This document shows positions 1-64,000 of a stretch of DNA of 64,000 bases, piece by piece. Both the position numbers and the translations under genes were made by a program. The DNA lies in the NCBI GenBank assembly GCA_017569285.1, contig CP069419.1:1736001-1800000 (forward strand). The letters run 5' to 3'. Within the stretch, counting starts at the first letter, position 1; every line of letters starts with the position of its first letter. The notes under the pieces are model-generated. The model worked only from the letters and a program-made list of their open reading frames with translations. It did no database searches and was not told the DNA's origin. This DNA is from Clostridiales bacterium (lineage in GTDB: Bacteria; Bacillota; Clostridia; Christensenellales; Aristaeellaceae).

Positions 1-2
1 AA

Positions 3-113
3 CCGTATAATATTAAATTATTTGGCTTTAAAGTTTATAGGCATATAATGTGTAAAATCGAACAAAAGAAAAGACAAAAATTCATAGATGAATTGTTGAA
101 CAAAGAGTTATAA
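3..113 (+). CDS. C-terminal end of an upstream gene (partial)
   Basis: An open frame enters from the left edge and stops with TAA at 111-113, giving about 36 residues rich in Lys, Ile and Phe, ending DELLNKEL. It runs in the same direction as the polysaccharide genes that follow and has the same AT-rich codon use, so it is probably the tail of another surface-polysaccharide gene. The piece is too short to name a family. An internal ATG at 48 could start a tiny ORF of its own, but the frame is open to the window edge and a truncated gene is the simpler reading. Confidence 0.5.
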   Translation, partial: PYNIKLFGFKVYRHIMCKIEQKKRQKFIDELLNKEL

Positions 114-154
114 GATTCTTTTGTTACCGAATATAAGATAAAGGAAGAATGCCC

Positions 155-1132
155 ATGATTGTTGCATGTACTGTATCATTTAACAGCAGTGTAATCATTG
201 AAAAAACAATTGATAGCTTACTTTCACAATCCTTTCTAGTAGACAAAATTGTAATTGCGGACAATTGCAGTAATGAAGAAAATAAAGCAAGATTGAAATC
301 ATATTTGGACAAATCACCTACAATAGATATCATATGGCTAAATAAAAACTCCGGTGGTGCTGGTGGATTTTATGAGGCAATGAAATATGCGAAGGAGCAA
401 TATGATCCGGATTGGTATTGGCTTATGGACGATGATGCATACCCCAATCCCAATTGCTTGGAAATCCTTCTGGAGCAGCAAAAGCAATTAGACAATGTTG
501 GATTTGTTGCGCCTGTTATTTGGGGTATTGATAATCAAAAATATCAATTGTACCATCCTCGAAAGGAACAGGGGAAAGCAAATAAGTTTTCTGCAATAGC
601 AGAAACAATAGGAGAGTTAAATCCTGTAGAAATAATTGATATCGATGCCTTTGTTGGTCCCCTTATCTCCAAAGAAGCGGTGAATAGTTGCGGCCTTCCG
701 AGGCCTGGGTATTTTTTAGAAGGAGATGATATGGACTATACGTTTAGGATCACAAGACAGTTTAAAGGTTATTTGATTAAAACTGCTCAGATTAATCATA
801 AAGATCTCATTATTGCAAACGGTATCAATCCAGGGATGTGGTGGAAACAGTATTATTCGTATAGAAATCCTATCATTTTTGCAAAATACAATTATCATGG
901 TACTAAAAAGAGAAGATATATTTTTAATCATTTATTATTTGCATCCAAACAAATCATTAAGATGTATCTTGATAACCGATATAAAGGATATAGATTATTT
1001 CGAAGCAAGTTGTTGATTAAAGGAATTCTTGATGGCTTGAAACGAAAGGAAGGGATAGTGGTTGTTCCTTCTGAATATAAACAATCTCTAACAGATATGG
1101 AAATGAAAATGAAAAGTCATATTAAAAGATGA
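155..1132 (+). CDS. GT2 glycosyltransferase, GlfT2-like (possible galactofuranosyltransferase)
   Basis: A cytoplasmic family-2 glycosyltransferase of 325 aa that should add a sugar to a lipid-linked glycan at the membrane. The N-terminus (IVACTVSFNSS) is the nucleotide-binding start of a GT-A fold. An acidic WLMDDDA motif near residue 95 is the metal/UDP-binding site, and LEGDDMDYTFR followed by INHKD fits the catalytic end seen in GlfT2-type galactofuranosyltransferases. UDP-galactopyranose mutase, which makes the Galf donor, lies downstream at 7798, which supports but does not prove Galf as substrate. The start at 155 is chosen because AAGGAAG (141-147) sits 7 nt before it; the ATG at 149 almost abuts that ribosome site. 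Codon use is AT-rich like the next five genes. Confidence 0.8.
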   Translation: MIVACTVSFNSSVIIEKTIDSLLSQSFLVDKIVIADNCSNEENKARLKSYLDKSPTIDIIWLNKNSGGAGGFYEAMKYAKEQYDPDWYWLMDDDAYPNPNCLEILLEQQKQLDNVGFVAPVIWGIDNQKYQLYHPRKEQGKANKFSAIAETIGELNPVEIIDIDAFVGPLISKEAVNSCGLPRPGYFLEGDDMDYTFRITRQFKGYLIKTAQINHKDLIIANGINPGMWWKQYYSYRNPIIFAKYNYHGTKKRRYIFNHLLFASKQIIKMYLDNRYKGYRLFRSKLLIKGILDGLKRKEGIVVVPSEYKQSLTDMEMKMKSHIKR

Positions 1133-1413
1133 ATATTAAGAAGATAGTGAAAAGATGCGATTAACTAAGAGGATACATAAACAATTTACGCAATTTGTAG
1201 CAAGAGAAAAGCTGGAAACCAATGTAAGTATACTGGTCAGTTTTATAGATTGATCTTCCGGAGAAGATGTCTTATGTATTTTCCTAGTTAAGTATAAAGA
1301 CTATAGTTTTTTTCATGTCGGATATGGATACATGCGTTTATGTCATTTGTTGAAGCATGTTATACTTGAAAGAGGAAATAACTATTTGATCAACTGTTTT
1401 GGTGGATATAAAA
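1133..1413 (+). other. AT-rich gap with possible gene remnants
   Basis: This 280-nt gap holds no intact gene. A 32-codon ORF (1155-1253, starting MRLTKRIHK) and a further open stretch leading up to the next gene look like short coding debris, but no family is recognisable. A good purine-rich ribosome site is absent. The gap may also carry regulatory DNA; no convincing promoter pair was found. Confidence 0.35.
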
Positions 1414-2643
1414 ATGAGAAATAGGATAAAGAATATCATTTCAAAAGAGAACAGAGAACATTTAGACATATTATATTATTGTGCTCTTGGATTATTTCTG
1501 ATTTATATGATTTCCACGCATTTGCTATTAAAGGTTGATCTTGATTTTTTATGGAAACCATTGTTTTTATTATGTATAGCATTATTATCTATAAGGGAGT
1601 GCATGAATCCAGAACTTAGATTAAAAGAATTAATTGCACTTCTATTTATGATGATAATTGTATCTCTGATTTTTCGGATTGCAATAGGGCCATCAGCAAA
1701 TTCTCTTATTATGGTTTTTGTCTTTGCCTTTACGGCAAGAAAAATGAAATTCTCCAACATTGCAAGATTTGCAGTTATAATTTCTGGTGTAATGCTATTT
1801 ATTATCATTCTTTGTTCTGAGTTGGGAATAATAGAGAATTATGTAATGCATGATGAAAGAGAAAGGGAGTTTTTAGGATTCAGATATGCGCTAAAAGCAC
1901 CAGCGCTGTTCTTTAATATTATTGGATTATTTGTCTATATCAAAAAGCAGAAGATATCATTGATTCAAATTGCATTGCTCACAATAATCAACATTTTCCT
2001 ATATCAAAAAACAGATTCAAGACTAAGCTTTTTTTTAGGGGAACTGATATTGCTTTTTGCCTTTATAATGAAGAAATGGCCCAAATTATTAACAAGAAGA
2101 AAAGTATTATGCATTCTAGTTGTTTTTTCATTTCTCCTTGGCTCTTTAGGCATATGCTATTTAACAAAAAATTACAATCCTTCCATAGGATGGCAATCTA
2201 AACTTAATTCTGTTTTGGCTGGAAGATTATACTATAGCCAAAAATCCTTGGAAAAATATGGATTTAGCATTTTAGGAAATAAAGAAATTGAATGGACAGG
2301 AAATGGCTTAGATAAAGAAGGGAAACCAAGCAATCAGGAATATTCATATGTGGATAGTTATTATATACAAGTATTACAAAGATATGGACTATTGGTATTA
2401 TTATCTATATTATTGATTTGCACAATATCAATGATAAAAATATATAAGGAAAAAGATTATTATCTTTTGTTTTTGCTAGGATTTAAAGCAGCACATTGTA
2501 TTATTGACGATTCATCTATGCTTCTAGAGTTTAATACATTTTGGATTGCAATTGGCACTATGGTATTTCGCCATGTGTTTACAGATGGATATATTTTTTC
2601 GTATTATAGTAAAAAGAAAACAGTGCATATCGGAATGCGATAA
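1414..2643 (+). CDS. Wzy-like polysaccharide polymerase (O-antigen polymerase type)
   Basis: A polytopic membrane protein of about 409 aa with some ten hydrophobic segments and a larger polar loop in the last third (residues about 275-330, including the GNGLDKEG and YSYVDSYYIQ stretches). This is the usual layout of Wzy polymerases, which join repeat units at the outer face of the membrane. Sequence conservation in the family is very low, so the call rests on topology, length and on sitting between a glycosyltransferase and a Wzx flippase. The ATG at 1414 is preferred, with a weak GGTGG ahead; a TTG at 1399 would add five residues. Very AT-rich codon use indicates foreign origin. Confidence 0.7.
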   Translation: MRNRIKNIISKENREHLDILYYCALGLFLIYMISTHLLLKVDLDFLWKPLFLLCIALLSIRECMNPELRLKELIALLFMMIIVSLIFRIAIGPSANSLIMVFVFAFTARKMKFSNIARFAVIISGVMLFIIILCSELGIIENYVMHDEREREFLGFRYALKAPALFFNIIGLFVYIKKQKISLIQIALLTIINIFLYQKTDSRLSFFLGELILLFAFIMKKWPKLLTRRKVLCILVVFSFLLGSLGICYLTKNYNPSIGWQSKLNSVLAGRLYYSQKSLEKYGFSILGNKEIEWTGNGLDKEGKPSNQEYSYVDSYYIQVLQRYGLLVLLSILLICTISMIKIYKEKDYYLLFLLGFKAAHCIIDDSSMLLEFNTFWIAIGTMVFRHVFTDGYIFSYYSKKKTVHIGMR

Positions 2644-2730
2644 TATGAATCCTTGATAAAATAAGACATATTTAAATGGATATTAAATGTGGTTGCTTAA
2701 GATATTAGTTTTGATGCGAAAGGCGATCTG

Positions 2731-4188
2731 ATGAAAGCTACTTCTCTTAAAAAAAACTTCCTGATGAATACCATCTTAACGGTATCGTCTTTTATTTTTC
2801 CAATTATTACTTTTCCTTATGTATCACGCGTGCTTTTGCCGACTGGCACTGGGAGGGTTAATTTTGCAACATCTGTGATTTCATATTTCTTGATGTTTGC
2901 TCAAATGGGGATACCATCTTATGGTATTCGTGCATGTGCAAAAATCCGAGACAATAAAGAAAAATTAACCAGGACGGCACATGAACTACTCATACTCAAT
3001 CTGATTATGAGTTTAGCGGCATATATTCTGCTTGCAATAGCATTAATTGTGATTCCCAAATTCCGGGAAGAGAGAACGTTGCTTATTGTTATCAGCCTAA
3101 CAATTGGATTGAACGCTATTGGAATGGAGTGGCTGTATAAAGCACTTGAACAATATGCCTATATTACAGTTCGATCAGTCATCTTTAAATTCATAGCATT
3201 AGTCGCTATGTTTTTATTGGTACATGCAGAATCAGATTATATTATTTACGGGGCCATAACAATTTTGGCAGCATCTGCCTCAAATGTGTTGAATTTGATC
3301 AATGCGCATAAGTTCATTGGTTTCAAGCCAGTTGGGGATTATGATTTACGAAAGCATCTGAAACCAATACTCGTGTTTTTTGCGATGGCGTGTGCTACGA
3401 CTATATATACGAATTTAGACAATGTTATGTTAGGGTTTATGACCACAGATGCTGACGTGGGGTATTATGGTGCTGCTGTAAAGATTAAAGTGATATTAGT
3501 TAGCATTGTCACATCATTAGGAGGTGTATTACTTCCCCGTGCTTCATACTATGTTGAACATGGGAATATGGAGGAGTTTAAGAGAATTACTTCAAAGGCA
3601 ATGAGTTTTGTCTTTTTATTCGCAACGCCTTTGACAATATATTTTATTATGTTTGCTCATAACGGAGTACTGCTGCTATCTGGAGAAGCGTTTGAAGGTG
3701 CAATCATTCCTATGCAGGTGATTATGCCGACATTACTCTTGGTGGGAATAACAAACATAATGGGTATTCAGATACTCGTACCAACGGGAAGGGAAAAGGT
3801 TGTGCTGCATTCAGAAATCGCAGGAGCAATCGTCGATATTGTAATCAATGCAGCATTAATTCCTTCTATGAAAGCAACCGGAGCAGCCATTGGCACGGTT
3901 GTTGCAGAATTAGTTGTACTTGTTGTTCAGTATCATGCATTACATGAAGAAATCAAGGGCATGATGCAAGATATCCACTTTGGAAGAATTATAGTAGCGG
4001 TTTGTCTTGGAGTAGTTTTATCTTTTTGGGTTAAGTACATTCATCTTGGAGATTTCTTCACCCTGGCGATATCAGCGTGTTTCTTTTTTGCCGGATATGG
4101 AGTATATATGCTTATCCGAAAAGAATCGCTGATCATAGAATTATATTCGCAAGTGGTGGGCATAATCAAACGCAGAGAAAAGGTATGA
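2731..4188 (+). CDS. Wzx-type polysaccharide flippase (MATE/MOP superfamily)
   Basis: A 485-aa protein with 12-14 predicted membrane helices. The N-terminus (KKNFLMNTILTVSSFIFPIITFPYVSRVL) is typical of the polysaccharide transport family: a short basic tail, then a helix ending in a PYVSR-like motif. Such proteins flip undecaprenyl-diphosphate-linked repeat units outward for Wzy to polymerise. Its place directly after the Wzy-like gene supports that role. The ATG at 2731 has an AAAGGCGA ribosome site. It is AT-rich, like its neighbours. Confidence 0.88.
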   Translation: MKATSLKKNFLMNTILTVSSFIFPIITFPYVSRVLLPTGTGRVNFATSVISYFLMFAQMGIPSYGIRACAKIRDNKEKLTRTAHELLILNLIMSLAAYILLAIALIVIPKFREERTLLIVISLTIGLNAIGMEWLYKALEQYAYITVRSVIFKFIALVAMFLLVHAESDYIIYGAITILAASASNVLNLINAHKFIGFKPVGDYDLRKHLKPILVFFAMACATTIYTNLDNVMLGFMTTDADVGYYGAAVKIKVILVSIVTSLGGVLLPRASYYVEHGNMEEFKRITSKAMSFVFLFATPLTIYFIMFAHNGVLLLSGEAFEGAIIPMQVIMPTLLLVGITNIMGIQILVPTGREKVVLHSEIAGAIVDIVINAALIPSMKATGAAIGTVVAELVVLVVQYHALHEEIKGMMQDIHFGRIIVAVCLGVVLSFWVKYIHLGDFFTLAISACFFFAGYGVYMLIRKESLIIELYSQVVGIIKRREKV

Positions 4189-4227
4189 TGCAACTGTTTG
4201 TTTTTTGTTTGAATTAGATGGTGGATT

Positions 4228-5316
4228 ATGTTGAATCGAAAAGAGCGTATCATATGGATTGATTATCTACGGGTTATAGCTATTATTCTTGTTGTTTTAT
4301 GCCATTCAACTGAAGAGGGCGTCTATGATTTGACATTAAATTCCGTGATGGAAATGTCATATGCCAGAAGAATCTTTCCATTTACATGTTTTACTGTGGG
4401 ACGTTTAGGCGTGCCGATTTTTCTTCTAATTTCGGGTTATCTGTTACTGGACAGAGAGTATGATACAGAAGCGATGAAGCGATTTTTGAAGAATAAATGG
4501 CTTCATTTAATCCTGTGTACAATAATATGGTTTTTAATATATGATCTATTTTTGGTGTTTATTCAAGGGGAAAAACTATCAGTAAATGACATAATTCAGG
4601 ATCTCCTTTTTTTGAATAAAGTACAAATGTCTCATGTATGGTATATGCCGATGATAATCGGTTTATATGCATTGATTCCTTTTGCTGCGAATTGCTTGCG
4701 AAAAGTGGATCATGAAAAAATTATATGGATACCATTGGGCTTTTTCCTGATAAGCATATTTCTTTACCCGACAATCTCTGCTTTGTTCCGAGTCATTAAT
4801 CCTGCACTTCGTTCGATGTCTAACCAAATTAATGCCGGATTTAGCGGAGGAACATATGGTATTTATCTGGTATTTGGTTGGCTGTTAAAAAAGGAAACAT
4901 TTAAAAAAGTAAAAAAGATTTGGATTGTTCTGCTTGTTATGTTATCGATTGGAACCGTTTTATGGCTTCAATTATGGTCATATGAAAACAATGTACGATA
5001 TAGTCTCTGGTACGACAGCCCGTTCCTTCTTGTTGCAGCAGTATGTTTTTTTGAACTGTTTTCAAGATGCAAATTCCATAAAGGATACAGGTTTCTGCAT
5101 TGGTTATCAAGTTATGCTTTTGCAGTGTATTTAATCCATTTTCCTTTTAAACTGCTTTTGCTTGATTTTGTGATGAATATGTCGTATCCGAAGACTATAA
5201 AGGTCTTGATTATGTGGGGGTTGCTATTGATAATCAGTTTGCCTATTGCATTTATAATCAGCCTGATTCCAAAGTGTGGGAATTATCTGTTGTATAGAAA
5301 ATACAATAAACAATAA
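4228..5316 (+). CDS. Acyltransferase-3 family membrane protein
   Basis: A 362-aa integral membrane acyltransferase with about ten helices. It starts RIIWIDYLRVIAIILVVLCHS, the hallmark of the AT3/OafA/WecH family: the first helix carries the Arg and the conserved His of the acyl-donor site. These enzymes move acetyl groups across the membrane onto extracytoplasmic polysaccharides. The next gene encodes a separate SGNH hydrolase 15 nt downstream, the same pair of activities that is fused in OafA-like enzymes, so the two may act together. The substrate is unknown but is presumably the glycan made by this cassette. Confidence 0.85.
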   Translation: MLNRKERIIWIDYLRVIAIILVVLCHSTEEGVYDLTLNSVMEMSYARRIFPFTCFTVGRLGVPIFLLISGYLLLDREYDTEAMKRFLKNKWLHLILCTIIWFLIYDLFLVFIQGEKLSVNDIIQDLLFLNKVQMSHVWYMPMIIGLYALIPFAANCLRKVDHEKIIWIPLGFFLISIFLYPTISALFRVINPALRSMSNQINAGFSGGTYGIYLVFGWLLKKETFKKVKKIWIVLLVMLSIGTVLWLQLWSYENNVRYSLWYDSPFLLVAAVCFFELFSRCKFHKGYRFLHWLSSYAFAVYLIHFPFKLLLLDFVMNMSYPKTIKVLIMWGLLLIISLPIAFIISLIPKCGNYLLYRKYNKQ

Positions 5317-5331
5317 GAAAAGCGAAATAAG

Positions 5332-6021
5332 ATGGAAAAGAAGCATAATCACAGATTATTATTAGTTTTGAATGCTGTTCTTGTGATAGTTGTAATTATA
5401 TTATTATTGAACAAATATGGCATCTTAAAGAAACCACAGAAAGAATACAGTTATCTTGATAATGATCAGTATTTACCATATGTGGCAATGTTTAGATTGA
5501 ATGAGAAAGATACAGATATCATATTTGCCGGAGATAGCATTACCAATCGTGGGCGTTTTAATGAATTTTTCGCTGAAAGTGATTTGCTGAATCGAGGAAT
5601 TGATGGCGATACTACAGAAGGATTGCTTAACCGTTTGGACGAAATATTGTCTCATAATCCGAGGAAGATCTTTTTGATGATAGGCATTAATGATTTGATA
5701 AGAGATATCCCATATGAAAGAACAATTCAGAACTATCGAATGATAATAGAACAAATATTACTCGAACTTCCCGAATGTCGGATTTATATTCAATCAATTC
5801 TGCCTTCGACCATTGTAAGTGATGAGAAAATTGAAAGAATAAATGCAGATATGCGGACTATCTCAGAAGAATATGGAACCAAATATCTGGATGTATATAA
5901 GTTGTTTTTTAACGATAATGGAGAGCGAAAGGATGAATTGCTTGCATCAGATGGCTTGCATCTAAGTGAAAAAGGGTATTCGGTTTGGATCAAGATGATT
6001 CAAGATTATGTATTAAAGTAA
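5332..6021 (+). CDS. SGNH/GDSL-family esterase or acetyltransferase, membrane-anchored
   Basis: A 229-aa protein with one N-terminal membrane helix (residues about 8-26, VLNAVLVIVVIILLL) followed by an extracytoplasmic SGNH domain. Block I is FAGDSI (catalytic Ser), the Gly block is LNRGIDGD, block III is IGINDL (Asn) and block V is SDGLHLS (Asp and His), so all four catalytic blocks are intact. It most likely removes or transfers O-acyl groups on the surface glycan, working with the AT3 protein just upstream. Whether it is a hydrolase or the transfer half of a split OafA system cannot be told from sequence. Confidence 0.82.
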   Translation: MEKKHNHRLLLVLNAVLVIVVIILLLNKYGILKKPQKEYSYLDNDQYLPYVAMFRLNEKDTDIIFAGDSITNRGRFNEFFAESDLLNRGIDGDTTEGLLNRLDEILSHNPRKIFLMIGINDLIRDIPYERTIQNYRMIIEQILLELPECRIYIQSILPSTIVSDEKIERINADMRTISEEYGTKYLDVYKLFFNDNGERKDELLASDGLHLSEKGYSVWIKMIQDYVLK

Positions 6022-6676
6022 CGGATAGGAGCAGGCTTTCGGTAAAGAATTCCTAGAGAATCTTTAAGTAATAATGAGAAGCATACGTTCGATTGTGATT
6101 CGAATTCCAGTAATGGGTAGCTATATTGATACATGTAAAAAAGGACTATTGTTAAGAAATTGCTGAGGAAATACAGAAATCGAGCTCTCAAGATTGAACT
6201 AAAAAAACATTTATTTCGGAAAGGTTAAATATCATTCTTTGAACATGAAAATGGATTACCATGTCGTAAGTGATGAACTGATAGAGCTGTCCAAGACAAA
6301 ACATATAGATCTTGGTATTCCTGTTGAAACGTACAAGATTTGAAAATGGGAAATGATGTTTGATTATTCAAATGTTGGTGGATTATTAAGCACGGTGTGC
6401 GCTAAAGGATGGATGGTTTTGAATATAAATGCTCAAAATAAGTAAACGAGGACTATAAGCATAGAGTGTATATATTGGAGCGGGAGAGAGAGGCGTTCAT
6501 GGTTGTTGCTAATATTTTCACAGCACCCCCCAATTGAATCCAGAAGGACAAGTATTTATCAAGAACAATACCAAACAATCTAAACAATTGGTGGTAAAGG
6601 TAGTATTAGTTAAATCCGTAAAGCATGAAGAAGTTTATGACCAATAATTAAGCAAGGAAAGCAGGCACATAAACAA
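6022..6676 (+). other. 655-nt AT-rich region of decayed coding sequence
   Basis: No intact gene is present. Several short open stretches interrupted by stops are visible. One at 6139-6228 encodes a strongly basic peptide (KKLLRKYRNRALKIELKKH), reminiscent of the N-termini of some polysaccharide-cluster proteins such as the DUF1919 family; that likeness is tentative. Another begins with an ATG at about 6245 and stops after some 32 codons. A third carries a frameshift (see 6442-6647). The picture is one or more genes lost from the cassette. Confidence 0.45.
6442..6647 (+). pseudogene. Frameshifted gene remnant
   Basis: Two open stretches, 6442-6537 and 6531-6647, join into one plausible peptide of about 68 residues if one base is added to the run of six C at 6526-6531. 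The left part reads YILEREREAFMVV and the right part continues LNPEGQVFIKNN to a TAA at 6645. There is no credible start. I read it as the tail of a gene that has decayed; the family is not recognised. Confidence 0.35.
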
Positions 6677-7804
6677 ATGGAAACAAAAGAGGAATTTAAT
6701 CCACAGAGATTTGGGAACACTAATGTTAATAGCTTGACAGGTATTAAAGCAATTGCCATGATTATGCTTTTCTGGTGGCATAGTCCAATAAAACCCCAAG
6801 GGCCAGATATTGGGGCGAGAATGTGTGAAATTTTCTTTGTTTTGTCAGGATTTTTAGTTGGGATAAATCATTGGAATATAGACACAAATGATGTTTTTAG
6901 CGTATCTAGGCAATACTGGTGGAAAAAAGTGTTGAAAGTATGGCCGTTACATTGTATTGCTTTTTTGATTGATTGTTCATCATCAATTATTCGATATGGA
7001 AGCGACTTCATTACACGAGATAATGCAATTAGTGCTGTATTAAACCTTAGTCTTGTTCAAGCTTGGAGTAATGATTCAAAGTTATACTTTTCTTTTAATG
7101 GGGCAACATGGTTCCTAAGTTGCTTATTGTTTTGCTATCTGATGTCTTTTTTTGTAATTAATATTTTGAGAGAATATAAAAAACCGTTTCTGGTTTTTCT
7201 CTTTATAGTTTTTATCAGGGTCTTGTGTGAATTACTTAATATAAAGTGGGGATGGAGTGGCATTACTTTCAATTATCACGTCTCTCCAATAATCAGGTTA
7301 CTTGAGTTTACTGCTGGATTAGCATTAGTACCCCTATTCTTTTCTCTTGATCGAAAAGTAAAAGGAATGGGTCATGATTTCCTATTATTTACCATATTGG
7401 AAATTATAACTATAGTACTTTATGTTCTCTGTATTATTTTGGAAAACACATCATGGATTAGAGGATATTTCATACTAGCTGCTTGTGTATTAATTTTTGT
7501 GTTTGCATTCAATAGAGGAGGGGTATGCAAACTATTATCAACTAAGCCATTCGCATGGTTTTCATCTATACAATTGAGTTTTTTTATTCTTCACCAAGCT
7601 GTAATTCACTTTTATGAAAGGTGTTTTCCTAACGCAATCAATTCACCACTACTGTTAACAATTATACTGTTTCTTGTTATTGTTAGAATGAGTATTTTTT
7701 ACCAAAAAAATATTGTGAAAATAGCTTCAAAAGGATTGGAAACCTTTTTTGCACGAATTAGGACGCTTGTAAAAAAACGTACGGAGGATAATAGCAAATG
7801 GTAG
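6677..7804 (+). CDS. Acyltransferase-3 family membrane protein (second copy)
   Basis: A 375-aa polytopic protein. NSLTGIKAIAMIMLFWWHS near the N-terminus is the AT3 first-helix motif, with the His in the expected place. About ten helices follow and the C-terminus is basic. It probably acylates an exported sugar. Its stop overlaps the start of glf by 7 nt, so the two are translationally coupled. It is only distantly like the AT3 protein at 4228, so this is not a recent duplication. Codon use is AT-rich. Confidence 0.82.
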   Translation: METKEEFNPQRFGNTNVNSLTGIKAIAMIMLFWWHSPIKPQGPDIGARMCEIFFVLSGFLVGINHWNIDTNDVFSVSRQYWWKKVLKVWPLHCIAFLIDCSSSIIRYGSDFITRDNAISAVLNLSLVQAWSNDSKLYFSFNGATWFLSCLLFCYLMSFFVINILREYKKPFLVFLFIVFIRVLCELLNIKWGWSGITFNYHVSPIIRLLEFTAGLALVPLFFSLDRKVKGMGHDFLLFTILEIITIVLYVLCIILENTSWIRGYFILAACVLIFVFAFNRGGVCKLLSTKPFAWFSSIQLSFFILHQAVIHFYERCFPNAINSPLLLTIILFLVIVRMSIFYQKNIVKIASKGLETFFARIRTLVKKRTEDNSKW

Positions 7805-8913
7805 ACTACATAATTGTTGGAGCAGGTCTTTATGGAGTAACAGTTGCTCGGGAATTGGCGGATGCTGGGTATAAGATTCTCGTGATTGACAAGCGGGATC
7901 ACATTGCTGGTAATGTATATACGAAACTGGTAGAGGGCATTAATGTCCATATCTACGGTGCACATATCTTCCATACAAACAATAAGACAGTGTGGGATTA
8001 TGTTCAGCGATTTGCAACATTCAATCGTTTTACAAATTCTCCTGTGGCGAACTATCACGGGGAACTGTATTCTCTTCCTTTCAACATGTATACGTTCAAT
8101 AAGATGTGGGGAGTTGTAACCCCGGAAGAGGCGGAGGCGAAAATCGCTGAGCAGAAGGCAGCTGCCGGGATTACTGAGCCGAAGAATCTGGAGGAACAGG
8201 CAATTTCCCTGGTTGGTGTGGATATCTATGAAAAACTGATTAAAGGCTATACCCAGAAACAGTGGGGAAGACCGTGTGATCAGTTGCCGGCGTTTATTAT
8301 TAAGCGGCTGCCGGTTCGGTTGACATTTGACAACAACTATTTCAATGCGCTGTACCAGGGAATCCCGGTGGGCGGTTATACAAAGATGGTGGAGAATATG
8401 CTGGAAGGCATAGAAGTAAAACTCTCCACGGATTATTTTGCAGATCGGGATTATTGGAATAGCGTGGCGGAAAAGATCATTTATACCGGTCCTATTGATG
8501 CTTACTTTGATTACTGCCTGGGCAATCTGGAATATCGCTCTGTACGGTTTGAGACAGAGGTGCTGGATAAGCCGAATTTCCAGGGGAATGCGGCAGTCAA
8601 CTATACGGACGCGGAAACACCCTGGACTCGGATTATCGAACATAAGTGGTTTGAATTCGGAAAGGACGAAAACGGGAATGATCTGCCAAAGACCGTGATT
8701 TCCAGGGAATACAGTTCTGAATGGAAACCCGGGGATGAACCGTATTATCCGGTGAATGACGAAAAGAATTCTTCTCTGTATGCACAGTATAAAGAGCTGG
8801 CGGATAAGGAGAAGAATGTAATTTTTGGCGGAAGACTGGGCGAATATAAGTATTATGATATGGATCAGGTGATCGCTGTAGCGCTGGAAAAGGCGAAAGA
8901 ACTGATTAAGTGA
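7798..8913 (+). CDS. glf: UDP-galactopyranose mutase
   Basis: This flavoenzyme interconverts UDP-galactopyranose and UDP-galactofuranose in the cytoplasm, supplying Galf for surface glycans. It is 371 aa, normal for the bacterial family. The FAD-binding Rossmann motif VGAGLYGV is at residues 7-14, followed by DKRDHIAGN and the conserved YGAHIFHTNN and NRFTNSPVANY segments; the C-terminal GRLGEYKYYDMDQ motif is also present. It overlaps the preceding acyltransferase by 7 nt. The first third of the gene has AT-rich codons like the cassette upstream, while the rest uses GC-rich codons like the DNA downstream; the change falls near 8100. This suggests a recombination join inside the gene. Confidence 0.95.
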   Translation: MVDYIIVGAGLYGVTVARELADAGYKILVIDKRDHIAGNVYTKLVEGINVHIYGAHIFHTNNKTVWDYVQRFATFNRFTNSPVANYHGELYSLPFNMYTFNKMWGVVTPEEAEAKIAEQKAAAGITEPKNLEEQAISLVGVDIYEKLIKGYTQKQWGRPCDQLPAFIIKRLPVRLTFDNNYFNALYQGIPVGGYTKMVENMLEGIEVKLSTDYFADRDYWNSVAEKIIYTGPIDAYFDYCLGNLEYRSVRFETEVLDKPNFQGNAAVNYTDAETPWTRIIEHKWFEFGKDENGNDLPKTVISREYSSEWKPGDEPYYPVNDEKNSSLYAQYKELADKEKNVIFGGRLGEYKYYDMDQVIAVALEKAKELIK

Positions 8914-8952
8914 CGATCTTTGATATGGATTGAGTGAAAGGGGAATCGTTTC

Positions 8953-9282
8953 ATGAAATTCTATAAGCATAATGATCAGATCATCATTGGCGGCTCTGAT
9001 GGAGAAGAGATCACTCCGAACACTACAGACGGCGCCTATGAAAAGCATGTTCCTGTGATTGAACATCACGGGGATTCTGTTCTGGTAAAGGTGGGCAGTG
9101 TGGCGCATCCCATGCTGGATGTGCATTACATCGAGTGGATTGTGCTGGAGACGGAGACTGGATACCAGAAAAAGGATTTAAAGCCCGGGGAAAAACCGGA
9201 AGCTGCATTTGCAGTAACGGAGCCTGTGATTGCCGCATATGAATACTGCAACCTACACGGGCTGTGGATGGCGAAAGCATAA
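8953..9282 (+). CDS. Superoxide reductase (desulfoferrodoxin centre II / neelaredoxin type)
   Basis: A 109-aa cytoplasmic iron protein that reduces superoxide to hydrogen peroxide in anaerobes without releasing oxygen. The iron ligands of centre II are visible: His in YEKHVPVI, His residues in HPMLDVHYIEW, and the Cys and His of YCNLHGLW. There is no N-terminal rubredoxin-like centre I (no CxxC), so this is the short one-iron form. A GAAAGGGG ribosome site lies ahead of the ATG. It follows glf by 39 nt but belongs functionally with the housekeeping block. Confidence 0.92.
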   Translation: MKFYKHNDQIIIGGSDGEEITPNTTDGAYEKHVPVIEHHGDSVLVKVGSVAHPMLDVHYIEWIVLETETGYQKKDLKPGEKPEAAFAVTEPVIAAYEYCNLHGLWMAKA

Positions 9283-9314
9283 ACAGAACAGAAATGAAAC
9301 AGGATACTGCCGGG

Positions 9315-9365
9315 CTGTTTGCAGGAGCAGGGGATGCCTCTGTAGAATCCCAACAGTATTCTGTT
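9315..9365 (+). promoter_or_regulatory. Competing stem-loops before alanine dehydrogenase
   Basis: The sequence CTGTT occurs at 9315-9319 and 9361-9365, and its complement AACAG lies between them at 9352-9356. The first copy can pair with AACAG, stacked on a GGGAT/ATCCC stem (9331-9335 with 9347-9351). The second can form a tight hairpin with a 4-nt loop that ends just before the GGAGG site of ald. The two folds exclude each other, which resembles a translational switch. It may equally be chance pairing; no known riboswitch class is recognised. Confidence 0.3.
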
Positions 9366-9381
9366 TATGGAGGAATTGAAA

Positions 9382-10494
9382 ATGAAGATCGGATGCGTGA
9401 AGGAAATTAAGAACAATGAATTCCGTGTCGGGCTGACGCCGGATAATGTCAAGGCCTATGTGGCTGCCGGACACCATGTATATATGGAAAAGGGCGCCGG
9501 TGTAGGTTCGGGCTTTTCGGATAACGAATATGTGGATGCCGGTGCGTCTCTGATCGATAACGCAGCGGATGTATGGCACCTGGTGGATATGATGGTCAAG
9601 GTCAAGGAACCGCTGGAAGAGGAATATCCGCTGTTCCATGACGGGCTGATCCTGTATACCTACCTGCACCTGGCGGCGGACAAGGAACAGATGGACGCGC
9701 TGCTGAAGGGCAAGGTCAAGGCCGTTGCGTATGAAACCATCCAGGAAAAGGATGGCTCCCTGCCCTGCCTGGCGCCTATGAGCCAGATTGCCGGACGGCT
9801 TTCCATCCAGGAAGGCGCGAAATACCTGGAAAAACGGTTTGGCGGGGAAGGCATCCTGCTGGCCGGCGTTCCCGGAACGCCGAAGGCGAATGTCGTCATC
9901 CTGGGCGGCGGTACAGTCGGCATGAACGCCTGCAAGATTGCGGTCGGTATGGGCGCGAATGTCACCATCCTGGACGTGAACCTGAAGCGGCTGGAGGAAC
10001 TGGACAACCGGTTCGGCGCACATATCCAGACGCTGGTTTCCACGGATTCCAATATTGAACGGGTCATCAAGGACGCGGACCTGGTCATCGGTTCCGTGCT
10101 GATCCCCGGCGGTTCCACGCCGAAGCTGTTCAAAAAGAAATACCTGCCCGAGATGAAGAACGGTGCGGTGTTTGTCGACGTGGCCATCGATCAGGGTGGA
10201 TGCGGCGAAAGCAGCCATGTGACCACCCATGATGATCCGGTGTATGTGGAAGACGGCGTGGTGCACTACTGTGTCGGCAATATGCCGGGCGCGGTTCCGC
10301 GGACGAGCACGATTGCGCTGACCAATGCGACCCTGCGGTACGGCCTGCAGATTGCGGAAGCCGGCCTGGAGGAAGCGGCGAAGAAGAGCGCCGTGATTAC
10401 CAGCGGCGTGAACTGCTACCTGGGCAAGCTGACAAATAAGAACGTCGCGCTGGCGCATGGGTACGAGTATACGGAGCTGGCGGAACTGATCTGA
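9382..10494 (+). CDS. ald: Alanine dehydrogenase
   Basis: This NAD-dependent enzyme converts L-alanine to pyruvate and ammonium, or the reverse, in the cytoplasm. The 370-aa product starts MKIGCVKEIKNNEFRVGLTP, the classic alanine dehydrogenase/transhydrogenase opening with the substrate-binding Arg. The NAD-binding site VVILGGGTVGMNACKIA lies near residues 165-181, and the family signature VDVAIDQGGCGESS is near 258. An in-frame ATG at 9367 would add five residues, but GGAGG (9369-9373) overlaps it and sits 8 nt before 9382, so 9382 is the real start. A strong terminator follows. Confidence 0.95.
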   Translation: MKIGCVKEIKNNEFRVGLTPDNVKAYVAAGHHVYMEKGAGVGSGFSDNEYVDAGASLIDNAADVWHLVDMMVKVKEPLEEEYPLFHDGLILYTYLHLAADKEQMDALLKGKVKAVAYETIQEKDGSLPCLAPMSQIAGRLSIQEGAKYLEKRFGGEGILLAGVPGTPKANVVILGGGTVGMNACKIAVGMGANVTILDVNLKRLEELDNRFGAHIQTLVSTDSNIERVIKDADLVIGSVLIPGGSTPKLFKKKYLPEMKNGAVFVDVAIDQGGCGESSHVTTHDDPVYVEDGVVHYCVGNMPGAVPRTSTIALTNATLRYGLQIAEAGLEEAAKKSAVITSGVNCYLGKLTNKNVALAHGYEYTELAELI

Positions 10495-10536
10495 TGGTTT
10501 CTGCTTTGCCTGGTTGGTTTTGATTCTGGTTTGTTC

Positions 10537-10570
10537 CACACCGGGAGATATCTCCCGGTGTGTTTTCGTT
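10537..10570 (+). terminator. Rho-independent terminator after ald
   Basis: A perfect 26-nt palindrome (10537-10562; arms CACACCGGGAGAT and ATCTCCCGGTGTG) is followed by TTTTCGTTTT. It lies 42 nt past the ald stop. Confidence 0.85.
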
Positions 10571-10609
10571 TTGGCAGCTCGTGCAGGGAGCGTTTGCCAC
10601 AAGAAAAAC

Positions 10610-10638
10610 TTGATTAGTACAGCATATCATTGTTAAAT
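10610..10638 (+). promoter_or_regulatory. Possible promoter for the antiporter gene
   Basis: TTGATT at 10610-10615 and TTAAAT at 10633-10638 are 17 nt apart, between the ald terminator and the next gene. The -10 match is weak. Confidence 0.35.
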
Positions 10639-10684
10639 GAATATAAACGTTATCGTTCTATATTTTTCTGGGGGAGGCGTTACC

Positions 10685-12406
10685 GTGAGGAACGGAAAAG
10701 CCCGCATCGGGCGGGTAGTGGTTTGTTTGCTGTTGCTGCTGGGGATGGTGTTTGCTGCGCTGCCGGTGATGGCGGAGGGCGGTGATGAAGCTGCCGCGGC
10801 GGAGGTGGTGACGGAGGCCGCGGAGACGGCGGAGGTCGCTGCGGAGGAAGCGGAAGAGGCAGTGGTTGCCAGTCCGTATGTGAATACCTTCTGGGCGCTG
10901 GTTCCGGCGCTGATTGCGATTATCCTGGCGTTGATCTCCAAGGAGGTTTATTCCTCCCTGTTCTTCGGGATTGTGGCCGGCGGCTTGCTGCTGAACAACT
11001 TCCACCTGGAGAATACGATGAACCGGGTGTTTTCCGGCGGTTTTGTCGGCTCGGTGACGGATACATATAACCTGGGCATCCTGGTATTCCTGGTCCTGCT
11101 GGGCATGATGGTCGCCATGATGAACAAAGCCGGCGGAAGCGCTGCCTTCGGCCGGTGGGCGCAGGCACATATCAGGACCCGGGTGGGGGCGCAGCTGGCG
11201 ACGATTGCCCTGGGCGTATTCATTTTCATCGATGACTATTTCAACTGCCTGACGGTCGGCAGCGTAATGCGGCCGGTGACGGACAAGCATAAGGTTTCCC
11301 GGGCGAAGCTGGCTTACCTGATCGACGCTACCGCCGCCCCGATCTGCATTATCGCGCCGATCAGCTCCTGGGCGGCGGCGGTGTCCGGTTTCGCGGAGGA
11401 TGGAGTCGGTTTTTCCCTGTTTACGGATGCGATTCCGTATAACTTCTACGCGCTGCTGACCATCGCGATGATGTTCGCCATGGTGCTGCTCAAGGTGGAT
11501 TACGGTCCGATGGCCCGGTATGAGCGGAATGCGAAGGCCGGGGACCTCTTCTCCGGGAAGAACCCCTATGCTTCCGCGGAAGCCGGGGAACAGGCGGAAG
11601 AAGTGAAGGGAAAGATCTCCTTCCTGCTGCTGCCGGTGATCCTGCTGATCGTGTTCTGCGCGGCGGGTATGCTGTATACCGGCGGATTCTTCAGTGGAGT
11701 GCCGCTCCGGAACGCGTTTGCGGATGCGGACGCGTCCATCGGCCTGATGCTGGGCTCCTTCTTCGCAATTGTCTGCACGATGATCTATTACCTGATCCGG
11801 AAGGCGATGTCGTTCAAGGACATCATGGAATGCCTGCCCAACGGCTTCAAGGCCATGGTGCCGGCCATCCTGATCCTGATCTTTGCCTGGACGCTGAAGA
11901 ACATCACCATGGACCTGGGCGCCAAGGAATATGTGGATGCCCTGGTGAGAAGCAGCGCGGGTTCTTTCCAGAACTTCCTGCCGGCGATTATCTTCCTGAT
12001 TGCGGTGGGCCTGAGCTTCTCGACAGGTACCAGCTGGGGAACCTTCGGGATGCTGATTCCGATTGTGCAGAGCGTATTCACGATGGACAATCCCCTGGCG
12101 ATCATCTGCGTTTCCGCTTGTATGGCCGGCGCGGTGTGCGGCGATCACTGCTCCCCGATTTCCGATACGACGATTATGTCCTCGGCCGGTGCGCAGTGTG
12201 ACCATGTGAACCATGTAAACACCCAGCTGCCCTATGCCATGACTTGCGCGGGAGTTTCCTTTGTGACGTATATCCTCGCGGGATTTGCGCCTACATGGTT
12301 CCCGGGCATCATCCCGTGGTGCATTGCCCTGCCGGTGGGTGTGACCCTGATGGTCCTGACGGTGGTGTTGATCAAACTGCTGGGGAGAAAAGAAACAGCG
12401 GAATAA
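10685..12406 (+). CDS. Na+/H+ antiporter, NhaC family
   Basis: A polytopic transporter of about 573 aa that probably exchanges sodium for protons, or a related solute swap as in MleN. The N-terminus from the GTG at 10685 is a signal-like helix (VVVCLLLLLGMVFAALPVMA) followed by an Ala/Glu-rich linker, then about 12 helices. The FIDDYFNCLTVGSVMRPVTD motif in the middle and the GDHCSPISDTTIMSSAGAQC stretch near the C-terminus are characteristic of the NhaC superfamily. GGGGGAGG (about 10670-10677) sits ahead of the GTG, so the upstream in-frame ATG at 10637 is unlikely. It stands alone, with terminators on both sides. Confidence 0.88.
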   Translation: MRNGKARIGRVVVCLLLLLGMVFAALPVMAEGGDEAAAAEVVTEAAETAEVAAEEAEEAVVASPYVNTFWALVPALIAIILALISKEVYSSLFFGIVAGGLLLNNFHLENTMNRVFSGGFVGSVTDTYNLGILVFLVLLGMMVAMMNKAGGSAAFGRWAQAHIRTRVGAQLATIALGVFIFIDDYFNCLTVGSVMRPVTDKHKVSRAKLAYLIDATAAPICIIAPISSWAAAVSGFAEDGVGFSLFTDAIPYNFYALLTIAMMFAMVLLKVDYGPMARYERNAKAGDLFSGKNPYASAEAGEQAEEVKGKISFLLLPVILLIVFCAAGMLYTGGFFSGVPLRNAFADADASIGLMLGSFFAIVCTMIYYLIRKAMSFKDIMECLPNGFKAMVPAILILIFAWTLKNITMDLGAKEYVDALVRSSAGSFQNFLPAIIFLIAVGLSFSTGTSWGTFGMLIPIVQSVFTMDNPLAIICVSACMAGAVCGDHCSPISDTTIMSSAGAQCDHVNHVNTQLPYAMTCAGVSFVTYILAGFAPTWFPGIIPWCIALPVGVTLMVLTVVLIKLLGRKETAE

Positions 12407-12425
12407 GTCCCAAATTGCATATGAA

Positions 12426-12476
12426 ACACCCCGGGAAGTGCTGGATCGCGGGACGATCTGCTCCCGGGGTGTTTTT
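12426..12476 (+). terminator. Rho-independent terminator after the antiporter
   Basis: An 11-bp stem ACACCCCGGGA (12426-12436) pairs with TCCCGGGGTGT (12462-12472) and is followed by a run of T to 12476. It lies 20 nt past the antiporter stop. Confidence 0.8.
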
Positions 12477-12508
12477 GTATGCGGTTTTGCCGGAACAGGT
12501 TTTGTTGT

Positions 12509-13915
12509 TTACAGTTCGGTGTTCCGGGATACTGTGGAAAAACTGTGGATAATTCCGACAAAAACGAACAGGAAGGGCAGGACGGGGGAGGTTCCGGAAC
12601 GGAGCCAGGTGAAACATTCGATTAATTCACCGGCCAGAATTGAAATCACCAGGGCGGGAAAGATTTTCTGGGCAGTGGGGCGGTTTCCGTTGACAAGCTG
12701 GAAACTGCGGACCGCGGTGAGAACCAGGAAGGCAATCACAATCAGCAGGCCGGGGATTCCGTTTTCGAGGATGATCATCAGGGGCATGCAGTGGCAGTGT
12801 GCGGCCATGAAAGTCAGGGAAGGAACCGCGTTTACACCGGCCATGGGGTTCAGGATGGATGCGCCGGTCAGCAGCAGGAGCGGGTTTTCGGAAATATAGG
12901 TAAGGGCGGCTTTCCAGATCATTGGACGGCTGGTGAACAGGTCTGAACCGGTATATCCCCGGTTGGACATGACGGTTTTGGCGGCTTCACCGGTTTCTTC
13001 AGCCAGGGCCCGGGGAAGAAGTCCGCCGGCGGTTTTCAGCGAATTGAAAACGGAGATGGTCTTCATAACGCCCAGGACAATCGCGACAAATACCAGTCCG
13101 GTAACGGCGATGGAAACCGGCCACGCGTACCAGGGACGGCGTCCGGGAAGCTGTGAACCGGGAATGGCTTTACGCCGGAAAGCGTTGAGGAGCAGGATGC
13201 CCACGAGGGTGGCGGTTCCGGTGGCAACCGTTACCTGTGCGCAGCGGGAATCCGTCAGAGACAGGGCAACCAGCATGGGAATAACGGAGAGGATATACAG
13301 CACTTTGGTCCATACATGCCGGGATGTGGCAGCTGAACAGAGCGCAATGACGACAGCCAGGCTCAGGACGGAGCCGGATACGGTGACGTAGTAAACCAGG
13401 AACAGACGGTCGACGTTAATTCCCCAGAGACCGCCTTTGCTGAGGTTGTAGACGGTCTGGTCGGTCCAGGCGGCATAGACGCCGAGGGAGGCGTATATCA
13501 CCATGCCGATGGTCCAGATGGCGGCGCAGACGCGCAGGAACTGTCTGAGCTGGGTTTCGGAGAGGACGTGGCCCAGGCCGTAGCAGGCACAGAAGACCCA
13601 GAGGCCGGTGAGGAGAATATCCGATACGGCGCTGTCCAGCAGGTTGTCCGGATTGGGAATGGCGACCCGGATGATTTTCAGCAGCAGGTATGCGATGAGG
13701 ATCCAGAAGCCTTTATCCTTCCAGAGCTTGCCGAGGACGATGCCCATAACGGCGGTAATTACCCGGAGGATCCAGAACGGCGCGCTGAACTGGAACGTCT
13801 GGCCGGTGGATGTCGGGTCTTTGTAGATGGCGATGACATACAGGTATCCCAGCAGGAGGAATCCCATCAGGGAAGTATATATGATCTTCGGAACAGTCCA
13901 TCTGGTTTCTTGCAT
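12509..13915 (-). CDS. O-antigen ligase / polymerase-like membrane protein
   Basis: A 468-aa protein with about ten hydrophobic helices and a long extracytoplasmic loop at residues about 290-350, which contains SRPMIWKAALTYISENPLLLLTGASI and then HCHCMPLMIILENGIPGLL. The Arg-Pro-x-x-Trp segment before the loop and the His-containing stretch after it are the usual marks of the Wzy/WaaL O-antigen ligase superfamily. It should transfer or polymerise lipid-linked glycan outside the membrane. The start has AGGAAGGGG 8 nt upstream. It lies 86 nt after the large membrane protein read in the same direction, and the two may form an operon. Confidence 0.72.
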   Translation of the reverse strand: MQETRWTVPKIIYTSLMGFLLLGYLYVIAIYKDPTSTGQTFQFSAPFWILRVITAVMGIVLGKLWKDKGFWILIAYLLLKIIRVAIPNPDNLLDSAVSDILLTGLWVFCACYGLGHVLSETQLRQFLRVCAAIWTIGMVIYASLGVYAAWTDQTVYNLSKGGLWGINVDRLFLVYYVTVSGSVLSLAVVIALCSAATSRHVWTKVLYILSVIPMLVALSLTDSRCAQVTVATGTATLVGILLLNAFRRKAIPGSQLPGRRPWYAWPVSIAVTGLVFVAIVLGVMKTISVFNSLKTAGGLLPRALAEETGEAAKTVMSNRGYTGSDLFTSRPMIWKAALTYISENPLLLLTGASILNPMAGVNAVPSLTFMAAHCHCMPLMIILENGIPGLLIVIAFLVLTAVRSFQLVNGNRPTAQKIFPALVISILAGELIECFTWLRSGTSPVLPFLFVFVGIIHSFSTVSRNTEL

Positions 13916-14001
13916 TCAAGATGCCCCTTCCTGTTGTGCGGATGCCTCCCCGGCAGGGGAGAGCCTGAATGGTCTGCGGAAACGGGAGCTGGAACCGGCG
14001 G

Positions 14002-16626
14002 TCAGCCGCCGGGTGTTTGCGGAACGATAACGAGTTCCCGGAAGGCGGCCGACAGGAGACGCGGATCGCCGTTGCCCGGTGGCACCGCATACGGGAAACG
14101 GAAGGTGAGCTCCAGGACCCCGTCCTGCACACAGTCGGCGGGAACGGTGAAGGTATAATCGCCTGCCGGAGGAAGCTCATCGCTGAAAAGGACGGACTGG
14201 GTTCCGGCATATATCTCGCAGGACTGGTAACCGATCAGGGCGGACCAGGTCCAGCGGACTTCCAGGTCTCCGGAAATATCCGGAGGAAGCTTCAGCTGAA
14301 GGATGGATTCCCCGTCGGTCGCCCAGGTGTAGCCGGATTCGGGGGAAGAAAAACCGGCTACCAGGTACGGCTTTGCGTTGCTGTCCTCGCCGTAGAAGCG
14401 GAGGACTTCCCCGGGAGTGTATTCCGGCACGGCTTTGGTATCGATGCGGATACTGCTGAAGGCCACCGCAAGGATGCGCGGGTCGCCGGTTCCCGGGGTG
14501 GTTGCGTTCGGATACTCAAAACGGAGGATGATCCGCCCGTTGTGGAAGGATTCCGCCGGGATGGCAACCTGCAGGGAGTTCCGGTCTGTCGGAAGGACAT
14601 CGTCATACACCAGGACATCGCCGGCATGGATCCGGCAGGCCTGCGGGCCGAATGTGGCGGCCCAGGTGAGTTCCATGGTGAGGTCAGCCGGGCGGTTGAC
14701 CAGCGGATGCACCACGAGGATGGACTCGGATCCCCGGGACCAGGAGTAGGAGGATTCCGGGCCGTAGAAACCGGAAACGATATAGCCGGATGCGGAAAGG
14801 TCCGCCTGGCTGAAGAGGAGTGTTTCCCCGGGGGTATAGTCCCGCGGGGAATCCGCTGCGATAACCTGCGGGTCCACGGAACGGTACAGGTGGAACGGAA
14901 CAGCCGGGGCATTGGCCGGACTGATTTCTTCGTGACAGTCCGGATCCAGGAAAACGGAATCGTCAAACGAAAGGATATAGTGAAGCTGCTCTGCGCGGAG
15001 GGCTCCGGAGGAAGGCAGGTCCGCCAGGGCGGCACGGAACGGTTCGGAAGAGGAAGAGACAGCCGTCAGCAGATCCTCGGAGGAGACTGCGTACAGGTCC
15101 AGGTCGGACCAGGCTTCCAGTATTTCCGCGTTCCGGCTTTCTCCGGAATCCCGGATGAGCAGGATCTGTGCGGGGGATCCGTCTTCCGTTTCCAGGGAAT
15201 GAAGCAGCCGGTCCAGGGAGGCGATATCCCCCTGCTGCTGCGGGGAAACGGATTCGTTTCGGGTCATATCCCGGACAAAAACCACGCTGCTGACTGCGCA
15301 GGACAGAACGATGACAGCTGTGGAGAAAAGAACCAACCACCGGCGCTTTCCGATGAAGAGGAAGACAGCCGGAATTACCAGGATGGCGGCAAACAGGAGC
15401 CGGACCCATGGGAACGCGGAGGCTTCATGACCCAGGAGGCCCAGGTAATGAAGCGTCGGGGAATCCATTGCGCCCTTCGCGGTGGGATTGTTTGCAAAAA
15501 GGAGGATAAGGGCCAGCAGGCTGATAAGCCAGCCGGCGGCCGCCTTTTTCCCGGTCGGCCGGTCTTCATCACTGGCGGACAGGTAAAGGAGGAAAAGGGG
15601 ATAGAACGAGGCGGAGAAAAGCATCTGGCGGGCCGGAATGTCCAGGGTTGCCGTTTCGCCGGAAAGGCAGAAGGAGAAGCCGGAAATCATGGCGGTGAAC
15701 AGCAGGAAGCAGCCTGAGAAGGACGCCAGCTTTTTCCCTGCGGACGGGGATGCGCCGCAGAGGGACAGGGGTTCAATCACCGGCCAGAAAGACCAGGACG
15801 CGCTGTAGTACAGCAGGAGCAGGATCGTACCTGCCAGGAAGAACAGGAGGTTCTCCGGCGCGGTAAAGCCGGCGAGTGTTTCCGGGAAACGTGGATGGAG
15901 GATGGCCCCGGTCAGGAAATACCGGAGCAGGAGGAACGGCAAAAGGGAAGAGCCGAGGAATATAAGGCCGTTCCGGAAGGAATCCGGGTTCCGGTCCCGG
16001 CTGCCGGAAAAGGAACAAAGATACAGCACGAAGACAGCGGCCGGGAACGCGGGGCCTGTTTGATGCGTGAGGCACAGCAGCAGGGACCAGATCCCGAGCA
16101 GCAGGGGATATCCGGAAACGGCCGGATCATGGTCAAAGGATTTGACAAGGAACCAGACGCCCCAGAGGAAAAGCGGAATCATCAGGTTTTCAGCGGTAAA
16201 CGCGGCGGAAAGCCCCAGGTTGGGGGAAATGGCCAGGACCGCCAGGGCCAGGATGTGATGCCGGGGCTCCTGGCAGAAACGCTTCGCGAGGAAGTGGGCG
16301 GGAATCAGCGCGGATGATACCAGCAGCGCGTTGAAGACCGAGATGGCGCAGAGGCGGGGAATACTGGCGCTGATTGCGTAAAAGGGGGATATGAGCAGCG
16401 GGTAAAGGATACAGGCGCTGTTCAGGGGGGCGTGATGAACCAGGAAAGAATTGCGGAGCCAGATGTTCTGCGCCAGTTCCAGGTTGATCAGTTCATCTTC
16501 ATATACAAGCCCTGATTTGGCATACGCGGACAGAACCGCGCGAATGACAGCGCTGAGGATAAACAGGACCAGAAAAGCAGTTCTGCGGATGTTCCGGCCT
16601 TTTTCCGGCTGTGCGATATTAATCAT
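14002..16626 (-). CDS. GT-C-like membrane glycosyltransferase with two C-terminal beta-rich domains
   Basis: A large 874-aa membrane protein. About 12 helices fill residues 15-450. The first extracytoplasmic loop carries YEDELINLELAQNIW, an acidic pair placed like the catalytic Asp/Glu of ArnT/PMT-type GT-C enzymes, which use polyprenyl-phosphate sugars. From about residue 620 two repeats of about 115 residues follow, each with a TPGE start, a GF-x-x-PES-x-Y-x-W core, a WTW or LTWAA strand and a GTGDPR or GNGDPR end. They look like beta-sandwich modules facing outward. It is paralogous to the divergent gene at 16750 (shared ISVFNALLVSSALIPA), which has only one such module. The acceptor is unknown. 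Confidence 0.7.
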   Translation of the reverse strand: MINIAQPEKGRNIRRTAFLVLFILSAVIRAVLSAYAKSGLVYEDELINLELAQNIWLRNSFLVHHAPLNSACILYPLLISPFYAISASIPRLCAISVFNALLVSSALIPAHFLAKRFCQEPRHHILALAVLAISPNLGLSAAFTAENLMIPLFLWGVWFLVKSFDHDPAVSGYPLLLGIWSLLLCLTHQTGPAFPAAVFVLYLCSFSGSRDRNPDSFRNGLIFLGSSLLPFLLLRYFLTGAILHPRFPETLAGFTAPENLLFFLAGTILLLLYYSASWSFWPVIEPLSLCGASPSAGKKLASFSGCFLLFTAMISGFSFCLSGETATLDIPARQMLFSASFYPLFLLYLSASDEDRPTGKKAAAGWLISLLALILLFANNPTAKGAMDSPTLHYLGLLGHEASAFPWVRLLFAAILVIPAVFLFIGKRRWLVLFSTAVIVLSCAVSSVVFVRDMTRNESVSPQQQGDIASLDRLLHSLETEDGSPAQILLIRDSGESRNAEILEAWSDLDLYAVSSEDLLTAVSSSSEPFRAALADLPSSGALRAEQLHYILSFDDSVFLDPDCHEEISPANAPAVPFHLYRSVDPQVIAADSPRDYTPGETLLFSQADLSASGYIVSGFYGPESSYSWSRGSESILVVHPLVNRPADLTMELTWAATFGPQACRIHAGDVLVYDDVLPTDRNSLQVAIPAESFHNGRIILRFEYPNATTPGTGDPRILAVAFSSIRIDTKAVPEYTPGEVLRFYGEDSNAKPYLVAGFSSPESGYTWATDGESILQLKLPPDISGDLEVRWTWSALIGYQSCEIYAGTQSVLFSDELPPAGDYTFTVPADCVQDGVLELTFRFPYAVPPGNGDPRLLSAAFRELVIVPQTPGG

Positions 16627-16749
16627 CCGTCACCTGTCCCTTCCAATATTGATAAAATTATGATACCATAACAATGGTGTAATGTCGACACCGTGCCGCA
16701 GGCTGTCCGGCCGCCGCACGGGTTTCGGCATCCGCAGAAAGGAGCCAGG
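16627..16749. promoter_or_regulatory. Divergent control region between two GT-C-like genes
   Basis: This 123-nt gap separates two genes read outward. It contains an AT-rich core (about 16640-16675) able to hold promoters for both strands, for example TTGTTA with a CAATAT 17 nt away on the minus strand, and a TGTCGACA palindrome near 16683. None of these matches is strong enough to fix a start site. Confidence 0.35.
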
Positions 16750-18954
16750 ATGAGGAAAAAGCTCTTTCCGGGCATAACGGAAAAACACTTTTTCATCGCG
16801 GTGCTGCTGGTCAGCGCGGCGGTACGGTGTTTCCTGTCCGTTTTTCCCAAATGGCCCCGGATCTATTTTGATGAGCTGGTCTATATGGAGCTGGGGCAGA
16901 ATATCTGGCTGAACGGCCGCCTGTCCATCTACCATACAGGAGTCAGCTTTTCCAAGATCCTGTATCCGGTTTTCCTTTCTCCGTTCTACGCGATTTCGGA
17001 TCCGGAACTGCGGATCAACGTGATTTCTGTTTTCAATGCGCTGCTGGTATCATCCGCGCTGATTCCGGCGTACCTGCTGGCCGGAAGGATCCTGCATAAA
17101 CGTTGGCAGGTGAACGCCGCGGTGATTGTTGCGGCGCTTTCTCCCAATATGGGATTTGCGTATACCTACATGGCGGAAAACCTGTATATTCCAATGTCCA
17201 TGTGGGCTTATTACTGCGGATTCCTTGCCTTTGAGAAGGCGGGAGACAGCAAGCCGTACCGGGCCTGCTTCCTGGGAATCTGCTGCTGGCTGCTGTATTT
17301 GACCAAGGAGGCGGGAAGCGCGTTCCTCGGCGCGGTGATCCTCCTGTATATATACCGGATCATCGGGGAGAAGGGGAACAGGGGAAAAGCGGCCCGGTCG
17401 TTCGGCCTGTTTCTCGCTTCGTTCCTGCTTCCGTTCCTGGCGGTGCGGCTGACGGTTCTTGGCGGGACAGGGTATACATATGCCGGGCAGGTGTCATTCA
17501 GCCGCCTGCTGGATCCGGAAAAGCTTTTGTACGGGCTGAAAGCCGCTCTGATCATGATGGTTTATTTTGCGGCCTCCTGGCTTTCGGTTCCGGTGGTTTT
17601 CTCCGTTTCCCGGTTCGGGAAGCTGGACGGGGACCGGAAAAAACTGCTGATCCTGGGAATCGGCCATGCCGTATGCCTCTCGCTGGGAATCGCTTTCGGT
17701 GTTTCCGTGGCGGAGGATATGGAAGCGGCGGCGCCCCGGATCCATATGCGGTATTTCATCTCGGCAGTCTGGCCGTTCCTGCTGGTGCTGCTGGCCGGTG
17801 CGGATGACGGGGAGCGGAAGCCTTTCTGGAAACAGCCGGTGCTTTACCTGTCAGCGGCGTTTGCCGTGCTGATCGGGGTGTTTGCGAACCTCCCCCGTTT
17901 CGGAAGCACGGCGGATTCACCGGTTCTGTTTGCGACGCTGCACCTCTACGCGCCGATTCCCCATACGGAATTCTGGTTTAAAACAGCGCTGTGCCTGGTG
18001 CTTGCGGTTTCGGCGGTCCTGTGGCTTGCGGGAAAGAAACGGCTTTGCCTGGCGGTTTTTATCCCGGTGCTGGCGGTGACTGAACTGCTGAACGGGATTC
18101 CATATGCGGTGCAGTGCATTGAAGAACGCCAGGTGCCGGACAGGGAAATGATCCGGGAGGTATCGGTGCTGGACCGGTATATCGATACCCTGGACGGAAA
18201 TGTCCTGGTGGTGGCGGATAACCTGAACAATGATTTCCAGCGCCTGATGAACGCCTACACGAATGATGATTACTATACCGCGGAAAGCACCAACCTGATC
18301 TCCCTGTTCCGGGAAGGAAAAAACGGCGGCGCCATCGACCTGGGAACAACGGAGCTGGATGATCCGATTTATGCGTTTTCGGACCATTATCCCATTGAGC
18401 ATATTGAGTATATTATCTGTGGGGATCCGGAGCTGCGGTTTGACAGGAAGTATCATGAAGAAATTACACCGGAAGGACTGAACATGGTTCGGGTGTTCCG
18501 GTCCGCGGATCCGGAGCGCATTGCGGTGACAGATGAGTATGTGCCCGGTGAGGTGATATACTTCGGAAGCCGGGACGTAATCCCGAGGGCCTATATTGTA
18601 TCCGGCCTGTCTTCCCCGGAAAGCGGATTCACGTGGAGCAGCGGAAAAGAAACGGTGATTTCCCTGACGCCGGATGCGGAGGAAGGGACGGAATTTGAGG
18701 GAACGCTCACATGGGCGATGCTGCTGGGGAACCAGAGCTGCCTGGTTACCGCCGGGGACAACCTGGTGTACTGTGATGCGTTACCGGCGGATACGCAGGA
18801 AATTCATTTTCCGATCCCGGCGGACAGCCTGGACGAAAACGGCCGGCTGGTTCTCCGTTTTTCCTTCCCGGATGCCTGGAGCCCCGGAAACGGGGACAGC
18901 CGGATTCTTGCGGTGGCGTTCCGGGAACTGCGGATTGACAGGGCGGGCGAATGA
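16750..18954 (+). CDS. GT-C-like membrane glycosyltransferase with one C-terminal beta-rich domain
   Basis: A 734-aa paralogue of the minus-strand neighbour. The N-terminal helices carry YFDELVYMELGQNIWLNG in the first outer loop, matching the acidic site of polyprenyl-phosphate-sugar-dependent GT-C enzymes, and the shared ISVFNALLVSSALIPA helix. About 11-12 helices run to residue 470. A soluble region follows, then a single beta-rich module (about residues 590-730) with the same GL-x-x-PES-x-F-x-W and SPGNGDSR marks as the paralogue. The ATG at 16750 has AAAGGAG 5 nt ahead; an upstream in-frame start at 16693 lacks a ribosome site. It likely glycosylates a cell-surface acceptor with the sugar made by the operon downstream. 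Confidence 0.7.
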   Translation: MRKKLFPGITEKHFFIAVLLVSAAVRCFLSVFPKWPRIYFDELVYMELGQNIWLNGRLSIYHTGVSFSKILYPVFLSPFYAISDPELRINVISVFNALLVSSALIPAYLLAGRILHKRWQVNAAVIVAALSPNMGFAYTYMAENLYIPMSMWAYYCGFLAFEKAGDSKPYRACFLGICCWLLYLTKEAGSAFLGAVILLYIYRIIGEKGNRGKAARSFGLFLASFLLPFLAVRLTVLGGTGYTYAGQVSFSRLLDPEKLLYGLKAALIMMVYFAASWLSVPVVFSVSRFGKLDGDRKKLLILGIGHAVCLSLGIAFGVSVAEDMEAAAPRIHMRYFISAVWPFLLVLLAGADDGERKPFWKQPVLYLSAAFAVLIGVFANLPRFGSTADSPVLFATLHLYAPIPHTEFWFKTALCLVLAVSAVLWLAGKKRLCLAVFIPVLAVTELLNGIPYAVQCIEERQVPDREMIREVSVLDRYIDTLDGNVLVVADNLNNDFQRLMNAYTNDDYYTAESTNLISLFREGKNGGAIDLGTTELDDPIYAFSDHYPIEHIEYIICGDPELRFDRKYHEEITPEGLNMVRVFRSADPERIAVTDEYVPGEVIYFGSRDVIPRAYIVSGLSSPESGFTWSSGKETVISLTPDAEEGTEFEGTLTWAMLLGNQSCLVTAGDNLVYCDALPADTQEIHFPIPADSLDENGRLVLRFSFPDAWSPGNGDSRILAVAFRELRIDRAGE

Positions 18955-18962
18955 CCGCTGAG

Positions 18963-18992
18963 GTTGCAAAGGATTTGCAACGGCGATATAAT
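18963..18992 (+). promoter_or_regulatory. Promoter with built-in inverted repeat
   Basis: TTGCAA (18964-18969), a 17-nt spacer and a perfect TATAAT (18987-18992) form a strong sigma-A promoter for the operon starting at 19046. The -35 and spacer contain the inverted repeat GTTGCAAA GGA TTTGCAAC (18963-18981), which could be an operator for a dimeric regulator. Confidence 0.7.
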
Positions 18993-19045
18993 AAAAAGAA
19001 TACTTTTGGGCGTAAAAAGTGCGGCCCGGAAGGGATGGATGAAGG

Positions 19046-21223
19046 ATGGACTACGTCTGGCTGGCAGCAGGATCGCTTCTTCTTTTCGCGGGGCTGGCTT
19101 TCCTGTGGAATTTCCATGACCGGAAAGGGAAACCCGGAATCGCGGTCCGGGTGGCGGTCATTGCCGCGGCCGGCTGTCTGTGCGCGGTGATCCTGAAGCT
19201 GACCGGACTGAAGCCGGAATGGACCGCAATGGAATACCTGTTCGGCGGGGCGCTGCTGGTGAACGGCTGTGCCTTCCTCTGGAGGCTGATCCGGGAGGGG
19301 AAAACCGGGATTACCGGGAATGTATTCCGGCTTATCTGCGCCGTGTGCGTATCCTGTGCGGTATATTCCGCCCTGACCTACGGGCAGACGATTATCAATT
19401 CGGATACGGCAACCTCCATCCTGCTGCCGCAAAGCCAGATCAGAAACGGGTCTCCGTTCCCGGCCAGCTGGAATTATGCCAACGGGGACGTGTGGACGAT
19501 CTGTATCGGTACGTTTACCTTCCCGTTTACCGCGCTTCTCCGCGACCAGGCGCTGGCCCGGGTGCTGGGGTCTGCGCTGTGTGTGCTTGTTACGGTGGCG
19601 GGGATTGCATATCTAAGTAAAAAAGTATTCCGGAATGAATCATGGACGATCGCGGTTTCGCTTTTCCTGCTTTTCCTCGGCGCGAGCGAAGTCCGCAGCC
19701 AGATTCTCTATGAATCCGGATATACCACCCCGATGCTCCTGATCGCGTTCGGCCCGGCACTGTTTTATCAGTGGACGGCGTTCCGGAAGAAAAGATACGC
19801 GGTCATTTTCTGCGTTTATACATTCCTTCTGGCGATGAGCGGTATCCGGTTTACGGCGGAGCAGACCGTGCCGCTGGCATGCGGTTACCTGGCGGTGCTT
19901 CTCCTGCAGAGCGGGGGCGAAAAGCTCACGTCTCCCGACAGGAACTTCAAAAATGTGCTGGCGGACCTGGCGATCCTGGTTGTACCCGCAGCGCTGGGAC
20001 TGGCCGGATACAAGTGGGTGTGCAGCTGGCACAATATGAATGATACGGTAAACAACGCCATGGTGTTTGCCGGTTCCCTGGAAGGGTGCTGGGAGAATTT
20101 CATTGCCTACCTGCTGAACTATGTCCGCTGCTTCGGCTACTCTCCGAGCTACTCTTTCATGTCCATTTACGGAATCCAGAACCTGGTTTCAATCAGCATC
20201 TGCGCGCTGACCTGCGTGATTGTTCCGATCCTGCAGGGACGCCGGATCCGGCAGGAATCAAAGGGAACGCAGATGTTCTATATTTTCGGTGTGGTCCACA
20301 ACGCGATCATGATGGTCATGATTGTGTTCTGCGGGCTGACCTATGTCCGGTATACCATGACGACGCTCTTTGTGTGGATGATTATTTCCGCCCGGTATAT
20401 CTGGGCCTGGTGGATTGAACCCGGCAAACTGACCGGAAAAGGCCTGGCGGCCCTGTTTGCGGTTGCTGCGCTGGTGGAATGCATAGTTCTGGTACCGGCG
20501 AGCGCAGGCTGGAACAAAACGGTCGCCGACCGGAAGGAATTCAACCAGACGCTGGCGGACCAGGGACTGTCAAAAGGTTATGCCAGCTACTGGAATGCGT
20601 ACAGCAATGAAGTATATTCCGACCTGCAGATTGAATTCGGCGCGGTGGATGTCGGCTCATCCGGCGTAACACCCTTTAAATGGCTGGTGGATGACCGGGC
20701 ATATGAACCGGTAGGCGGCTCATCCTTCCTGATGCTGGGAACGCAGGAGAATGAAATTATCCGGAACAATATGGATGCCGTATTCGGGAAATGCGAAGAT
20801 CATTTCATCCTGAACGGATTTCATATTTACCTGTTCAGCCATGATATCTGCGCCGATTTTGAAACGGGCCTGCAGGACGGGGCAGTCCGGCCGATTGAGA
20901 TGATGGCTTTCGGGGATGCGTTCCTGTCGGACGGGGTATGGGAGATCGGGTATGACAGCTCTGTGGCCGGCCCGTACACAGCGATTGGCGCAGGGGAATA
21001 CCGGGTGACCTTCCGGGGATCTTCCCTGGAAAACTGCGAGGTCGATATTGCATCTGATGAAAAACCGGAAGCGGTATCGTTCGAGGTGGAGGACCGGAAC
21101 GAAGAATGGATCTCCGTCCGTGTGAAGGTTGCGGAAGACCTGGAGGATATCGGGTTTATGGCGGACAACCGGGCGGAAGAGCCCGCGTGGCTGTTCGGGA
21201 TCGACGTTGAGCCTGTTGAATGA
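19046..21223 (+). CDS. Large polytopic membrane protein, possible GT-C glycosyltransferase
   Basis: A 725-aa protein with about 12-13 helices in residues 1-480. The loop after the fourth helix carries TIINSDTATSILLPQSQ, where an Asp sits in the position often used as catalytic base in GT-C enzymes. The last 240 residues are polar and beta-rich and probably lie outside the membrane; they differ from the modules of the two preceding proteins. No family is confidently recognised, but it starts the operon holding aminotransferase, flippase and GT2 genes, so a transferase for the lipid-linked amino sugar is a fair guess. It starts 54 nt after a strong promoter. Confidence 0.55.
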   Translation: MDYVWLAAGSLLLFAGLAFLWNFHDRKGKPGIAVRVAVIAAAGCLCAVILKLTGLKPEWTAMEYLFGGALLVNGCAFLWRLIREGKTGITGNVFRLICAVCVSCAVYSALTYGQTIINSDTATSILLPQSQIRNGSPFPASWNYANGDVWTICIGTFTFPFTALLRDQALARVLGSALCVLVTVAGIAYLSKKVFRNESWTIAVSLFLLFLGASEVRSQILYESGYTTPMLLIAFGPALFYQWTAFRKKRYAVIFCVYTFLLAMSGIRFTAEQTVPLACGYLAVLLLQSGGEKLTSPDRNFKNVLADLAILVVPAALGLAGYKWVCSWHNMNDTVNNAMVFAGSLEGCWENFIAYLLNYVRCFGYSPSYSFMSIYGIQNLVSISICALTCVIVPILQGRRIRQESKGTQMFYIFGVVHNAIMMVMIVFCGLTYVRYTMTTLFVWMIISARYIWAWWIEPGKLTGKGLAALFAVAALVECIVLVPASAGWNKTVADRKEFNQTLADQGLSKGYASYWNAYSNEVYSDLQIEFGAVDVGSSGVTPFKWLVDDRAYEPVGGSSFLMLGTQENEIIRNNMDAVFGKCEDHFILNGFHIYLFSHDICADFETGLQDGAVRPIEMMAFGDAFLSDGVWEIGYDSSVAGPYTAIGAGEYRVTFRGSSLENCEVDIASDEKPEAVSFEVEDRNEEWISVRVKVAEDLEDIGFMADNRAEEPAWLFGIDVEPVE

Positions 21224-21235
21224 AAGGAGAAAGCA

Positions 21236-22366
21236 ATGATCAATTTCAATATCCCTCCGTTTACCGGGAAAGAACTGGAGTACATCCGGCAGGCTGTGAA
21301 TAACCACAAGATCTGCGGGGACGGCGAATTTACCAAAAAGTGCAACAGATGGCTGGAAGAACGGTTCCATGCCCATAAAGTGCTGCTGACCACCAGCGGA
21401 TCCACCGCACTGGATATGGCGGCCCTGCTCTGCGGAATTCAGCCGGGGGATGAAGTGATCCTTCCCAGCTTTACATTTTCCAGCACGGCCAACTCGTTTG
21501 TCCTGGCCGGCGCGAAACTGGTTTTTGTGGATATCCGCCCGGATACCATGAACATTGATGAAACGAAGATTGAAGCAGCGATGACTCCCCGGACCAGGGT
21601 GATCGTTCCGGTTCACTATGCCGGCGTGGCCTGTGAGATGGACACCATTATGGATATCGCGAAACGGCATGGCCTGAAAGTGGTGGAGGATGCCGCGCAG
21701 GGCGTGATGAGCACCTACAAGGGGAAAGCCCTGGGCACCATCGGCGACCTGGGCTGCTATTCCTTCCATGAAACCAAGAACTATTCCATGGGAGAAGGCG
21801 GCGCCCTGCTGATTAACGATCCGGCCTACGATGAGGCGGCGGAAATCCTGCGGGAAAAAGGTACAAACCGGGCTCGGTTTTTCCGGGGCCAGGTGGACAA
21901 ATATACCTGGGTGGATTTCGGCGACAGCTACCTGCCCAGTGACATGAACGCGGCATATCTCTGGGCCCAGCTGGAGCTGGCCGATGAAATGAACCGGGAC
22001 CGGATGGATACCTGGAACGCGTATCATGACGCGTTCATCTGCCTGGAAAAAGAAGGACACGCCGGCCTGCCGGTGATTCCGGAGGGATGTGTGCACAATG
22101 CGCATATGTTCTACCTGAAATGCCGGGACCTGGAGGAGCGGACGGAACTGATCTCTTTCCTGAAGGCAAGGGGAGTCCAGGCAGTATTCCATTATGTGCC
22201 GCTGCATTCAGCTCCGGCCGGGCTGAAATTCGGCCGGTTTGACGGAACGGATGAGTACACGACCAAGGAAAGTGAACGGCTGGTCCGCCTGCCGATGTAT
22301 TACGGCCTGTCGGCGGAAGACCGGCAGCAGGTGATTGACGCGGTGCTGGCTTATTATCATTCCTGA
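21236..22366 (+). CDS. rffA: dTDP-4-amino-4,6-dideoxy-sugar aminotransferase (RffA/WecE type)
   Basis: A 376-aa PLP enzyme of the DegT/DnrJ/EryC1 family that aminates C4 of a dTDP-4-keto-6-deoxyhexose using glutamate. Length and sequence match RffA/WecE closely: PPFTGKELEYI near the start, TTSGSTALDMAA for phosphate binding, VEDAAQG with the PLP-binding Asp, and SFHETKNYSMGEGG with the Schiff-base Lys. Its substrate needs RmlA, present at 26245, and RmlB, not in this window. It begins 12 nt after the preceding stop with a GAAAGGAGAAAG ribosome site. Isomer specificity cannot be read from sequence. Confidence 0.9.
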   Translation: MINFNIPPFTGKELEYIRQAVNNHKICGDGEFTKKCNRWLEERFHAHKVLLTTSGSTALDMAALLCGIQPGDEVILPSFTFSSTANSFVLAGAKLVFVDIRPDTMNIDETKIEAAMTPRTRVIVPVHYAGVACEMDTIMDIAKRHGLKVVEDAAQGVMSTYKGKALGTIGDLGCYSFHETKNYSMGEGGALLINDPAYDEAAEILREKGTNRARFFRGQVDKYTWVDFGDSYLPSDMNAAYLWAQLELADEMNRDRMDTWNAYHDAFICLEKEGHAGLPVIPEGCVHNAHMFYLKCRDLEERTELISFLKARGVQAVFHYVPLHSAPAGLKFGRFDGTDEYTTKESERLVRLPMYYGLSAEDRQQVIDAVLAYYHS

Positions 22367-22392
22367 ACAGGGAACCGGGAGGTAGAAAAAAT

Positions 22393-23403
22393 ATGGTGAT
22401 TGTAATCGGTGCTTCGGGTTTTATCGGCCGCTATACGGTGGATCAGCTGCTTGCGGACGGGAAAAAGGTCCTTGCGACCAGTACGCGGGAAAGCCAGCGG
22501 GCGGTTTTTGAGGCAATCGGCGTGGAATTCACGACGCTGGACATTACGAACGCGGCGGATTTTGAGAAACTGCCGGTCCGGGATGTGGAAGGAGTGCTGC
22601 TGCTGGGCGGGCTGCTGCCGGCGAACGCACAGGCGGACCTGGATAAAAACGAAAACGCGGCGGACTATTTCCGCGTGAACGTGATCGGAACGATCAATGT
22701 GCTGGAATACTGCCGGAAAAACGGAATCCGGAAGGTGATTGGCTGCAGCTCCTATTCCGATGTGGCCGGGGCCTGGAAAAAGGGATATGCCATCAAGGAA
22801 ACGGAACCCAGGGACTTCCACTATACGGGAGACCATGCGGTGTATGTGATTTCCAAGAACGCCGCCAATGACGTGATGGAATACTACAACCAGCAGCATG
22901 GAATGCAGTGCGCGTGGTTCCGCTTCCCGCCGGTATATGGTGTCGGCCCGCACGGAACGATTTATGTCAACGGGAAACCGTACAAATCCGGCATCCAGAC
23001 GTTTATCGAAAAAGCGCAGGCCGGGGAGGACATTGAACTGTGGGGAGACCCGCATATTACCCGGGATATCGTGTATGTAAAGGATGTCGCGAAGGCGTTT
23101 TCCATGGCGCTGGACAGCGATAAAACCTACGGCCTGTACAATATGACTTCCGGAACTGAGCTGGACCTGGAAGACCAGGCGAAAGCTGTGATTGAGGTCT
23201 TTGGTGATCCGGAGAAGAGCCATATTGTTTACCGGCCGGACAAGCCGAACAACACCCCCTCCTTCCTGTTTGACATGAGCAAGGCGAAGGAAGATTTCGG
23301 CTTTGTTCCGCAGTATACATCCTATCTGGATATGATGCGCGATTACAAGGCGGAACTGGAAAGCGGAAAATGGGACGGAATGATCCGGGGACGGGCAAAA
23401 TGA
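22393..23403 (+). CDS. NAD-dependent epimerase/dehydratase (extended SDR)
   Basis: A 336-aa extended short-chain dehydrogenase with the NAD-binding motif IGASGFIGRY at residues 5-14, a catalytic YVISK (YxxxK) near residue 157 and a Ser-rich GCSSYSD ahead of it. The C-terminal half has the FPPVYGVG and TRDIVYVKDVAKA segments typical of nucleotide-sugar SDRs. It should reduce, epimerise or dehydrate the sugar handled by the neighbouring aminotransferase. It is not a typical RmlB or RmlD, so the exact step is open. It is co-transcribed, with gaps of 26-28 nt on each side. Confidence 0.78.
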   Translation: MVIVIGASGFIGRYTVDQLLADGKKVLATSTRESQRAVFEAIGVEFTTLDITNAADFEKLPVRDVEGVLLLGGLLPANAQADLDKNENAADYFRVNVIGTINVLEYCRKNGIRKVIGCSSYSDVAGAWKKGYAIKETEPRDFHYTGDHAVYVISKNAANDVMEYYNQQHGMQCAWFRFPPVYGVGPHGTIYVNGKPYKSGIQTFIEKAQAGEDIELWGDPHITRDIVYVKDVAKAFSMALDSDKTYGLYNMTSGTELDLEDQAKAVIEVFGDPEKSHIVYRPDKPNNTPSFLFDMSKAKEDFGFVPQYTSYLDMMRDYKAELESGKWDGMIRGRAK

Positions 23404-23431
23404 GATCAATCACGGGAGGAACCGCCGAAAA

Positions 23432-23791
23432 ATGACCGAGAAGAAGAAAATGGACTGGAAGAGCCTGGCGCTTCTGCAGGGTATTGTGATCATCTACACC
23501 CTGTCAGGTGTTGCGGGGAAGCTGGCTTCCGGGCATGGATTCCTTTCGACCGGGTTTATCCTGTGGTACGGAGCGGAGATCCTGGTCCTGGGCATCTATG
23601 CGATCCTGTGGCAGCAGATTATCAAACGGTTCGACCTGTCCGTCGCGTATGCAAACCGGTCCATCGCGCTGCTCTGGTCCATGCTGTGGGCAGTGATCCT
23701 GTTCGGTGAAAAGATTACCGTGCAGAACATGATCGGGGTTGCGGTTGTGATTGCGGGAACAATGATTGTGAATGGAGAAAGCCGTGAATAA
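23432..23791 (+). CDS. Small EamA/DMT-family transporter, ArnE/ArnF-like subunit
   Basis: A 119-aa protein with four predicted helices and a short basic N-terminus, the size of small multidrug resistance and ArnE/ArnF proteins. It is followed by a second protein of the same type whose start overlaps its end, as in the arnE-arnF pair, which flips undecaprenyl-phosphate-aminoarabinose. Together with the ArnC/DPM1-like GT2 just downstream, the pair most likely moves an undecaprenyl-phosphate-linked amino sugar outward. The conserved late stretch SIALLWSMLWAVILFGEKIT is typical of the EamA family. GGGAGG precedes the ATG. Confidence 0.8.
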   Translation: MTEKKKMDWKSLALLQGIVIIYTLSGVAGKLASGHGFLSTGFILWYGAEILVLGIYAILWQQIIKRFDLSVAYANRSIALLWSMLWAVILFGEKITVQNMIGVAVVIAGTMIVNGESRE

Positions 23792-24119
23792 ATATTATCT
23801 TTTCATGTTTGGTTCGGTGATCCTTTCTTCCCTGTCCCAGATCCTGCTGAAGCTGAGCGCCCGGAAAAGCCACGGATCGTTCCTGAAGGAATACCTGAAC
23901 CCCCTGGTGATTGCCGGATACGGGCTGATGGTCGCCGCGACCCTGACCACCATTGCGGCCTACCAGGGAATGGACTACAAAAACGGGCCGATCATTGAGT
24001 CGCTGGGATATATCCTGGTAATGGTGCTGAGCTATTTCCTGCTGAAGGAGAAGGTAACCCGAAAGAAAATCCTGGGTTACTGCATGATCCTGGCAGGGGT
24101 GATCATATTCTATCTGTGA
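23784..24119 (+). CDS. Small EamA/DMT-family transporter, second ArnE/ArnF-like subunit
   Basis: A 111-aa, four-helix partner of the preceding protein. It carries the early Lys of the family (SQILLKLSARKS) and EKVTRKKILGYCMILAGVIIF at the C-terminus. The GTG at 23784 is preferred, with GGAG 6 nt upstream and an 8-nt overlap with the previous stop; the ATG at 23772 gives four extra residues but has a poorer ribosome site. Overlapping four-helix subunits are expected to form a heterodimer. Confidence 0.8.
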   Translation: MNKYYLFMFGSVILSSLSQILLKLSARKSHGSFLKEYLNPLVIAGYGLMVAATLTTIAAYQGMDYKNGPIIESLGYILVMVLSYFLLKEKVTRKKILGYCMILAGVIIFYL

Positions 24120-24141
24120 CAAAGGCGGAGGAGAACTGGAC

Positions 24142-25077
24142 ATGGATATCTCAGTGGTAATTCCCGTATATGGCTGCCGGGCGGCGCTCCCGGAGCTCCA
24201 CAGAAGGCTGACGGAGTCCGTCGGAGCAATTACACAGGATTATGAAATCATCCTGGTCAATGATGCGTGCCCCCAGAATTCCTGGGAAGTGATCCAGGAG
24301 ATCTGTGCGAAGGATCCCCATGTGGTGGGGCTGGAAATGTCCCGGAATTTCGGCCAGCTGAAAGCGACCCTGGCCGGCCTGGATTATTCCACCGGGGACT
24401 GGGTGGTTGTGATGGACTGCGACCTGCAGGACCGGCCGGAAGAGATTATCAATTTGTACAATAAGGTGCAGGAAGGCTATGACTTTGTGATTGCCAGCCG
24501 GGAATCCCGGCAGGATTCAAAGATGAAGGTCTTCGTTTCCAACTGCTTTTACTCGCTTTACTCCTATATGACGGATGTGAAGTACGATCCGACGCTGTGC
24601 AATTTCAGTATTTCCAGCCGGGCGGTCATTGACAATTACTGCCGGATGCGGGAGATGCACCGGGCTTTTACCATGTACCTGCTCTGGATGGGATACCGCT
24701 GGACCAAGCTGGGCGTGGAACATAATGAGCGGTATGAGGGAAAATCCGGCTATAATTTCAAAAAGCGGATGAAGATGGCCACGGAACTGATCACCTCGCA
24801 GTCAGACAAGCTGCTGCGGCTGATGACGCGGATCGGCCTGGTGATATCCCTGCTGTCTTTCCTGTTTATCATTGTCACAGTGATCCGGCATTTCGCGGCC
24901 AATATCGCGGTGGGGTACTCCAGCACGATTGCGGCGATTATGCTGATGGGCGGGCTGACGATCATGTCCATCGGGATTGTCGGGCTGTATGTCGGCAATA
25001 TCTTTATGGAAGTCAAGCACCGGCCGTTGTATATTGTCAGGACCAGGCTGAACGGAAAGGATCGGACGGATGAATAA
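24142..25077 (+). CDS. GT2 polyprenyl-phosphate sugar transferase (ArnC/DPM1-like)
   Basis: A 311-aa enzyme that should move a sugar from its nucleotide donor onto undecaprenyl phosphate at the inner face of the membrane. The GT-A domain fills residues 1-210 with SVVIPVYGCRAALPEL at the start and the metal-binding VVMDCDLQDRPEEI near residue 90. Two helices close the protein (about 228-252 and 264-288), the layout of ArnC, GtrB and PglC-independent DPM1-type enzymes. Lying between the ArnE/F-like pair and the ATP-grasp gene, it is the natural loading enzyme for the amino sugar. Its stop overlaps the next start by 8 nt. Confidence 0.87.
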   Translation: MDISVVIPVYGCRAALPELHRRLTESVGAITQDYEIILVNDACPQNSWEVIQEICAKDPHVVGLEMSRNFGQLKATLAGLDYSTGDWVVVMDCDLQDRPEEIINLYNKVQEGYDFVIASRESRQDSKMKVFVSNCFYSLYSYMTDVKYDPTLCNFSISSRAVIDNYCRMREMHRAFTMYLLWMGYRWTKLGVEHNERYEGKSGYNFKKRMKMATELITSQSDKLLRLMTRIGLVISLLSFLFIIVTVIRHFAANIAVGYSSTIAAIMLMGGLTIMSIGIVGLYVGNIFMEVKHRPLYIVRTRLNGKDRTDE

Positions 25078-26221
25078 GCGGATTGCGATCATCGGCGCCA
25101 GCGATCTCCAGCTGCCGCTGATTGAAAAAGCGAAGCAGATGGGTTATGAGACACACGTTTTTGCGTGGGCTGCGGGCGACGTGGGAGAGAAGGCGGCGGA
25201 TCATTTCTACCCGATCAGCATCATTGAGATCGGGCAGATCCTGGATGTGTGCCGGGAGATCCGGCCGGCGGCGGTTGCGTCCATCGCTTCAGACCTGGCA
25301 GCAATCACGGTTAACCGGGTGGCCAATGCGCTGGGGCTTCCGGCCAATCCCGTGGAAACGGCAACAATCGCGACCAACAAATATGAAATGCGGAAAACGT
25401 TCCTGCAGGCCGGCCTGCCGACACCGCGCTTTCTCCTTGCGGGCCCGGAAGATGACCTGGGTGAAGCCCGCAGACTGCGGCTTCCGATTATTGTGAAACC
25501 GACGGACCGGAGCGGAAGCCGGGGAATATTCAAGCTGGAATCCTTTGACAGGCTGGAGGAATGTGTGGCGGCGTCCAGCCGGGAATCCTTTGAGAAAAAG
25601 GCGATTATTGAGGAATATATCGAAGGGGAAGAATACAGCTGCGAATGCGTTTCCCAGGACGGAGTCCATCATTTCCTGGCGATTACCAAAAAGTTTACGA
25701 CCGGCGCACCCCACTTTATCGAAACCGGCCATATGGAACCTTCGGGACTGAGCGATTCCGTATGTGAACAGGTAAAACGCCATGTGTTCAAGGCGCTGGA
25801 TGCGCTGCATGTCCGGTGCGGGGCAAGCCACAGCGAGTTTAAGATTACTCCGGATACCGGCGAGGTCCGGCTGATTGAAATCGGAGCCCGGATGGGCGGA
25901 GACTGTATTGGCAGCGACCTGGTAAAGCTTTCCACGGGAAATGATTTCCTGCAGATGGTGATCGAGGCCGCGGCCGGGGAAAAGATCAGCCTGAGCACCG
26001 GGGAGCCCCGGGGATACGCGGCGGTGCGGTACATCATGAATGAAGAAGACTATGAAGGATACATGGCGTTGCGGAAAGCGGAGCCCGGACGGATTGTGAG
26101 GGAACATGTCCATTTTGAAAAGGGCGGGGAGGTCCTGGACAGTTCCACCCGATATGGATTTTATATTGTAACCGGAGCCAGTGAGCAGGAAGCAAGGCGG
26201 CTGGCAATGCTCCAGCCCTGA
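25070..26221 (+). CDS. ATP-grasp ligase
   Basis: A 383-aa ATP-grasp enzyme, which forms an amide or similar bond through an acyl-phosphate. A Rossmann-like N-terminal domain (IAIIGASDLQLPLIEKA) precedes the ATP-grasp core: the NKYEMRKTFLQAGLPTP hinge near residue 105, VKPTDRSGSRG (nucleotide-binding Lys and Gly-rich loop) near 143, EEYIEGEEYSCE near 180 and IEIGARMGGDCIGSDL (metal-binding end) near 268. No purine or biotin gene is nearby. In this operon an amino sugar is made, loaded and flipped, so attaching an amino acid or other acid to that amino group is an attractive role, but it is inference. It overlaps the GT2 gene by 8 nt. Confidence 0.82.
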   Translation: MNKRIAIIGASDLQLPLIEKAKQMGYETHVFAWAAGDVGEKAADHFYPISIIEIGQILDVCREIRPAAVASIASDLAAITVNRVANALGLPANPVETATIATNKYEMRKTFLQAGLPTPRFLLAGPEDDLGEARRLRLPIIVKPTDRSGSRGIFKLESFDRLEECVAASSRESFEKKAIIEEYIEGEEYSCECVSQDGVHHFLAITKKFTTGAPHFIETGHMEPSGLSDSVCEQVKRHVFKALDALHVRCGASHSEFKITPDTGEVRLIEIGARMGGDCIGSDLVKLSTGNDFLQMVIEAAAGEKISLSTGEPRGYAAVRYIMNEEDYEGYMALRKAEPGRIVREHVHFEKGGEVLDSSTRYGFYIVTGASEQEARRLAMLQP

Positions 26222-26244
26222 CAGGAAAGGGAGGATGAAACAGG

Positions 26245-27129
26245 ATGAAAGGGATTATTCTGGCCGGCGGCGCGGGGACCCGGCTGTACCCGCTGACGAT
26301 GGTAACTTCCAAACAGCTGCTGCCTGTATACGATAAGCCGATGATCTTTTATCCGCTCAGCACACTGATGCTGGCGGGAATCCGGGATATCCTGATCATT
26401 TCCACACCGGGAGACACTCCCCGGTTCGAAGCTCTGCTGCGGGATGGAAGCGAATTTGGCGTGCACCTGCAGTACAAGGTGCAGCCGAGCCCGGACGGAC
26501 TGGCGCAGGCCTTTATTCTCGGTGAAGAATTCCTGAGCGGAGAAGCCGGGGCAATGGTGCTTGGCGATAATATTTTCTATGGCAACGGATTCCGGACCAT
26601 GCTGAAGAATGCGGTTGCGAACGCGGAAAGCGGAAGGGCGACGGTATTCGGGTACAATGTGTCCGATCCCGAACGGTTTGGCGTGGTGGAGTTTGACGAA
26701 AAGGGCAAGGTGCTCAGCATTGAGGAAAAACCGGCGGCGCCGAAGAGCAACTACGCGGTGACAGGACTGTATTTCTATCCGGCCGGGGTATCGGAACGGG
26801 CGAAGGAGATAAAACCTTCCGCGCGGGGCGAGCTGGAGATTACCACGCTGAACGAGATGTACCTGAAGGATCAGCTGCTGGATGTGCAGCTGCTGGGACG
26901 CGGGTTTGCATGGCTGGATACGGGAACGATGGACAGCCTGGTGGAAGCCGCGGATTTTGTACAGATGATCCAGAAGCGGCAGAGCGTTGTGATTTCAGCC
27001 CCGGAAGAAATTGCGTTTATTAACGGATGGATTGACCGCAGCGAACTGATGAAGAGCGCGGAAAGATACGGGAAAAGCCCGTACGGGGCGCACCTGAAGG
27101 CTGCGGCGGAAGGGAAGATTTTGTACTGA
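26245..27129 (+). CDS. rmlA: Glucose-1-phosphate thymidylyltransferase
   Basis: A 294-aa enzyme making dTDP-glucose from glucose-1-phosphate and dTTP, the first step toward dTDP-deoxysugars. The signature [11 protein letters not shown] lies at residues 8-18 and [16 protein letters not shown] near 23, with the LGDNIFYG metal-site motif near 110 and [16 protein letters not shown] further on; all fit RmlA. It feeds RmlB, whose gene is not in the window, and then the rffA product and RmlC. It has a GGGAGGATG-like ribosome site and shares one base with the next gene (TGATG). Confidence 0.94.
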
Positions 27130-27695
27130 TGAACAGGATTGACACAAAGCTCGAAGGGGTATGCATTATTGAACCGCGGGTGATCGGCGACCAGAGGGGA
27201 TACTTTATGGAAACCTGGAGCACCCGGGATTTTGAAGAGCTCGGCCTGCAGTATACATTCGTGCAGGATAACCAAAGCTTTTCGGCGAGGAAAGGGACCC
27301 TGCGGGGAATCCATTTCCAGAATGAGCCGATGGCCCAGGCCAAAATGCTCCGGGTGATCCGCGGCGCAATCCTGGACGTGACGGTTGACCTGCGGAAAGG
27401 CAGCCCGACATACAAACAGTGGATTTCGGTTGAACTTTCGGCGGAAAACAAGCGAATGATCATGATCCCGAAGGGATTCGGGCATGGATTTGTCACCCTG
27501 GAGGATAATACCGAGATCTGCTATAAGGTGGACAATCTGTACAGTGCGGAGCACGACCGGGGGATCCGGTTTGATGATCCTGAAATCGGGGTCGACTGGG
27601 GCGAAGTTGTGGAAGAGGCGCTCAGCCAAAAGGATCGGACAGCCCCCCTGCTGAAGGACAGTGACTGCAATTTCGTGTACGGGGAGATCCGGTAA
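27129..27695 (+). CDS. rmlC: dTDP-4-dehydrorhamnose 3,5-epimerase
   Basis: A 188-aa cupin enzyme that epimerises C3 and C5 of dTDP-4-keto-6-deoxyglucose. IEPRVIGDQRGYFMETW near the start, the catalytic His of LRGIHFQNEPMAQAKMLRV and the PKGFGHGFVTL segment are the usual RmlC marks. Length is normal. RmlB and RmlD are not encoded in the window, so either they lie elsewhere or RmlC here supplies an L-configured keto-sugar to the aminotransferase. Start and preceding stop overlap by one base. Confidence 0.93.
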   Translation: MNRIDTKLEGVCIIEPRVIGDQRGYFMETWSTRDFEELGLQYTFVQDNQSFSARKGTLRGIHFQNEPMAQAKMLRVIRGAILDVTVDLRKGSPTYKQWISVELSAENKRMIMIPKGFGHGFVTLEDNTEICYKVDNLYSAEHDRGIRFDDPEIGVDWGEVVEEALSQKDRTAPLLKDSDCNFVYGEIR

Positions 27696-27757
27696 GGAAG
27701 TACGATGATCCCTGTTTGGTTTGCCCCCGCACAAGTGCCCGGAGGGCCTTGCATTTC

Positions 27758-27786
27758 TTGAGTTTCATATTGTTATATGATATACT
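27758..27786 (+). promoter_or_regulatory. Promoter of the manC-gmd-rmd-wzm-wzt operon
   Basis: TTGAGT (27758-27763), a 17-nt spacer and TATACT (27781-27786) lie 30 nt before manC in an otherwise AT-rich gap. This separates the D-rhamnose and ABC-export genes from the rml operon. A small GCCC/GGGC hairpin just upstream (about 27737-27748) may end the previous transcript weakly. Confidence 0.72.
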
Positions 27787-27816
27787 TTCATTATTATTAC
27801 AAGGAGAAGAAGCATT

Positions 27817-28893
27817 ATGAGAACGACAGCGCTGATCATGGCCGGAGGCCGTGGCGAACGGTTCTGGCCCAAAAGCAGGAAAAACACGCCCAAGCAATTC
27901 CTCTGCCTGACCAACTCTGACCGTACCATGATCCAAAGTACTGTGGACCGCATTCTCCCGATGGTTCAGATTGAGGATATCTATATTGTGACCAACCGGG
28001 CGTACAAGGGCCTGGTTCAGGAGCAGCTTCCGGAACTGCCGGAAGAGAACATCCTCTGCGAGCCGGTGGCGAAAAATACGGCGCCGTGCATCGGCTGGGG
28101 CGCAGCAGCGATCCGGAAGAAATATGGGGACGCCATGATGCTGGTTCTCCCCAGCGACCATCTGATCCTGCAGCCGCATATTTTCCGCAATGTGCTGAAA
28201 AGCGCGATCAGCGTGGCGGAAGAGACCAGCGCGCTGGTAACCCTGGGAATCGCGCCGACGGTTCCGGATACCGGATACGGCTATATCCAGTATGACACGG
28301 AAGGTTCCGGCGTATTCCACGGCGTGTTCCGGGTGAAGTGCTTTGTTGAGAAGCCGGACATGGAAACGGCCAAGAAGTACCTGGCAAGCGGCGAATACCT
28401 GTGGAACAGCGGAATGTTCATCTGGAAGGCATCGACCGTGCTGCGGGAGATGGAAACATTCCTTCCGGACAACTATGCCCTGCTGACAAAAATCGAAGAG
28501 GCCATCGGTACGGAGCAGGAGGAAGCGGTGCTTGAGGATTGCTTCAGCCGGATGGAGCCGATTTCCATTGACTACGGCGTGATGGAACGGGCAAAGGAAG
28601 TCTACGTCCTGCCCGCGAGCTTCGGCTGGGACGATGTGGGCAGCTGGCTGGCGGTGGGCCGGATTAATCCCAGCAACGATATGGGAAACGTGATCAAGGG
28701 CGACGTGGTGACGGTGGATTCCACCCGCTGCATTGTGCAGGGAGGCGACAAGACCATTGCCATGGTCGGCCTGGAGGATACCATCATTGTGGATACCAAG
28801 GATGCGCTGCTGGTCTGCGCGAAGGACAGCGCCGGCGAAATCCGGAAAGTGCTGGAAATCCTCCGGGCGGTTAACCGCACGGAGCTGCTGTAA
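27817..28893 (+). CDS. manC: Mannose-1-phosphate guanylyltransferase
   Basis: A 358-aa enzyme forming GDP-mannose from mannose-1-phosphate and GTP. MAGGRGERFWPKSR near the N-terminus is the pyrophosphorylase signature and FVEKPDMETAKKYL near 170 is the sugar-binding motif. It lacks the C-terminal phosphomannose isomerase cupin of bifunctional ManC/AlgA enzymes, so isomerase must come from elsewhere. It opens the operon whose next two products turn GDP-mannose into GDP-rhamnose. AAGGAGAAG precedes the ATG. Confidence 0.92.
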   Translation: MRTTALIMAGGRGERFWPKSRKNTPKQFLCLTNSDRTMIQSTVDRILPMVQIEDIYIVTNRAYKGLVQEQLPELPEENILCEPVAKNTAPCIGWGAAAIRKKYGDAMMLVLPSDHLILQPHIFRNVLKSAISVAEETSALVTLGIAPTVPDTGYGYIQYDTEGSGVFHGVFRVKCFVEKPDMETAKKYLASGEYLWNSGMFIWKASTVLREMETFLPDNYALLTKIEEAIGTEQEEAVLEDCFSRMEPISIDYGVMERAKEVYVLPASFGWDDVGSWLAVGRINPSNDMGNVIKGDVVTVDSTRCIVQGGDKTIAMVGLEDTIIVDTKDALLVCAKDSAGEIRKVLEILRAVNRTELL

Positions 28894-28942
28894 AGGAATA
28901 ACCATATCATTCGGATGACATAAGGAAAAGAGGGTATTTGAA

Positions 28943-29989
28943 ATGAAAAAGGCGCTGATTACGGGAATTACCGGACAGGACGGAAGCTATCTGGCGGAGC
29001 TGCTGCTGGACAAGGGATATGAGGTGCATGGCATCATCCGCCGCTCCTCGGTGCCGACAACCAGCCGGATTGACCATATTATCGACCGGCTGGTGATCCA
29101 CGAAGGAGACCTTTCCGATTCATCCAGCATCAGCAAGATCGTGCTGAAAGTGAAGCCGGATGAAATTTACAACCTGGCGGCCCAGAGCCATGTACAGGTT
29201 TCGTTTGAAGCGGCGGAATACACAGGCGACGTTGACGCGCTGGGTGTGCTGCGGATCCTGGAAGCGGTGCACAATGCCGGGCTGGACAAAACCTGCCGGG
29301 TTTACCAGGCGTCCACTTCCGAACTGTACGGAAAGGTGGAGGAAGTGCCGCAGAACGAAAAAACCCCCTTCCATCCGTACTCCCCGTATGCGGTAGCCAA
29401 GCAGTACGGCTTCTGGATGATCCGTCAGTACCGGGACGCGTACGGAATCTTTGCCTGCAACGGCATCCTGTTCAACCATGAGAGCGAGCGCCGGGGAGAA
29501 ACCTTCGTAACCCGGAAGATTACCCGCGCGGCCGGCCGGATTGCCTGCGGGCTGCAGGACCACCTGGAGCTGGGCAACCTGGATTCCCTGCGTGACTGGG
29601 GCTACGCGAAGGATTACGTGGAGTGCATGTGGCTGATCCTGCAGCAGGACGAGCCGGATGACTACGTAATCGCGACCGGTGTGCAGCATACGGTGCGGGA
29701 ATTTACCACGCTGGCCTTTGCCCATGACGGAATCGAGATCGAGTGGAAGGGCGAAGGAATCAACGAAAAGGGATATGACAAAAAGACCGGGAAGATGGTC
29801 GTCTGCGTCAACGAAAAATGGTACCGGCCGACCGACGTGGTCAACCTCTGGGGCGACCCGACCAAAGCCCGGACCAAGCTTGGATGGAATCCGCAGAAGA
29901 CGAGCTATGAAGAGCTGTGCGCCATCATGGCGGAGCATGACCTGAAACTGGCAAAAGCGGAGAAGGCACAGGCGGAGGCCGGAAAATGA
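28943..29989 (+). CDS. gmd: GDP-mannose 4,6-dehydratase
   Basis: A 348-aa SDR that dehydrates GDP-D-mannose to GDP-4-keto-6-deoxy-D-mannose using bound [31 protein letters not shown] is the highly conserved Gmd opening; [18 protein letters not shown], the [11 protein letters not shown] catalytic motif and [17 protein letters not shown] follow in the normal order. It overlaps rmd by 4 nt (ATGA), as expected for partners that hand over an unstable keto-sugar. Confidence 0.97.
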
Positions 29990-30912
29990 GCGGGAAAGCG
30001 CTGATCACCGGCAGCGAAGGCTTTGTGGGGAAATACCTGCAGGCGGAGCTGGCCAGTAACGGATATGAGATCATCCGGGCAGATATTGTTTCCGGGCCGG
30101 GGGTGCATTCCATCAATCTTCTGGATGAAGGGAATGTACGGGAACTGGTCAGCGCGGAACAGCCGGATGTGATCTTCCACCTGGCTGCCCAGGCGGATGT
30201 CGGGAAGTCATGGAAACAGCCGCAGGCAACGATGCAGATGAACGTAACAGCCGCCATCAACGTGATGGAGGCTGTTCGTGCTGTGAAAGGGAAACAGGCG
30301 GCGATCCTGATGGTGGGCTCTTCGGACCAGTACGGAAACCTGGGGGAGGCCGGAGCCAGCGTTTCGGAAGAAACCGGGATGCGGCCCCAGTCTCCGTACG
30401 CGGTATCCAAGCGTGCCCAGGAGGAAATGGCAAAGCTGTACGCAAAGGCCTACGGGCTGCGGATCTGCATGACGCGGTCTTTCAACCACGGCGGAGCGGG
30501 ACAGCGCACCGGGTTTATGATTCCCGATTTCGCGTCCGGAATTGTCCGGATTGAGCGCGGGGAAAGCGACTGCCTGCTGGTGGGAAACCTGACGGCAAGG
30601 CGCGACTTTACCCATGTGCGGGACGTGGTCCGGGCTTACCGGCTGATTGCCGAGAAAGGGCAGCCCGGGGAGATTTACAACGTGGGATCCGGGAAAACAT
30701 ACAGCGCGCAGGAAGTGCTGGACAGCCTGATCTCAATGGCAAAATGCGAGGTGCCGGTGCGGCAGGATCCCTCCCGGCTGCGGCCGAGCGATACACCGGT
30801 AATCTGCTGTGACCACAGCAAGCTGACCCGGGATACAGGCTGGGAACCGGAACTCCCGATGGAGCGGATCCTGACGGATACGCTGGAATACTACCGCGGA
30901 TTGAACGCGTGA
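29986..30912 (+). CDS. rmd: GDP-4-keto-6-deoxy-D-mannose reductase (GDP-D-rhamnose synthase)
   Basis: A 308-aa SDR likely reducing the Gmd product at C4 to GDP-D-rhamnose. Motifs are [14 protein letters not shown] (NAD(P) site), [21 protein letters not shown] (YxxxK) and [20 protein letters not shown]. The last is typical of Rmd rather than of Fcl/WcaG, the GDP-fucose synthase, which also epimerises. With the ABC exporter downstream this matches the organisation of D-rhamnan loci such as the Pseudomonas A-band. A GDP-6-deoxy-talose reductase is a less likely alternative. Confidence 0.85.
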
Positions 30913-30943
30913 GAAAACAGGAAACGGAGCACAGGAAAACAGT

Positions 30944-31723
30944 ATGATTCAGACACTGAAAGAGATCTGGGAATACCGGACGATGATTCAGTCGCTGGTG
31001 CACAAAGACCTTCGGGGACGGTACCAGGCAAGCGTCCTGGGCTTCCTGTGGACGTTTATTGTTCCGCTTTGCCAGCTGCTGGTATATACGGTGGTTTTTT
31101 CCGTGATTCTCCGGTCCGGGATTGAGAAATTCTACCTGTACCTGTTTGTGGCGCTGATTCCCTGGAATTTCTTCTCCTCCTGCCTTACGGGGGGATCCAA
31201 CTGCATCATCCTCCAGCAGTCATTGGTGAACAAGATCTATTTCCCCAGGGAGGTTGTGCCGATTTCCTATGTCACCAGCTCATTTGTGAACATGCTGTAC
31301 TGTGAAATCGTCGTTTTTGCCGTGTGCATTATTTCCGGTGTGCAGTTCAGCATTCCCGGGCTGCTGTGCCTGCCGCTGGTGATGATTATCGAGTACGTTT
31401 TTGCGCTGGGCATCACGATGATCATGTGCTCGATCAATGTCTACTTCCGCGACCTGGAGCATATCCTCGGGATTGTATCCATGGCCTGGATGTTCCTGAC
31501 GCCGATCATGTATGACATTTCCAATGTTCCGGAGCGGCTTCGTCCGATATTCATGCTGAATCCCATGACCGGGATCATCACCGCATACCGGGATATTATG
31601 TACAGCGGAACGGTGCCCCGGCTGGGGACGTTGGGGATGATCTTCCTGATGGGGATGGTTTTCCTGGCTGCCGGGTTCCTGATCTTCGGCAGGATGAAAC
31701 GCCGCTTTTCGGAGGTGATGTAA
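30944..31723 (+). CDS. wzm: Polysaccharide ABC transporter permease
   Basis: A 259-aa ABC-2 type permease with six helices. The N-terminal amphipathic segment (LKEIWEYRTMIQSLVHKDLRGRYQASVLGFLW) before helix 1 and the NPMTGIITAYRDIMY stretch near the C-terminus are standard for Wzm/TagG/RfbD proteins. It forms the channel through which an undecaprenyl-linked polymer leaves the cytoplasm, powered by the Wzt-type ATPase 2 nt downstream. Confidence 0.93.
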   Translation: MIQTLKEIWEYRTMIQSLVHKDLRGRYQASVLGFLWTFIVPLCQLLVYTVVFSVILRSGIEKFYLYLFVALIPWNFFSSCLTGGSNCIILQQSLVNKIYFPREVVPISYVTSSFVNMLYCEIVVFAVCIISGVQFSIPGLLCLPLVMIIEYVFALGITMIMCSINVYFRDLEHILGIVSMAWMFLTPIMYDISNVPERLRPIFMLNPMTGIITAYRDIMYSGTVPRLGTLGMIFLMGMVFLAAGFLIFGRMKRRFSEVM

Positions 31724-31725
31724 AA

Positions 31726-33003
31726 GTGGTGGAGCAGAAACCGGATCAGATTGTGATTGACGTACGGAACATCCGGAAGAAATATAAAATCTACTACGAC
31801 AAGGGGAATACGCTGAAGGACCGGATCCTGTTCCGGAACCGGCGGAGGCATGAGGATCACTGGGTGCTGAAGGGCGTTTCCTTCCAGGTCCGGAAGGGAG
31901 AAGCAGTCGGTCTGATCGGGGAAAACGGATGCGGAAAGAGCACCACCCTGAAGATGCTGACAAAGATCCTGTATCCCGACGAAGGGGAAATCACCATGGT
32001 CGGCCGGGTCTCCAGCCTGATTGAGCTGGGCGCCGGATTCCATCCGGACCTGAGCGGGCGGGAAAACATCTACACAAACGCGTCCATTTTCGGCCTGAAA
32101 CGGAAAGAAATTGACAACCGGCTGGAGGAGATTATTTCCTTCTCGGAGCTGGGAGAGTTTATTGACAATCCGGTACGGACCTATTCCTCGGGTATGTATA
32201 TGCGGCTGGCGTTTGCCGTCGCGATCAATGTGGACGCGGATATCCTGCTGATCGACGAGATCCTGGCGGTGGGAGACGCAGCCTTCCAGGCAAAGTGCTT
32301 CAAGAAACTCCAGGAAATCAAGGCCAGGGGAACCACGATTGTGATCGTATCCCATTCCCTGGGACAGATTGAACAGATCTGCGAGCGGAGCATCTGGATC
32401 AATGACGGGGTGATCCGGATGGAAGGCGCCCCGCGGGACGTTCATCCACATTACATGGAGTATATGGCCCGGAAGAATATGCCCCCGGAACCGGAAGGCG
32501 CCAAAGAGGAACCGGCTGCGGAAGCCGGCCCGGAGGCTGCCGCCCCGCAGAAGCCGGAAGAAACCGAACCGGCGGAGAAAAAACGCTGGGGAAGCGGCGA
32601 AGCCCGCATGACCAATGTGGAAGTATTGGGCAGGGACGGAAAACCCCACCGGCATTTTTCACCCAGTGAACCGATTACGGTCCGGATTGACTATACAGCC
32701 GATAAGGTTTTTGAAAACGCGGTGGCAGGCCTTGCAATCTACCGGAGCGACCAGACATATATCTACGGGACCAATACGCTGATCGACACGTCCAGGACGG
32801 TTACGCTCCGGGAGGCCGGGACGATCCGGCTGGAAATGGACTGCCTGCCGGTAGCAAACGGGGAGTATACCATTGACCTGGCCCTGCACCGGCCGGATGG
32901 GTTTGACTATGATTTCTGGCGGGAGATCTGTACAATCTACATTTCGGACAAGATCCAGACCCCGGGCGTGATCTATCTCCCGCACCACTGGGACGTTCAG
33001 TAA
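31726..33003 (+). CDS. wzt: Polysaccharide ABC transporter ATPase with C-terminal glycan-binding domain
   Basis: A 425-aa Wzt. The ATPase fills residues 1-245: Walker A GENGCGKST near 65, the YSSGM signature near 153 and Walker B ILLIDEILAVGD near 174. A Pro/Glu/Ala-rich linker (about 250-285) leads to a beta-rich C-terminal domain (about 290-425) like those that recognise the capped end of the polymer in O8/O9a Wzt; TagH-like or short ATPases lack it. Such a domain implies that export depends on a terminal modification, which the next gene may provide. Start is GTG at 31726 (another GTG follows at 31729), with GGAGGTGA inside the end of wzm. Confidence 0.92.
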   Translation: MVEQKPDQIVIDVRNIRKKYKIYYDKGNTLKDRILFRNRRRHEDHWVLKGVSFQVRKGEAVGLIGENGCGKSTTLKMLTKILYPDEGEITMVGRVSSLIELGAGFHPDLSGRENIYTNASIFGLKRKEIDNRLEEIISFSELGEFIDNPVRTYSSGMYMRLAFAVAINVDADILLIDEILAVGDAAFQAKCFKKLQEIKARGTTIVIVSHSLGQIEQICERSIWINDGVIRMEGAPRDVHPHYMEYMARKNMPPEPEGAKEEPAAEAGPEAAAPQKPEETEPAEKKRWGSGEARMTNVEVLGRDGKPHRHFSPSEPITVRIDYTADKVFENAVAGLAIYRSDQTYIYGTNTLIDTSRTVTLREAGTIRLEMDCLPVANGEYTIDLALHRPDGFDYDFWREICTIYISDKIQTPGVIYLPHHWDVQ

Positions 33004-33026
33004 CGGAAAGGAGCGGCGGACGGCAT

Positions 33027-34271
33027 ATGGCGGGAAAACTGCGCAGGATCATCAGCACAATCAGAAATGCCCCGGATATCCTGGAACGGCTGTCCGCGCG
33101 GATGGACCATGCCGCACAGCAGCTGGAGGATATGAACCGGACGCTGCAGGAGCAGGGGGACCGGCTGAATGAGGCGAATGACCGGCTGAACCTGGCCAAT
33201 GACCGGCAGAACGGGGCTGACAAGCGGCTGGACGAAGCGGAGCACGCCCTGCGGGCGGACAACGACCGCCTGAACCTGGCCAATGACCGGCAGAACGGGA
33301 CGGACAAACGGCTGGACGAAGCAGAGCATGCCCTGCGGGCGGACAACGACCGCCTGAACCTGGCCAGTGACCGGCAGAACGGAACGGATAAGCGCCTGGA
33401 CCAGGCGGAAAATGAACTCCGGAGCATCCGGACCGGTGACTGGATGATCCGGAATCCGGAACTGCTGCGGGTGCTGAACCGGGAGATGAGCATCCAGCCG
33501 ACCGTATGGGGAAATCCGGACCGGATCCGGGCGGCCAAAACCGCGGCGGTGGATTCCTGCCTTTTCAATACCAATTCGGGTACCATTACGATCGGCGAAT
33601 ATTCATTTGCCGGATCGCGGGTGAGCCTCCTGGCCGGGAGCCATGATCCCGAACTGACGGGTTTCCTGCGGCGGGACGCGGAGGAGACCGAGGGATACGA
33701 CATTGTCATCGGGAACGGCGTATGGATGGCCTCCGGCTGTACGATCCTCGGGCCGTGCACCATCGGGGATAACGCGGTGATTGCGGCCGGGGCGGTTGTC
33801 GTTCCGGGGACGGAAGTACCGGCCAATACGATTTTCGGCGGGGTTCCGGCAAAGCAGATCGGAACACTGGCCGGGCAGGAGGCCGGGGAAGGTCCCGGCG
33901 CGGCGGTGATCCGGGCACTGGCCCGGAACCGGGGTGTGCTGTTCACGGACGGCTGGTCAGAAAAAGCGATGTTTCCCGGAATTGTGCAGCCGGGTTACTG
34001 GCTGGAAAAAGAGACCGGAACGATCCTCCTGGGCTGTGCCGAATGGAGGTTCCTGTACGGGGTGGAAGGCGGAGAAAGCGCGGCGGTGCATATTTCCGAC
34101 GGGAAAGGATTTGAAAAGGACATCCCATTTACCGGTACAGGGGAAATGGCGGTTACCTTCCCGTATGAAAGCGGATATGAATCCATCCGGGTAACACAGG
34201 CTCCGGGTTCGGGCAGGCTGTTCTTATCGACCCTGCCGGGTACATGCGGAAAAGGGGAAGAGGAAACATGA
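33027..34271 (+). CDS. Coiled-coil plus left-handed beta-helix acyltransferase
   Basis: A 414-aa protein with three parts. Residues about 10-140 are a predicted coiled coil containing three near-identical 28-residue repeats (see 33180-33431). Residues about 165-290 are a hexapeptide-repeat acyltransferase of the CatB/maltose O-acetyltransferase type: ITIGEYSFAGSRVSLLAGSHD gives the likely catalytic His, and IVIGNGVWMASGCTILG, CTIGDNAVIAAGAVV and IFGGVPAKQIG complete the helix. The last 120 residues are an uncharacterised beta-rich domain. It sits 23 nt after wzt. In enteric O9a systems WbdD couples a coiled coil to a chain-capping enzyme; this protein has the same combination with an acyltransferase. 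That analogy is inference; the acyltransferase fold is clear. Confidence 0.8.
   Translation: MAGKLRRIISTIRNAPDILERLSARMDHAAQQLEDMNRTLQEQGDRLNEANDRLNLANDRQNGADKRLDEAEHALRADNDRLNLANDRQNGTDKRLDEAEHALRADNDRLNLASDRQNGTDKRLDQAENELRSIRTGDWMIRNPELLRVLNREMSIQPTVWGNPDRIRAAKTAAVDSCLFNTNSGTITIGEYSFAGSRVSLLAGSHDPELTGFLRRDAEETEGYDIVIGNGVWMASGCTILGPCTIGDNAVIAAGAVVVPGTEVPANTIFGGVPAKQIGTLAGQEAGEGPGAAVIRALARNRGVLFTDGWSEKAMFPGIVQPGYWLEKETGTILLGCAEWRFLYGVEGGESAAVHISDGKGFEKDIPFTGTGEMAVTFPYESGYESIRVTQAPGSGRLFLSTLPGTCGKGEEET
33180..33431 (+). repeat. Three 84-bp in-frame tandem repeats
   Basis: Units at 33180-33263, 33264-33347 and 33348-33431 each encode 28 residues with the core DRLNLANDRQNG and DKRLDEAEHALR. 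The first two units are almost identical in DNA; the third diverges at its end. Twenty-eight residues equal four heptads, so gain or loss of a unit would lengthen or shorten the coiled coil without breaking its register. Confidence 0.93.
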
Positions 34272-34699
34272 CAGAAGAGAATACCATCACGGTGGATACT
34301 GAGAAAATCATGGATGAAATCCGGGAACGGGTCCGGGAACACGGTGAATATGAATCGATCCTTTCTTTTGATGAGATTCCCATGCCGGCGGCGGAAACTG
34401 CGGCTTCGCCTGCTCCCGCAGGCGGGGAAGGCCCGCTGAAGGATCGTGTGCTGCGGCGGATCGGAAGCTGGCTGGTTCCGTGGGTATACCCGATTACGGA
34501 GAAAAGGCTTCCTTTCCGGATTTATAAACGGCTGATGAGTAAAATTGCCCGCTGCGTGCTGTTCCCGCTGGCCCAGCGCGTTACGGAAACCAACGGAAAC
34601 CTGCGGGCCGGGATTGAAGAGACCGCTGCGGAAGTGGACCGGCAGCAGGAACAGATCCGGCTGCTGGAGGCAAGGCTGGAAAAGCTGGAAAGAAAATAA
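34268..34699 (+). CDS. Small coiled-coil protein of unknown function
   Basis: A 143-aa protein with an acidic N-terminus (MTEENTITVDTEKIMDEIRERV), a Pro/Ala linker, a central amphipathic or weakly hydrophobic stretch (RRIGSWLVPWVYPITEKRLPFRIYKRL) that may lie on the membrane, and a C-terminal coiled coil (about 105-143). Its ATG overlaps the preceding stop (ATGA), so it is translationally coupled to the acyltransferase. Similar small coiled-coil proteins occur beside GT4 genes in rhamnan/mannan loci, where they may scaffold transferases. No family is recognised. Confidence 0.65.
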   Translation: MTEENTITVDTEKIMDEIRERVREHGEYESILSFDEIPMPAAETAASPAPAGGEGPLKDRVLRRIGSWLVPWVYPITEKRLPFRIYKRLMSKIARCVLFPLAQRVTETNGNLRAGIEETAAEVDRQQEQIRLLEARLEKLERK

Positions 34700-34735
34700 G
34701 GCAGACAGGATCTTACACGGAAGGAATGGCCAACC

Positions 34736-37075
34736 ATGAAAGTAATACAGTTGATTCCGGTGGTCGCATTTGGGGACGCGGTCAGCAATGATGCCCGGGC
34801 GATTAAAAGCCTGCTGAAAAAAGCGGGATATGACACGGAGCTTTACGCGGAAGCGATTGACGCGCGCCTTCCGGCCGGAACGGCGAAAGAGCTGACCGCC
34901 ATGCCGGAACTGGGTGCGGATGACGTGCTGGTTTACCATGCGTCCACCGGAACGCAGATCAATTATGACCTGCCCAAATACGGCGGACACAAGATCATGA
35001 TTTACCACAATATTACGCCGCCGTCCTATTTCCATGGCTATAACACAGAAGCGGAAAAGAATATGGAATTCGGCTATGCCGGAATCCGGTTCCTGGCGGA
35101 CAAGGTGGAATACTGCATTGCCGATTCCGAATACAACAAGCAGAACCTGCGGGAGATGGGATATAAATGCCCGATCGACGTCTGCCCCATCCTGATTCCC
35201 TTTGCGGATTATGATCAGCAGCCGAATCCGGGAACTATCCGGAAGTATAAAAGTGACGAATGGACCAACCTGCTGTTCGTGGGCCGGATATCCCCAAACA
35301 AAAGGCAGGAGGATGTGATCCGGGCTTTCTACAGCTACCAGAAAGATTACAATCCGAAAACCAGGCTGTTCCTGGTGGGCAACGCGGGCGGATTTGAAAG
35401 CTATGAGCAGCGCCTGAAACAGTACGCGGAAGTGCTGGGGATCGGAGACCGGGTAATCTTCCCGGGGCATATCCGCTTTGATGAGATCCTGGCGTATTAC
35501 CACCTGGCGGATGCGTTTGTGTGCATGAGCGATCATGAGGGATTCTGCGTCCCGCTGATCGAAGCGATGTACTTTGGCAAACCAATCGTTGCCTATAACT
35601 GCACGGCAATTCCCTATACCCTGGGCAAGGGCGGAGTGCTGCTGGACAGCCGGGATCCGGCCGTAGCGGCTGCCGCGATTGACAAAGTTATTCATGATGA
35701 GCAGCTGAAGGCTTCGGTAGCCGCGGGACAGAAGGAAATCCTGGACAGCCTGCAGGCGGAGAAGGTCGGTCATCTGTTCCTGGAACTGATGGGGAAGGCA
35801 ATCGGCTCCCAGACCGGCGAAGGCGTTCAGCCGGCCGAAATCCCGGAAAACGAAACGCCGGCTGCGGTACCGGAGCGAAAAGCGGAAAGCCGGGGCGGAA
35901 AGAAAATCGGATTTATTATTCCGTGGTATGGAGAAAAAATCGGCGGCGGCGCGGAAGCGGAGCTCCGGGGTGTTGTCCATCACCTGGCGGATGCCGGAGT
36001 CAGCCTGGAAGTGCTGACCACCTGCGTAAAGAGTTTCCAGGATGACTGGAACCGGGACTTCCACGAACCTGGACTGACGGAAGAGTACGGCATCGCGGTC
36101 CGCCGCTTCCGGGTCCGGCAGCGGGATGTCCAGGCGTTTGACCGGGTAAACCTGAAACTGATGAATGATATCGCGCTGACCCCGAAGGAAGAGAAGACGT
36201 TCTGTGAGGAAATGATCAACAGCCCGGACCTGATGGACTACATCCGGGACCATGGCGATGAATACGGACTGTTCTTCTTTATCCCGTACATGTTTGGCCC
36301 GGTATATTACGGATGCCAGCTTCATCCGGAAAAATCCATCCTGATTCCCTGCCTGCATGATGAGCGGTACGCATATATGGAATGCTTCCGTGAGGCGTTC
36401 TCCAAAGTGAAGGGCATGATCTTCAACGCGGAACCCGAGCGGTTGCTGGCGGAACGGCTGTATGGCGTGAAGGGGGACAGCTTTGTCACCTTCGGCCTGG
36501 GAATGGACGCCTCCTGGAAAGGAGACGGGGAGCGTTTCCGGCAGAAATTCGGGATCAGTTCCCCGTTCATCCTGTATGCCGGCCGGAAGGATGCCGGAAA
36601 ACGGGTGGACGTGCTGATCCGCAATTTCATTACCTACAAACGGCGGAATGATAACGATATGAAGCTGATCCTGATCGGCGGCGGGGATATCGACATTCCG
36701 TATAACGAAAGCATTATCGACCTGGGATTTGTGGATATCCAGGACAAGTATGACGCGTACGCCGCGGCGGAGATGTTCTGCAATCCCAGCCAGATGGAGA
36801 GCTTCAGCATTGTGATTATGGAAAGCTGGCTGGCCGGCCGGCCGGTCCTGGTGAACGGGCAGTGCGCTGTGACAAAGGATTTTGTGCAGCAGGCAAACGG
36901 CGGGCTTTACTATGAGAGCTATGGTGAGTTTGAGGAGTGCATCCGGTACCTGCTGTCCCATCCGGAGGTCGGAAACCAGATGGGGAAAAACGGCGGGGAA
37001 TATGTTCGCAGCCACTTTGTCTGGGATGTGATTGTGAACAAATACCTGGAATACATTGAACGGTTTTCTTCTTAA
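34736..37075 (+). CDS. Two-domain GT4 glycosyltransferase
   Basis: A 779-aa fusion of two GT-B, family-4 transferases. Domain 1 (about 1-365) has VFVGRISPNKRQ-like LLFVGRISPNKRQEDVI and EGFCVPLIEAM, with the E-x7-E catalytic pair. A Glu/Pro/Ala-rich linker (about 365-385) leads to domain 2 (about 388-779), which starts KIGFIIPWYGEKIGGGAE and has FILYAGRKDAGKRVD and ESFSIVIMESW (again E-x7-E). Such tandem GT4 proteins build alternating linkages in ABC-exported homopolymers, as WbdA does for mannan. With GDP-D-rhamnose made upstream, it probably polymerises D-rhamnose on the lipid carrier. Confidence 0.85.
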   Translation: MKVIQLIPVVAFGDAVSNDARAIKSLLKKAGYDTELYAEAIDARLPAGTAKELTAMPELGADDVLVYHASTGTQINYDLPKYGGHKIMIYHNITPPSYFHGYNTEAEKNMEFGYAGIRFLADKVEYCIADSEYNKQNLREMGYKCPIDVCPILIPFADYDQQPNPGTIRKYKSDEWTNLLFVGRISPNKRQEDVIRAFYSYQKDYNPKTRLFLVGNAGGFESYEQRLKQYAEVLGIGDRVIFPGHIRFDEILAYYHLADAFVCMSDHEGFCVPLIEAMYFGKPIVAYNCTAIPYTLGKGGVLLDSRDPAVAAAAIDKVIHDEQLKASVAAGQKEILDSLQAEKVGHLFLELMGKAIGSQTGEGVQPAEIPENETPAAVPERKAESRGGKKIGFIIPWYGEKIGGGAEAELRGVVHHLADAGVSLEVLTTCVKSFQDDWNRDFHEPGLTEEYGIAVRRFRVRQRDVQAFDRVNLKLMNDIALTPKEEKTFCEEMINSPDLMDYIRDHGDEYGLFFFIPYMFGPVYYGCQLHPEKSILIPCLHDERYAYMECFREAFSKVKGMIFNAEPERLLAERLYGVKGDSFVTFGLGMDASWKGDGERFRQKFGISSPFILYAGRKDAGKRVDVLIRNFITYKRRNDNDMKLILIGGGDIDIPYNESIIDLGFVDIQDKYDAYAAAEMFCNPSQMESFSIVIMESWLAGRPVLVNGQCAVTKDFVQQANGGLYYESYGEFEECIRYLLSHPEVGNQMGKNGGEYVRSHFVWDVIVNKYLEYIERFSS

Positions 37076-37096
37076 GAGCGCGGAGGCGATGAAAAA

Positions 37097-38386
37097 ATGG
37101 ATTTCGGAACGGTGATAAACCGGCTGAAAACCAGAATACGCAATTATTCCTTTCGGGATCATTGGTATAAAAGAATTCTGCCGGAAAAACTGAAACACGC
37201 ATTAAGCCGGAGCATTCTGAAAGTGCTGTCCTCGAAAACCGGAAAGCCGGCTCCCTATAAAGCCGGGGAGTTTCCGGAGGGGATCAACCTGTATGGGTTC
37301 TTCCGGGCGGAGAACGGATTGGCGCAAGGCGTAAAGCTGTATGCGAACGCGATTGAACAGGCGGGCATTCCGCATTGTTTCGTGAACACGGACTTCCTCG
37401 GATGGCTTCCGCAAAAAGACACTTCGTTTGACGACCGGCTTACGGATGACAACAAGTACGCGGTCAATATCATCCACATCAATCCTGACCAGTGGATGGA
37501 AGCGGTGGGGATGTTCCCCAGGAGCCACTTTGACCGCCATTACAACATCGGTGTATTCCTGTGGGAGTTGGAGCGGGTTCCCGACCACTGGCTGCCGATA
37601 TTTGAACAGGTGGATGAAGTCTGGGCACCGTCGGAGTTTGTGGCAAAGGCGATCCGGAAGGTGACCCAGAAACCGGTTTACCGGATTCCGTACGGCATCC
37701 TGACCCCGACAGTACCGCTTTCGCGCGAGGGTTTCCATCTGCCGGATGACACATTCCTGGTACTGCTGGCTTATGACTCCAACAGCTATGCTTCCAGGAA
37801 AAATCCGGACGCTGCGATCCGGGCATTCCGGGAAGCCTTCGGCGATAAACCGGGAGATGCCCGGATGGTGATCAAGATCAACAATCCGAAGGAAGAAGAG
37901 ATCGCCCATATCCGGGAGGTTGCCGGCAACCCGAACAGCTATATCCTGATGACGGAACGGCTGGACCGGAAGCAGATGAACCGGCTGATTCAGCTGTGCG
38001 ATGTGTATATCAGCCTGCACCGCAGCGAAGGATTCGGCCTGGTGATGGCGGAGGCCATGAACCTGGGCGTTCCCGTAGTGGCAACTAACTGGTCCGCGAA
38101 CACGGAGTTTATGCCGGAAGATGCCGCATGCATGGTGGGATATGATATGGTGCCGGTCGGCGATGCGTATCAGTTTGACAACACCGGCCTGACATGGGCG
38201 GACGCGGATGTACACCAGGCGGCGGAATACCTTAAAAAGCTGAAGGATGACGCGGCTTACAGGAAGCAGATGGCCCGGGCCGGACAGGAATATATCCGGG
38301 AATACCTGAGCGTGGAGAAATCCTCTGAAATGATCCGGGAACGGATGCAGGAGATTATGGGGAAACACAAAAAGACAGGACATTGA
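37097..38386 (+). CDS. GT4 glycosyltransferase
   Basis: A 429-aa GT-B enzyme. The donor-binding C-terminal half contains LLAYDSNSYASRKNPDAAIRAF, YISLHRSEGFGLVMAEAMNLGVPVVATNWS with an intact E-x7-E motif, and a closing helical region. The N-terminal basic amphipathic segment could hold it to the membrane. It probably starts or caps the polymer made by the double GT4 upstream. It begins 21 nt after that gene with a GCGGAGGCG ribosome site. Confidence 0.85.
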   Translation: MDFGTVINRLKTRIRNYSFRDHWYKRILPEKLKHALSRSILKVLSSKTGKPAPYKAGEFPEGINLYGFFRAENGLAQGVKLYANAIEQAGIPHCFVNTDFLGWLPQKDTSFDDRLTDDNKYAVNIIHINPDQWMEAVGMFPRSHFDRHYNIGVFLWELERVPDHWLPIFEQVDEVWAPSEFVAKAIRKVTQKPVYRIPYGILTPTVPLSREGFHLPDDTFLVLLAYDSNSYASRKNPDAAIRAFREAFGDKPGDARMVIKINNPKEEEIAHIREVAGNPNSYILMTERLDRKQMNRLIQLCDVYISLHRSEGFGLVMAEAMNLGVPVVATNWSANTEFMPEDAACMVGYDMVPVGDAYQFDNTGLTWADADVHQAAEYLKKLKDDAAYRKQMARAGQEYIREYLSVEKSSEMIRERMQEIMGKHKKTGH

Positions 38387-38390
38387 TCTG

Positions 38391-38816
38391 ATGAACCAGA
38401 AAATGAAGGAGATCATCCGGTTTGCGGTGTCCGGCGGGGTATGCTTCCTGATCGAGTTTGCCCTGCTGGTGCTGCTGCGGGATACCTGCGGGCTGGATAC
38501 GCTGGTGGCCACACCGATTGCCTTTACGGTATCGGTGATCGTGAACTACCTGTTCTGTGTGAAATGGGTGTTCCCGGATGCCGGTAAGCAGGGAAACAGG
38601 GCGCGGATTGCGTTTTTTGTTTCCAGCGTCATGGGGCTGTTCCTGAATGAAGGCCTGATGTGGCTGTTCCGGGTCATCTTCGGGGAGGACACCGTGGTCT
38701 TTACGGTATTCTCGTTTACGGTGACCATGTATATGGTGAACAAGGTTCTGGCAACGCTGATCGTAATGGTGTGGAATTACATTACGAAGCGGTATATCCT
38801 GAAGAAATTAAAGTGA
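38391..38816 (+). CDS. GtrA-family membrane protein
   Basis: A 141-aa protein with four helices. IIRFAVSGGVCFLIEFALLVLL and TPIAFTVSVIVNYLFCVKWVF are the conserved first and second helix segments of the GtrA/DPMS1-C family, whose members help flip polyprenyl-phosphate-linked sugars. It ends the operon, 4 nt after the GT4 gene. It could serve either this glycan or the ArnC-like pathway upstream. Confidence 0.87.
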   Translation: MNQKMKEIIRFAVSGGVCFLIEFALLVLLRDTCGLDTLVATPIAFTVSVIVNYLFCVKWVFPDAGKQGNRARIAFFVSSVMGLFLNEGLMWLFRVIFGEDTVVFTVFSFTVTMYMVNKVLATLIVMVWNYITKRYILKKLK

Positions 38817-38922
38817 TTCAAAGGGGCTTTCAGTAATTTCTGCAATTTAATATCTCTTAATATTCCCAATTGGCTCCCACTCATTAGAAAAAGATCTCAT
38901 TGACAATATTGCAAATATTCAT

Positions 38923-39022
38923 CGCTAACGTCGTTACTGCTCAATTTGGCGGTTGACACAAATCATCATGGAGTGTATGATGTCATTGAAAAGTTGCGAC
39001 GCTATCGTCGTGATTGCTCAAT
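38923..39022 (+). repeat. Imperfect 23-bp direct repeats around a promoter
   Basis: Repeat 1 (38923-38945) and repeat 2 (39000-39022) match at 20 of 23 positions, with the shared frame CGCTA-CGTCGT-A-TGCTCAAT. They flank the promoter at 38953-38981 on both sides. Repeat 1 also contains an internal near-palindrome, TAACG-T-CGTTA. They may be operator sites. The surrounding gap (38817-39034) is AT-rich and holds no gene. Confidence 0.65.
38953..38981 (+). promoter_or_regulatory. Strong promoter for the AAA_14 ATPase gene
   Basis: A perfect TTGACA (38953-38958), 17 nt, then TATGAT (38976-38981), 54 nt before the ATG at 39035. Confidence 0.8.
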
Positions 39023-39034
39023 GGGGTGATTTTC

Positions 39035-40309
39035 ATGGTTTCCCGGGATCAGTATCTTGAACGACTGAAGGATTATATGTGGGATGGCCAGGTAAAAGTA
39101 ATTACCGGCATTCGCAGATGTGGTAAATCTGTGCTTTTATTTGATTTGTTCCATCAATATCTGTTGACAACAGGTGTTCCGGAAGATCATATCATCCAGA
39201 TTGAACTGGACCAGCGTAAAGACGCAAAGTACAGGAATCCCATCACATTGGCTGATGCAATCAGTATCCGGCTTCAGGGAACAAAAGAACAATTCTATCT
39301 GTTCATCGATGAGGTTCAGTTTGCATATCCGGTAGAAGATCCGGACAATCCGGGCTATGAAATAACAATCTATGATATGCTTAACGAACTGAAGGGCTAT
39401 CCGAACCTGGATGTATATGTGACCGGCAGCAATTCGAAAATGCTGTCAAGCGATATTGCCACACAATTCAGGGGCAGGGCATCTATTGTTTATGTCTGGC
39501 CGCTTTCCTTTGCGGAGTATCATCAGGCCGTCGGTGGAGACCGGCGCGATAATTTTGATCATTATCTGGTTTATGGCGGAATGCCTTATCTGCTGAACTT
39601 GAAAACGGACAGGCAGCAGCAGGATTATCTTGCTTCCCTGTTTCGGGAAGTCTATGTAAAGGATATCATTGAGCACAATGGGATCGAACGCCGGGATGTG
39701 CTGGAAGATATGCTGGATTTTCTGGGGTCGTCCATCAGTTCCCTGACCAATCCAACGAATATTACCAATTCGCTGAACAGTATGCGGCATGCAAACATCA
39801 GTTCCAATACCATCAGCGCTTATCTCGGATATATGAAAGAAGCTTTCCTGATTTATGAAGCGAAACGTTATGACATAAAAGGGAAATCATACTTTGATTT
39901 TCCGAATAAGTATTATTTCACAGATGTGGGCCTTCGGAATGCCCGCCTGAGTTTCCGGCAGATTGATCCCGGCCATATGATGGAGAACCTCATTTATATC
40001 GAGCTTCTGCGCCGCGGATATGCTGTGGATGTCGGAGTGGTAACCGACCGCAGAAACGGACAAAACAAACAAAAGGAAATTGATTTTGTAGTCAACAGCG
40101 GGAATGGGCGGATGTATATCCAGTCTGCATGGCAGATTCCTGAAGGTAAAAAAGAGACGGCGGAAGAAGATTCTCTTCGGCTTCCTGCCGACTTCTTCCG
40201 GAAAATCATGATTCGGTCTGATATTCCCGGAATCATGACAGACGAAAAGGGGATTATTCACTGCAATATAATTGATTTCCTTTTGCAGAAGAATCTAATT
40301 ACAGTGTGA
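39035..40309 (+). CDS. AAA_14/DUF4143 family ATPase
   Basis: A 424-aa single-gene ATPase. The P-loop TGIRRCGKSVLL is near residue 25 and the Walker B FLFIDEVQ-like LFIDEVQFAYP near 90; VYVTGSNSKMLSSDIATQFRGR is the sensor-like stretch of this family. The C-terminal half (about 200-424) is DUF4143, with nuclease-like HMMENLIYIELLRRGY and KEIDFVV. Such genes are common, scattered in anaerobe and archaeal genomes and of unknown role. The ATG at 39035 follows GGGGTGA; a TTG at 39014 is less likely. Codon use is more AT-rich than in the genes on either side, suggesting separate acquisition. Confidence 0.85.
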   Translation: MVSRDQYLERLKDYMWDGQVKVITGIRRCGKSVLLFDLFHQYLLTTGVPEDHIIQIELDQRKDAKYRNPITLADAISIRLQGTKEQFYLFIDEVQFAYPVEDPDNPGYEITIYDMLNELKGYPNLDVYVTGSNSKMLSSDIATQFRGRASIVYVWPLSFAEYHQAVGGDRRDNFDHYLVYGGMPYLLNLKTDRQQQDYLASLFREVYVKDIIEHNGIERRDVLEDMLDFLGSSISSLTNPTNITNSLNSMRHANISSNTISAYLGYMKEAFLIYEAKRYDIKGKSYFDFPNKYYFTDVGLRNARLSFRQIDPGHMMENLIYIELLRRGYAVDVGVVTDRRNGQNKQKEIDFVVNSGNGRMYIQSAWQIPEGKKETAEEDSLRLPADFFRKIMIRSDIPGIMTDEKGIIHCNIIDFLLQKNLITV

Positions 40310-40384
40310 ATACAGAAAGGTCTTTATCTAGGTAATGGAGAACGATAAATCAACCGGAATTTTAGAGAATCAGGAGGAACAGGA

Positions 40385-41956
40385 ATGTACAGTTGTCCGG
40401 GATGCGGGTCGCAGATGACGTTCGATATCGCGGGCCAGCAGCTGAAGTGCGGGCGGTGCGAGCGGACGATGTCGATTATTGAGGCGGATGAGCTGGAGGC
40501 CCGGCAGGCGGGAAGCAGCTTTTCCGCGGATGTGCTTTCGTGCCCGACCTGCGGGGCGCAGATCCATGCAGTGAACGCCGCGGCCGCGGCGTTCTGCAGC
40601 TACTGCGGATCGTCCGTGATGCTCGAGCAGAAAAAGAAAACAGAGGTTGAGGCACCGGAAAAGGTGGCGCCGTTCCAGATCACGCGGGAGCAGTGCTTTG
40701 AAAAGTACCAGGATATGCTGAAGCACAGCTTCTGCGTGGACCATACGCTGAAGCGGGACATCAAACCGGAAAGCTTCCGGGGAATCTATGTGCCGTACCA
40801 TACCTACAATGCCTGGGTCAAAGGCACAGTCGAGCTGGAGGGGAATGAAACCAAAGGCAACACGACGTATTACTACAAGACGGAAGTGGAGCTGAACCAC
40901 CAGTACGAGGGCATCCTGCATGACGCGTCCAAGGAAATGCCGGATGAGCTTTCCGAGAAGATTTCACATGTGGAGCAGAAGGACTTCATGCCCTTCTCCC
41001 CGGCCTACCTGAGCGGGTTCTACGCGGATGTGGCGGACACTTCTCCGAACGCGTATATTCCCTATGCCCGGAGCGAGGCGGTCCGGAAAGGCCTGGAGGA
41101 TACCATGGCTGACCTGAACGACGGCCTGACCTACCAGCCGACGGCCAGTCAGAAGCAGCTGCTGAAGCTGGCCAAGGCGGAGTACACCGGGGATACGCTG
41201 GTACCGGTATGGTTCATGAGCATGAAGAGCAAGGGCCGTGTGCTGTACGCGGTGCAGAACGGCGTTACCGGGGATATGTGGGCGGACCGGCCGCTGGACA
41301 TCCCGCGGTTCGCCCTGGTGACCGCGGTGCTGGCAGTGCTGCTGTTTGTGATCTTCAATATGTTCCTGACGCTGCGGCCGGAAATGGCCATGGTGGTTGC
41401 TATGCTGCTGGCGGTGGGCGCGCAGTTCGCGGTGAACGGGCGCCGGAGGACGGTGTTTAACCGGGAGAACCGGAAGGAAGCCGCCGGGAAGAAAGTGGAT
41501 GATATCCTGGAGCAGGTGAAGCAGACCACGAAGCTGGCGAAAAAGGCCGAGAACGGATCGATGTACGCTACGCTGGGTTCCCTGGGGGTCATCGGGGCGG
41601 GCGTCGCGCTGGCGGTCGGCATGTACCTGATGAGCAGCATCGGGAACATCAAAGTGTATAAGATTGCGGCGCTTGTGCTGACCGCCGCGATGGCGGCGGT
41701 GACGCTGGGAAGCGGGAAGAAACGGAGCTCGCTGCCCTGGGGCAGCATCGCGGCGCTGATCGCGATGGCCATTGGGTGCGTGCTGCTGATCCTGGATCCG
41801 TTCCACAGCGATGACCGGGCGTATTACCTGGTCACGGTGGGAATCATGGCGGCGGTCATCTGGGAATGCATCGATTTGCTGCGGGTCTATAACCGCAGCT
41901 GCTCGAACCCGCTTCCGCAGTTTACAAGCCATACGGGAGGTGAGGACCTTGCGTAA
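40385..41956 (+). CDS. Zinc-ribbon membrane protein
   Basis: A 523-aa protein. The first 80 residues hold two zinc ribbons, each with two Cys pairs: SCPGCG with KCGRCE, and SCPTCG with FCSYCG. The middle (90-300) is a soluble region with no recognised fold. Five or six helices follow from about residue 305 (FALVTAVLAVLLFVIFNMFL onward). Proteins annotated as TFIIB-type zinc ribbon often sit beside TPM-domain genes in Clostridia, as here; the next gene overlaps by 8 nt. The function is unknown; a role in membrane quality control is a guess. Confidence 0.75.
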   Translation: MYSCPGCGSQMTFDIAGQQLKCGRCERTMSIIEADELEARQAGSSFSADVLSCPTCGAQIHAVNAAAAAFCSYCGSSVMLEQKKKTEVEAPEKVAPFQITREQCFEKYQDMLKHSFCVDHTLKRDIKPESFRGIYVPYHTYNAWVKGTVELEGNETKGNTTYYYKTEVELNHQYEGILHDASKEMPDELSEKISHVEQKDFMPFSPAYLSGFYADVADTSPNAYIPYARSEAVRKGLEDTMADLNDGLTYQPTASQKQLLKLAKAEYTGDTLVPVWFMSMKSKGRVLYAVQNGVTGDMWADRPLDIPRFALVTAVLAVLLFVIFNMFLTLRPEMAMVVAMLLAVGAQFAVNGRRRTVFNRENRKEAAGKKVDDILEQVKQTTKLAKKAENGSMYATLGSLGVIGAGVALAVGMYLMSSIGNIKVYKIAALVLTAAMAAVTLGSGKKRSSLPWGSIAALIAMAIGCVLLILDPFHSDDRAYYLVTVGIMAAVIWECIDLLRVYNRSCSNPLPQFTSHTGGEDLA

Positions 41957-42683
41957 GGGATTTGCGATTCTGCTGGCTGTCCTGCTGGCGCTGGCCTCCG
42001 TTTCCTTCGCCGCGGCGGACGAAACGGCCTGGCAGGTGGTGATTGAGGACTCCGCCAACCTGCTGAGCGAGGCGGAAGAGGCGGAAGTGCGCACGGAGAT
42101 GGAAACCGTGGCGCAGTACTGCAACGCGGGTCTTTATACGACCAGCCGGCATACCGACATGAGCGCGCAGGAACAGGCGAAGGCCTGGGGAAGAAAGCAG
42201 TTCGGGAATGCGGATTTTACGGTGTTTGTGATTGACATGAACCAGCGGTGGATGGAAATCTACTCATCTGAACGGATCCACCGGGTGGTATCAACCGCCA
42301 AGGCGAACACCATTACGGACAATGTGTATAAGCTGGCCACCCGCGGCCAGTATGCGGACTGCGCGAAGGAAACATTCCGGCAGATCCGGCAGACGCTGGA
42401 AGGCTTTGAGGTGGCTTCGCCCATGCGCTACGCGACCAACGCGCTGGTGGCGGTGGCGGTCGCGATCCTGCTGGCGTACCTGCTGATTTACGCGCGGATG
42501 GAAAAGGAAACCGAGATCAGCCTCCCGGGCATCATCACGGTGATGGCGGCTGGGGCCGGTACGGCGGTGGTCGCGAAAAAACTGACGCGCACAGTCCATC
42601 ACTCTTCCTCTTCCGGCGGCGGCTCCGGCGGTGGCGGCGGAGGCGGTGGTGGCGGCGGCGGAGGCGGCGGCCATGGCTTCTGA
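41949..42683 (+). CDS. Secreted or membrane TPM-domain protein
   Basis: About 244 aa from a TTG start at 41949, chosen because GGGAGGTGAGG lies just ahead; a GTG at 41940 is the alternative. The product begins with a signal peptide (RKGFAILLAVLLALASVSFAAA), then a TPM domain (about 30-150, with VVIEDSANLLSEAEE and FTVFVIDMNQRWMEIYS), a membrane helix and a C-terminal tail of Ser and about 20 Gly ending GHGF. TPM proteins are extracytoplasmic, and this glycine-rich tail is common in the family. It overlaps both neighbours, which points to a three-gene operon. Confidence 0.82.
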   Translation: MRKGFAILLAVLLALASVSFAAADETAWQVVIEDSANLLSEAEEAEVRTEMETVAQYCNAGLYTTSRHTDMSAQEQAKAWGRKQFGNADFTVFVIDMNQRWMEIYSSERIHRVVSTAKANTITDNVYKLATRGQYADCAKETFRQIRQTLEGFEVASPMRYATNALVAVAVAILLAYLLIYARMEKETEISLPGIITVMAAGAGTAVVAKKLTRTVHHSSSSGGGSGGGGGGGGGGGGGGGHGF

Positions 42684-43209
42684 CCTGTATGCATACTGCC
42701 TGTTCTGCCGGACGCAGCGGTGTGAGAAGATTGCCCGGGTACTGGAAGTGAAGGGAATGGCGCGGGCGTTTTCGCCCCGCATCCTGCAGCGGCAGCGCGT
42801 GAAGGGCGAGAATATCCGGAAGTACGCGGATTTCCTGCCGGGATACGTGTTTGCGTTTTCCGAGGAGCCGCTGACGGACTATTCCGTGTTCTTCGGAATC
42901 GACGGGGTGATCCGGAAGGTCGGGCAGGCGGATGAAAACTACGAGCTGCAGGGCTCCGACCGGGAGTTTGCCCTGGAGCTGCTGGAAAAGGACGGCATCG
43001 TCGGCGGGATGCGCATGGTGAAGATCGGCGAGGATGTTACGCTGGACGATCCGCTGTTCGCCGGAAACCGGGGAAAAGTCACCCGGATCGATTACCGGAA
43101 GGAACGCGCCCGGGTGGACTTCACCTTCCGGGGCAACGAGTGCCACACCTGGGTGGCGCTGGAGGACGTGAAAAAGACACCCGGTCCCGAAGAAACGGGA
43201 AAGGAATAA
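42673..43209 (+). CDS. NusG paralogue, LoaP-like transcription antiterminator
   Basis: A 178-aa protein with an N-terminal NGN domain (about 1-110; YAYCLFCRTQRCEKIARVLE, and DFLPGYVFAF for the RNA-polymerase-binding part) and a C-terminal KOW domain (about 120-170; GNRGKVTRIDYRKERARVDFTFRG). Specialised NusG proteins such as LoaP and RfaH let polymerase read through terminators in long operons, often for polysaccharides. The ATG at 42673 lies inside the end of the TPM gene, so an upstream in-frame start at 42631, which would encode only Ala/Glu-rich sequence from the Gly-tail DNA, is rejected. The target operon is unknown. Confidence 0.82.
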   Translation: MASDLYAYCLFCRTQRCEKIARVLEVKGMARAFSPRILQRQRVKGENIRKYADFLPGYVFAFSEEPLTDYSVFFGIDGVIRKVGQADENYELQGSDREFALELLEKDGIVGGMRMVKIGEDVTLDDPLFAGNRGKVTRIDYRKERARVDFTFRGNECHTWVALEDVKKTPGPEETGKE

Positions 43210-43215
43210 GGAATG

Positions 43216-43253
43216 AAGAACCCGCTTCCGTTTGGAAGCGGGTTCTTGTTTTT
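43216..43253 (+). terminator. Strong terminator after the NusG-like gene
   Basis: A perfect 14-bp stem (43216-43229 with 43234-43247; core GAACCCGCTTCC) with a 4-nt GTTT loop is followed by TTGTTTTT. It lies between convergent genes. Confidence 0.92.
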
Positions 43254-43265
43254 GCTGGAGTTGTA

Positions 43266-44432
43266 TTACAGCACGATATCGCCGGGACGGTAGCCCGGGG
43301 GAAGGGGTTCCTCCTCCACAAAGGTGAAATCCGGATCCTCCAGGACAGGGAGGAACGCTTCATAGGGGATGGAATCGAATTCGGGGCCGTAGCTGCTCTG
43401 GCCGAACCATCCCCCTTCCTTGGCCCGGAGGTTCAGGTCCCGGGCAAACTTCGTGTGGTTGGAGCAGTCGTGCACGGCGATGGGCCACTGCTCTTCGGCG
43501 GCGGCCTTCAGCATCTCCAGGGAGATGTCCCGGGAGAACACGGGGCTCATGTAGCCCATGCGGCAGTAATACATGTTTTCGCCGAAGTAGTTGCCGAGGT
43601 TGTTTTCGTTCAGGTGGAGCTCGGCGCAGTTCATAAAGTCGATCCCCGTGGCGAGGATCTTTTGTTTTTTCTTCGCGAACTGCTCTTTGAACTCCCGGGT
43701 CATCGGGGTTTCGATGCCGACCTGCGGGATATACTTTTTCGCTTCCGCCATGGCGTCGATGACTCTGTCATTGCAGTTGGAAGCGCCGAGATTGAAACGG
43801 AGCTCGTCCAGGCCGGCTTCGCCCAGGGCCTTCAGGTTCTCCGTGTTGGCGTTGAGACCATTGGTGTACATGTGCTGGTGGATGCCGGCCTCATGGAAGC
43901 GGCGGATGACGCCGTAGTACTTCTCGATTTCCATGAAGGGCTCCAGGTAGACGTACGCAACGCCGGTGGGCTTCTTCTGCAGGGAGAAGAGCAGCGGCAG
44001 GTCCTCCTCCCGGTAGCGGCCGCCGCCGATTTCCCACAGGCCTTCCCCGATGGGCGGGATGGCGTCCAGGCAGCCGTAGTCATAGCAGAAGGGGCAGGCC
44101 GCGTTGCAGCGGTTGGTCTTGCGCACGGCGGAAAGCCCGGTGCCCAGCAGGCAGCTGCGGCAGCCGGCCGGGAAACGGCCGGCGTCGCCCACATACAGGG
44201 TGCACGCCGGCAGGGACGGATCCCACGGGATGCCTTCCGGATGACCGGGAAGGACGGCCTTCAGGCCGGGAATGGATTTCAGGGTTTCCAGCCGCCGGGC
44301 ATCCACCGCGGTTTCAATCTGGCTGAACACCGCCAGGGCGATTTCCGTCTGGCGGCAGCCGAGGGGCTCCTCCGGCGGAAGTTCGGCGAAAAAGCGGAAC
44401 CAGTTCAGGGCGTCCTGCTTGGAGATTTTCAT
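43266..44432 (-). CDS. Radical SAM enzyme
   Basis: A 388-aa radical SAM protein. The [4Fe-4S] motif CNAACPFC (Cx3Cx2C) lies near residue 111, preceded by a conserved-looking CRSCLLGTG with two more Cys. The middle contains YTNGLNANTENLKALGEAGLDELRFNLGAS, the usual strand and helix pattern of the partial TIM barrel. The N-terminal 90 residues are a separate extension. No substrate family is recognised. It starts at the second ATG (44432), because AGGAGG abuts the first ATG and is 6 nt from the second. It is transcribed away from the SH3 gene. Confidence 0.85.
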   Translation of the reverse strand: MKISKQDALNWFRFFAELPPEEPLGCRQTEIALAVFSQIETAVDARRLETLKSIPGLKAVLPGHPEGIPWDPSLPACTLYVGDAGRFPAGCRSCLLGTGLSAVRKTNRCNAACPFCYDYGCLDAIPPIGEGLWEIGGGRYREEDLPLLFSLQKKPTGVAYVYLEPFMEIEKYYGVIRRFHEAGIHQHMYTNGLNANTENLKALGEAGLDELRFNLGASNCNDRVIDAMAEAKKYIPQVGIETPMTREFKEQFAKKKQKILATGIDFMNCAELHLNENNLGNYFGENMYYCRMGYMSPVFSRDISLEMLKAAAEEQWPIAVHDCSNHTKFARDLNLRAKEGGWFGQSSYGPEFDSIPYEAFLPVLEDPDFTFVEEEPLPPGYRPGDIVL

Positions 44433-44471
44433 GGGCATCCTCCTATATGTTGCGGAATTGTTACAATTTCA

Positions 44472-44500
44472 TTGACAAGACGGACGATATATGGCACAAT
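44472..44500 (+). promoter_or_regulatory. Promoter of the SH3-protein gene
   Basis: TTGACA (44472-44477), 17 nt, CACAAT (44495-44500) in the gap between divergent genes, 86 nt before the ATG at 44586. Confidence 0.6.
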
Positions 44501-44585
44501 GTTCGTGGAATGTCCGGGTGGATTTCCGGGTTTTTGTTTCCGGAAGCACTGCCGGAGGACGGGCATTGGAGAAGGAGAGCGAAGC

Positions 44586-45518
44586 ATGAAGCGTACCGGG
44601 ATCCTGGTATTCGTACTGGCACTTTGCCTGGGCGTCAGCGCCCTGGCCAGCGGCGGCGTGGAATACGACGACGACGGCGGCGTATGGGATTACAACAAGG
44701 GAACCTATACCACCAAGGACGGGCAGACGGTATCCATTATCGATGAGGACGCTGCGACCAAGACGGTCCGGAATTCGGACGGCAGCATGACGATCATCAC
44801 CAATGAGAAGGATATCATCCAGAATCCGGACGGCAGCATCACGCTGGAGTCCGGCCAGGTGATGACGGTGAAAACGGATGAGCAGCGTGCGGCCGAGCAT
44901 GAGCAGGGCTGGTTTTCCGGCATGGCCAAGGCCGCTTCTGTCAACGGCTCCTATACGCCGACGTTCTATACCGATGCGGAAGGCAGCGAGATTGAGGTTC
45001 CCGTGGCGTACATCGGCCTGGGCCGCAGTATGATCAGCCTGAACGGGCAGAACATCCTGGTGGACACGACCTCCCTGCGGTGGGAGACCGAGGCGCCGGA
45101 GGACAAGGTGATCGCGGTCGTCAAGCAGAGCGGCAACGCGAAGCTGCACTCCAAGAAGGACAGCAAGAGCCTCGTGATGGACAAGATCCCGACAGGCCAG
45201 ATCCTGCGGGTCCTCGCCACCGGCAAGCGCTGGACCTTTGTGGACTACAAGGGTATCCGGGGCTATGTCGCCACCAACTACCTCACCTTCTATGCCAACG
45301 GGAAGCAGGAGTACCAGGCCGGCGTGATTGCCACCCGGGCCGGCAAGACCAAGGGAACGGTCACGGTGCATGTACGCAACAAACCCAACGGCAAGCAGCA
45401 GGAGGAATACAAAATCGGAACACCGGTCACAGTCCTCGGGATTGAAGGGGACTGGGCACAGGTGGAGGTGGAAGGCCACAGCTGCTACCTGAAAAAGGAA
45501 TTCATCGTTTTCGAATAA
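44586..45518 (+). CDS. Secreted protein with two SH3-like domains
   Basis: A 310-aa exported protein. It begins with a signal peptide (MKRTGILVFVLALCLGVSALA), then an acidic region with short repeats (VRNSDGSMTIITNE, IQNPDGSITLESGQ). Two bacterial SH3-like modules occupy about residues 170-235 (GNAKLHSKKDSKSLVMDKIPTG) and 245-310 (VTVHVRNKPNGKQQEEYKIGTPVTVLGIEGDWAQV). Such modules bind cell-wall peptides, so a wall-associated role is likely. The frame is open far upstream to 43140, but the signal peptide and GAAGGAG site make 44586 the start. A UUCG-type terminator follows. Confidence 0.85.
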   Translation: MKRTGILVFVLALCLGVSALASGGVEYDDDGGVWDYNKGTYTTKDGQTVSIIDEDAATKTVRNSDGSMTIITNEKDIIQNPDGSITLESGQVMTVKTDEQRAAEHEQGWFSGMAKAASVNGSYTPTFYTDAEGSEIEVPVAYIGLGRSMISLNGQNILVDTTSLRWETEAPEDKVIAVVKQSGNAKLHSKKDSKSLVMDKIPTGQILRVLATGKRWTFVDYKGIRGYVATNYLTFYANGKQEYQAGVIATRAGKTKGTVTVHVRNKPNGKQQEEYKIGTPVTVLGIEGDWAQVEVEGHSCYLKKEFIVFE

Positions 45519-45521
45519 CGG

Positions 45522-45746
45522 TTATTTGGTTTCCTCGTCCTTAGGCCCTGCTTCGGCAGGGCTTTTTTTGCTGCGGGCCGCCAGCGCCCACACCACACCC
45601 TGCAGCGCCAGGCCGACCAGGAAGGTGATGTTACCGGCGACAGACATCCAGCGGCCGGTATCGGTCTTGATGTTCAGCCCGACGATGGAGACGACCAGGC
45701 CGATGATCCAGAACAGGGACGCGAGGATTTTCAGGGTTCGTTCCAT
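45522..45746 (-). CDS. Small two-helix membrane protein
   Basis: A 74-aa protein with two predicted helices (LKILASLFWIIGLVVSIVGL and ISFLVG-like NITFLVGLALQGVVWALAA) and a charged C-terminal tail. It faces the SH3 gene tail to tail, 3 nt away. Its last codons overlap the terminator of that gene. The ATG at 45746 (minus strand) has AAGGA about 10 nt upstream. No family is recognised. Confidence 0.55.
   Translation of the reverse strand: MERTLKILASLFWIIGLVVSIVGLNIKTDTGRWMSVAGNITFLVGLALQGVVWALAARSKKSPAEAGPKDEETK
45545..45569 (+). terminator. UUCG-loop terminator after the SH3 gene
   Basis: Stem GCCCTGC (45545-45551) and GCAGGGC (45556-45562) close a TTCG tetraloop, followed by seven T. It ends transcription on the plus strand while also being coding DNA for the minus-strand gene. 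Confidence 0.9.
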
Positions 45747-46128
45747 AAACAATCAATCCTTTTCAGATAATTCATCCGGCCATGAAAGGTAACCGGATGA
45801 AATACATAACACTGTCATTATAAAAGAAAAACGGAGGAAATGAAATCTTTTTTCGGAAGCCTGTCTGTGTGCTGATCCGGAATGATCCCCGCATAAGGGA
45901 ATTGTCATTTCTAAAGACAAAAAAGCTTAAGCATTAGTTCTGTCCAATGAACTGTTTCCAAAGATTGATTGCTTGACGCTCAATACGTTGTGTAGTAAGA
46001 TAATTTTTAGAGTTTCAGAACAGGTTTTTCTTTTGTCTCTTTATGTTCCACTATATCGGCTTTATTGTACACGGATGCCGGATAATCAGATGACGGGAAT
46101 GAATACCGGCGGAAAGGAATGAAGGGCA
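45747..46128 (+). promoter_or_regulatory. Control region ahead of the type VII locus
   Basis: This 380-nt AT-rich gap has no convincing gene. It holds an inverted repeat with 9-bp arms TTCATCCGG and CCGGATGAA (45771-45779 and 45793-45801), which could be a terminator-like or operator element. A likely promoter lies further on: TTGACG (45973-45978), 17 nt, TAAGAT (45996-46001), leaving a leader of about 120 nt to the first T7SS gene. Confidence 0.5.
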
Positions 46129-46578
46129 TTGGCGGACAACAATAAATATGAGCCTTCTGACAGTGAAATCAACGCGAAGAAAAGAGAACGGGATTACCAG
46201 TATGAACGGATGATAGATGCTGAAAACAGGATCCGGGATTTACGTGCGCAAAAAGCCCAGCTGGAAAAAGCCAAAGCAGTCCTCGTAAGGGAAAACTCCA
46301 ATTTTCAGAGAATGATGTCTTATGTCAACAATTCGGATATGAAAACAATCAAACAGTGGAAAGGCGTCCAGTATGACAAGGTCTATAAAGGTGATGCTGT
46401 GAAATTCTGTGACTTTTATGTCCGGCACAGCAATCAGCCAATCAATAAAGCGCTGGATAAACTGAACTGGGCAATTAATGACATCCAGAGCCAGATCAAC
46501 AGCCAGGAAGGAATATGGGGTACTGCCAAAAACCTCTGGAACAGCGCAAAGACATGGCTGGAAAACCTGTGGAATTAA
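46129..46578 (+). CDS. LXG-associated helical protein (DUF5082/YwqH-like)
   Basis: A 149-aa, almost wholly alpha-helical protein. Residues 10-60 form a coiled coil (YERMIDAENRIRDLRAQKAQLEKAK) and the end is helical with Trp residues (WGTAKNLWNSAKTWLENLW). Small helical proteins of this kind precede LXG toxin genes and act as targeting partners for type VII export; the B. subtilis counterpart would be YwqH. Start is TTG at 46129. Family assignment is from shape and position rather than clear motifs. Confidence 0.6.
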   Translation: MADNNKYEPSDSEINAKKRERDYQYERMIDAENRIRDLRAQKAQLEKAKAVLVRENSNFQRMMSYVNNSDMKTIKQWKGVQYDKVYKGDAVKFCDFYVRHSNQPINKALDKLNWAINDIQSQINSQEGIWGTAKNLWNSAKTWLENLWN

Positions 46579-46602
46579 CAGAACCGAAAGGAAGGCTATA
46601 TT

Positions 46603-46875
46603 ATGAGTCTGTCTGATATGATTTTCCTTAACAAGATTTCATTAATCCTGGAGATGTCTGTTTTCCGCGCGGGAGGTTCCACGCTCGTAGGAGATGGCTG
46701 TCAGCTGACTGGTGACGGGCTGGGCGGGATGGAAGCCGGCCGTGCCCTGGTCGAATGCGGACGGGATTTGCAGAGAGCGATGGAACTGCTGCAGCAGCTG
46801 ATTGAACGGAACAGCGACAGAATAATGGAACTGGCGAACCGGATTGAGGAAGCAGACGCTGAGAGCAGTAAATAA
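46603..46875 (+). CDS. Second LXG-associated small helical protein
   Basis: A 90-aa protein with a short Gly-rich middle (STLVGDGCQLTGDGLGG) and a C-terminal helix (LQRAMELLQQLIERNSDRIMELANRIEEAD). Length and helical pairing fit the second targeting partner found before LXG genes, analogous to YwqI or Lap-type proteins. AAAGGAAGG precedes the ATG. There is no WxG motif. Confidence 0.55.
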   Translation: MSLSDMIFLNKISLILEMSVFRAGGSTLVGDGCQLTGDGLGGMEAGRALVECGRDLQRAMELLQQLIERNSDRIMELANRIEEADAESSK

Positions 46876-46939
46876 CAGTTTGTACATACCGGATTGATAC
46901 CCCTGCGTATACCGGATTGCAGCGAGGAGGCTGACGGGA

Positions 46940-49447
46940 TTGGGTTATCTGTTTGATCATAAAGCGTTACAGTCATTGATATATGAGATGAATGCCCAGA
47001 AACCGGTATGGGATGACGGGCTGGATATTATACTGGAAAGAGCCCAGAAGTTTTCTGAGAGCAAAAATATCACGGGAAAAGGTGCAACCAATATCAAAAA
47101 TTATCTCAAAGACATCTATCCCATGATTATAAATGATCTGAAAACAAATGTATACGATCTGGATGCGGCAATCGCCTGCTATAATAACGCGTTCCTACAG
47201 ATTGACGGCGGAGACGGAACCGAAGAAGCTTTGGTCCGGGAAACTGAAATGGAAGGCTTTTCCGAAGGGCTTGCCAGTCGCAGGGGCCCGGTACAGGATA
47301 TGGATTACAGTGTCCGGCAAGCATTGAATTCGATCCGCCATATTGAGCATATCCCCTATGAGACAACAGAACAGTTTGAAAAGGAACTGAGGAAGCTTTA
47401 TACCAGGGTTTCTGATATCAATGATGATATCAAAGCCATGGAAGCCAAATACGCGGGAGAAGCGATTGAAAAGCTGCAGGGTTCGATAAAAGCGGTTATC
47501 GCAATGCTGCAGGATCAGATTAACCAGGATATATCCAAATACACCCCGGAAGCGATGATGCAAAACCAGGCTTACCGGGAAATGGTCAGAACATACAATG
47601 AACTGTATGACGAAATCGAGGCCAACGAAGAGCAGATTCGGATCGCCCAGGAATCAAAGGGCGAAATGCTTCAGGCGCTTTACGAAAAACGCCTGGAAGA
47701 AGCCAATAAAGCGAAATTCTTCATGCAGGTTCTTTGCGTGGTTGCTTCTGTAGCGGTTACAGTTGCGACAGGAGGAGCTGCGGCACCTCTTGTTATGGTA
47801 GCGACCGGTGCAATTACCGGGGCTGTTTCGGCAGGATGGAACAGCTACTGGGATCAGACGGTCGGTACGCCGGCATGTCCCGGGAAACCGAATTGGGGAA
47901 CAGTATTCAAGGACGCTGCGGTCGGCGGCGCAACAGGTGCAGTTACTTCCGCAATCGGATGCGGCGCCGGGGAAATCGGGAAACAACTGACAAAAGGCGT
48001 AACAAGCGAATTGGGCAAACTTGCGATTCAGGGAGTTGTCGGAGGCGGTAAAAAAGTCCTTTCAGGCATTGCCGCTGATACAATAGAAATGATCGGCAAT
48101 GGAGAAAATCCGCTTGAACACCTGGATCAGGTTTTTGATCCCAAGAAGCTGGGCACCAATTTTGTCTCAGGATCTGTAAGCGGCATTACGTCTACGGCAA
48201 CCAAGGACCTGATGAAAGGAATCGCGCCGAGGAGCATGGACGATTCCCTGCTGGAGCGTGCGTTTAAGGATGGCGTAGCCGGCGGTGTAAGCGATCTGAC
48301 TTCCGGGGTTGCCGGCCGGTTTTCTTCCGCATATCTGAGTACGGGGGACATGGGAGAAGCGTGGAGAACTTCAACGAATCCCAGGGATCTCATGATTGAC
48401 TTCGGCGCCGGCGCTGCGACAGAAATCGGACTTGGCTATAAAGACTGGAAGATGGACCAGCTGCAGAAAAAGACCAATGATGAGGTCAGGGCAAAGCAGC
48501 CAAAGGAAGGCGTTGAAGAACGTGCCAGAAAAAAAGGCATGATTGGCGTTAAAGAGGGGGAAGCAATCGGGGAACCCGTCTTTGAGGATGGCGAGGAAGT
48601 ATATTTGGTTGAAGACGCAGGGAAGATCAGCAGCAAGAAATACAAGAATGAAGAAACCTTTAAGCGCCTGCAGGAGAATGGCTATCTGGATGAAAGCGCT
48701 GTCTATGATGACAAGACCGGAAAAATCTGGGCAAAGGATCCCAATACGAATCAGATGGTAGAGATCCAGCCGGATTATCATTCAACGGATCAGGGCGAGA
48801 AAAATACCCAACTCTACCATGAGATGGAAGAGAAGGGGCTGATTGACAAAAATCAATATAAACTGGATGAGGAGACAGGAAGAGTAACCAGGATTAACAA
48901 AGACGGCTCGGAAACGGAAGTGAACCTGCGCTCCAATAATATTATCCATAAAAATGAGAATGGTGAAAAACTGACTGTGAAATTCAAACCCGCAAATACG
49001 GGGGATAAAGCGGCGGACCGTATTGAAGACAACTGCAGAATGTACGACGCGATGGTCGAGAGTGGAAAACTGGATGAGCATAATTCCTATATTGACAGGG
49101 AAAGCGGGAATATCTATATCCGGAATCCGGAAACCGGCGTTGAAACCCGCGTAACCATGCACCATCGGGGAGATTTTGATGTCAGGACGGGAGAACTGAC
49201 AGGAGAACTGGTCACACAGGATTCACATGGCCATATCCATCATGCCGGCGGCCGGGACCAGGCTGACATTGCAAGCAAGAACGGCTGGTCAGAAGGAATG
49301 GCAGAGAAATATCAGGAAGATTCGAGCGCGGACAGCATGAAGAGGAGTGGAGCAAAATCGATCCGGAACAATCTCCGGCCGGATGAAATCCAGGAGGAAA
49401 AGTATTCAAGCGGAGAGCGTCCTGCGCGGTATGATATGAGCCTGTGA
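46940..49447 (+). CDS. LXG-type polymorphic toxin candidate
   Basis: An 835-aa type VII substrate. Residues 1-260 form an LXG-like helical domain; the motif stretch reads SKNITGKGATNIKNYLKD, with Ile in place of the Leu of L-x-G. A Gly/Ala-rich hydrophobic region (about 260-480) follows, possibly membrane-inserting. The C-terminal third carries three repeats of about 40 residues (starting near 571, 624 and 698), each with a pattern L-x-x-x-G-x-L/I-D ... Y-x-x-D-x-x-(S/T)G ... V. A His-rich tail (HGHIHHAGGRDQ) ends the repeats. No known toxin fold is recognised. A SUKH immunity-type gene comes next. Start is TTG at 46940 with GAGGAGG 9 nt upstream. Confidence 0.72.
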   Translation: MGYLFDHKALQSLIYEMNAQKPVWDDGLDIILERAQKFSESKNITGKGATNIKNYLKDIYPMIINDLKTNVYDLDAAIACYNNAFLQIDGGDGTEEALVRETEMEGFSEGLASRRGPVQDMDYSVRQALNSIRHIEHIPYETTEQFEKELRKLYTRVSDINDDIKAMEAKYAGEAIEKLQGSIKAVIAMLQDQINQDISKYTPEAMMQNQAYREMVRTYNELYDEIEANEEQIRIAQESKGEMLQALYEKRLEEANKAKFFMQVLCVVASVAVTVATGGAAAPLVMVATGAITGAVSAGWNSYWDQTVGTPACPGKPNWGTVFKDAAVGGATGAVTSAIGCGAGEIGKQLTKGVTSELGKLAIQGVVGGGKKVLSGIAADTIEMIGNGENPLEHLDQVFDPKKLGTNFVSGSVSGITSTATKDLMKGIAPRSMDDSLLERAFKDGVAGGVSDLTSGVAGRFSSAYLSTGDMGEAWRTSTNPRDLMIDFGAGAATEIGLGYKDWKMDQLQKKTNDEVRAKQPKEGVEERARKKGMIGVKEGEAIGEPVFEDGEEVYLVEDAGKISSKKYKNEETFKRLQENGYLDESAVYDDKTGKIWAKDPNTNQMVEIQPDYHSTDQGEKNTQLYHEMEEKGLIDKNQYKLDEETGRVTRINKDGSETEVNLRSNNIIHKNENGEKLTVKFKPANTGDKAADRIEDNCRMYDAMVESGKLDEHNSYIDRESGNIYIRNPETGVETRVTMHHRGDFDVRTGELTGELVTQDSHGHIHHAGGRDQADIASKNGWSEGMAEKYQEDSSADSMKRSGAKSIRNNLRPDEIQEEKYSSGERPARYDMSL

Positions 49448-49470
49448 AATGCCAGGCGGAGGTGAGACAG

Positions 49471-49953
49471 TTGAAATATGAATTTATCAAAAAACCGCTT
49501 CACGGCTTGATTCCGATTGATGCAACGGATCTGGACAACCTGGAGAAAAGGTATAATTTCAGGTTTCCACAGGTATTGCGGGATTATTATCTGCTGCTGA
49601 ATGGGTGCGATATCCAGACCTGCCGCATGAAACGGGATGACCAGACGATCCTGGTTACGGAAATTATTCCTGTGAATAAGGGATCGCTTGACCTGGAAGA
49701 CCAGATTCAACTTGCAGAGGAGGATCAATACCTCTCTGCGGGACTGATTCCGTTTGCATCAAATCCTGTATGCGGAATATTCTATTTCCATAAAGATTCC
49801 CAGATCATTTGCTGTTCATTTTATGACGCGATTGATGAGTTCCAGTACATCTGCACAGGAATGGATATATTCCTGGAAGCAATGAATCGTTCCTGCGGGG
49901 AGCAGGATGATGATACATTATTTGATATTGCAACAATTGATAAGGAGAGATGA
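49471..49953 (+). CDS. SMI1/KNR4 (SUKH) family immunity protein
   Basis: A 160-aa protein of the SUKH superfamily, which commonly neutralises nuclease and other polymorphic toxins. The typical opening is present: DLDNLEKRYNFRFPQVLRDYYLLLNG (residues about 20-45), followed by a strand region with GLIPFASNPVCGIFYFH. Start is TTG at 49471 because GGAGGTGAG lies just ahead; a GTG at 49444 would add nine residues. It follows the LXG gene directly and is its likely antidote. Confidence 0.82.
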   Translation: MKYEFIKKPLHGLIPIDATDLDNLEKRYNFRFPQVLRDYYLLLNGCDIQTCRMKRDDQTILVTEIIPVNKGSLDLEDQIQLAEEDQYLSAGLIPFASNPVCGIFYFHKDSQIICCSFYDAIDEFQYICTGMDIFLEAMNRSCGEQDDDTLFDIATIDKER

Positions 49954-49956
49954 AAC

Positions 49957-50280
49957 ATGAAACAGGCAAAGTTTTTACCCCTGGGAAGTATCGTACTGCT
50001 GGATGGCGGCGTTCAGAAGGTCATGATCATCGGCCGCGGCCTGAATGTCAAACGCGGTGAGGAGACGTACTTCTTTGATTACTCTGCAGTACTGTTTCCC
50101 CAGGGCCTGACCGGGGACCAGGTAATTTATTTTAACGGAGATGGAGTATCCAAGGTAGTGTCCTACGGTTATATGGATGAGGAAAGCGACATTGTGGATG
50201 ACAATCTGGAGAAATATATTGCCGAGAACCCGGGACTGAAACGGATTTCCCCGGAAGAGTGGAAAGCACTGGGAGAATGA
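49957..50280 (+). CDS. DUF4176-type T7SS-associated protein (copy 1)
   Basis: A 107-aa protein with the conserved start FLPLGSIVLLDGGVQKVMIIGRGL, then FDYSAVLFPQGLTGDQVIYFNGDGVSKVV and an acidic helical tail. It is one of three copies in the locus. DUF4176 proteins are found with type VII genes; their job is unknown. It starts 3 nt after the SUKH stop, so it belongs to the first LXG module. Confidence 0.82.
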   Translation: MKQAKFLPLGSIVLLDGGVQKVMIIGRGLNVKRGEETYFFDYSAVLFPQGLTGDQVIYFNGDGVSKVVSYGYMDEESDIVDDNLEKYIAENPGLKRISPEEWKALGE

Positions 50281-50323
50281 GCGGGCAGTCGGTGCCCTTC
50301 TCCGGGAAAAGGAATGAATTCGG

Positions 50324-50352
50324 TTGACAAAACAGGGACGCCATGATATTTT
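50324..50352 (+). promoter_or_regulatory. Promoter of esxA
   Basis: TTGACA (50324-50329), 17 nt, TATTTT (50347-50352), leaving a leader of about 78 nt to the WXG100 gene. Confidence 0.65.
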
Positions 50353-50436
50353 ATGAAAAAAGGCGTTGAATACTAATTCGGAATTGGCCTCGGTATAGTG
50401 AGGTTAATGATAAACAAATATTGGGAGGTAAGAACA

Positions 50437-50709
50437 ATGGCAAGTATCAAACTGAGCCCGGATGCACTTCGTGATTATGCTGCGAAGATCAAGGCGAACG
50501 GAAATGAAGCGTCTGACCTGGCAAACCGGATCAAGAGCAACATTACCGCTGTGACCGACCAGTGGGAAGGCGAAGCGAAGAACAAGTACCTGTCTGCCTG
50601 GGCAGAACATGAACCCACCCTGACGAAGAGCATTCCTGAGCTGATGGCCACCCTGGCTGCCAACCTGGAGACGATCGCCCGGAACTTCGAAGAGGCAGAC
50701 CGGACCTGA
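50437..50709 (+). CDS. esxA: WXG100 protein, EsxA/YukE-like
   Basis: A 90-aa helical hairpin secreted through the type VII system. The turn motif is W43-E-G45, with Glu replacing the middle residue as WXG allows. Helix 1 runs about 8-38 and helix 2 about 50-84. The C-terminal export motif is F84-x3-D88, a Phe variant of YxxxD/E. GGGAGG sits 8 nt before the ATG at 50437. It has its own promoter and a strong terminator directly after it, as expected for the most abundant product of such a locus. Confidence 0.93.
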   Translation: MASIKLSPDALRDYAAKIKANGNEASDLANRIKSNITAVTDQWEGEAKNKYLSAWAEHEPTLTKSIPELMATLAANLETIARNFEEADRT

Positions 50710-50758
50710 TTTTCCTGACATCGAAGGAAAAATGTCGGGAAACAGTTCAATTATATTG

Positions 50759-50790
50759 ATGGCCGGAGATGATTCTCCGGCCATTAATTA
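50759..50790 (+). terminator. Terminator after esxA
   Basis: An 11-bp stem with arms ATGGCCGGAGA (50759-50769) and TCTCCGGCCAT (50774-50784), a 4-nt loop and a T-rich tail (TAATTATTCTG). It isolates esxA from the second LXG module. Confidence 0.72.
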
Positions 50791-51403
50791 TTCTGTTTCC
50801 GGGGCTCAATTGTCAGGTAGTGTCTTCTTAACAACTCCAGCAGACACTGCTTTTTCTGCAGGTGTTTTTTCATTTGCTGCATAGCGACTGTCTAAGTATA
50901 ACTAATGATTGCATAGACTTACGACAGAGGGTTCCGGACGGCTGGTAAAAGCTGTCCGTTGGCAAGCCTGCCCACAACATTGACATTTGAAATGAAAAAT
51001 GATAAATTCATAATGATAAGCAGATCGTGAGCCATTGATTCTGCATTGGTTTCTGTCAAAAGTGAAAAAAATCCTGAAAAGGAAAGAATTAGCAGGCATT
51101 CAATTTCTGGTCATTGGTTATTCTGTCATATGAAGCAGCAGCTGCCACTGTTCCGGGATGGCTTTTCAGATACAACCCGGATGATGCAGGATTGCTTCTC
51201 TTCAGATGCCGGAACAATATCCTGTATCTGAGAAGAAATTAAACGATGAAAGGCGCTTGTGTTTATAGCTGATTCACATGGGTTTGCTGCTTCGGATGTT
51301 TAAAAGCATCTGGATTCAGAATACCTGGTATTTTGAATGGATATGGTACCACGGAATTGAGTACTGATATCGCGATTTGAAAACAGATAGGGGATGAATA
51401 CAT
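50791..51403 (+). promoter_or_regulatory. Long gap with promoter of the second LXG module
   Basis: Over 600 nt without a convincing gene. A good promoter is present: TTGACA (50980-50985), 17 nt, TAAATT (51003-51008), far upstream of the first gene (51404), so the leader would be about 390 nt. A 61-codon ORF (51046-51231) has no clear ribosome site or family. The remainder is unexplained AT-rich DNA. Confidence 0.5.
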
Positions 51404-51793
51404 ATGGCGTCATATGAAGGATGGTCTCGTGATGCCCTTGAGAACTTAATGAGCGGTGTTTTGAGGAAGCAGAACAATGCCGGAGGTAAAAGAGACCGAC
51501 TGCAGAAGGCCTACAATTCCCTGAAAAGCCCGAAAAGCACCATCAAGGATTACCGGAGCCTGGATGAAGGGGAAAAACTGGTTGAAAAGCACGGAGTATG
51601 GAAGGGCGACCTGAAAAAGAAATTCAACAAGGATATGGGCCAGATTACCGAACGGGTGAAAAAGACGTATAACCGGATGGATGAATACCATGATGACATC
51701 CAGGACGAGATCAATCGGGCGCAGAGGGAATCTAACCAGTATATTCCGATTCTGACAGATATAAAAACAGCGCTTACAAAACTGACTAACTGA
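51404..51793 (+). CDS. LXG-associated helical protein, second module
   Basis: A 129-aa, highly charged helical protein (LRKQNNAGGKRDRLQKAYNSLKS, then a coiled coil through EYHDDIQDEINRAQRES). It holds the same place before an LXG gene as the 149-aa protein of the first module and is similar in kind, though not close in sequence. It is probably a targeting partner for export. GGGGATG precedes the ATG. Confidence 0.6.
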   Translation: MASYEGWSRDALENLMSGVLRKQNNAGGKRDRLQKAYNSLKSPKSTIKDYRSLDEGEKLVEKHGVWKGDLKKKFNKDMGQITERVKKTYNRMDEYHDDIQDEINRAQRESNQYIPILTDIKTALTKLTN

Positions 51794-51811
51794 ATAAGGG
51801 GGAGTCAGCAG

Positions 51812-52213
51812 ATGGCTGGCAATGTGCATTCAATCATTGCAGTACATAACGGGGCTTTGAATGGAATAATCATTGCCCTGAAACGTATTGAACTGGATGG
51901 AAAACTGGATAACATCAAACAAAAAAGCGAGTTCCTCGGTGGATCGCTTATAGGCTATGTGGCCAATGCTGCTGTCAGCGGCGCGGTATTTCATGCGCTT
52001 GGCGGATCCAGTCTGAATGCGGGAACGAATTTGGCCACCGGAGTGCTGGAAAGCGCAAGATCAGCGCTTGGTGTTTTGCCGACCGTTACCGGATATGCGG
52101 AGAGGATGGAAAGGCTTACGAAGCTGATGGGAGTCTTTGGCACAACGGTGCAGCGGGATATCGCAAGAATCCGGACGGTTGCCGAAGGGCTTGAAAACGC
52201 GGATAAAACCTAA
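51812..52213 (+). CDS. Second small LXG-associated protein, second module
   Basis: A 133-aa protein with a central Gly/Ala hydrophobic stretch (GGSLIGYVANAAVSGAVFHALGGSS) and helical ends. It follows the previous gene by 18 nt with a GGGGGAG ribosome site. By position it matches the 90-aa protein of module one. The family is not recognised; an export partner role is inferred. Confidence 0.55.
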   Translation: MAGNVHSIIAVHNGALNGIIIALKRIELDGKLDNIKQKSEFLGGSLIGYVANAAVSGAVFHALGGSSLNAGTNLATGVLESARSALGVLPTVTGYAERMERLTKLMGVFGTTVQRDIARIRTVAEGLENADKT

Positions 52214-52263
52214 GTGTGCATGAACGACCGACATTTCGATTGGAAATGGCAGGGTGTGGGAAT

Positions 52264-54789
52264 ATGAGTGAGTATCGGGTCGATATGACATCTCTCAGGG
52301 ATCAAAACACGAAATATTATTCGTCCAGCGGAAAAATGCAGGAGGACGGCGCGGAATTCATGAGTGCGGTAGGCGCACTTTGGAGCAGTAAGTGCTTTGA
52401 GGGAAAAGCGGCTACGAAAATCCATGACTATATGGATGCCACCTATCAGAATTCAATCGATCTGATCGGACAGACCATGCAGCTGATTGCCTCGAATTTT
52501 ACAGCCTATGTCGGGAAATACACTGCCATGGATGAAGATTATGGCGCAATCATCCATACCATGGTACTGAAGGATATTGCCGGTGAACTGAAAGATAAAT
52601 TAAAGAAGGATTTCGAGAATTCAAACGGAACGTTTGTTACAACCAGTACCAACTTGCTTAATTCCGGCGATATGAGGGACAGTTACGATTCCGGAAAGGG
52701 ATCGGAACTGGTGACAAAAACAGAAGAACTGATTAAGCAGGTTGAGAAATGGGAACAGGATATCCGAACCATTGAAGAAGTTGATTACAAAAACGAATTC
52801 TCGGAAATTGACGCTTGCCTTGACAAGCTGGAAAGTATGCTGCAGTTCCAGCTGGACGGGGATCCGGAGAAGTTCAACAAAGCCGGATACCAGGCAAAAC
52901 TGAACGATGCGGGGAGCGCGTTCCTGGCCCTGGCGGATAAAACCCAGCAGAAAGAAAAGCAGATAGAAACAGCGCTGGAAACGCTGCAAAAGCAGGAAGA
53001 AACCAAACAGGCTGATATACAGCGGGAAAAGGAAGAACGGCAAAAGAAAGCTGCATTCTGGGGCTTTGTAACCGACGTGGTCTGCACCGTGGTTACCGTA
53101 GCGGCTACGGCAACACTTGGTCCGGTCGGCACCGTGGTAACCGGCGCGATTACCGGAGCGGTCAAGAGTGCGATTCATGAAGGCCTGGATCAGTGGGCGG
53201 AAACCGGCGCGAGTTTTGGCAAGCTGGACTGGGGCAAGATTGCGCTTAAGGGTGCGATCGGAGGTGCAGCCGGTGCGGCGACTTCCTTCATTGGGGTAAA
53301 GGCAGACGGCGCATTAAGGGGACTGGCTGGATCCGCACTGAAACAGGCCGGGAAGAAGCTGGCGATCAATACGATCAAAGGGGTTGCAGAGACAGGTGTA
53401 TCCCATCTGGAAACTGGCCTGAATACACTGGTGGATTCCAGGTATGCCGGCAAGAGCTGGAAGGATTCATTCAAGGATGCCGGAAAGGCTGCTGTTTCGG
53501 ACCTGGGGAAAGACCTGGTCACATCGGTCGGATCCAACATGCTGGATTTCGGAACCGGCCGGATGAAGGATGGATTCCTCAAATCAACGATAAAAGTTGG
53601 TGGAAACGCAGTGGTCGGAGCAACGGCATACAGTTTAGAATGTGCTGTGAATCCCGACAAAAAGTGGGATAAGATGGAAATGTGGGGTGCAGCCGCAGAA
53701 AGCGGATTCAGCTCGCTGACCAACGAATTGGGTGATGCTCTTGGAAACAAGACAGGATACAAGCAATGGATCAAGAGCAGTGACGGGAACAAGGCGGGCC
53801 AGTATATTTCCACGGCACTGACCGGCGGGTTTACGAATGTCATCTCTTCCAGCGGCAGCAAGCTGTTCGGCACATTTGTCAGCGAAGGTGTGGACGGAGT
53901 CAAGGAAAAGCTTTCGGACGATGATTTCTACTATTCAATGGGAAAGGATTTTGTCAAGGGCGGAAGCAAGAACGTTGCCGGAAAATACAAGGCCGACCAT
54001 ACGGGCGGCAAGACAAAAACGGTAAAAACAGAGACGCGCACAGATGAAAAAACCGGTGAAAAGTATGAAGTGAAAACAGAACGGATTTATTATGACAAAG
54101 ACAGGACATATAAATACGTTGAAAAGGAAACTGAGACCAGAACCGTGACCGGAGAAGGCAGAGCGCAGACGAAGGAAGGAAAGATCACATACCGGGAGAA
54201 CGGCGAAGTTGTCGGCGAAGGAGAAGTAAGATCTTCTGTAGACGCGAAGACGAAGAAAGAAACGGTTGAATATGAGCGGTCCAGCTATGACTATGGCAAG
54301 GGCGATGCAGCCGCCGGTCACACATATACCAAAACTGTTACGGATGAGAACGGGAATGTAACGAAAAAGGAATATTCAACCAACAGTACCCGCGGGAAGT
54401 ATTCAACAAAGGAAGAAAATATCACAAAGAACGAAGACGGGTCCTCGGTCAAGGAAACGCATAAGACATCCAAAGAATACGATGAGAAGGACCCGAGCTT
54501 CGGGAAACATACGACAACGGACGAAAAAACCACAACGTATAAAGATGAGCGCCGGGTTAAGGAGACTGAGAAGAGAACCCGGGAAGAAGATCAGACAATT
54601 ACCGGAAGAGGCCGCGTGAAGACAGAATACTCAGAGTCAACCACGGAACGGGATGCCGGGAAGGTTCGGGAAAAAACAACCTATGGCAAGGAAACCGAAA
54701 CGGTTCAGAAAACAAGAAGCAGCAACCCGAACAGCGGATGGGAAACTACGAAGGAATCTCATAAGACAGGCCGGACAGAATATCAGTGA
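52264..54789 (+). CDS. LXG-like type VII substrate with charged repeat tail
   Basis: An 841-aa protein. Residues 1-250 are an LXG-like helical domain with SSKCFEGKAATKIHDYMDATY, where Phe replaces the Leu of L-x-G. A coiled coil (about 235-280) is followed by a hydrophobic Gly/Ala region (about 285-400) like that of the first LXG protein, then about 180 mixed residues. The last 250 residues are almost entirely Lys, Glu, Thr, Arg, Ser and Tyr in beta-prone alternating repeats (KTKTVKTETRTDEKTGEKYEV and similar). No toxin domain or immunity gene is recognised. The ATG at 52264 is preferred to an upstream in-frame ATG at 52216. Confidence 0.68.
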   Translation: MSEYRVDMTSLRDQNTKYYSSSGKMQEDGAEFMSAVGALWSSKCFEGKAATKIHDYMDATYQNSIDLIGQTMQLIASNFTAYVGKYTAMDEDYGAIIHTMVLKDIAGELKDKLKKDFENSNGTFVTTSTNLLNSGDMRDSYDSGKGSELVTKTEELIKQVEKWEQDIRTIEEVDYKNEFSEIDACLDKLESMLQFQLDGDPEKFNKAGYQAKLNDAGSAFLALADKTQQKEKQIETALETLQKQEETKQADIQREKEERQKKAAFWGFVTDVVCTVVTVAATATLGPVGTVVTGAITGAVKSAIHEGLDQWAETGASFGKLDWGKIALKGAIGGAAGAATSFIGVKADGALRGLAGSALKQAGKKLAINTIKGVAETGVSHLETGLNTLVDSRYAGKSWKDSFKDAGKAAVSDLGKDLVTSVGSNMLDFGTGRMKDGFLKSTIKVGGNAVVGATAYSLECAVNPDKKWDKMEMWGAAAESGFSSLTNELGDALGNKTGYKQWIKSSDGNKAGQYISTALTGGFTNVISSSGSKLFGTFVSEGVDGVKEKLSDDDFYYSMGKDFVKGGSKNVAGKYKADHTGGKTKTVKTETRTDEKTGEKYEVKTERIYYDKDRTYKYVEKETETRTVTGEGRAQTKEGKITYRENGEVVGEGEVRSSVDAKTKKETVEYERSSYDYGKGDAAAGHTYTKTVTDENGNVTKKEYSTNSTRGKYSTKEENITKNEDGSSVKETHKTSKEYDEKDPSFGKHTTTDEKTTTYKDERRVKETEKRTREEDQTITGRGRVKTEYSESTTERDAGKVREKTTYGKETETVQKTRSSNPNSGWETTKESHKTGRTEYQ

Positions 54790-54852
54790 TCATAAAAAGC
54801 GGAATGGATTCAATTGAAGCGAACCTCAATAATCATAAAGGAGTGACTTGTT

Positions 54853-55185
54853 ATGGCACGGATCAATTATCTTCCCCTGGGCAGCGTGGTATTACTGAAT
54901 GGCGGTTCTCAGAAACTGATTATCATCGGTCGGGCGCTCAGCGTTACGCGCGGCGGAAAAGAATTCTATTTTGATTATGGCGGAGTGCTTCATCCGCAGG
55001 GCCTGATCAATAATGAGATGGCGTACTTCAACCATGATGACATTCATACGGTATACTTCACCGGGTACAACGATGAGGGAACACGGGACCTGACAGAGGT
55101 CATCAATGACTATGTGGAGAGTCATCCGGACCTGAATCGCTGTACAATCGAAGAGTGGGAAGAGGCCGGAGCAGCAGAAGAATAA
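54853..55185 (+). CDS. DUF4176-type T7SS-associated protein (copy 2)
   Basis: A 110-aa paralogue of the protein at 49957, with INYLPLGSVVLLNGGSQKLIIIGRAL at the start and FDYGGVLHPQGLINNEMAYFNHDDI in the middle. It follows the second LXG gene by 63 nt with AAAGGAG. It could be an accessory or immunity factor for that substrate. A terminator follows. Confidence 0.82.
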   Translation: MARINYLPLGSVVLLNGGSQKLIIIGRALSVTRGGKEFYFDYGGVLHPQGLINNEMAYFNHDDIHTVYFTGYNDEGTRDLTEVINDYVESHPDLNRCTIEEWEEAGAAEE

Positions 55186-55196
55186 CCGGAGGCAGA

Positions 55197-55223
55197 AAAA
55201 CCGCGGGAAACCACGGTTTTTTT
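55197..55223 (+). terminator. Terminator after DUF4176 copy 2
   Basis: Stem AAAACCGCGG with CCACGGTTTT (one mismatch), GAAA tetraloop, then a run of T to 55223. Confidence 0.75.
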
Positions 55224-55360
55224 GTTTGCAGTTATAATATTGAAGGATGCAAAATCAAGCTCGGTCTGACGGAAAACACCGAAAAATGGACTGGCTTGTC
55301 GAGGACGAATAATACCGGGTGGAAATACAGCCGGAATCATGGGAAAAAGCCGCCTGAACA

Positions 55361-55389
55361 TTGACATTCAACGGGAAAGATGGTAGAGT
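55361..55389 (+). promoter_or_regulatory. Promoter of the core type VII operon
   Basis: TTGACA (55361-55366), 17 nt, TAGAGT (55384-55389), about 97 nt before the third DUF4176 gene. The stretch 55224-55360 holds no gene. Confidence 0.6.
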
Positions 55390-55486
55390 TTTAACGATTA
55401 AGAAGATTGCGGGTTGAGGTGCTTTCTTTTTTATTCAGCCCGTGCCAAACCTGAAAAATAAAATAATACCTGAAGAGGGGAAAACC

Positions 55487-55795
55487 ATGGCAAACATTCA
55501 TTTCTGCCCATTGGGCAGCATTGTGATACTGAATGACAGCGACCGTAAATTTGTGGTGATGGCCCGTGGGCTCAATGTCCGTCGTCACAATAAGGTTTTC
55601 TTCTTTGATTATGGCGGCGTTCCGTATCCGGAAGGTCTGACCGGCGACCAGATGATGTATTTCAATCATAACGGGATCAAAAAAATCGTATTCCGCGGAT
55701 ATGAAGACAAAGATGATAAGACCATACAGGATGCCCTGAACCGTTTCCTGGCGGAGCATCCGAATATTGAACGTGCCGACGCTCAAAACTGGTGA
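55487..55795 (+). CDS. DUF4176-type T7SS-associated protein (copy 3)
   Basis: A 102-aa third copy: FCPLGSIVILNDSDRKFVVMARGL, FDYGGVPYPEGLTGDQMMYFNHNGI and an acidic tail. It differs from the others in having a polar DSDRK turn instead of GG. It heads the operon with FHA, YukD, EssC and kinase genes, so at least this copy is tied to the secretion machine rather than to one substrate. The ATG at 55487 follows GAAGAGGGG. Confidence 0.8.
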   Translation: MANIHFCPLGSIVILNDSDRKFVVMARGLNVRRHNKVFFFDYGGVPYPEGLTGDQMMYFNHNGIKKIVFRGYEDKDDKTIQDALNRFLAEHPNIERADAQNW

Positions 55796-55823
55796 ATAAC
55801 CTGCGAACGGAGGATATAAGTGA

Positions 55824-56204
55824 ATGTTCTGGAAAAAAGAAGAAGCCCCTTATGAACCGATTGTCCAGGTTCAGAAGAAGTTTGTTCCCGCGCTGTATAT
55901 CTGCGGGATGAACACGCCGGAATGTACGCAGCTGCTGATTGACAAAGAGACATTCACGATCGGAAGCGGCCGGGACAATGACGGCGTGCTGGAATTCCCG
56001 GGGCTTGGACTGAGCCGGCAGCACTGCCGGATTGAATGCGGAGATGACGGGTATACGCTGACAGACCTGAAATCAACCAACGGCACCTATGTGAACGGGA
56101 AACGACTGCTTCCGGGGGTCGAGACTTCCATCAAAAGCGGTGACCAGATCCGGCTGGGTATGTCGGTATTCACCGTGGAGGAAATCATTCAGGAGGATAT
56201 CTGA
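55824..56204 (+). CDS. FHA-domain protein
   Basis: A 126-aa protein of one forkhead-associated domain (about residues 38-120) after a short extension with a basic patch. The phospho-threonine-binding motifs are intact: GSGRDN, LSRQHCRI and LKSTNGTYVNG. FHA domains bind phosphothreonine, so the transmembrane kinase encoded downstream in the same operon is its natural partner, and EssC has its own N-terminal FHA-like region. It probably carries the phosphorylation signal to the secretion machine. Confidence 0.92.
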   Translation: MFWKKEEAPYEPIVQVQKKFVPALYICGMNTPECTQLLIDKETFTIGSGRDNDGVLEFPGLGLSRQHCRIECGDDGYTLTDLKSTNGTYVNGKRLLPGVETSIKSGDQIRLGMSVFTVEEIIQEDI

Positions 56205-56205
56205 C

Positions 56206-56433
56206 ATGAATACGTCCATCGTTGTATTGCATCTGCCGGACGGGAGCATACGGGATGTGGAGATCCCGATGGATATCAGTGCTGAACAGCTGATCAACGC
56301 GCTTCATCAGGGCCTTGGGCTGACGGGAAGAAAACCGGCAGCCCTGCGGGCGGAAAACCCAATCGCGTATCTGAGCGGAAACACCAAGGTAGCAGATTAC
56401 GGAATTCATAACGGAACCGCACTGTACTATTAA
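56206..56433 (+). CDS. esaB: Ubiquitin-like YukD/EsaB protein
   Basis: A 75-aa ubiquitin-fold protein of the YukD/EsaB family, a cytoplasmic component of type VII systems. IVVLHLPDGSIRDVEIPMDISAEQLINAL gives the first strands and helix and GNTKVADYGIHNGTALYY the conserved end. The ATG at 56206 follows AGGAGG and is 1 nt from the FHA stop. No Gly-Gly tail is present, so it is not conjugated like ubiquitin. Confidence 0.9.
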   Translation: MNTSIVVLHLPDGSIRDVEIPMDISAEQLINALHQGLGLTGRKPAALRAENPIAYLSGNTKVADYGIHNGTALYY

Positions 56434-56448
56434 AGGAGCAGCCTGGAA

Positions 56449-59400
56449 ATGAAACAGATACGATGGACGATCGCAACGCCTGATACAGAGACATCATTTA
56501 CGCTGCCGCAGCCCTGCCGTCTGTTTACAATCGGCAGGGACCGGACGGATATTGCCGTTTACAGCAAAGCCGGTGTAAAGCTGACCTGTATGGTATCCGA
56601 AGAGCAGGTTGTACTCCGGGGTGAGGGCGAAACCCGGATTCAGAACGGGGACGGGGAAGCCCAGACGCTGACGGTTTTCGATGATACAACGGTGACTGTG
56701 ACTCACCGGGATGCCGGCACAGTGTTTACGCTGACTGTGACATTTGCGGAAGAAGATCAGCCGGTGTATGACAGGCGGATTGAACTGCTGGACGGAACGC
56801 ATTCATTTGGCAGCGACCTGGACGCAACGGTGACTGTACCGACAATCGGGCAGGGCCAGACGGCGTTTTTCCTGATTCATGAAAACGATCATACATTCAT
56901 TCAGCCCGGAGATGTTCCGCTTGGCGTATATGTCAACGAGAGCCGGGTAATGGAAGGCCAGCAGGTTGAGCTGAATCCGTATGATTTTATCTTTACGGCA
57001 GGAAGTACGTTTGTGTATACCGGGAACCGGATGCTGATGACCACGAATGACATCCAGGTGAATGCCCTGAACTACCGGGACCGGACGGATTCCATCAGCC
57101 ACCTGGAATATCCGCATATGATCCGGACCAGCCGGTATCACTATGTGATTCCGTCCGAAGAAATTGAAGTGCTGGATCCGCCGAAGCTGCAGGACAAGGG
57201 AAAACAGAATATCCTGATGACGCTGATGCCGCTGATTGCCATGGTGGCCCTGGTGCTGGTGATGAACCGGACCGGCGGCGGCGCGGGGTCCATGCTGATG
57301 AGCGTTGGCATGATGGGTGTCGGTGCGATTACAAGTGTTTATACAATTCTGCGGGACAAGAAAGAATACCGGGAAAAGGCCGCGAAGCGCCTGACGGACT
57401 ATTCCGAATACCTGCAGGAGCGGGAAACATATATCCAGGCCTGCCGGGAAGATGAACGGGAAGTGATGAAGAATATCTACATCAGCCCGGAACAGGAACT
57501 GCAGAATGTACGGGAATTTTCCCCGGAGCTGTTTGACCGTACAGCTGCGGATGAAGATTTCCTGCATATCCGGCTGGGATACGGCCGGCTGCTCAGCAGG
57601 CGCCAGGTCAAACGGACGCCGCATAAGGAACTGAGCGAACAGGATCAAATGATCCATGAGCCGGAACGGCTGCAGGAAAAATACCGCTATAATGATAACC
57701 TGCCGGGTGTGATCGATGCAACGAAAGCGAACGCGATCGGCGTCCTGGGAGACATGACCAGCCTTCGCGAGACCATGAATATCGCGACGCTGGACCTGGT
57801 TACCCGGCACCTGCCGGAGGATGTGGAGCTCTACCTGCTTTGCGACCGGGATTTTGATGACCAGCTGAATGCCTACCGGATGCTGCCCCATGTCTGGAAC
57901 GGCCAGATGAACCGACGGAATATCGCCAATGACATGGAAAGCCGCAACCTGATGCTGGAGGAGCTTTACAAGCGCCTTGCGGATCGGGAGGCTTCAGAAG
58001 GAGCGGCGGGATCCTGGATCGTGATTTATGTGCATTCCGACAGTGAAGTGATGCAGCACCCGCTGATGAAGTTTATTCCCCGGGCGGCGGAGCTTCACGT
58101 GGTGTTTGTTTTCTGGTCCGAACAGCGGGAAGACCAGCCGATTGGCTGTACGGTAATGGTCCGCTTGTTCAATAACCAGATGGGCGGGGTTATTGTCGAC
58201 ATGTATGACAAGAATCCGGACCAGCCGTTCCAGTACCAGGCAGTGCCGGATGAGGTGCTGGAAGAAGTCGGGCGGCATCTGTCGCCGGTATATGTCAGTG
58301 AGATCAGCCTGGCCAGCCAGCTGACCGATAAATATACCCTGTATGATACGCTGAAGATCAGCGAACCGAAAGCAGAACAGGTGCTGGAGAACTGGAAGGC
58401 GCATTCTCCCCAGAAATCGCTTTCGGTACCAATCGGCATTGCCAGCAACAATGCCCTGCAGTACCTGGACCTGCATGAAAAAGCCCATGGACCGCACGGA
58501 CTTGTGGCAGGTACAACCGGTTCGGGTAAGAGCGAGGTCATCATCAGCTACCTGATGTCCCTGTGCTGGCATTTCTCTCCGGAAGATGTGAATATTGTGG
58601 TGATTGACTTTAAGGGCGGCGGTATGGGCAACCAGCTGGAAGGCCTGCCGCACCTGACGAGCGTGATTACCAACCTGGGAGCGGGTGAATTACTGCGTTC
58701 CCTGGCGTCCATCAAAGCGGAACTGATTGTACGCCAACAGATGCTGGCAGACGCCAAGGTCGGCAATATCAGCGATTACACCCGGGAGTATAAGGCCGGA
58801 CGGCTGGAAAAGCCGCTGCCGCATCTGCTGCTGGTGGTGGATGAGTTTGCTGAACTGAAGGCGCAGCAGCCGGAGTTCATGGATGAGCTGATTTCTGCGG
58901 CCCGTATCGGCCGAAGCCTGGGGGTGCACCTGATTCTTTCCACCCAGAAGCCCCATGGTGTTGTGAACGACCAGATCCTGAGCAATATGGACTTCCGGAT
59001 GTGCCTGCGTGTGCAGACCCGGGAGGACTCCAACGAAATGCTGGAATCCCCGCTGGCGGCGGAAATCCGGGAGCCGGGCCGCGCTTACATTAAAGTGAAC
59101 CGGGCGGAGATGTTCCAGCTGTTCCAGTCTGGCTACAGCGGCGGTTCCATCGCGACGACCGGGGACAAGCAGAATGCGTTCCAGGTGAACGAAGTATCGC
59201 TGACCGGCCGCCGGAAGATCCTGTTCCGGTATGCTCCGCCGAAGAAGAGCGAGGACGAAAAGGCGAAAATCATTACCCAGTTCATGACGGTGCGGGAAGC
59301 GATTATCGACGCGTACAAGCAGTCCGGGATTGCGGAACCCCGGAAGCTTTGCCTGCCTCCGCTTCCGAGCGAAAAGGAATGGGAGCCCGCTGAAACGGAA

Positions 59401-60957
59401 TCCAGGTACCAGGTGCCCATTGGCCTGGTGGATATTCCGTCTGTCCAGATCCAGGTCCCCCTGACGGTTGACCTGACGGGCAAAAACCTGATGATTGTCG
59501 GCGGAAGCCAGATGGGTAAGACGACCATGCTGCAGACGATCATCCGGGCTGCGGCTGAAAACATGACTTCCAAAGAGGTCGGCTTCTATGTGATGGACTT
59601 CAACTCCGGTGTCTTCAAAACCATGGAGAAGCTGAGTGTGATCGGCGGTGTGGTGACACTGGATGATGAAGAACGGATGAAGAACCTGATCAAGATGCTC
59701 CGCACGGAGATCGCGGTCCGGAAGGAAAAACTGCTTGAGGCCAGCGTGCTGACATTCCCGGCGTATCTGGAAACAGGTGCGGATGACATGTCGGCAATGG
59801 TGCTGATGATCGACAACTTTGTCGTCTTCAAGGAAGTATATGATGAAAAATATGGCGGAGAACTCCTGCAGATTCTCCGGGACGGTCCGGCAGTCGGACT
59901 GTCGGTGATTGTGACAACCGCCCAGGCAAGCGCGCTGGGATATAAACGGATCTGCTACTTTGATAACCGGATTGCTTTCCATTGCTCGGATACATCTGAA
60001 TACAGCTCCGCACTGGAAGGATGCCGGCGGACACTGCCGGAAATCCCCGGCCGTGTTTTGCTGCGCATGAACAAGGAACTGGTGGAGGCGCAGGTGTACC
60101 AGCCGTTTGCCGGCGAGAATGATCAGGAGAGATCCGCCGACAGCAAGCGGTTTATCAGTGAACACTCCGCGGGAGAACGGACCCAGATGATTCCGGAGAT
60201 TCCGACTGTGCTGACTCCGGATGTGGTGACGGGAATGTTCGGAAGCAAGTACGGCGGCCAGAGCATTCCTTATGCGCTGAGCTACAGCGAAGTCGAGCCC
60301 ATGTGGCTGGATATGACAGCTGATTTTGAAATCTCCCTGATCGGCACACCCAAGGTGGGCAATGGCGACAAGACGATGCTGCGCTTCCTGATGGAATATG
60401 CCGTCAAGTATCCGGATGCGATCAATATCCGGGTGGTGGACGGATATGAGAAGGCGTTGCGGCAGTACAGTGAAGCGGACAATATTACGTATTCACTGGA
60501 AGCCGCGGACGCTCCGGTGTTCGTGGGTGAAGTTGCGGAGATTGCCCGCGACCGGTTTGACCAGGTGGATGACAACGGAATGGGTATCCTGGATGACATG
60601 CCGGCGGAGGTTGTGGTTCTGAATTCAATGGAAGCAATCACCGCTGTTTCCGAGGATAAGGAAGCGATGCGCCAGTTTGAGCGGATGAGCCAGAGATACC
60701 GGCGGATGAGGATCTTCTTCGTATTTGCCGGAATTGACAATAAGGCGGTTTCCTACAGCGGACCGGAGCTGCTGAAGCATATCCGTGATACACGCCAGGC
60801 AATTATCTTTGAAAATGCAGGTCAGATCAAATTCTTTGATATCGGGCTGATGGAAATCCGCGCCAATGCGGAAAAACTCGGCCGGGATGATGCGTTCTTC
60901 GTATCTGAGGAAAAACTGCAGCGTATCCGCCTGGTTTCACCGGGGTCACAGGAATAA
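56449..60957 (+). CDS. essC: Type VII secretion ATPase EssC/YukBA
   Basis: The motor of the type VII system, 1502 aa. The first 200 residues are two FHA-like beta domains without the full phosphopeptide motif. Two membrane helices lie near 248-300 (ILMTLMPLIAMVALVLVM and SVGMMGVGAITSVYTIL). Three FtsK/SpoIIIE-type ATPase domains follow. Domain 1 is complete: GTTGSGKS at 688-695 and VVDEFAE with D798/E799. Domain 2 has GGSQMGKTT (1018-1026), but its Walker B reads MIDN with Asn1123 for Glu. Domain 3 has an altered P-loop, GTPKVGNGDKT at 1299-1309. This matches EssC, where only the first site is canonical. It starts 15 nt after esaB. Confidence 0.96.
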   Translation: MKQIRWTIATPDTETSFTLPQPCRLFTIGRDRTDIAVYSKAGVKLTCMVSEEQVVLRGEGETRIQNGDGEAQTLTVFDDTTVTVTHRDAGTVFTLTVTFAEEDQPVYDRRIELLDGTHSFGSDLDATVTVPTIGQGQTAFFLIHENDHTFIQPGDVPLGVYVNESRVMEGQQVELNPYDFIFTAGSTFVYTGNRMLMTTNDIQVNALNYRDRTDSISHLEYPHMIRTSRYHYVIPSEEIEVLDPPKLQDKGKQNILMTLMPLIAMVALVLVMNRTGGGAGSMLMSVGMMGVGAITSVYTILRDKKEYREKAAKRLTDYSEYLQERETYIQACREDEREVMKNIYISPEQELQNVREFSPELFDRTAADEDFLHIRLGYGRLLSRRQVKRTPHKELSEQDQMIHEPERLQEKYRYNDNLPGVIDATKANAIGVLGDMTSLRETMNIATLDLVTRHLPEDVELYLLCDRDFDDQLNAYRMLPHVWNGQMNRRNIANDMESRNLMLEELYKRLADREASEGAAGSWIVIYVHSDSEVMQHPLMKFIPRAAELHVVFVFWSEQREDQPIGCTVMVRLFNNQMGGVIVDMYDKNPDQPFQYQAVPDEVLEEVGRHLSPVYVSEISLASQLTDKYTLYDTLKISEPKAEQVLENWKAHSPQKSLSVPIGIASNNALQYLDLHEKAHGPHGLVAGTTGSGKSEVIISYLMSLCWHFSPEDVNIVVIDFKGGGMGNQLEGLPHLTSVITNLGAGELLRSLASIKAELIVRQQMLADAKVGNISDYTREYKAGRLEKPLPHLLLVVDEFAELKAQQPEFMDELISAARIGRSLGVHLILSTQKPHGVVNDQILSNMDFRMCLRVQTREDSNEMLESPLAAEIREPGRAYIKVNRAEMFQLFQSGYSGGSIATTGDKQNAFQVNEVSLTGRRKILFRYAPPKKSEDEKAKIITQFMTVREAIIDAYKQSGIAEPRKLCLPPLPSEKEWEPAETESRYQVPIGLVDIPSVQIQVPLTVDLTGKNLMIVGGSQMGKTTMLQTIIRAAAENMTSKEVGFYVMDFNSGVFKTMEKLSVIGGVVTLDDEERMKNLIKMLRTEIAVRKEKLLEASVLTFPAYLETGADDMSAMVLMIDNFVVFKEVYDEKYGGELLQILRDGPAVGLSVIVTTAQASALGYKRICYFDNRIAFHCSDTSEYSSALEGCRRTLPEIPGRVLLRMNKELVEAQVYQPFAGENDQERSADSKRFISEHSAGERTQMIPEIPTVLTPDVVTGMFGSKYGGQSIPYALSYSEVEPMWLDMTADFEISLIGTPKVGNGDKTMLRFLMEYAVKYPDAINIRVVDGYEKALRQYSEADNITYSLEAADAPVFVGEVAEIARDRFDQVDDNGMGILDDMPAEVVVLNSMEAITAVSEDKEAMRQFERMSQRYRRMRIFFVFAGIDNKAVSYSGPELLKHIRDTRQAIIFENAGQIKFFDIGLMEIRANAEKLGRDDAFFVSEEKLQRIRLVSPGSQE

Positions 60958-60972
60958 CAGGAGGGAAAGGAC

Positions 60973-63900
60973 ATGGCTGACGATTTCACCGCAATCGAAA
61001 AACAGTTTGGTTCTGTGTTTGGATCCTGGCATATCGTCCGGATTATCGGCCGGGGAAGCTACGGGACGGTATATGAGGTCCAGAAGGAGTCCGGAGGGCT
61101 GGTTGACAAAGCCGCCATCAAGCATGTTTCTTTTCCGCTGGACCAGCAGGACCTGCGGAGAATCTGCGAGGAGGTCGGAACGACCAACGAAGCGGTGATC
61201 CGGGATTATGTGTTCCAGTCTGTAAAGGAATACCGCGGTGAATATGAATTCATGCGGGAGCTGAAAGGCCAGACGCATATTGTTTCCTGTGAAGATTTCC
61301 AGGTGCTGGAAAAGGCAGATATGCCCGGATACGATATTTTTATCCGGATGGAACTGCTGGAAACAGTCGCGAACCGGGCAATGGCCGGCCGGATGACCCA
61401 GGATGAAGTGGTCCGGATGGGAATTGATATCTGCCAGGCACTGGAGCTGATTGCCAAAAAGAATATTATCCACCGGGATATTAAGCCTGAGAATATATTT
61501 GTCAATGAAAACGGCGACTATAAACTGGGAGACTTTGGATCCGCGCGCAGCCTGGGCGGGCTGAAATCTGTTGTTACCGCCAAAGGTACGCCGGCATATA
61601 TGGCTCCGGAAATCATGCAGATGAAGGAAGCCGGTGCATATACGGATATCTATTCACTCGGCCTGGTGATGTACCGTTACACAAACGGAAACCGGCTGCC
61701 GTTTATGGAAAGCCTGGCCAGTACGACTATGCGGCGGGATGAAGCAGCAAGCAAGCGGATCAGCGGTGAAAAGATTCCGGCGCCGGCGGATGCAGACCCG
61801 GCACTGGCCCGGATTATCCTGAAGGCATGTGAATATAAACCGGAAGACCGGTATCAGCAGGCGGTGGAGCTCCGCGAAGCACTGGAAAGATTCCAGCGGG
61901 GTGAAACGGAAGAACCCCCGAAACCCGTGAAAGGGATACTGGGCCGGACGACTTCTGTCCGCCCCACCGTTATCAATGCAGACAGGATAGCAAAAGACGG
62001 GAATTCTCTGCATTCCATCGGTTCTGAGGGGACACGGAAAACCGTGCTGACCCCGGAAGAGATTGCAGCGATCGAAGCGATGGAGAAAAAAAGGGAGGAA
62101 GAAAGAAGACTGCAGGAACTGCTGAAGAAGCAGAAGGAAGAAGAAGAGCGGAAAGCAAGAAACAAGAAAATCCTGATCGGATCAATCTGCGGAGTTGCGG
62201 CGGCGATTATCCTGCTGGTCGGGGGAATCCTGATTCACCGGAGCGAGGAGAAGAAGAGAGCCTATTCAGCCGGAATTGAACTGCTTGAAGCCGGAAATTA
62301 TGACGAGGCGCAGAAAGCCCTGGAAAACTTTGAGGACGGCTATCAGGACGCGAAGGAAAGAAAAGAAGAACTCAGCAAGAAGATCAAGGAAAGGGATAAC
62401 AACTTTAGGCAAGCGGAATATTTACGGAAGAACGGCAGTACTGTGGAAAACTTCAACGATGCTGTTAACCTGTACAAACAGATTCAGCCTTATTATCCGG
62501 AGGATACCCGGAAAGAGATTGACCAGTACATTGAGGAAAGCCAGAAGAGCGGAAAGCTCCGGGAAGCGGAAAACCTGATGCAGGCAGGCGATTATGACGG
62601 AGCGGCAGGCATTTACAATGCATTGGGAGAAACACAGCTTGAAAAAGAAGCTGGCCTTGAAAAGAAGTACCAGGAAGCTTTGGTGCTGATCAATGAGGGT
62701 ACTGCGGAATCATATGAAGCTGCGGTGAACGACCTCGATGAACTGCAGACGGAAAAGTACCGGGAAACCATTGTGGCGGAGCTGCTGGAAGAAGTACAGA
62801 TGCGGGCTGCTTTTAAGGGAGTATTGGCCATCTACGACCAGAAGGAGTACGCAACAGCGGAGGATCTGTTCGGCCAGCTGAAAGGCTTCGAATTTGAAGA
62901 CAATACCGGATCATACAGCGCAGCCGATATGGCAGCGGCATCCAGAAAATGGGACATCTATACCCGCGCCCGGAAGGCGTACGGGGAAAATGACTTCGAA
63001 GGCGCTCTGGAGTTGTTCAGGCAGATTCCCGGTCATGAAGACGCGAACTCGATGGTGAGTACAATCCAGAAAGATATTGAAAACCGGGACAGATTTGATG
63101 AAGCGATCGGCAAAATGAAGGAAGCCGAGCCGTTCTATAAAAGCAGCAACAATAAGGAAAACCTGAGCACGGCAATCAGCCGGTTCACGGACGCGAAAAA
63201 TACGTTCGATTACCTGCCGGCCGGATATACCTATCCCGGAGAAGGTACCTCCGCCAGTGAAAAGGCGAAGGAATGCGAACAGTGGATCAATTTCCTGACG
63301 GGCAGGATTTACCTGCTGGACAGGAGATATGATGAAGCGCAGCCTGTCTTTGAGGCATTGGATGATTCGTTTGCCGGCGGGGAGGCGCTGGAGCGGAAAG
63401 CCGAAGCAAAACGGGGCGAAGCGGAAACGCGTGCCCAGGCGGAAATCATCAGCGGAAATTATGAAGCCGCTGAAAAAATCTATGATGAACTTGGGAAAGA
63501 TGCCAATCAGGCAGAAGCTGTAAAAGCCGGGAAGGAAAAAATCCAGGAATGGCGTGATTATGACGCCGCGGTCGGACTGCTGCAGGCTGCGGTGGAAAAT
63601 GACGCGTACGATGAGGAGATGTTCGACCAGGCAATCCAGGCATTCAGCGCCCTGCAGAATTTTGTCCGGACCGGGACGGAAGACCGCAGTGCCAGGGCCA
63701 TGGTGACGGAAGCCATGAATGCCAAGGAATACAGGCGGGCAGAGGCACTGGAGGCAAAAGACGATTACAGCAGTGCCCTGGAGATTTACCAGAGACTCGG
63801 TGACTATGGGGATTCGGCAGAAAAGGCCATGAATGCACAGGGCCGGCTGAGCGACCGGGACAGTTATGACATGGCGGTTAAAAAGCTGGAAGAGGGGATC

Positions 63901-64000
63901 AAAGATATTCACATTGTCCGTTCCCAGGTCTGGGGCCAGAGAATTGAAACGATTTCCGGTGCGAAAGAAACATTTGATGTGTTGGGAAACCGTGGATATG
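60973..64000 (+). CDS. Transmembrane Ser/Thr protein kinase with large extracytoplasmic repeat region (partial)
   Basis: At least 1009 aa, open to the window edge. Residues 18-310 are a Hanks-type kinase with every key element: Gly loop G26-R-G-S-Y-G31, Lys50, H167-R-D169, D187-F-G and A211-P-E. A Lys/Glu-rich linker (about 360-398) precedes one membrane helix (about 400-423). The outer part is all-helical with repeated TPR-like units such as EAGNYDEAQKAL, QAGDYDGAAGIY and AKDDYSSALEIYQRLGDY. There are no PASTA domains. It starts 15 nt after essC with GGAGGGAAAGG. Its layout (kinase fold inside, helix, helical domain outside) is that of EssB/YukC, whose kinase fold is dead; here it looks active. 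Confidence 0.9.
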   Translation, partial: MADDFTAIEKQFGSVFGSWHIVRIIGRGSYGTVYEVQKESGGLVDKAAIKHVSFPLDQQDLRRICEEVGTTNEAVIRDYVFQSVKEYRGEYEFMRELKGQTHIVSCEDFQVLEKADMPGYDIFIRMELLETVANRAMAGRMTQDEVVRMGIDICQALELIAKKNIIHRDIKPENIFVNENGDYKLGDFGSARSLGGLKSVVTAKGTPAYMAPEIMQMKEAGAYTDIYSLGLVMYRYTNGNRLPFMESLASTTMRRDEAASKRISGEKIPAPADADPALARIILKACEYKPEDRYQQAVELREALERFQRGETEEPPKPVKGILGRTTSVRPTVINADRIAKDGNSLHSIGSEGTRKTVLTPEEIAAIEAMEKKREEERRLQELLKKQKEEEERKARNKKILIGSICGVAAAIILLVGGILIHRSEEKKRAYSAGIELLEAGNYDEAQKALENFEDGYQDAKERKEELSKKIKERDNNFRQAEYLRKNGSTVENFNDAVNLYKQIQPYYPEDTRKEIDQYIEESQKSGKLREAENLMQAGDYDGAAGIYNALGETQLEKEAGLEKKYQEALVLINEGTAESYEAAVNDLDELQTEKYRETIVAELLEEVQMRAAFKGVLAIYDQKEYATAEDLFGQLKGFEFEDNTGSYSAADMAAASRKWDIYTRARKAYGENDFEGALELFRQIPGHEDANSMVSTIQKDIENRDRFDEAIGKMKEAEPFYKSSNNKENLSTAISRFTDAKNTFDYLPAGYTYPGEGTSASEKAKECEQWINFLTGRIYLLDRRYDEAQPVFEALDDSFAGGEALERKAEAKRGEAETRAQAEIISGNYEAAEKIYDELGKDANQAEAVKAGKEKIQEWRDYDAAVGLLQAAVENDAYDEEMFDQAIQAFSALQNFVRTGTEDRSARAMVTEAMNAKEYRRAEALEAKDDYSSALEIYQRLGDYGDSAEKAMNAQGRLSDRDSYDMAVKKLEEGIKDIHIVRSQVWGQRIETISGAKETFDVLGNRGY

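Follow-up and report, generated by a model that had tools for sequence, protein, structure and literature searches.

The analysis of the window, the whole stretch of 64,000 nucleotides of Clostridiales bacterium DNA considered here, reveals a protein (hereafter ACYL) that joins a long coiled coil to a hexapeptide acyltransferase and is encoded directly after a Wzt with a glycan-binding C-terminal domain. Our best reading, which rests on position, module sharing, and co-variation and to which we give slightly better than an even chance, is that ACYL works in the cytoplasm to terminate the chains of a polysaccharide exported by an ABC transporter; the polymer is probably a D-rhamnan, and its acylated end would be read by Wzt_C. 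More tentatively, and with confidence somewhat short of even, we propose that chain stop and export are signalled by an acyl group, attached by a hexapeptide enzyme whose coiled-coil ruler is subject to duplication, that this arrangement came about in a single genus when a coil-methyltransferase was replaced, and that the cap-binding loop of Wzt was re-shaped to read the acyl group. If true, an acyl cap would be new chemistry among the stop signals of ABC-exported chains, and a single genus would show the cap, the enzyme with its ruler, and the transporter's reader domain changing in concert, so that natural parts could be swapped to test how terminator and transporter are matched.

Architecture of the acyltransferase protein

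The reading frame of ACYL is open throughout its 414 codons from the ATG, and no second copy was found in the genome at E 0.001. From the N- to the C-terminus, the protein consists of a basic amphipathic segment, a coil, a hexapeptide acyltransferase domain, and a C-terminal domain (Table 1). The amphipathicity of the N-terminal segment was equalled in 24 of 2,000 shuffles, and the corresponding counts across the eight orthologs ranged from 10 to 702 of 2,000. The hydrophobic periodicity of residues 17-149 peaks at 3.48 residues, with power at 3.5 matched by none of 2,000 shuffles, and the coil extends beyond its three 28-residue units, which begin at residues 52, 80, and 108; pairwise comparison of these units gives 27, 20, and 21 identities over 28 residues. 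The coil core carries mostly Leu at one heptad position and Ala, Thr, or Asp at the other, a composition that does not by itself settle the oligomeric state.

The enzyme domain was recognized through Hexapep (PF00132), which matches residues 225-258 (1.8e-9; score 37.3 bits, cut-off 27) and is the only model to clear its Pfam cut-off in ACYL, and through its nearest PDB relatives, the maltose and galactoside acetyltransferases. The catalytic motif is intact: His206, which we take to be the conserved catalytic histidine of hexapeptide acyltransferases, is kept within GSHD or GNHD in all eight orthologs, and much of the hexapeptide core is invariant in 8/8, in contrast to the divergent arm and C-terminal domain. 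Among the best 25 of 40 families, ACYL stays far below the curated cut-off of the named sugar O-acetyltransferase equivalogs (WbbJ, WcaF, LacA, and Maa), its best named-family score being 46.9 bits against a cut-off of 150 (EpsC). The C-terminal domain has no Pfam match and no PDB match better than E 0.36. A chance repeat or a non-coding frame was ruled out by the open frame, the repeats, the heptad periodicity, and the orthologs. The preliminary description had claimed a coil of three 28-residue repeats joined to a hexapeptide acyltransferase, beside a Wzt with a C-terminal glycan-binding domain; the tandem repeat, the 3.48-residue periodicity, and the PF00132 match above cut-off bear out the former, and the Wzt_C domain (PF14524, 4.6e-24) encoded by wzt, which ends 23 bp before the ACYL start, bears out the latter.

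Table 1. Features of the ACYL gene cluster, with positions in the window
Feature	Position	Strand	Evidence or remark
ManC-like, GDP-mannose synthesis	27817..28893	+	338.6 bits, under the bifunctional-enzyme cut-off of 372.95
GMD, GDP-mannose 4,6-dehydratase	28943..29989	+	516.3 bits, NCBIfam cut-off 415
SDR reductase, RMD-like	29986..30912	+	62.7 bits; cut-off for GDP-fucose synthase, 500
Wzm, ABC-2 transporter membrane protein	30944..31723	+	Pfam
Wzt with Wzt_C glycan-binding domain (aa 285-417)	31726..33003	+	PF14524, 4.6e-24
Private cap-loop motif HRPDGFDYDF in Wzt_C	32887..32916	+	Pattern H[RK]PDGF.YDF
ACYL, coil-acyltransferase, proposed chain terminator	33027..34271	+	ATG start, 414 aa
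N-terminal stretch MAGKLRRIISTIRN, short, basic, and amphipathic; may contact the membrane	33027..33068	+	Hydrophobic moment 0.62, net +4
Coiled-coil region of ACYL, aa 17-149	33075..33473	+	Heptad periodicity
84-bp / 28-residue tandem repeats	33180..33409	+	Tandem Repeats Finder: 2.7 copies, score 376
Hexapeptide acyltransferase domain, aa 158-281, invariant His206	33498..33869	+	PF00132, PDB relatives
ACYL C-terminal domain, aa about 300-405	33924..34241	+	Divergent in orthologs
p143 module (IMxEIR motif, basic amphipathic helix, C-terminal coil)	34268..34699	+	143 aa from conserved ATG
Two GT4 glycosyltransferase domains, one protein	34736..37075	+	Pfam; separate genes in several relatives
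GT4 glycosyltransferase	37097..38386	+	Pfam

Gene cluster and predicted polymer

ACYL holds an operon position between wzt and the gene for the p143 module, whose start the ACYL stop codon overlaps as ATGA. Given a GMD accompanied by a reductase that scores far under the GDP-fucose synthase cut-off, the ManC/GMD/RMD cassette upstream would probably supply GDP-D-rhamnose, and the polymer would be D-rhamnan-like. Pfam matched no methyltransferase in any of the genes called between 16750 and 38816 (20 of 20 scanned).

Two neighboring regions of the window may be mentioned in their own right. Positions 19046-26221 encode a WecE-type transaminase (630 bits, over the cut-off of 375), an SDR, paired small EamA/ArnE-like membrane proteins, a GT2, an ATP-grasp enzyme, and a 725-aa protein without a Pfam match, a set that looks like aminosugar synthesis with the sugar presumably added outside the membrane. 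At 41811-43209, a TPM-domain protein is followed by a NusG-like protein just above its Pfam cut-off.

Distribution of ACYL

ACYL occurs in 8 of the 45 genus genomes (the window's, G001, G002, G007, G011, G023, G027, and G066, which form the 8-row alignment); the simple gene caller misses genes of unlike codon use, such as ACYL in G007, and these places were read by hand. It lies directly after Wzt in six of the eight (the window, G001, G007, G011, G023, and G066). In G002, ACYL is found 6 kb from Wzt and adjoins a separate coil-methyltransferase, with p143 in the slot after Wzt; given this placement, it may not be the terminator there. The coil-methyltransferase in question is a 275-aa protein (L006, 2396-3223), and the cluster thus holds two candidate terminators. 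G027 (87% complete) has ACYL and p143 and no Wzt_C at E 0.001, its sole Wzt match at 1e-60 lying 24 kb from ACYL and being devoid of a C-terminal domain; in its stretch C9 28000-58000 (L040, L041), the ACYL and p143 cassette is present with no Wzm/Wzt among the called genes. G024 (78% complete) presents the reverse situation, a Wzt of the ACYL clade and no ACYL. A Wzt at least 56% identical to that of the window occurs in 10 of the 45 genomes, namely seven of the eight ACYL genomes plus G024, G034, and G064. By comparing ACYL with the ACYL-clade Wzt, we counted seven genomes with both, one with each alone (G027 and G024), and 36 with neither (hypergeometric 1.4e-6, which is not an independent-sample probability given the relatedness of the genomes).

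The length of the arm varies: in the eight orthologs, the N-terminal motif and the enzyme are separated by 53, 60, 73, 80, 94, 95, 144, and 145 residues. Heptad periodicity as strong as observed was reached by at most 17 of 2,000 shuffles in five of the eight orthologs, the window included, and is not significant in G002, G027, and G066 (898, 573, and 414 of 2,000 shuffles).

Beyond the genus, the search retrieved 13 of 396 genomes in the order sample at 1e-18 (four genus members with long matches and nine with the enzyme part only), 2 of 393 in the class sample at 1e-20 (the window plus one enzyme-part match), and 3 of 398 in the phylum sample at 1e-20 (the window plus two enzyme-part matches). 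Viral contigs gave no match, and a genome-contig scan with one sequence, which reaches close relatives only, gave one hexapeptide match in an unrelated setting (L031). A widely spread ACYL family was rejected for the samples taken, as long matches fall within the genus only. Since ACYL with its arm and C-terminal domain is confined to the genus in these samples, the acyl type seems to be local and may be recent. Large proteins that read as leucine-rich-repeat-like are encoded near the cluster in seven genomes (cluster c10; for example, L032 14170-16479 in G002 and L070 10164-12881 in G024) and are possible glycan carriers.

Exchange of the gene after Wzt

The genus members G034 and G064b carry the same ManC/GMD/RMD cassette and a Wzt 56% identical to that of the window; directly after this Wzt lies a gene whose product combines a basic helix and a coil with an FkbM-type methyltransferase (the Pfam scan covered the protein of G034, where it found PF05050). 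The coil of the G064b protein contains a 21-residue repeat. Elsewhere among the Wzt_C loci of the genus, the slot holds a c13-type SAM methyltransferase (G019, G030, G036b, and G064a, with Pfam run on the G030 protein) or other proteins (G036a and G003), and in G068 the c13-type family is encoded upstream of Wzm. The c13 protein has no Pfam kinase match, no PDB kinase match, and no match to WbdD in PDB, its kinase part being a motif reading.

The class was surveyed at 80 of the 84 places that exceed the family cut-off besides the window (G690, G674:C58, G726, and G684 were left out), 6 of the 80 loci being shorter than 13 kb owing to contig ends or the chosen stretch. Within three genes after Wzt, 27 of the 76 class loci kept carry a c13-type SAM methyltransferase and 3 carry a p143-coil-methyltransferase (Pfam check on L118, L120, L136, and L140 only), and 41 of the 76 are labelled "other," meaning that the few HMMs used found nothing there. 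No hexapeptide enzyme after Wzt was detected in the 80 class loci with a small HMM built from the eight orthologs, which could miss more distant hexapeptide enzymes; it matched only L176 and L192, both upstream of Wzt. Two small HMMs likewise found no methyltransferase gene in the other ACYL clusters, and as they fail on the coil-methyltransferase of G002, other methyltransferases could be missed.

The p143 module ties ACYL to the methyltransferase systems. The p143 sequence, for whose window copy neither Pfam nor NCBIfam gives a match above cut-off, is fused to the C-terminus of ACYL in G001 and G023, and its beginning alone is fused in G066. In L140, L149, L152, and L155, the same sequence stands at the N-terminus of a coil-methyltransferase (the methyltransferase being assigned by Pfam in L140 and by reading in the other three). 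The companion module of ACYL is, therefore, one that other systems attach to methyltransferases. It is also found with no attached enzyme in L142, L153, L157, L159, and L160, and in L144 as well. p143 marks Wzm/Wzt clusters in several families of the class (L140, L142, L144, L149, L151-L153, L155, L157, L159, and L160), and this module, which has no Pfam family, could serve to recognize such systems in the class. In L142, two proteins follow the p143-type Wzm/Wzt cluster at 331-3028, the first of them large and multi-pass; they are presumably MBOAT and SGNH/DltD-type, and acylation after export is possible.

Co-variation of the Wzt C-terminal domain

In a tree of 92 Wzts, which leaves out L151 and L152 (no Wzt call), L174, L176, G027, and the weak-Wzt_C cases G003 and G015, the Wzts of the ACYL genomes plus that of G024 form a clade (100/99) inside a larger clade of 19 rows. 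Seventeen of the 19 are labelled ACYL (including G002 with its ACYL at 6 kb), coil-FkbM methyltransferase, or p143; the other two are L144, which has p143-type genes and, by reading, a coil-methyltransferase, and G024, which has none of these nearby. The slot labels, in which "WbdD" denotes a c13-type SAM methyltransferase within three genes (upstream of Wzm in G068), require 10 changes on the tree as against 42.4 when shuffled.

This association was further followed in the domains of Wzt. Wzt_C is 44-51% identical in the six pairs of G011 with other ACYL-linked Wzts (ATPase-domain identity 67-75%) and 32-38% identical in 14 pairs of ACYL-linked with FkbM-linked Wzts (ATPase domain 70-73%); where slot content differs, Wzt_C identity falls more than ATPase-domain identity, a contrast that follows phylogeny and so amounts in effect to one or two events. 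The Wzt_C of G024, from a genome without ACYL, is 35-45% identical to the others. Specifically, the pattern H[RK]PDGF.YDF is present in 7/7 Wzts of ACYL genomes and in 0/85 others, and it aligns with the loop of the A. aeolicus Wzt that traps the cap (PMC9445017). In the G024 Wzt, the cap loop is altered and Wzt_C scores lower (57.8 bits). The positions of the A. aeolicus methyl pocket do not cleanly separate acyl-linked from methyltransferase-linked domains; the loop alone does so. At position 300, the ACYL group and L155 have Ala, and the other p143 and FkbM rows have Gly.

Proposed function and alternatives

Taken as a chain terminator, ACYL could work as follows. The N-terminal segment and coil, together with p143, would hold the protein near the membrane-bound polymerase, and the coil would set a minimum chain length by distance, such that the catalytic domain at its far end acylates the non-reducing end of a sufficiently long chain, most likely by O-acetylation from acetyl-CoA. 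The acylated end would stop growth, and its recognition by Wzt_C would permit export. The preliminary description had proposed a coil used as a ruler, an acyl cap, and co-occurrence with Wzt C-terminal domains in related genomes. Co-occurrence speaks mostly for the terminator, in that slot content (ACYL, coil-FkbM, or other methyltransferase) agrees with the Wzt clade and Wzt_C differs with the slot; the exceptions are G027 without Wzt_C, G024 without ACYL, and G002 with a distant ACYL, and as slot content and Wzt_C follow phylogeny, the agreement represents in effect few events. Also weighing against the terminator are the 41 class loci in which the markers used found nothing after Wzt and the methyl-pocket positions, which do not sort the two kinds of domain cleanly. 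The ruler part is weakened by the three of eight orthologs whose heptad periodicity is not significant.

A serious rival, although one we consider unlikely, is that ACYL acylates sugars along the polymer, with the coil and p143 holding it at the polymerase, and has no part in chain stop or in marking for export, length being set elsewhere. Hexapeptide acetyltransferases commonly decorate polysaccharides, and the families that score best with ACYL, all of them below cut-off, include WcaF and WbbJ. The retention of ACYL in G027 without Wzt_C and its adjacency to a coil-methyltransferase in G002 would also suit decoration, as would the Klebsiella O1 terminal pyruvate, a non-essential group that is added before export without controlling length according to the excerpted text of PMC11231755. 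Decoration leaves unexplained, however, why the slot is exchanged with methyltransferases and why Wzt_C changes with its content; a further point against it is that no methyltransferase was found in the window cluster.

Two further explanations were weighed. That ACYL N-acetylates a nucleotide sugar, such as dTDP-Fuc4N from the WecE-like transaminase, as a QdtC/FdtC-type enzyme or WecD would, appears highly improbable. The transaminase is indeed encoded in the same cluster (21236-22366), and QdtC is a left-handed beta-helix trimer (PMC2943079, in part); yet tblastn with the transaminase at 1e-3 returned nothing in the 19-32 kb regions of the other seven ACYL genomes, which led us to reject this as the main reading, and distant matches came only from G030 and G064a, both without ACYL. 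Such a role, moreover, requires neither coil nor p143. We give equally little credence to a scaffold in which an acyltransferase-derived trimer positions glycosyltransferases via the coil and catalysis is unimportant: the variable arm length, the duplicated coil units, and the five other loci with p143 lacking an attached enzyme would fit it, but it is the arm and C-terminal domain that diverge, His206 and a large part of the hexapeptide core being the same in 8/8.

Comparison with known terminators

No acyl terminator is described among the titles and abstract openings that the literature searches listed, which is no proof of absence in print. Among five further CPA genes treated by Hao et al. 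in 2013, one reportedly may encode an acetyltransferase. The caps named for ABC-exported chains in the excerpted sources are methyl, methylphosphate, and Kdo (PMC11231755, PMC9445017), to which S-layer glycans add N-acetylmuramic acid or N-acetylglucosamine as capping residues (PMC2943079). According to the same partial texts, published terminators carry the enzyme at the distal end of a coil and are partnered with a CBM-bearing transporter (PMC11231755), and WbdD is trimeric through its helix (PMC3482155).

WbdD (E. coli O9a/O8, Klebsiella O3/O5), a methyltransferase or kinase-methyltransferase, resembles ACYL, as far as these excerpts describe it, in combining Wzm/Wzt with a CBM and an enzyme with a long coil. 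If the terminator reading is right, ACYL would act as these coil terminators do. It differs in its catalytic module, a hexapeptide acyltransferase, and has neither a methyltransferase nor a kinase domain by Pfam; judged by this domain content it is not a member of the WbdD family proper; its coil is N-terminal to the enzyme, whereas that of WbdD is C-terminal, an order that ACYL shares with the coil-methyltransferases of its relatives. Varied catalytic modules that are joined to a coil and all act as terminators are also described for Klebsiella O12 WbbB, O4 ORF7 (Kdo), and O7 ORF6 (methylphosphate), the last with an extra predicted Ig-like CBM domain as ACYL has an extra C-terminal domain (PMC11231755, in part); this likeness is one of described architecture, and unlike the proposal for ACYL, no acyl cap is named for these three in the excerpted text (PMC11231755). 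WsaE of the Geobacillus S-layer glycan (2-O-methyl cap) shares a Gram-positive rhamnose polymer, Wzm/Wzt, and a proposed terminal modification, but its methyltransferase domain sits on a glycosyltransferase and the excerpt names no acyltransferase (PMC2943079).

WbbJ, WcaF, and the maltose and galactoside acetyltransferases share the catalytic domain of ACYL; these stand-alone hexapeptide O-acetyltransferases are about 200 aa long, with neither a long coil nor a C-terminal domain of the ACYL type. The proteins of G034, G064b, L140, L149, L152, and L155 resemble ACYL in lying after Wzt, in the order of basic helix, coil, and enzyme, and in having a related Wzt (L152 is not in the tree); they differ from it in being methyltransferases and in the cap loop of their Wzt_C (loop compared in all but L152).
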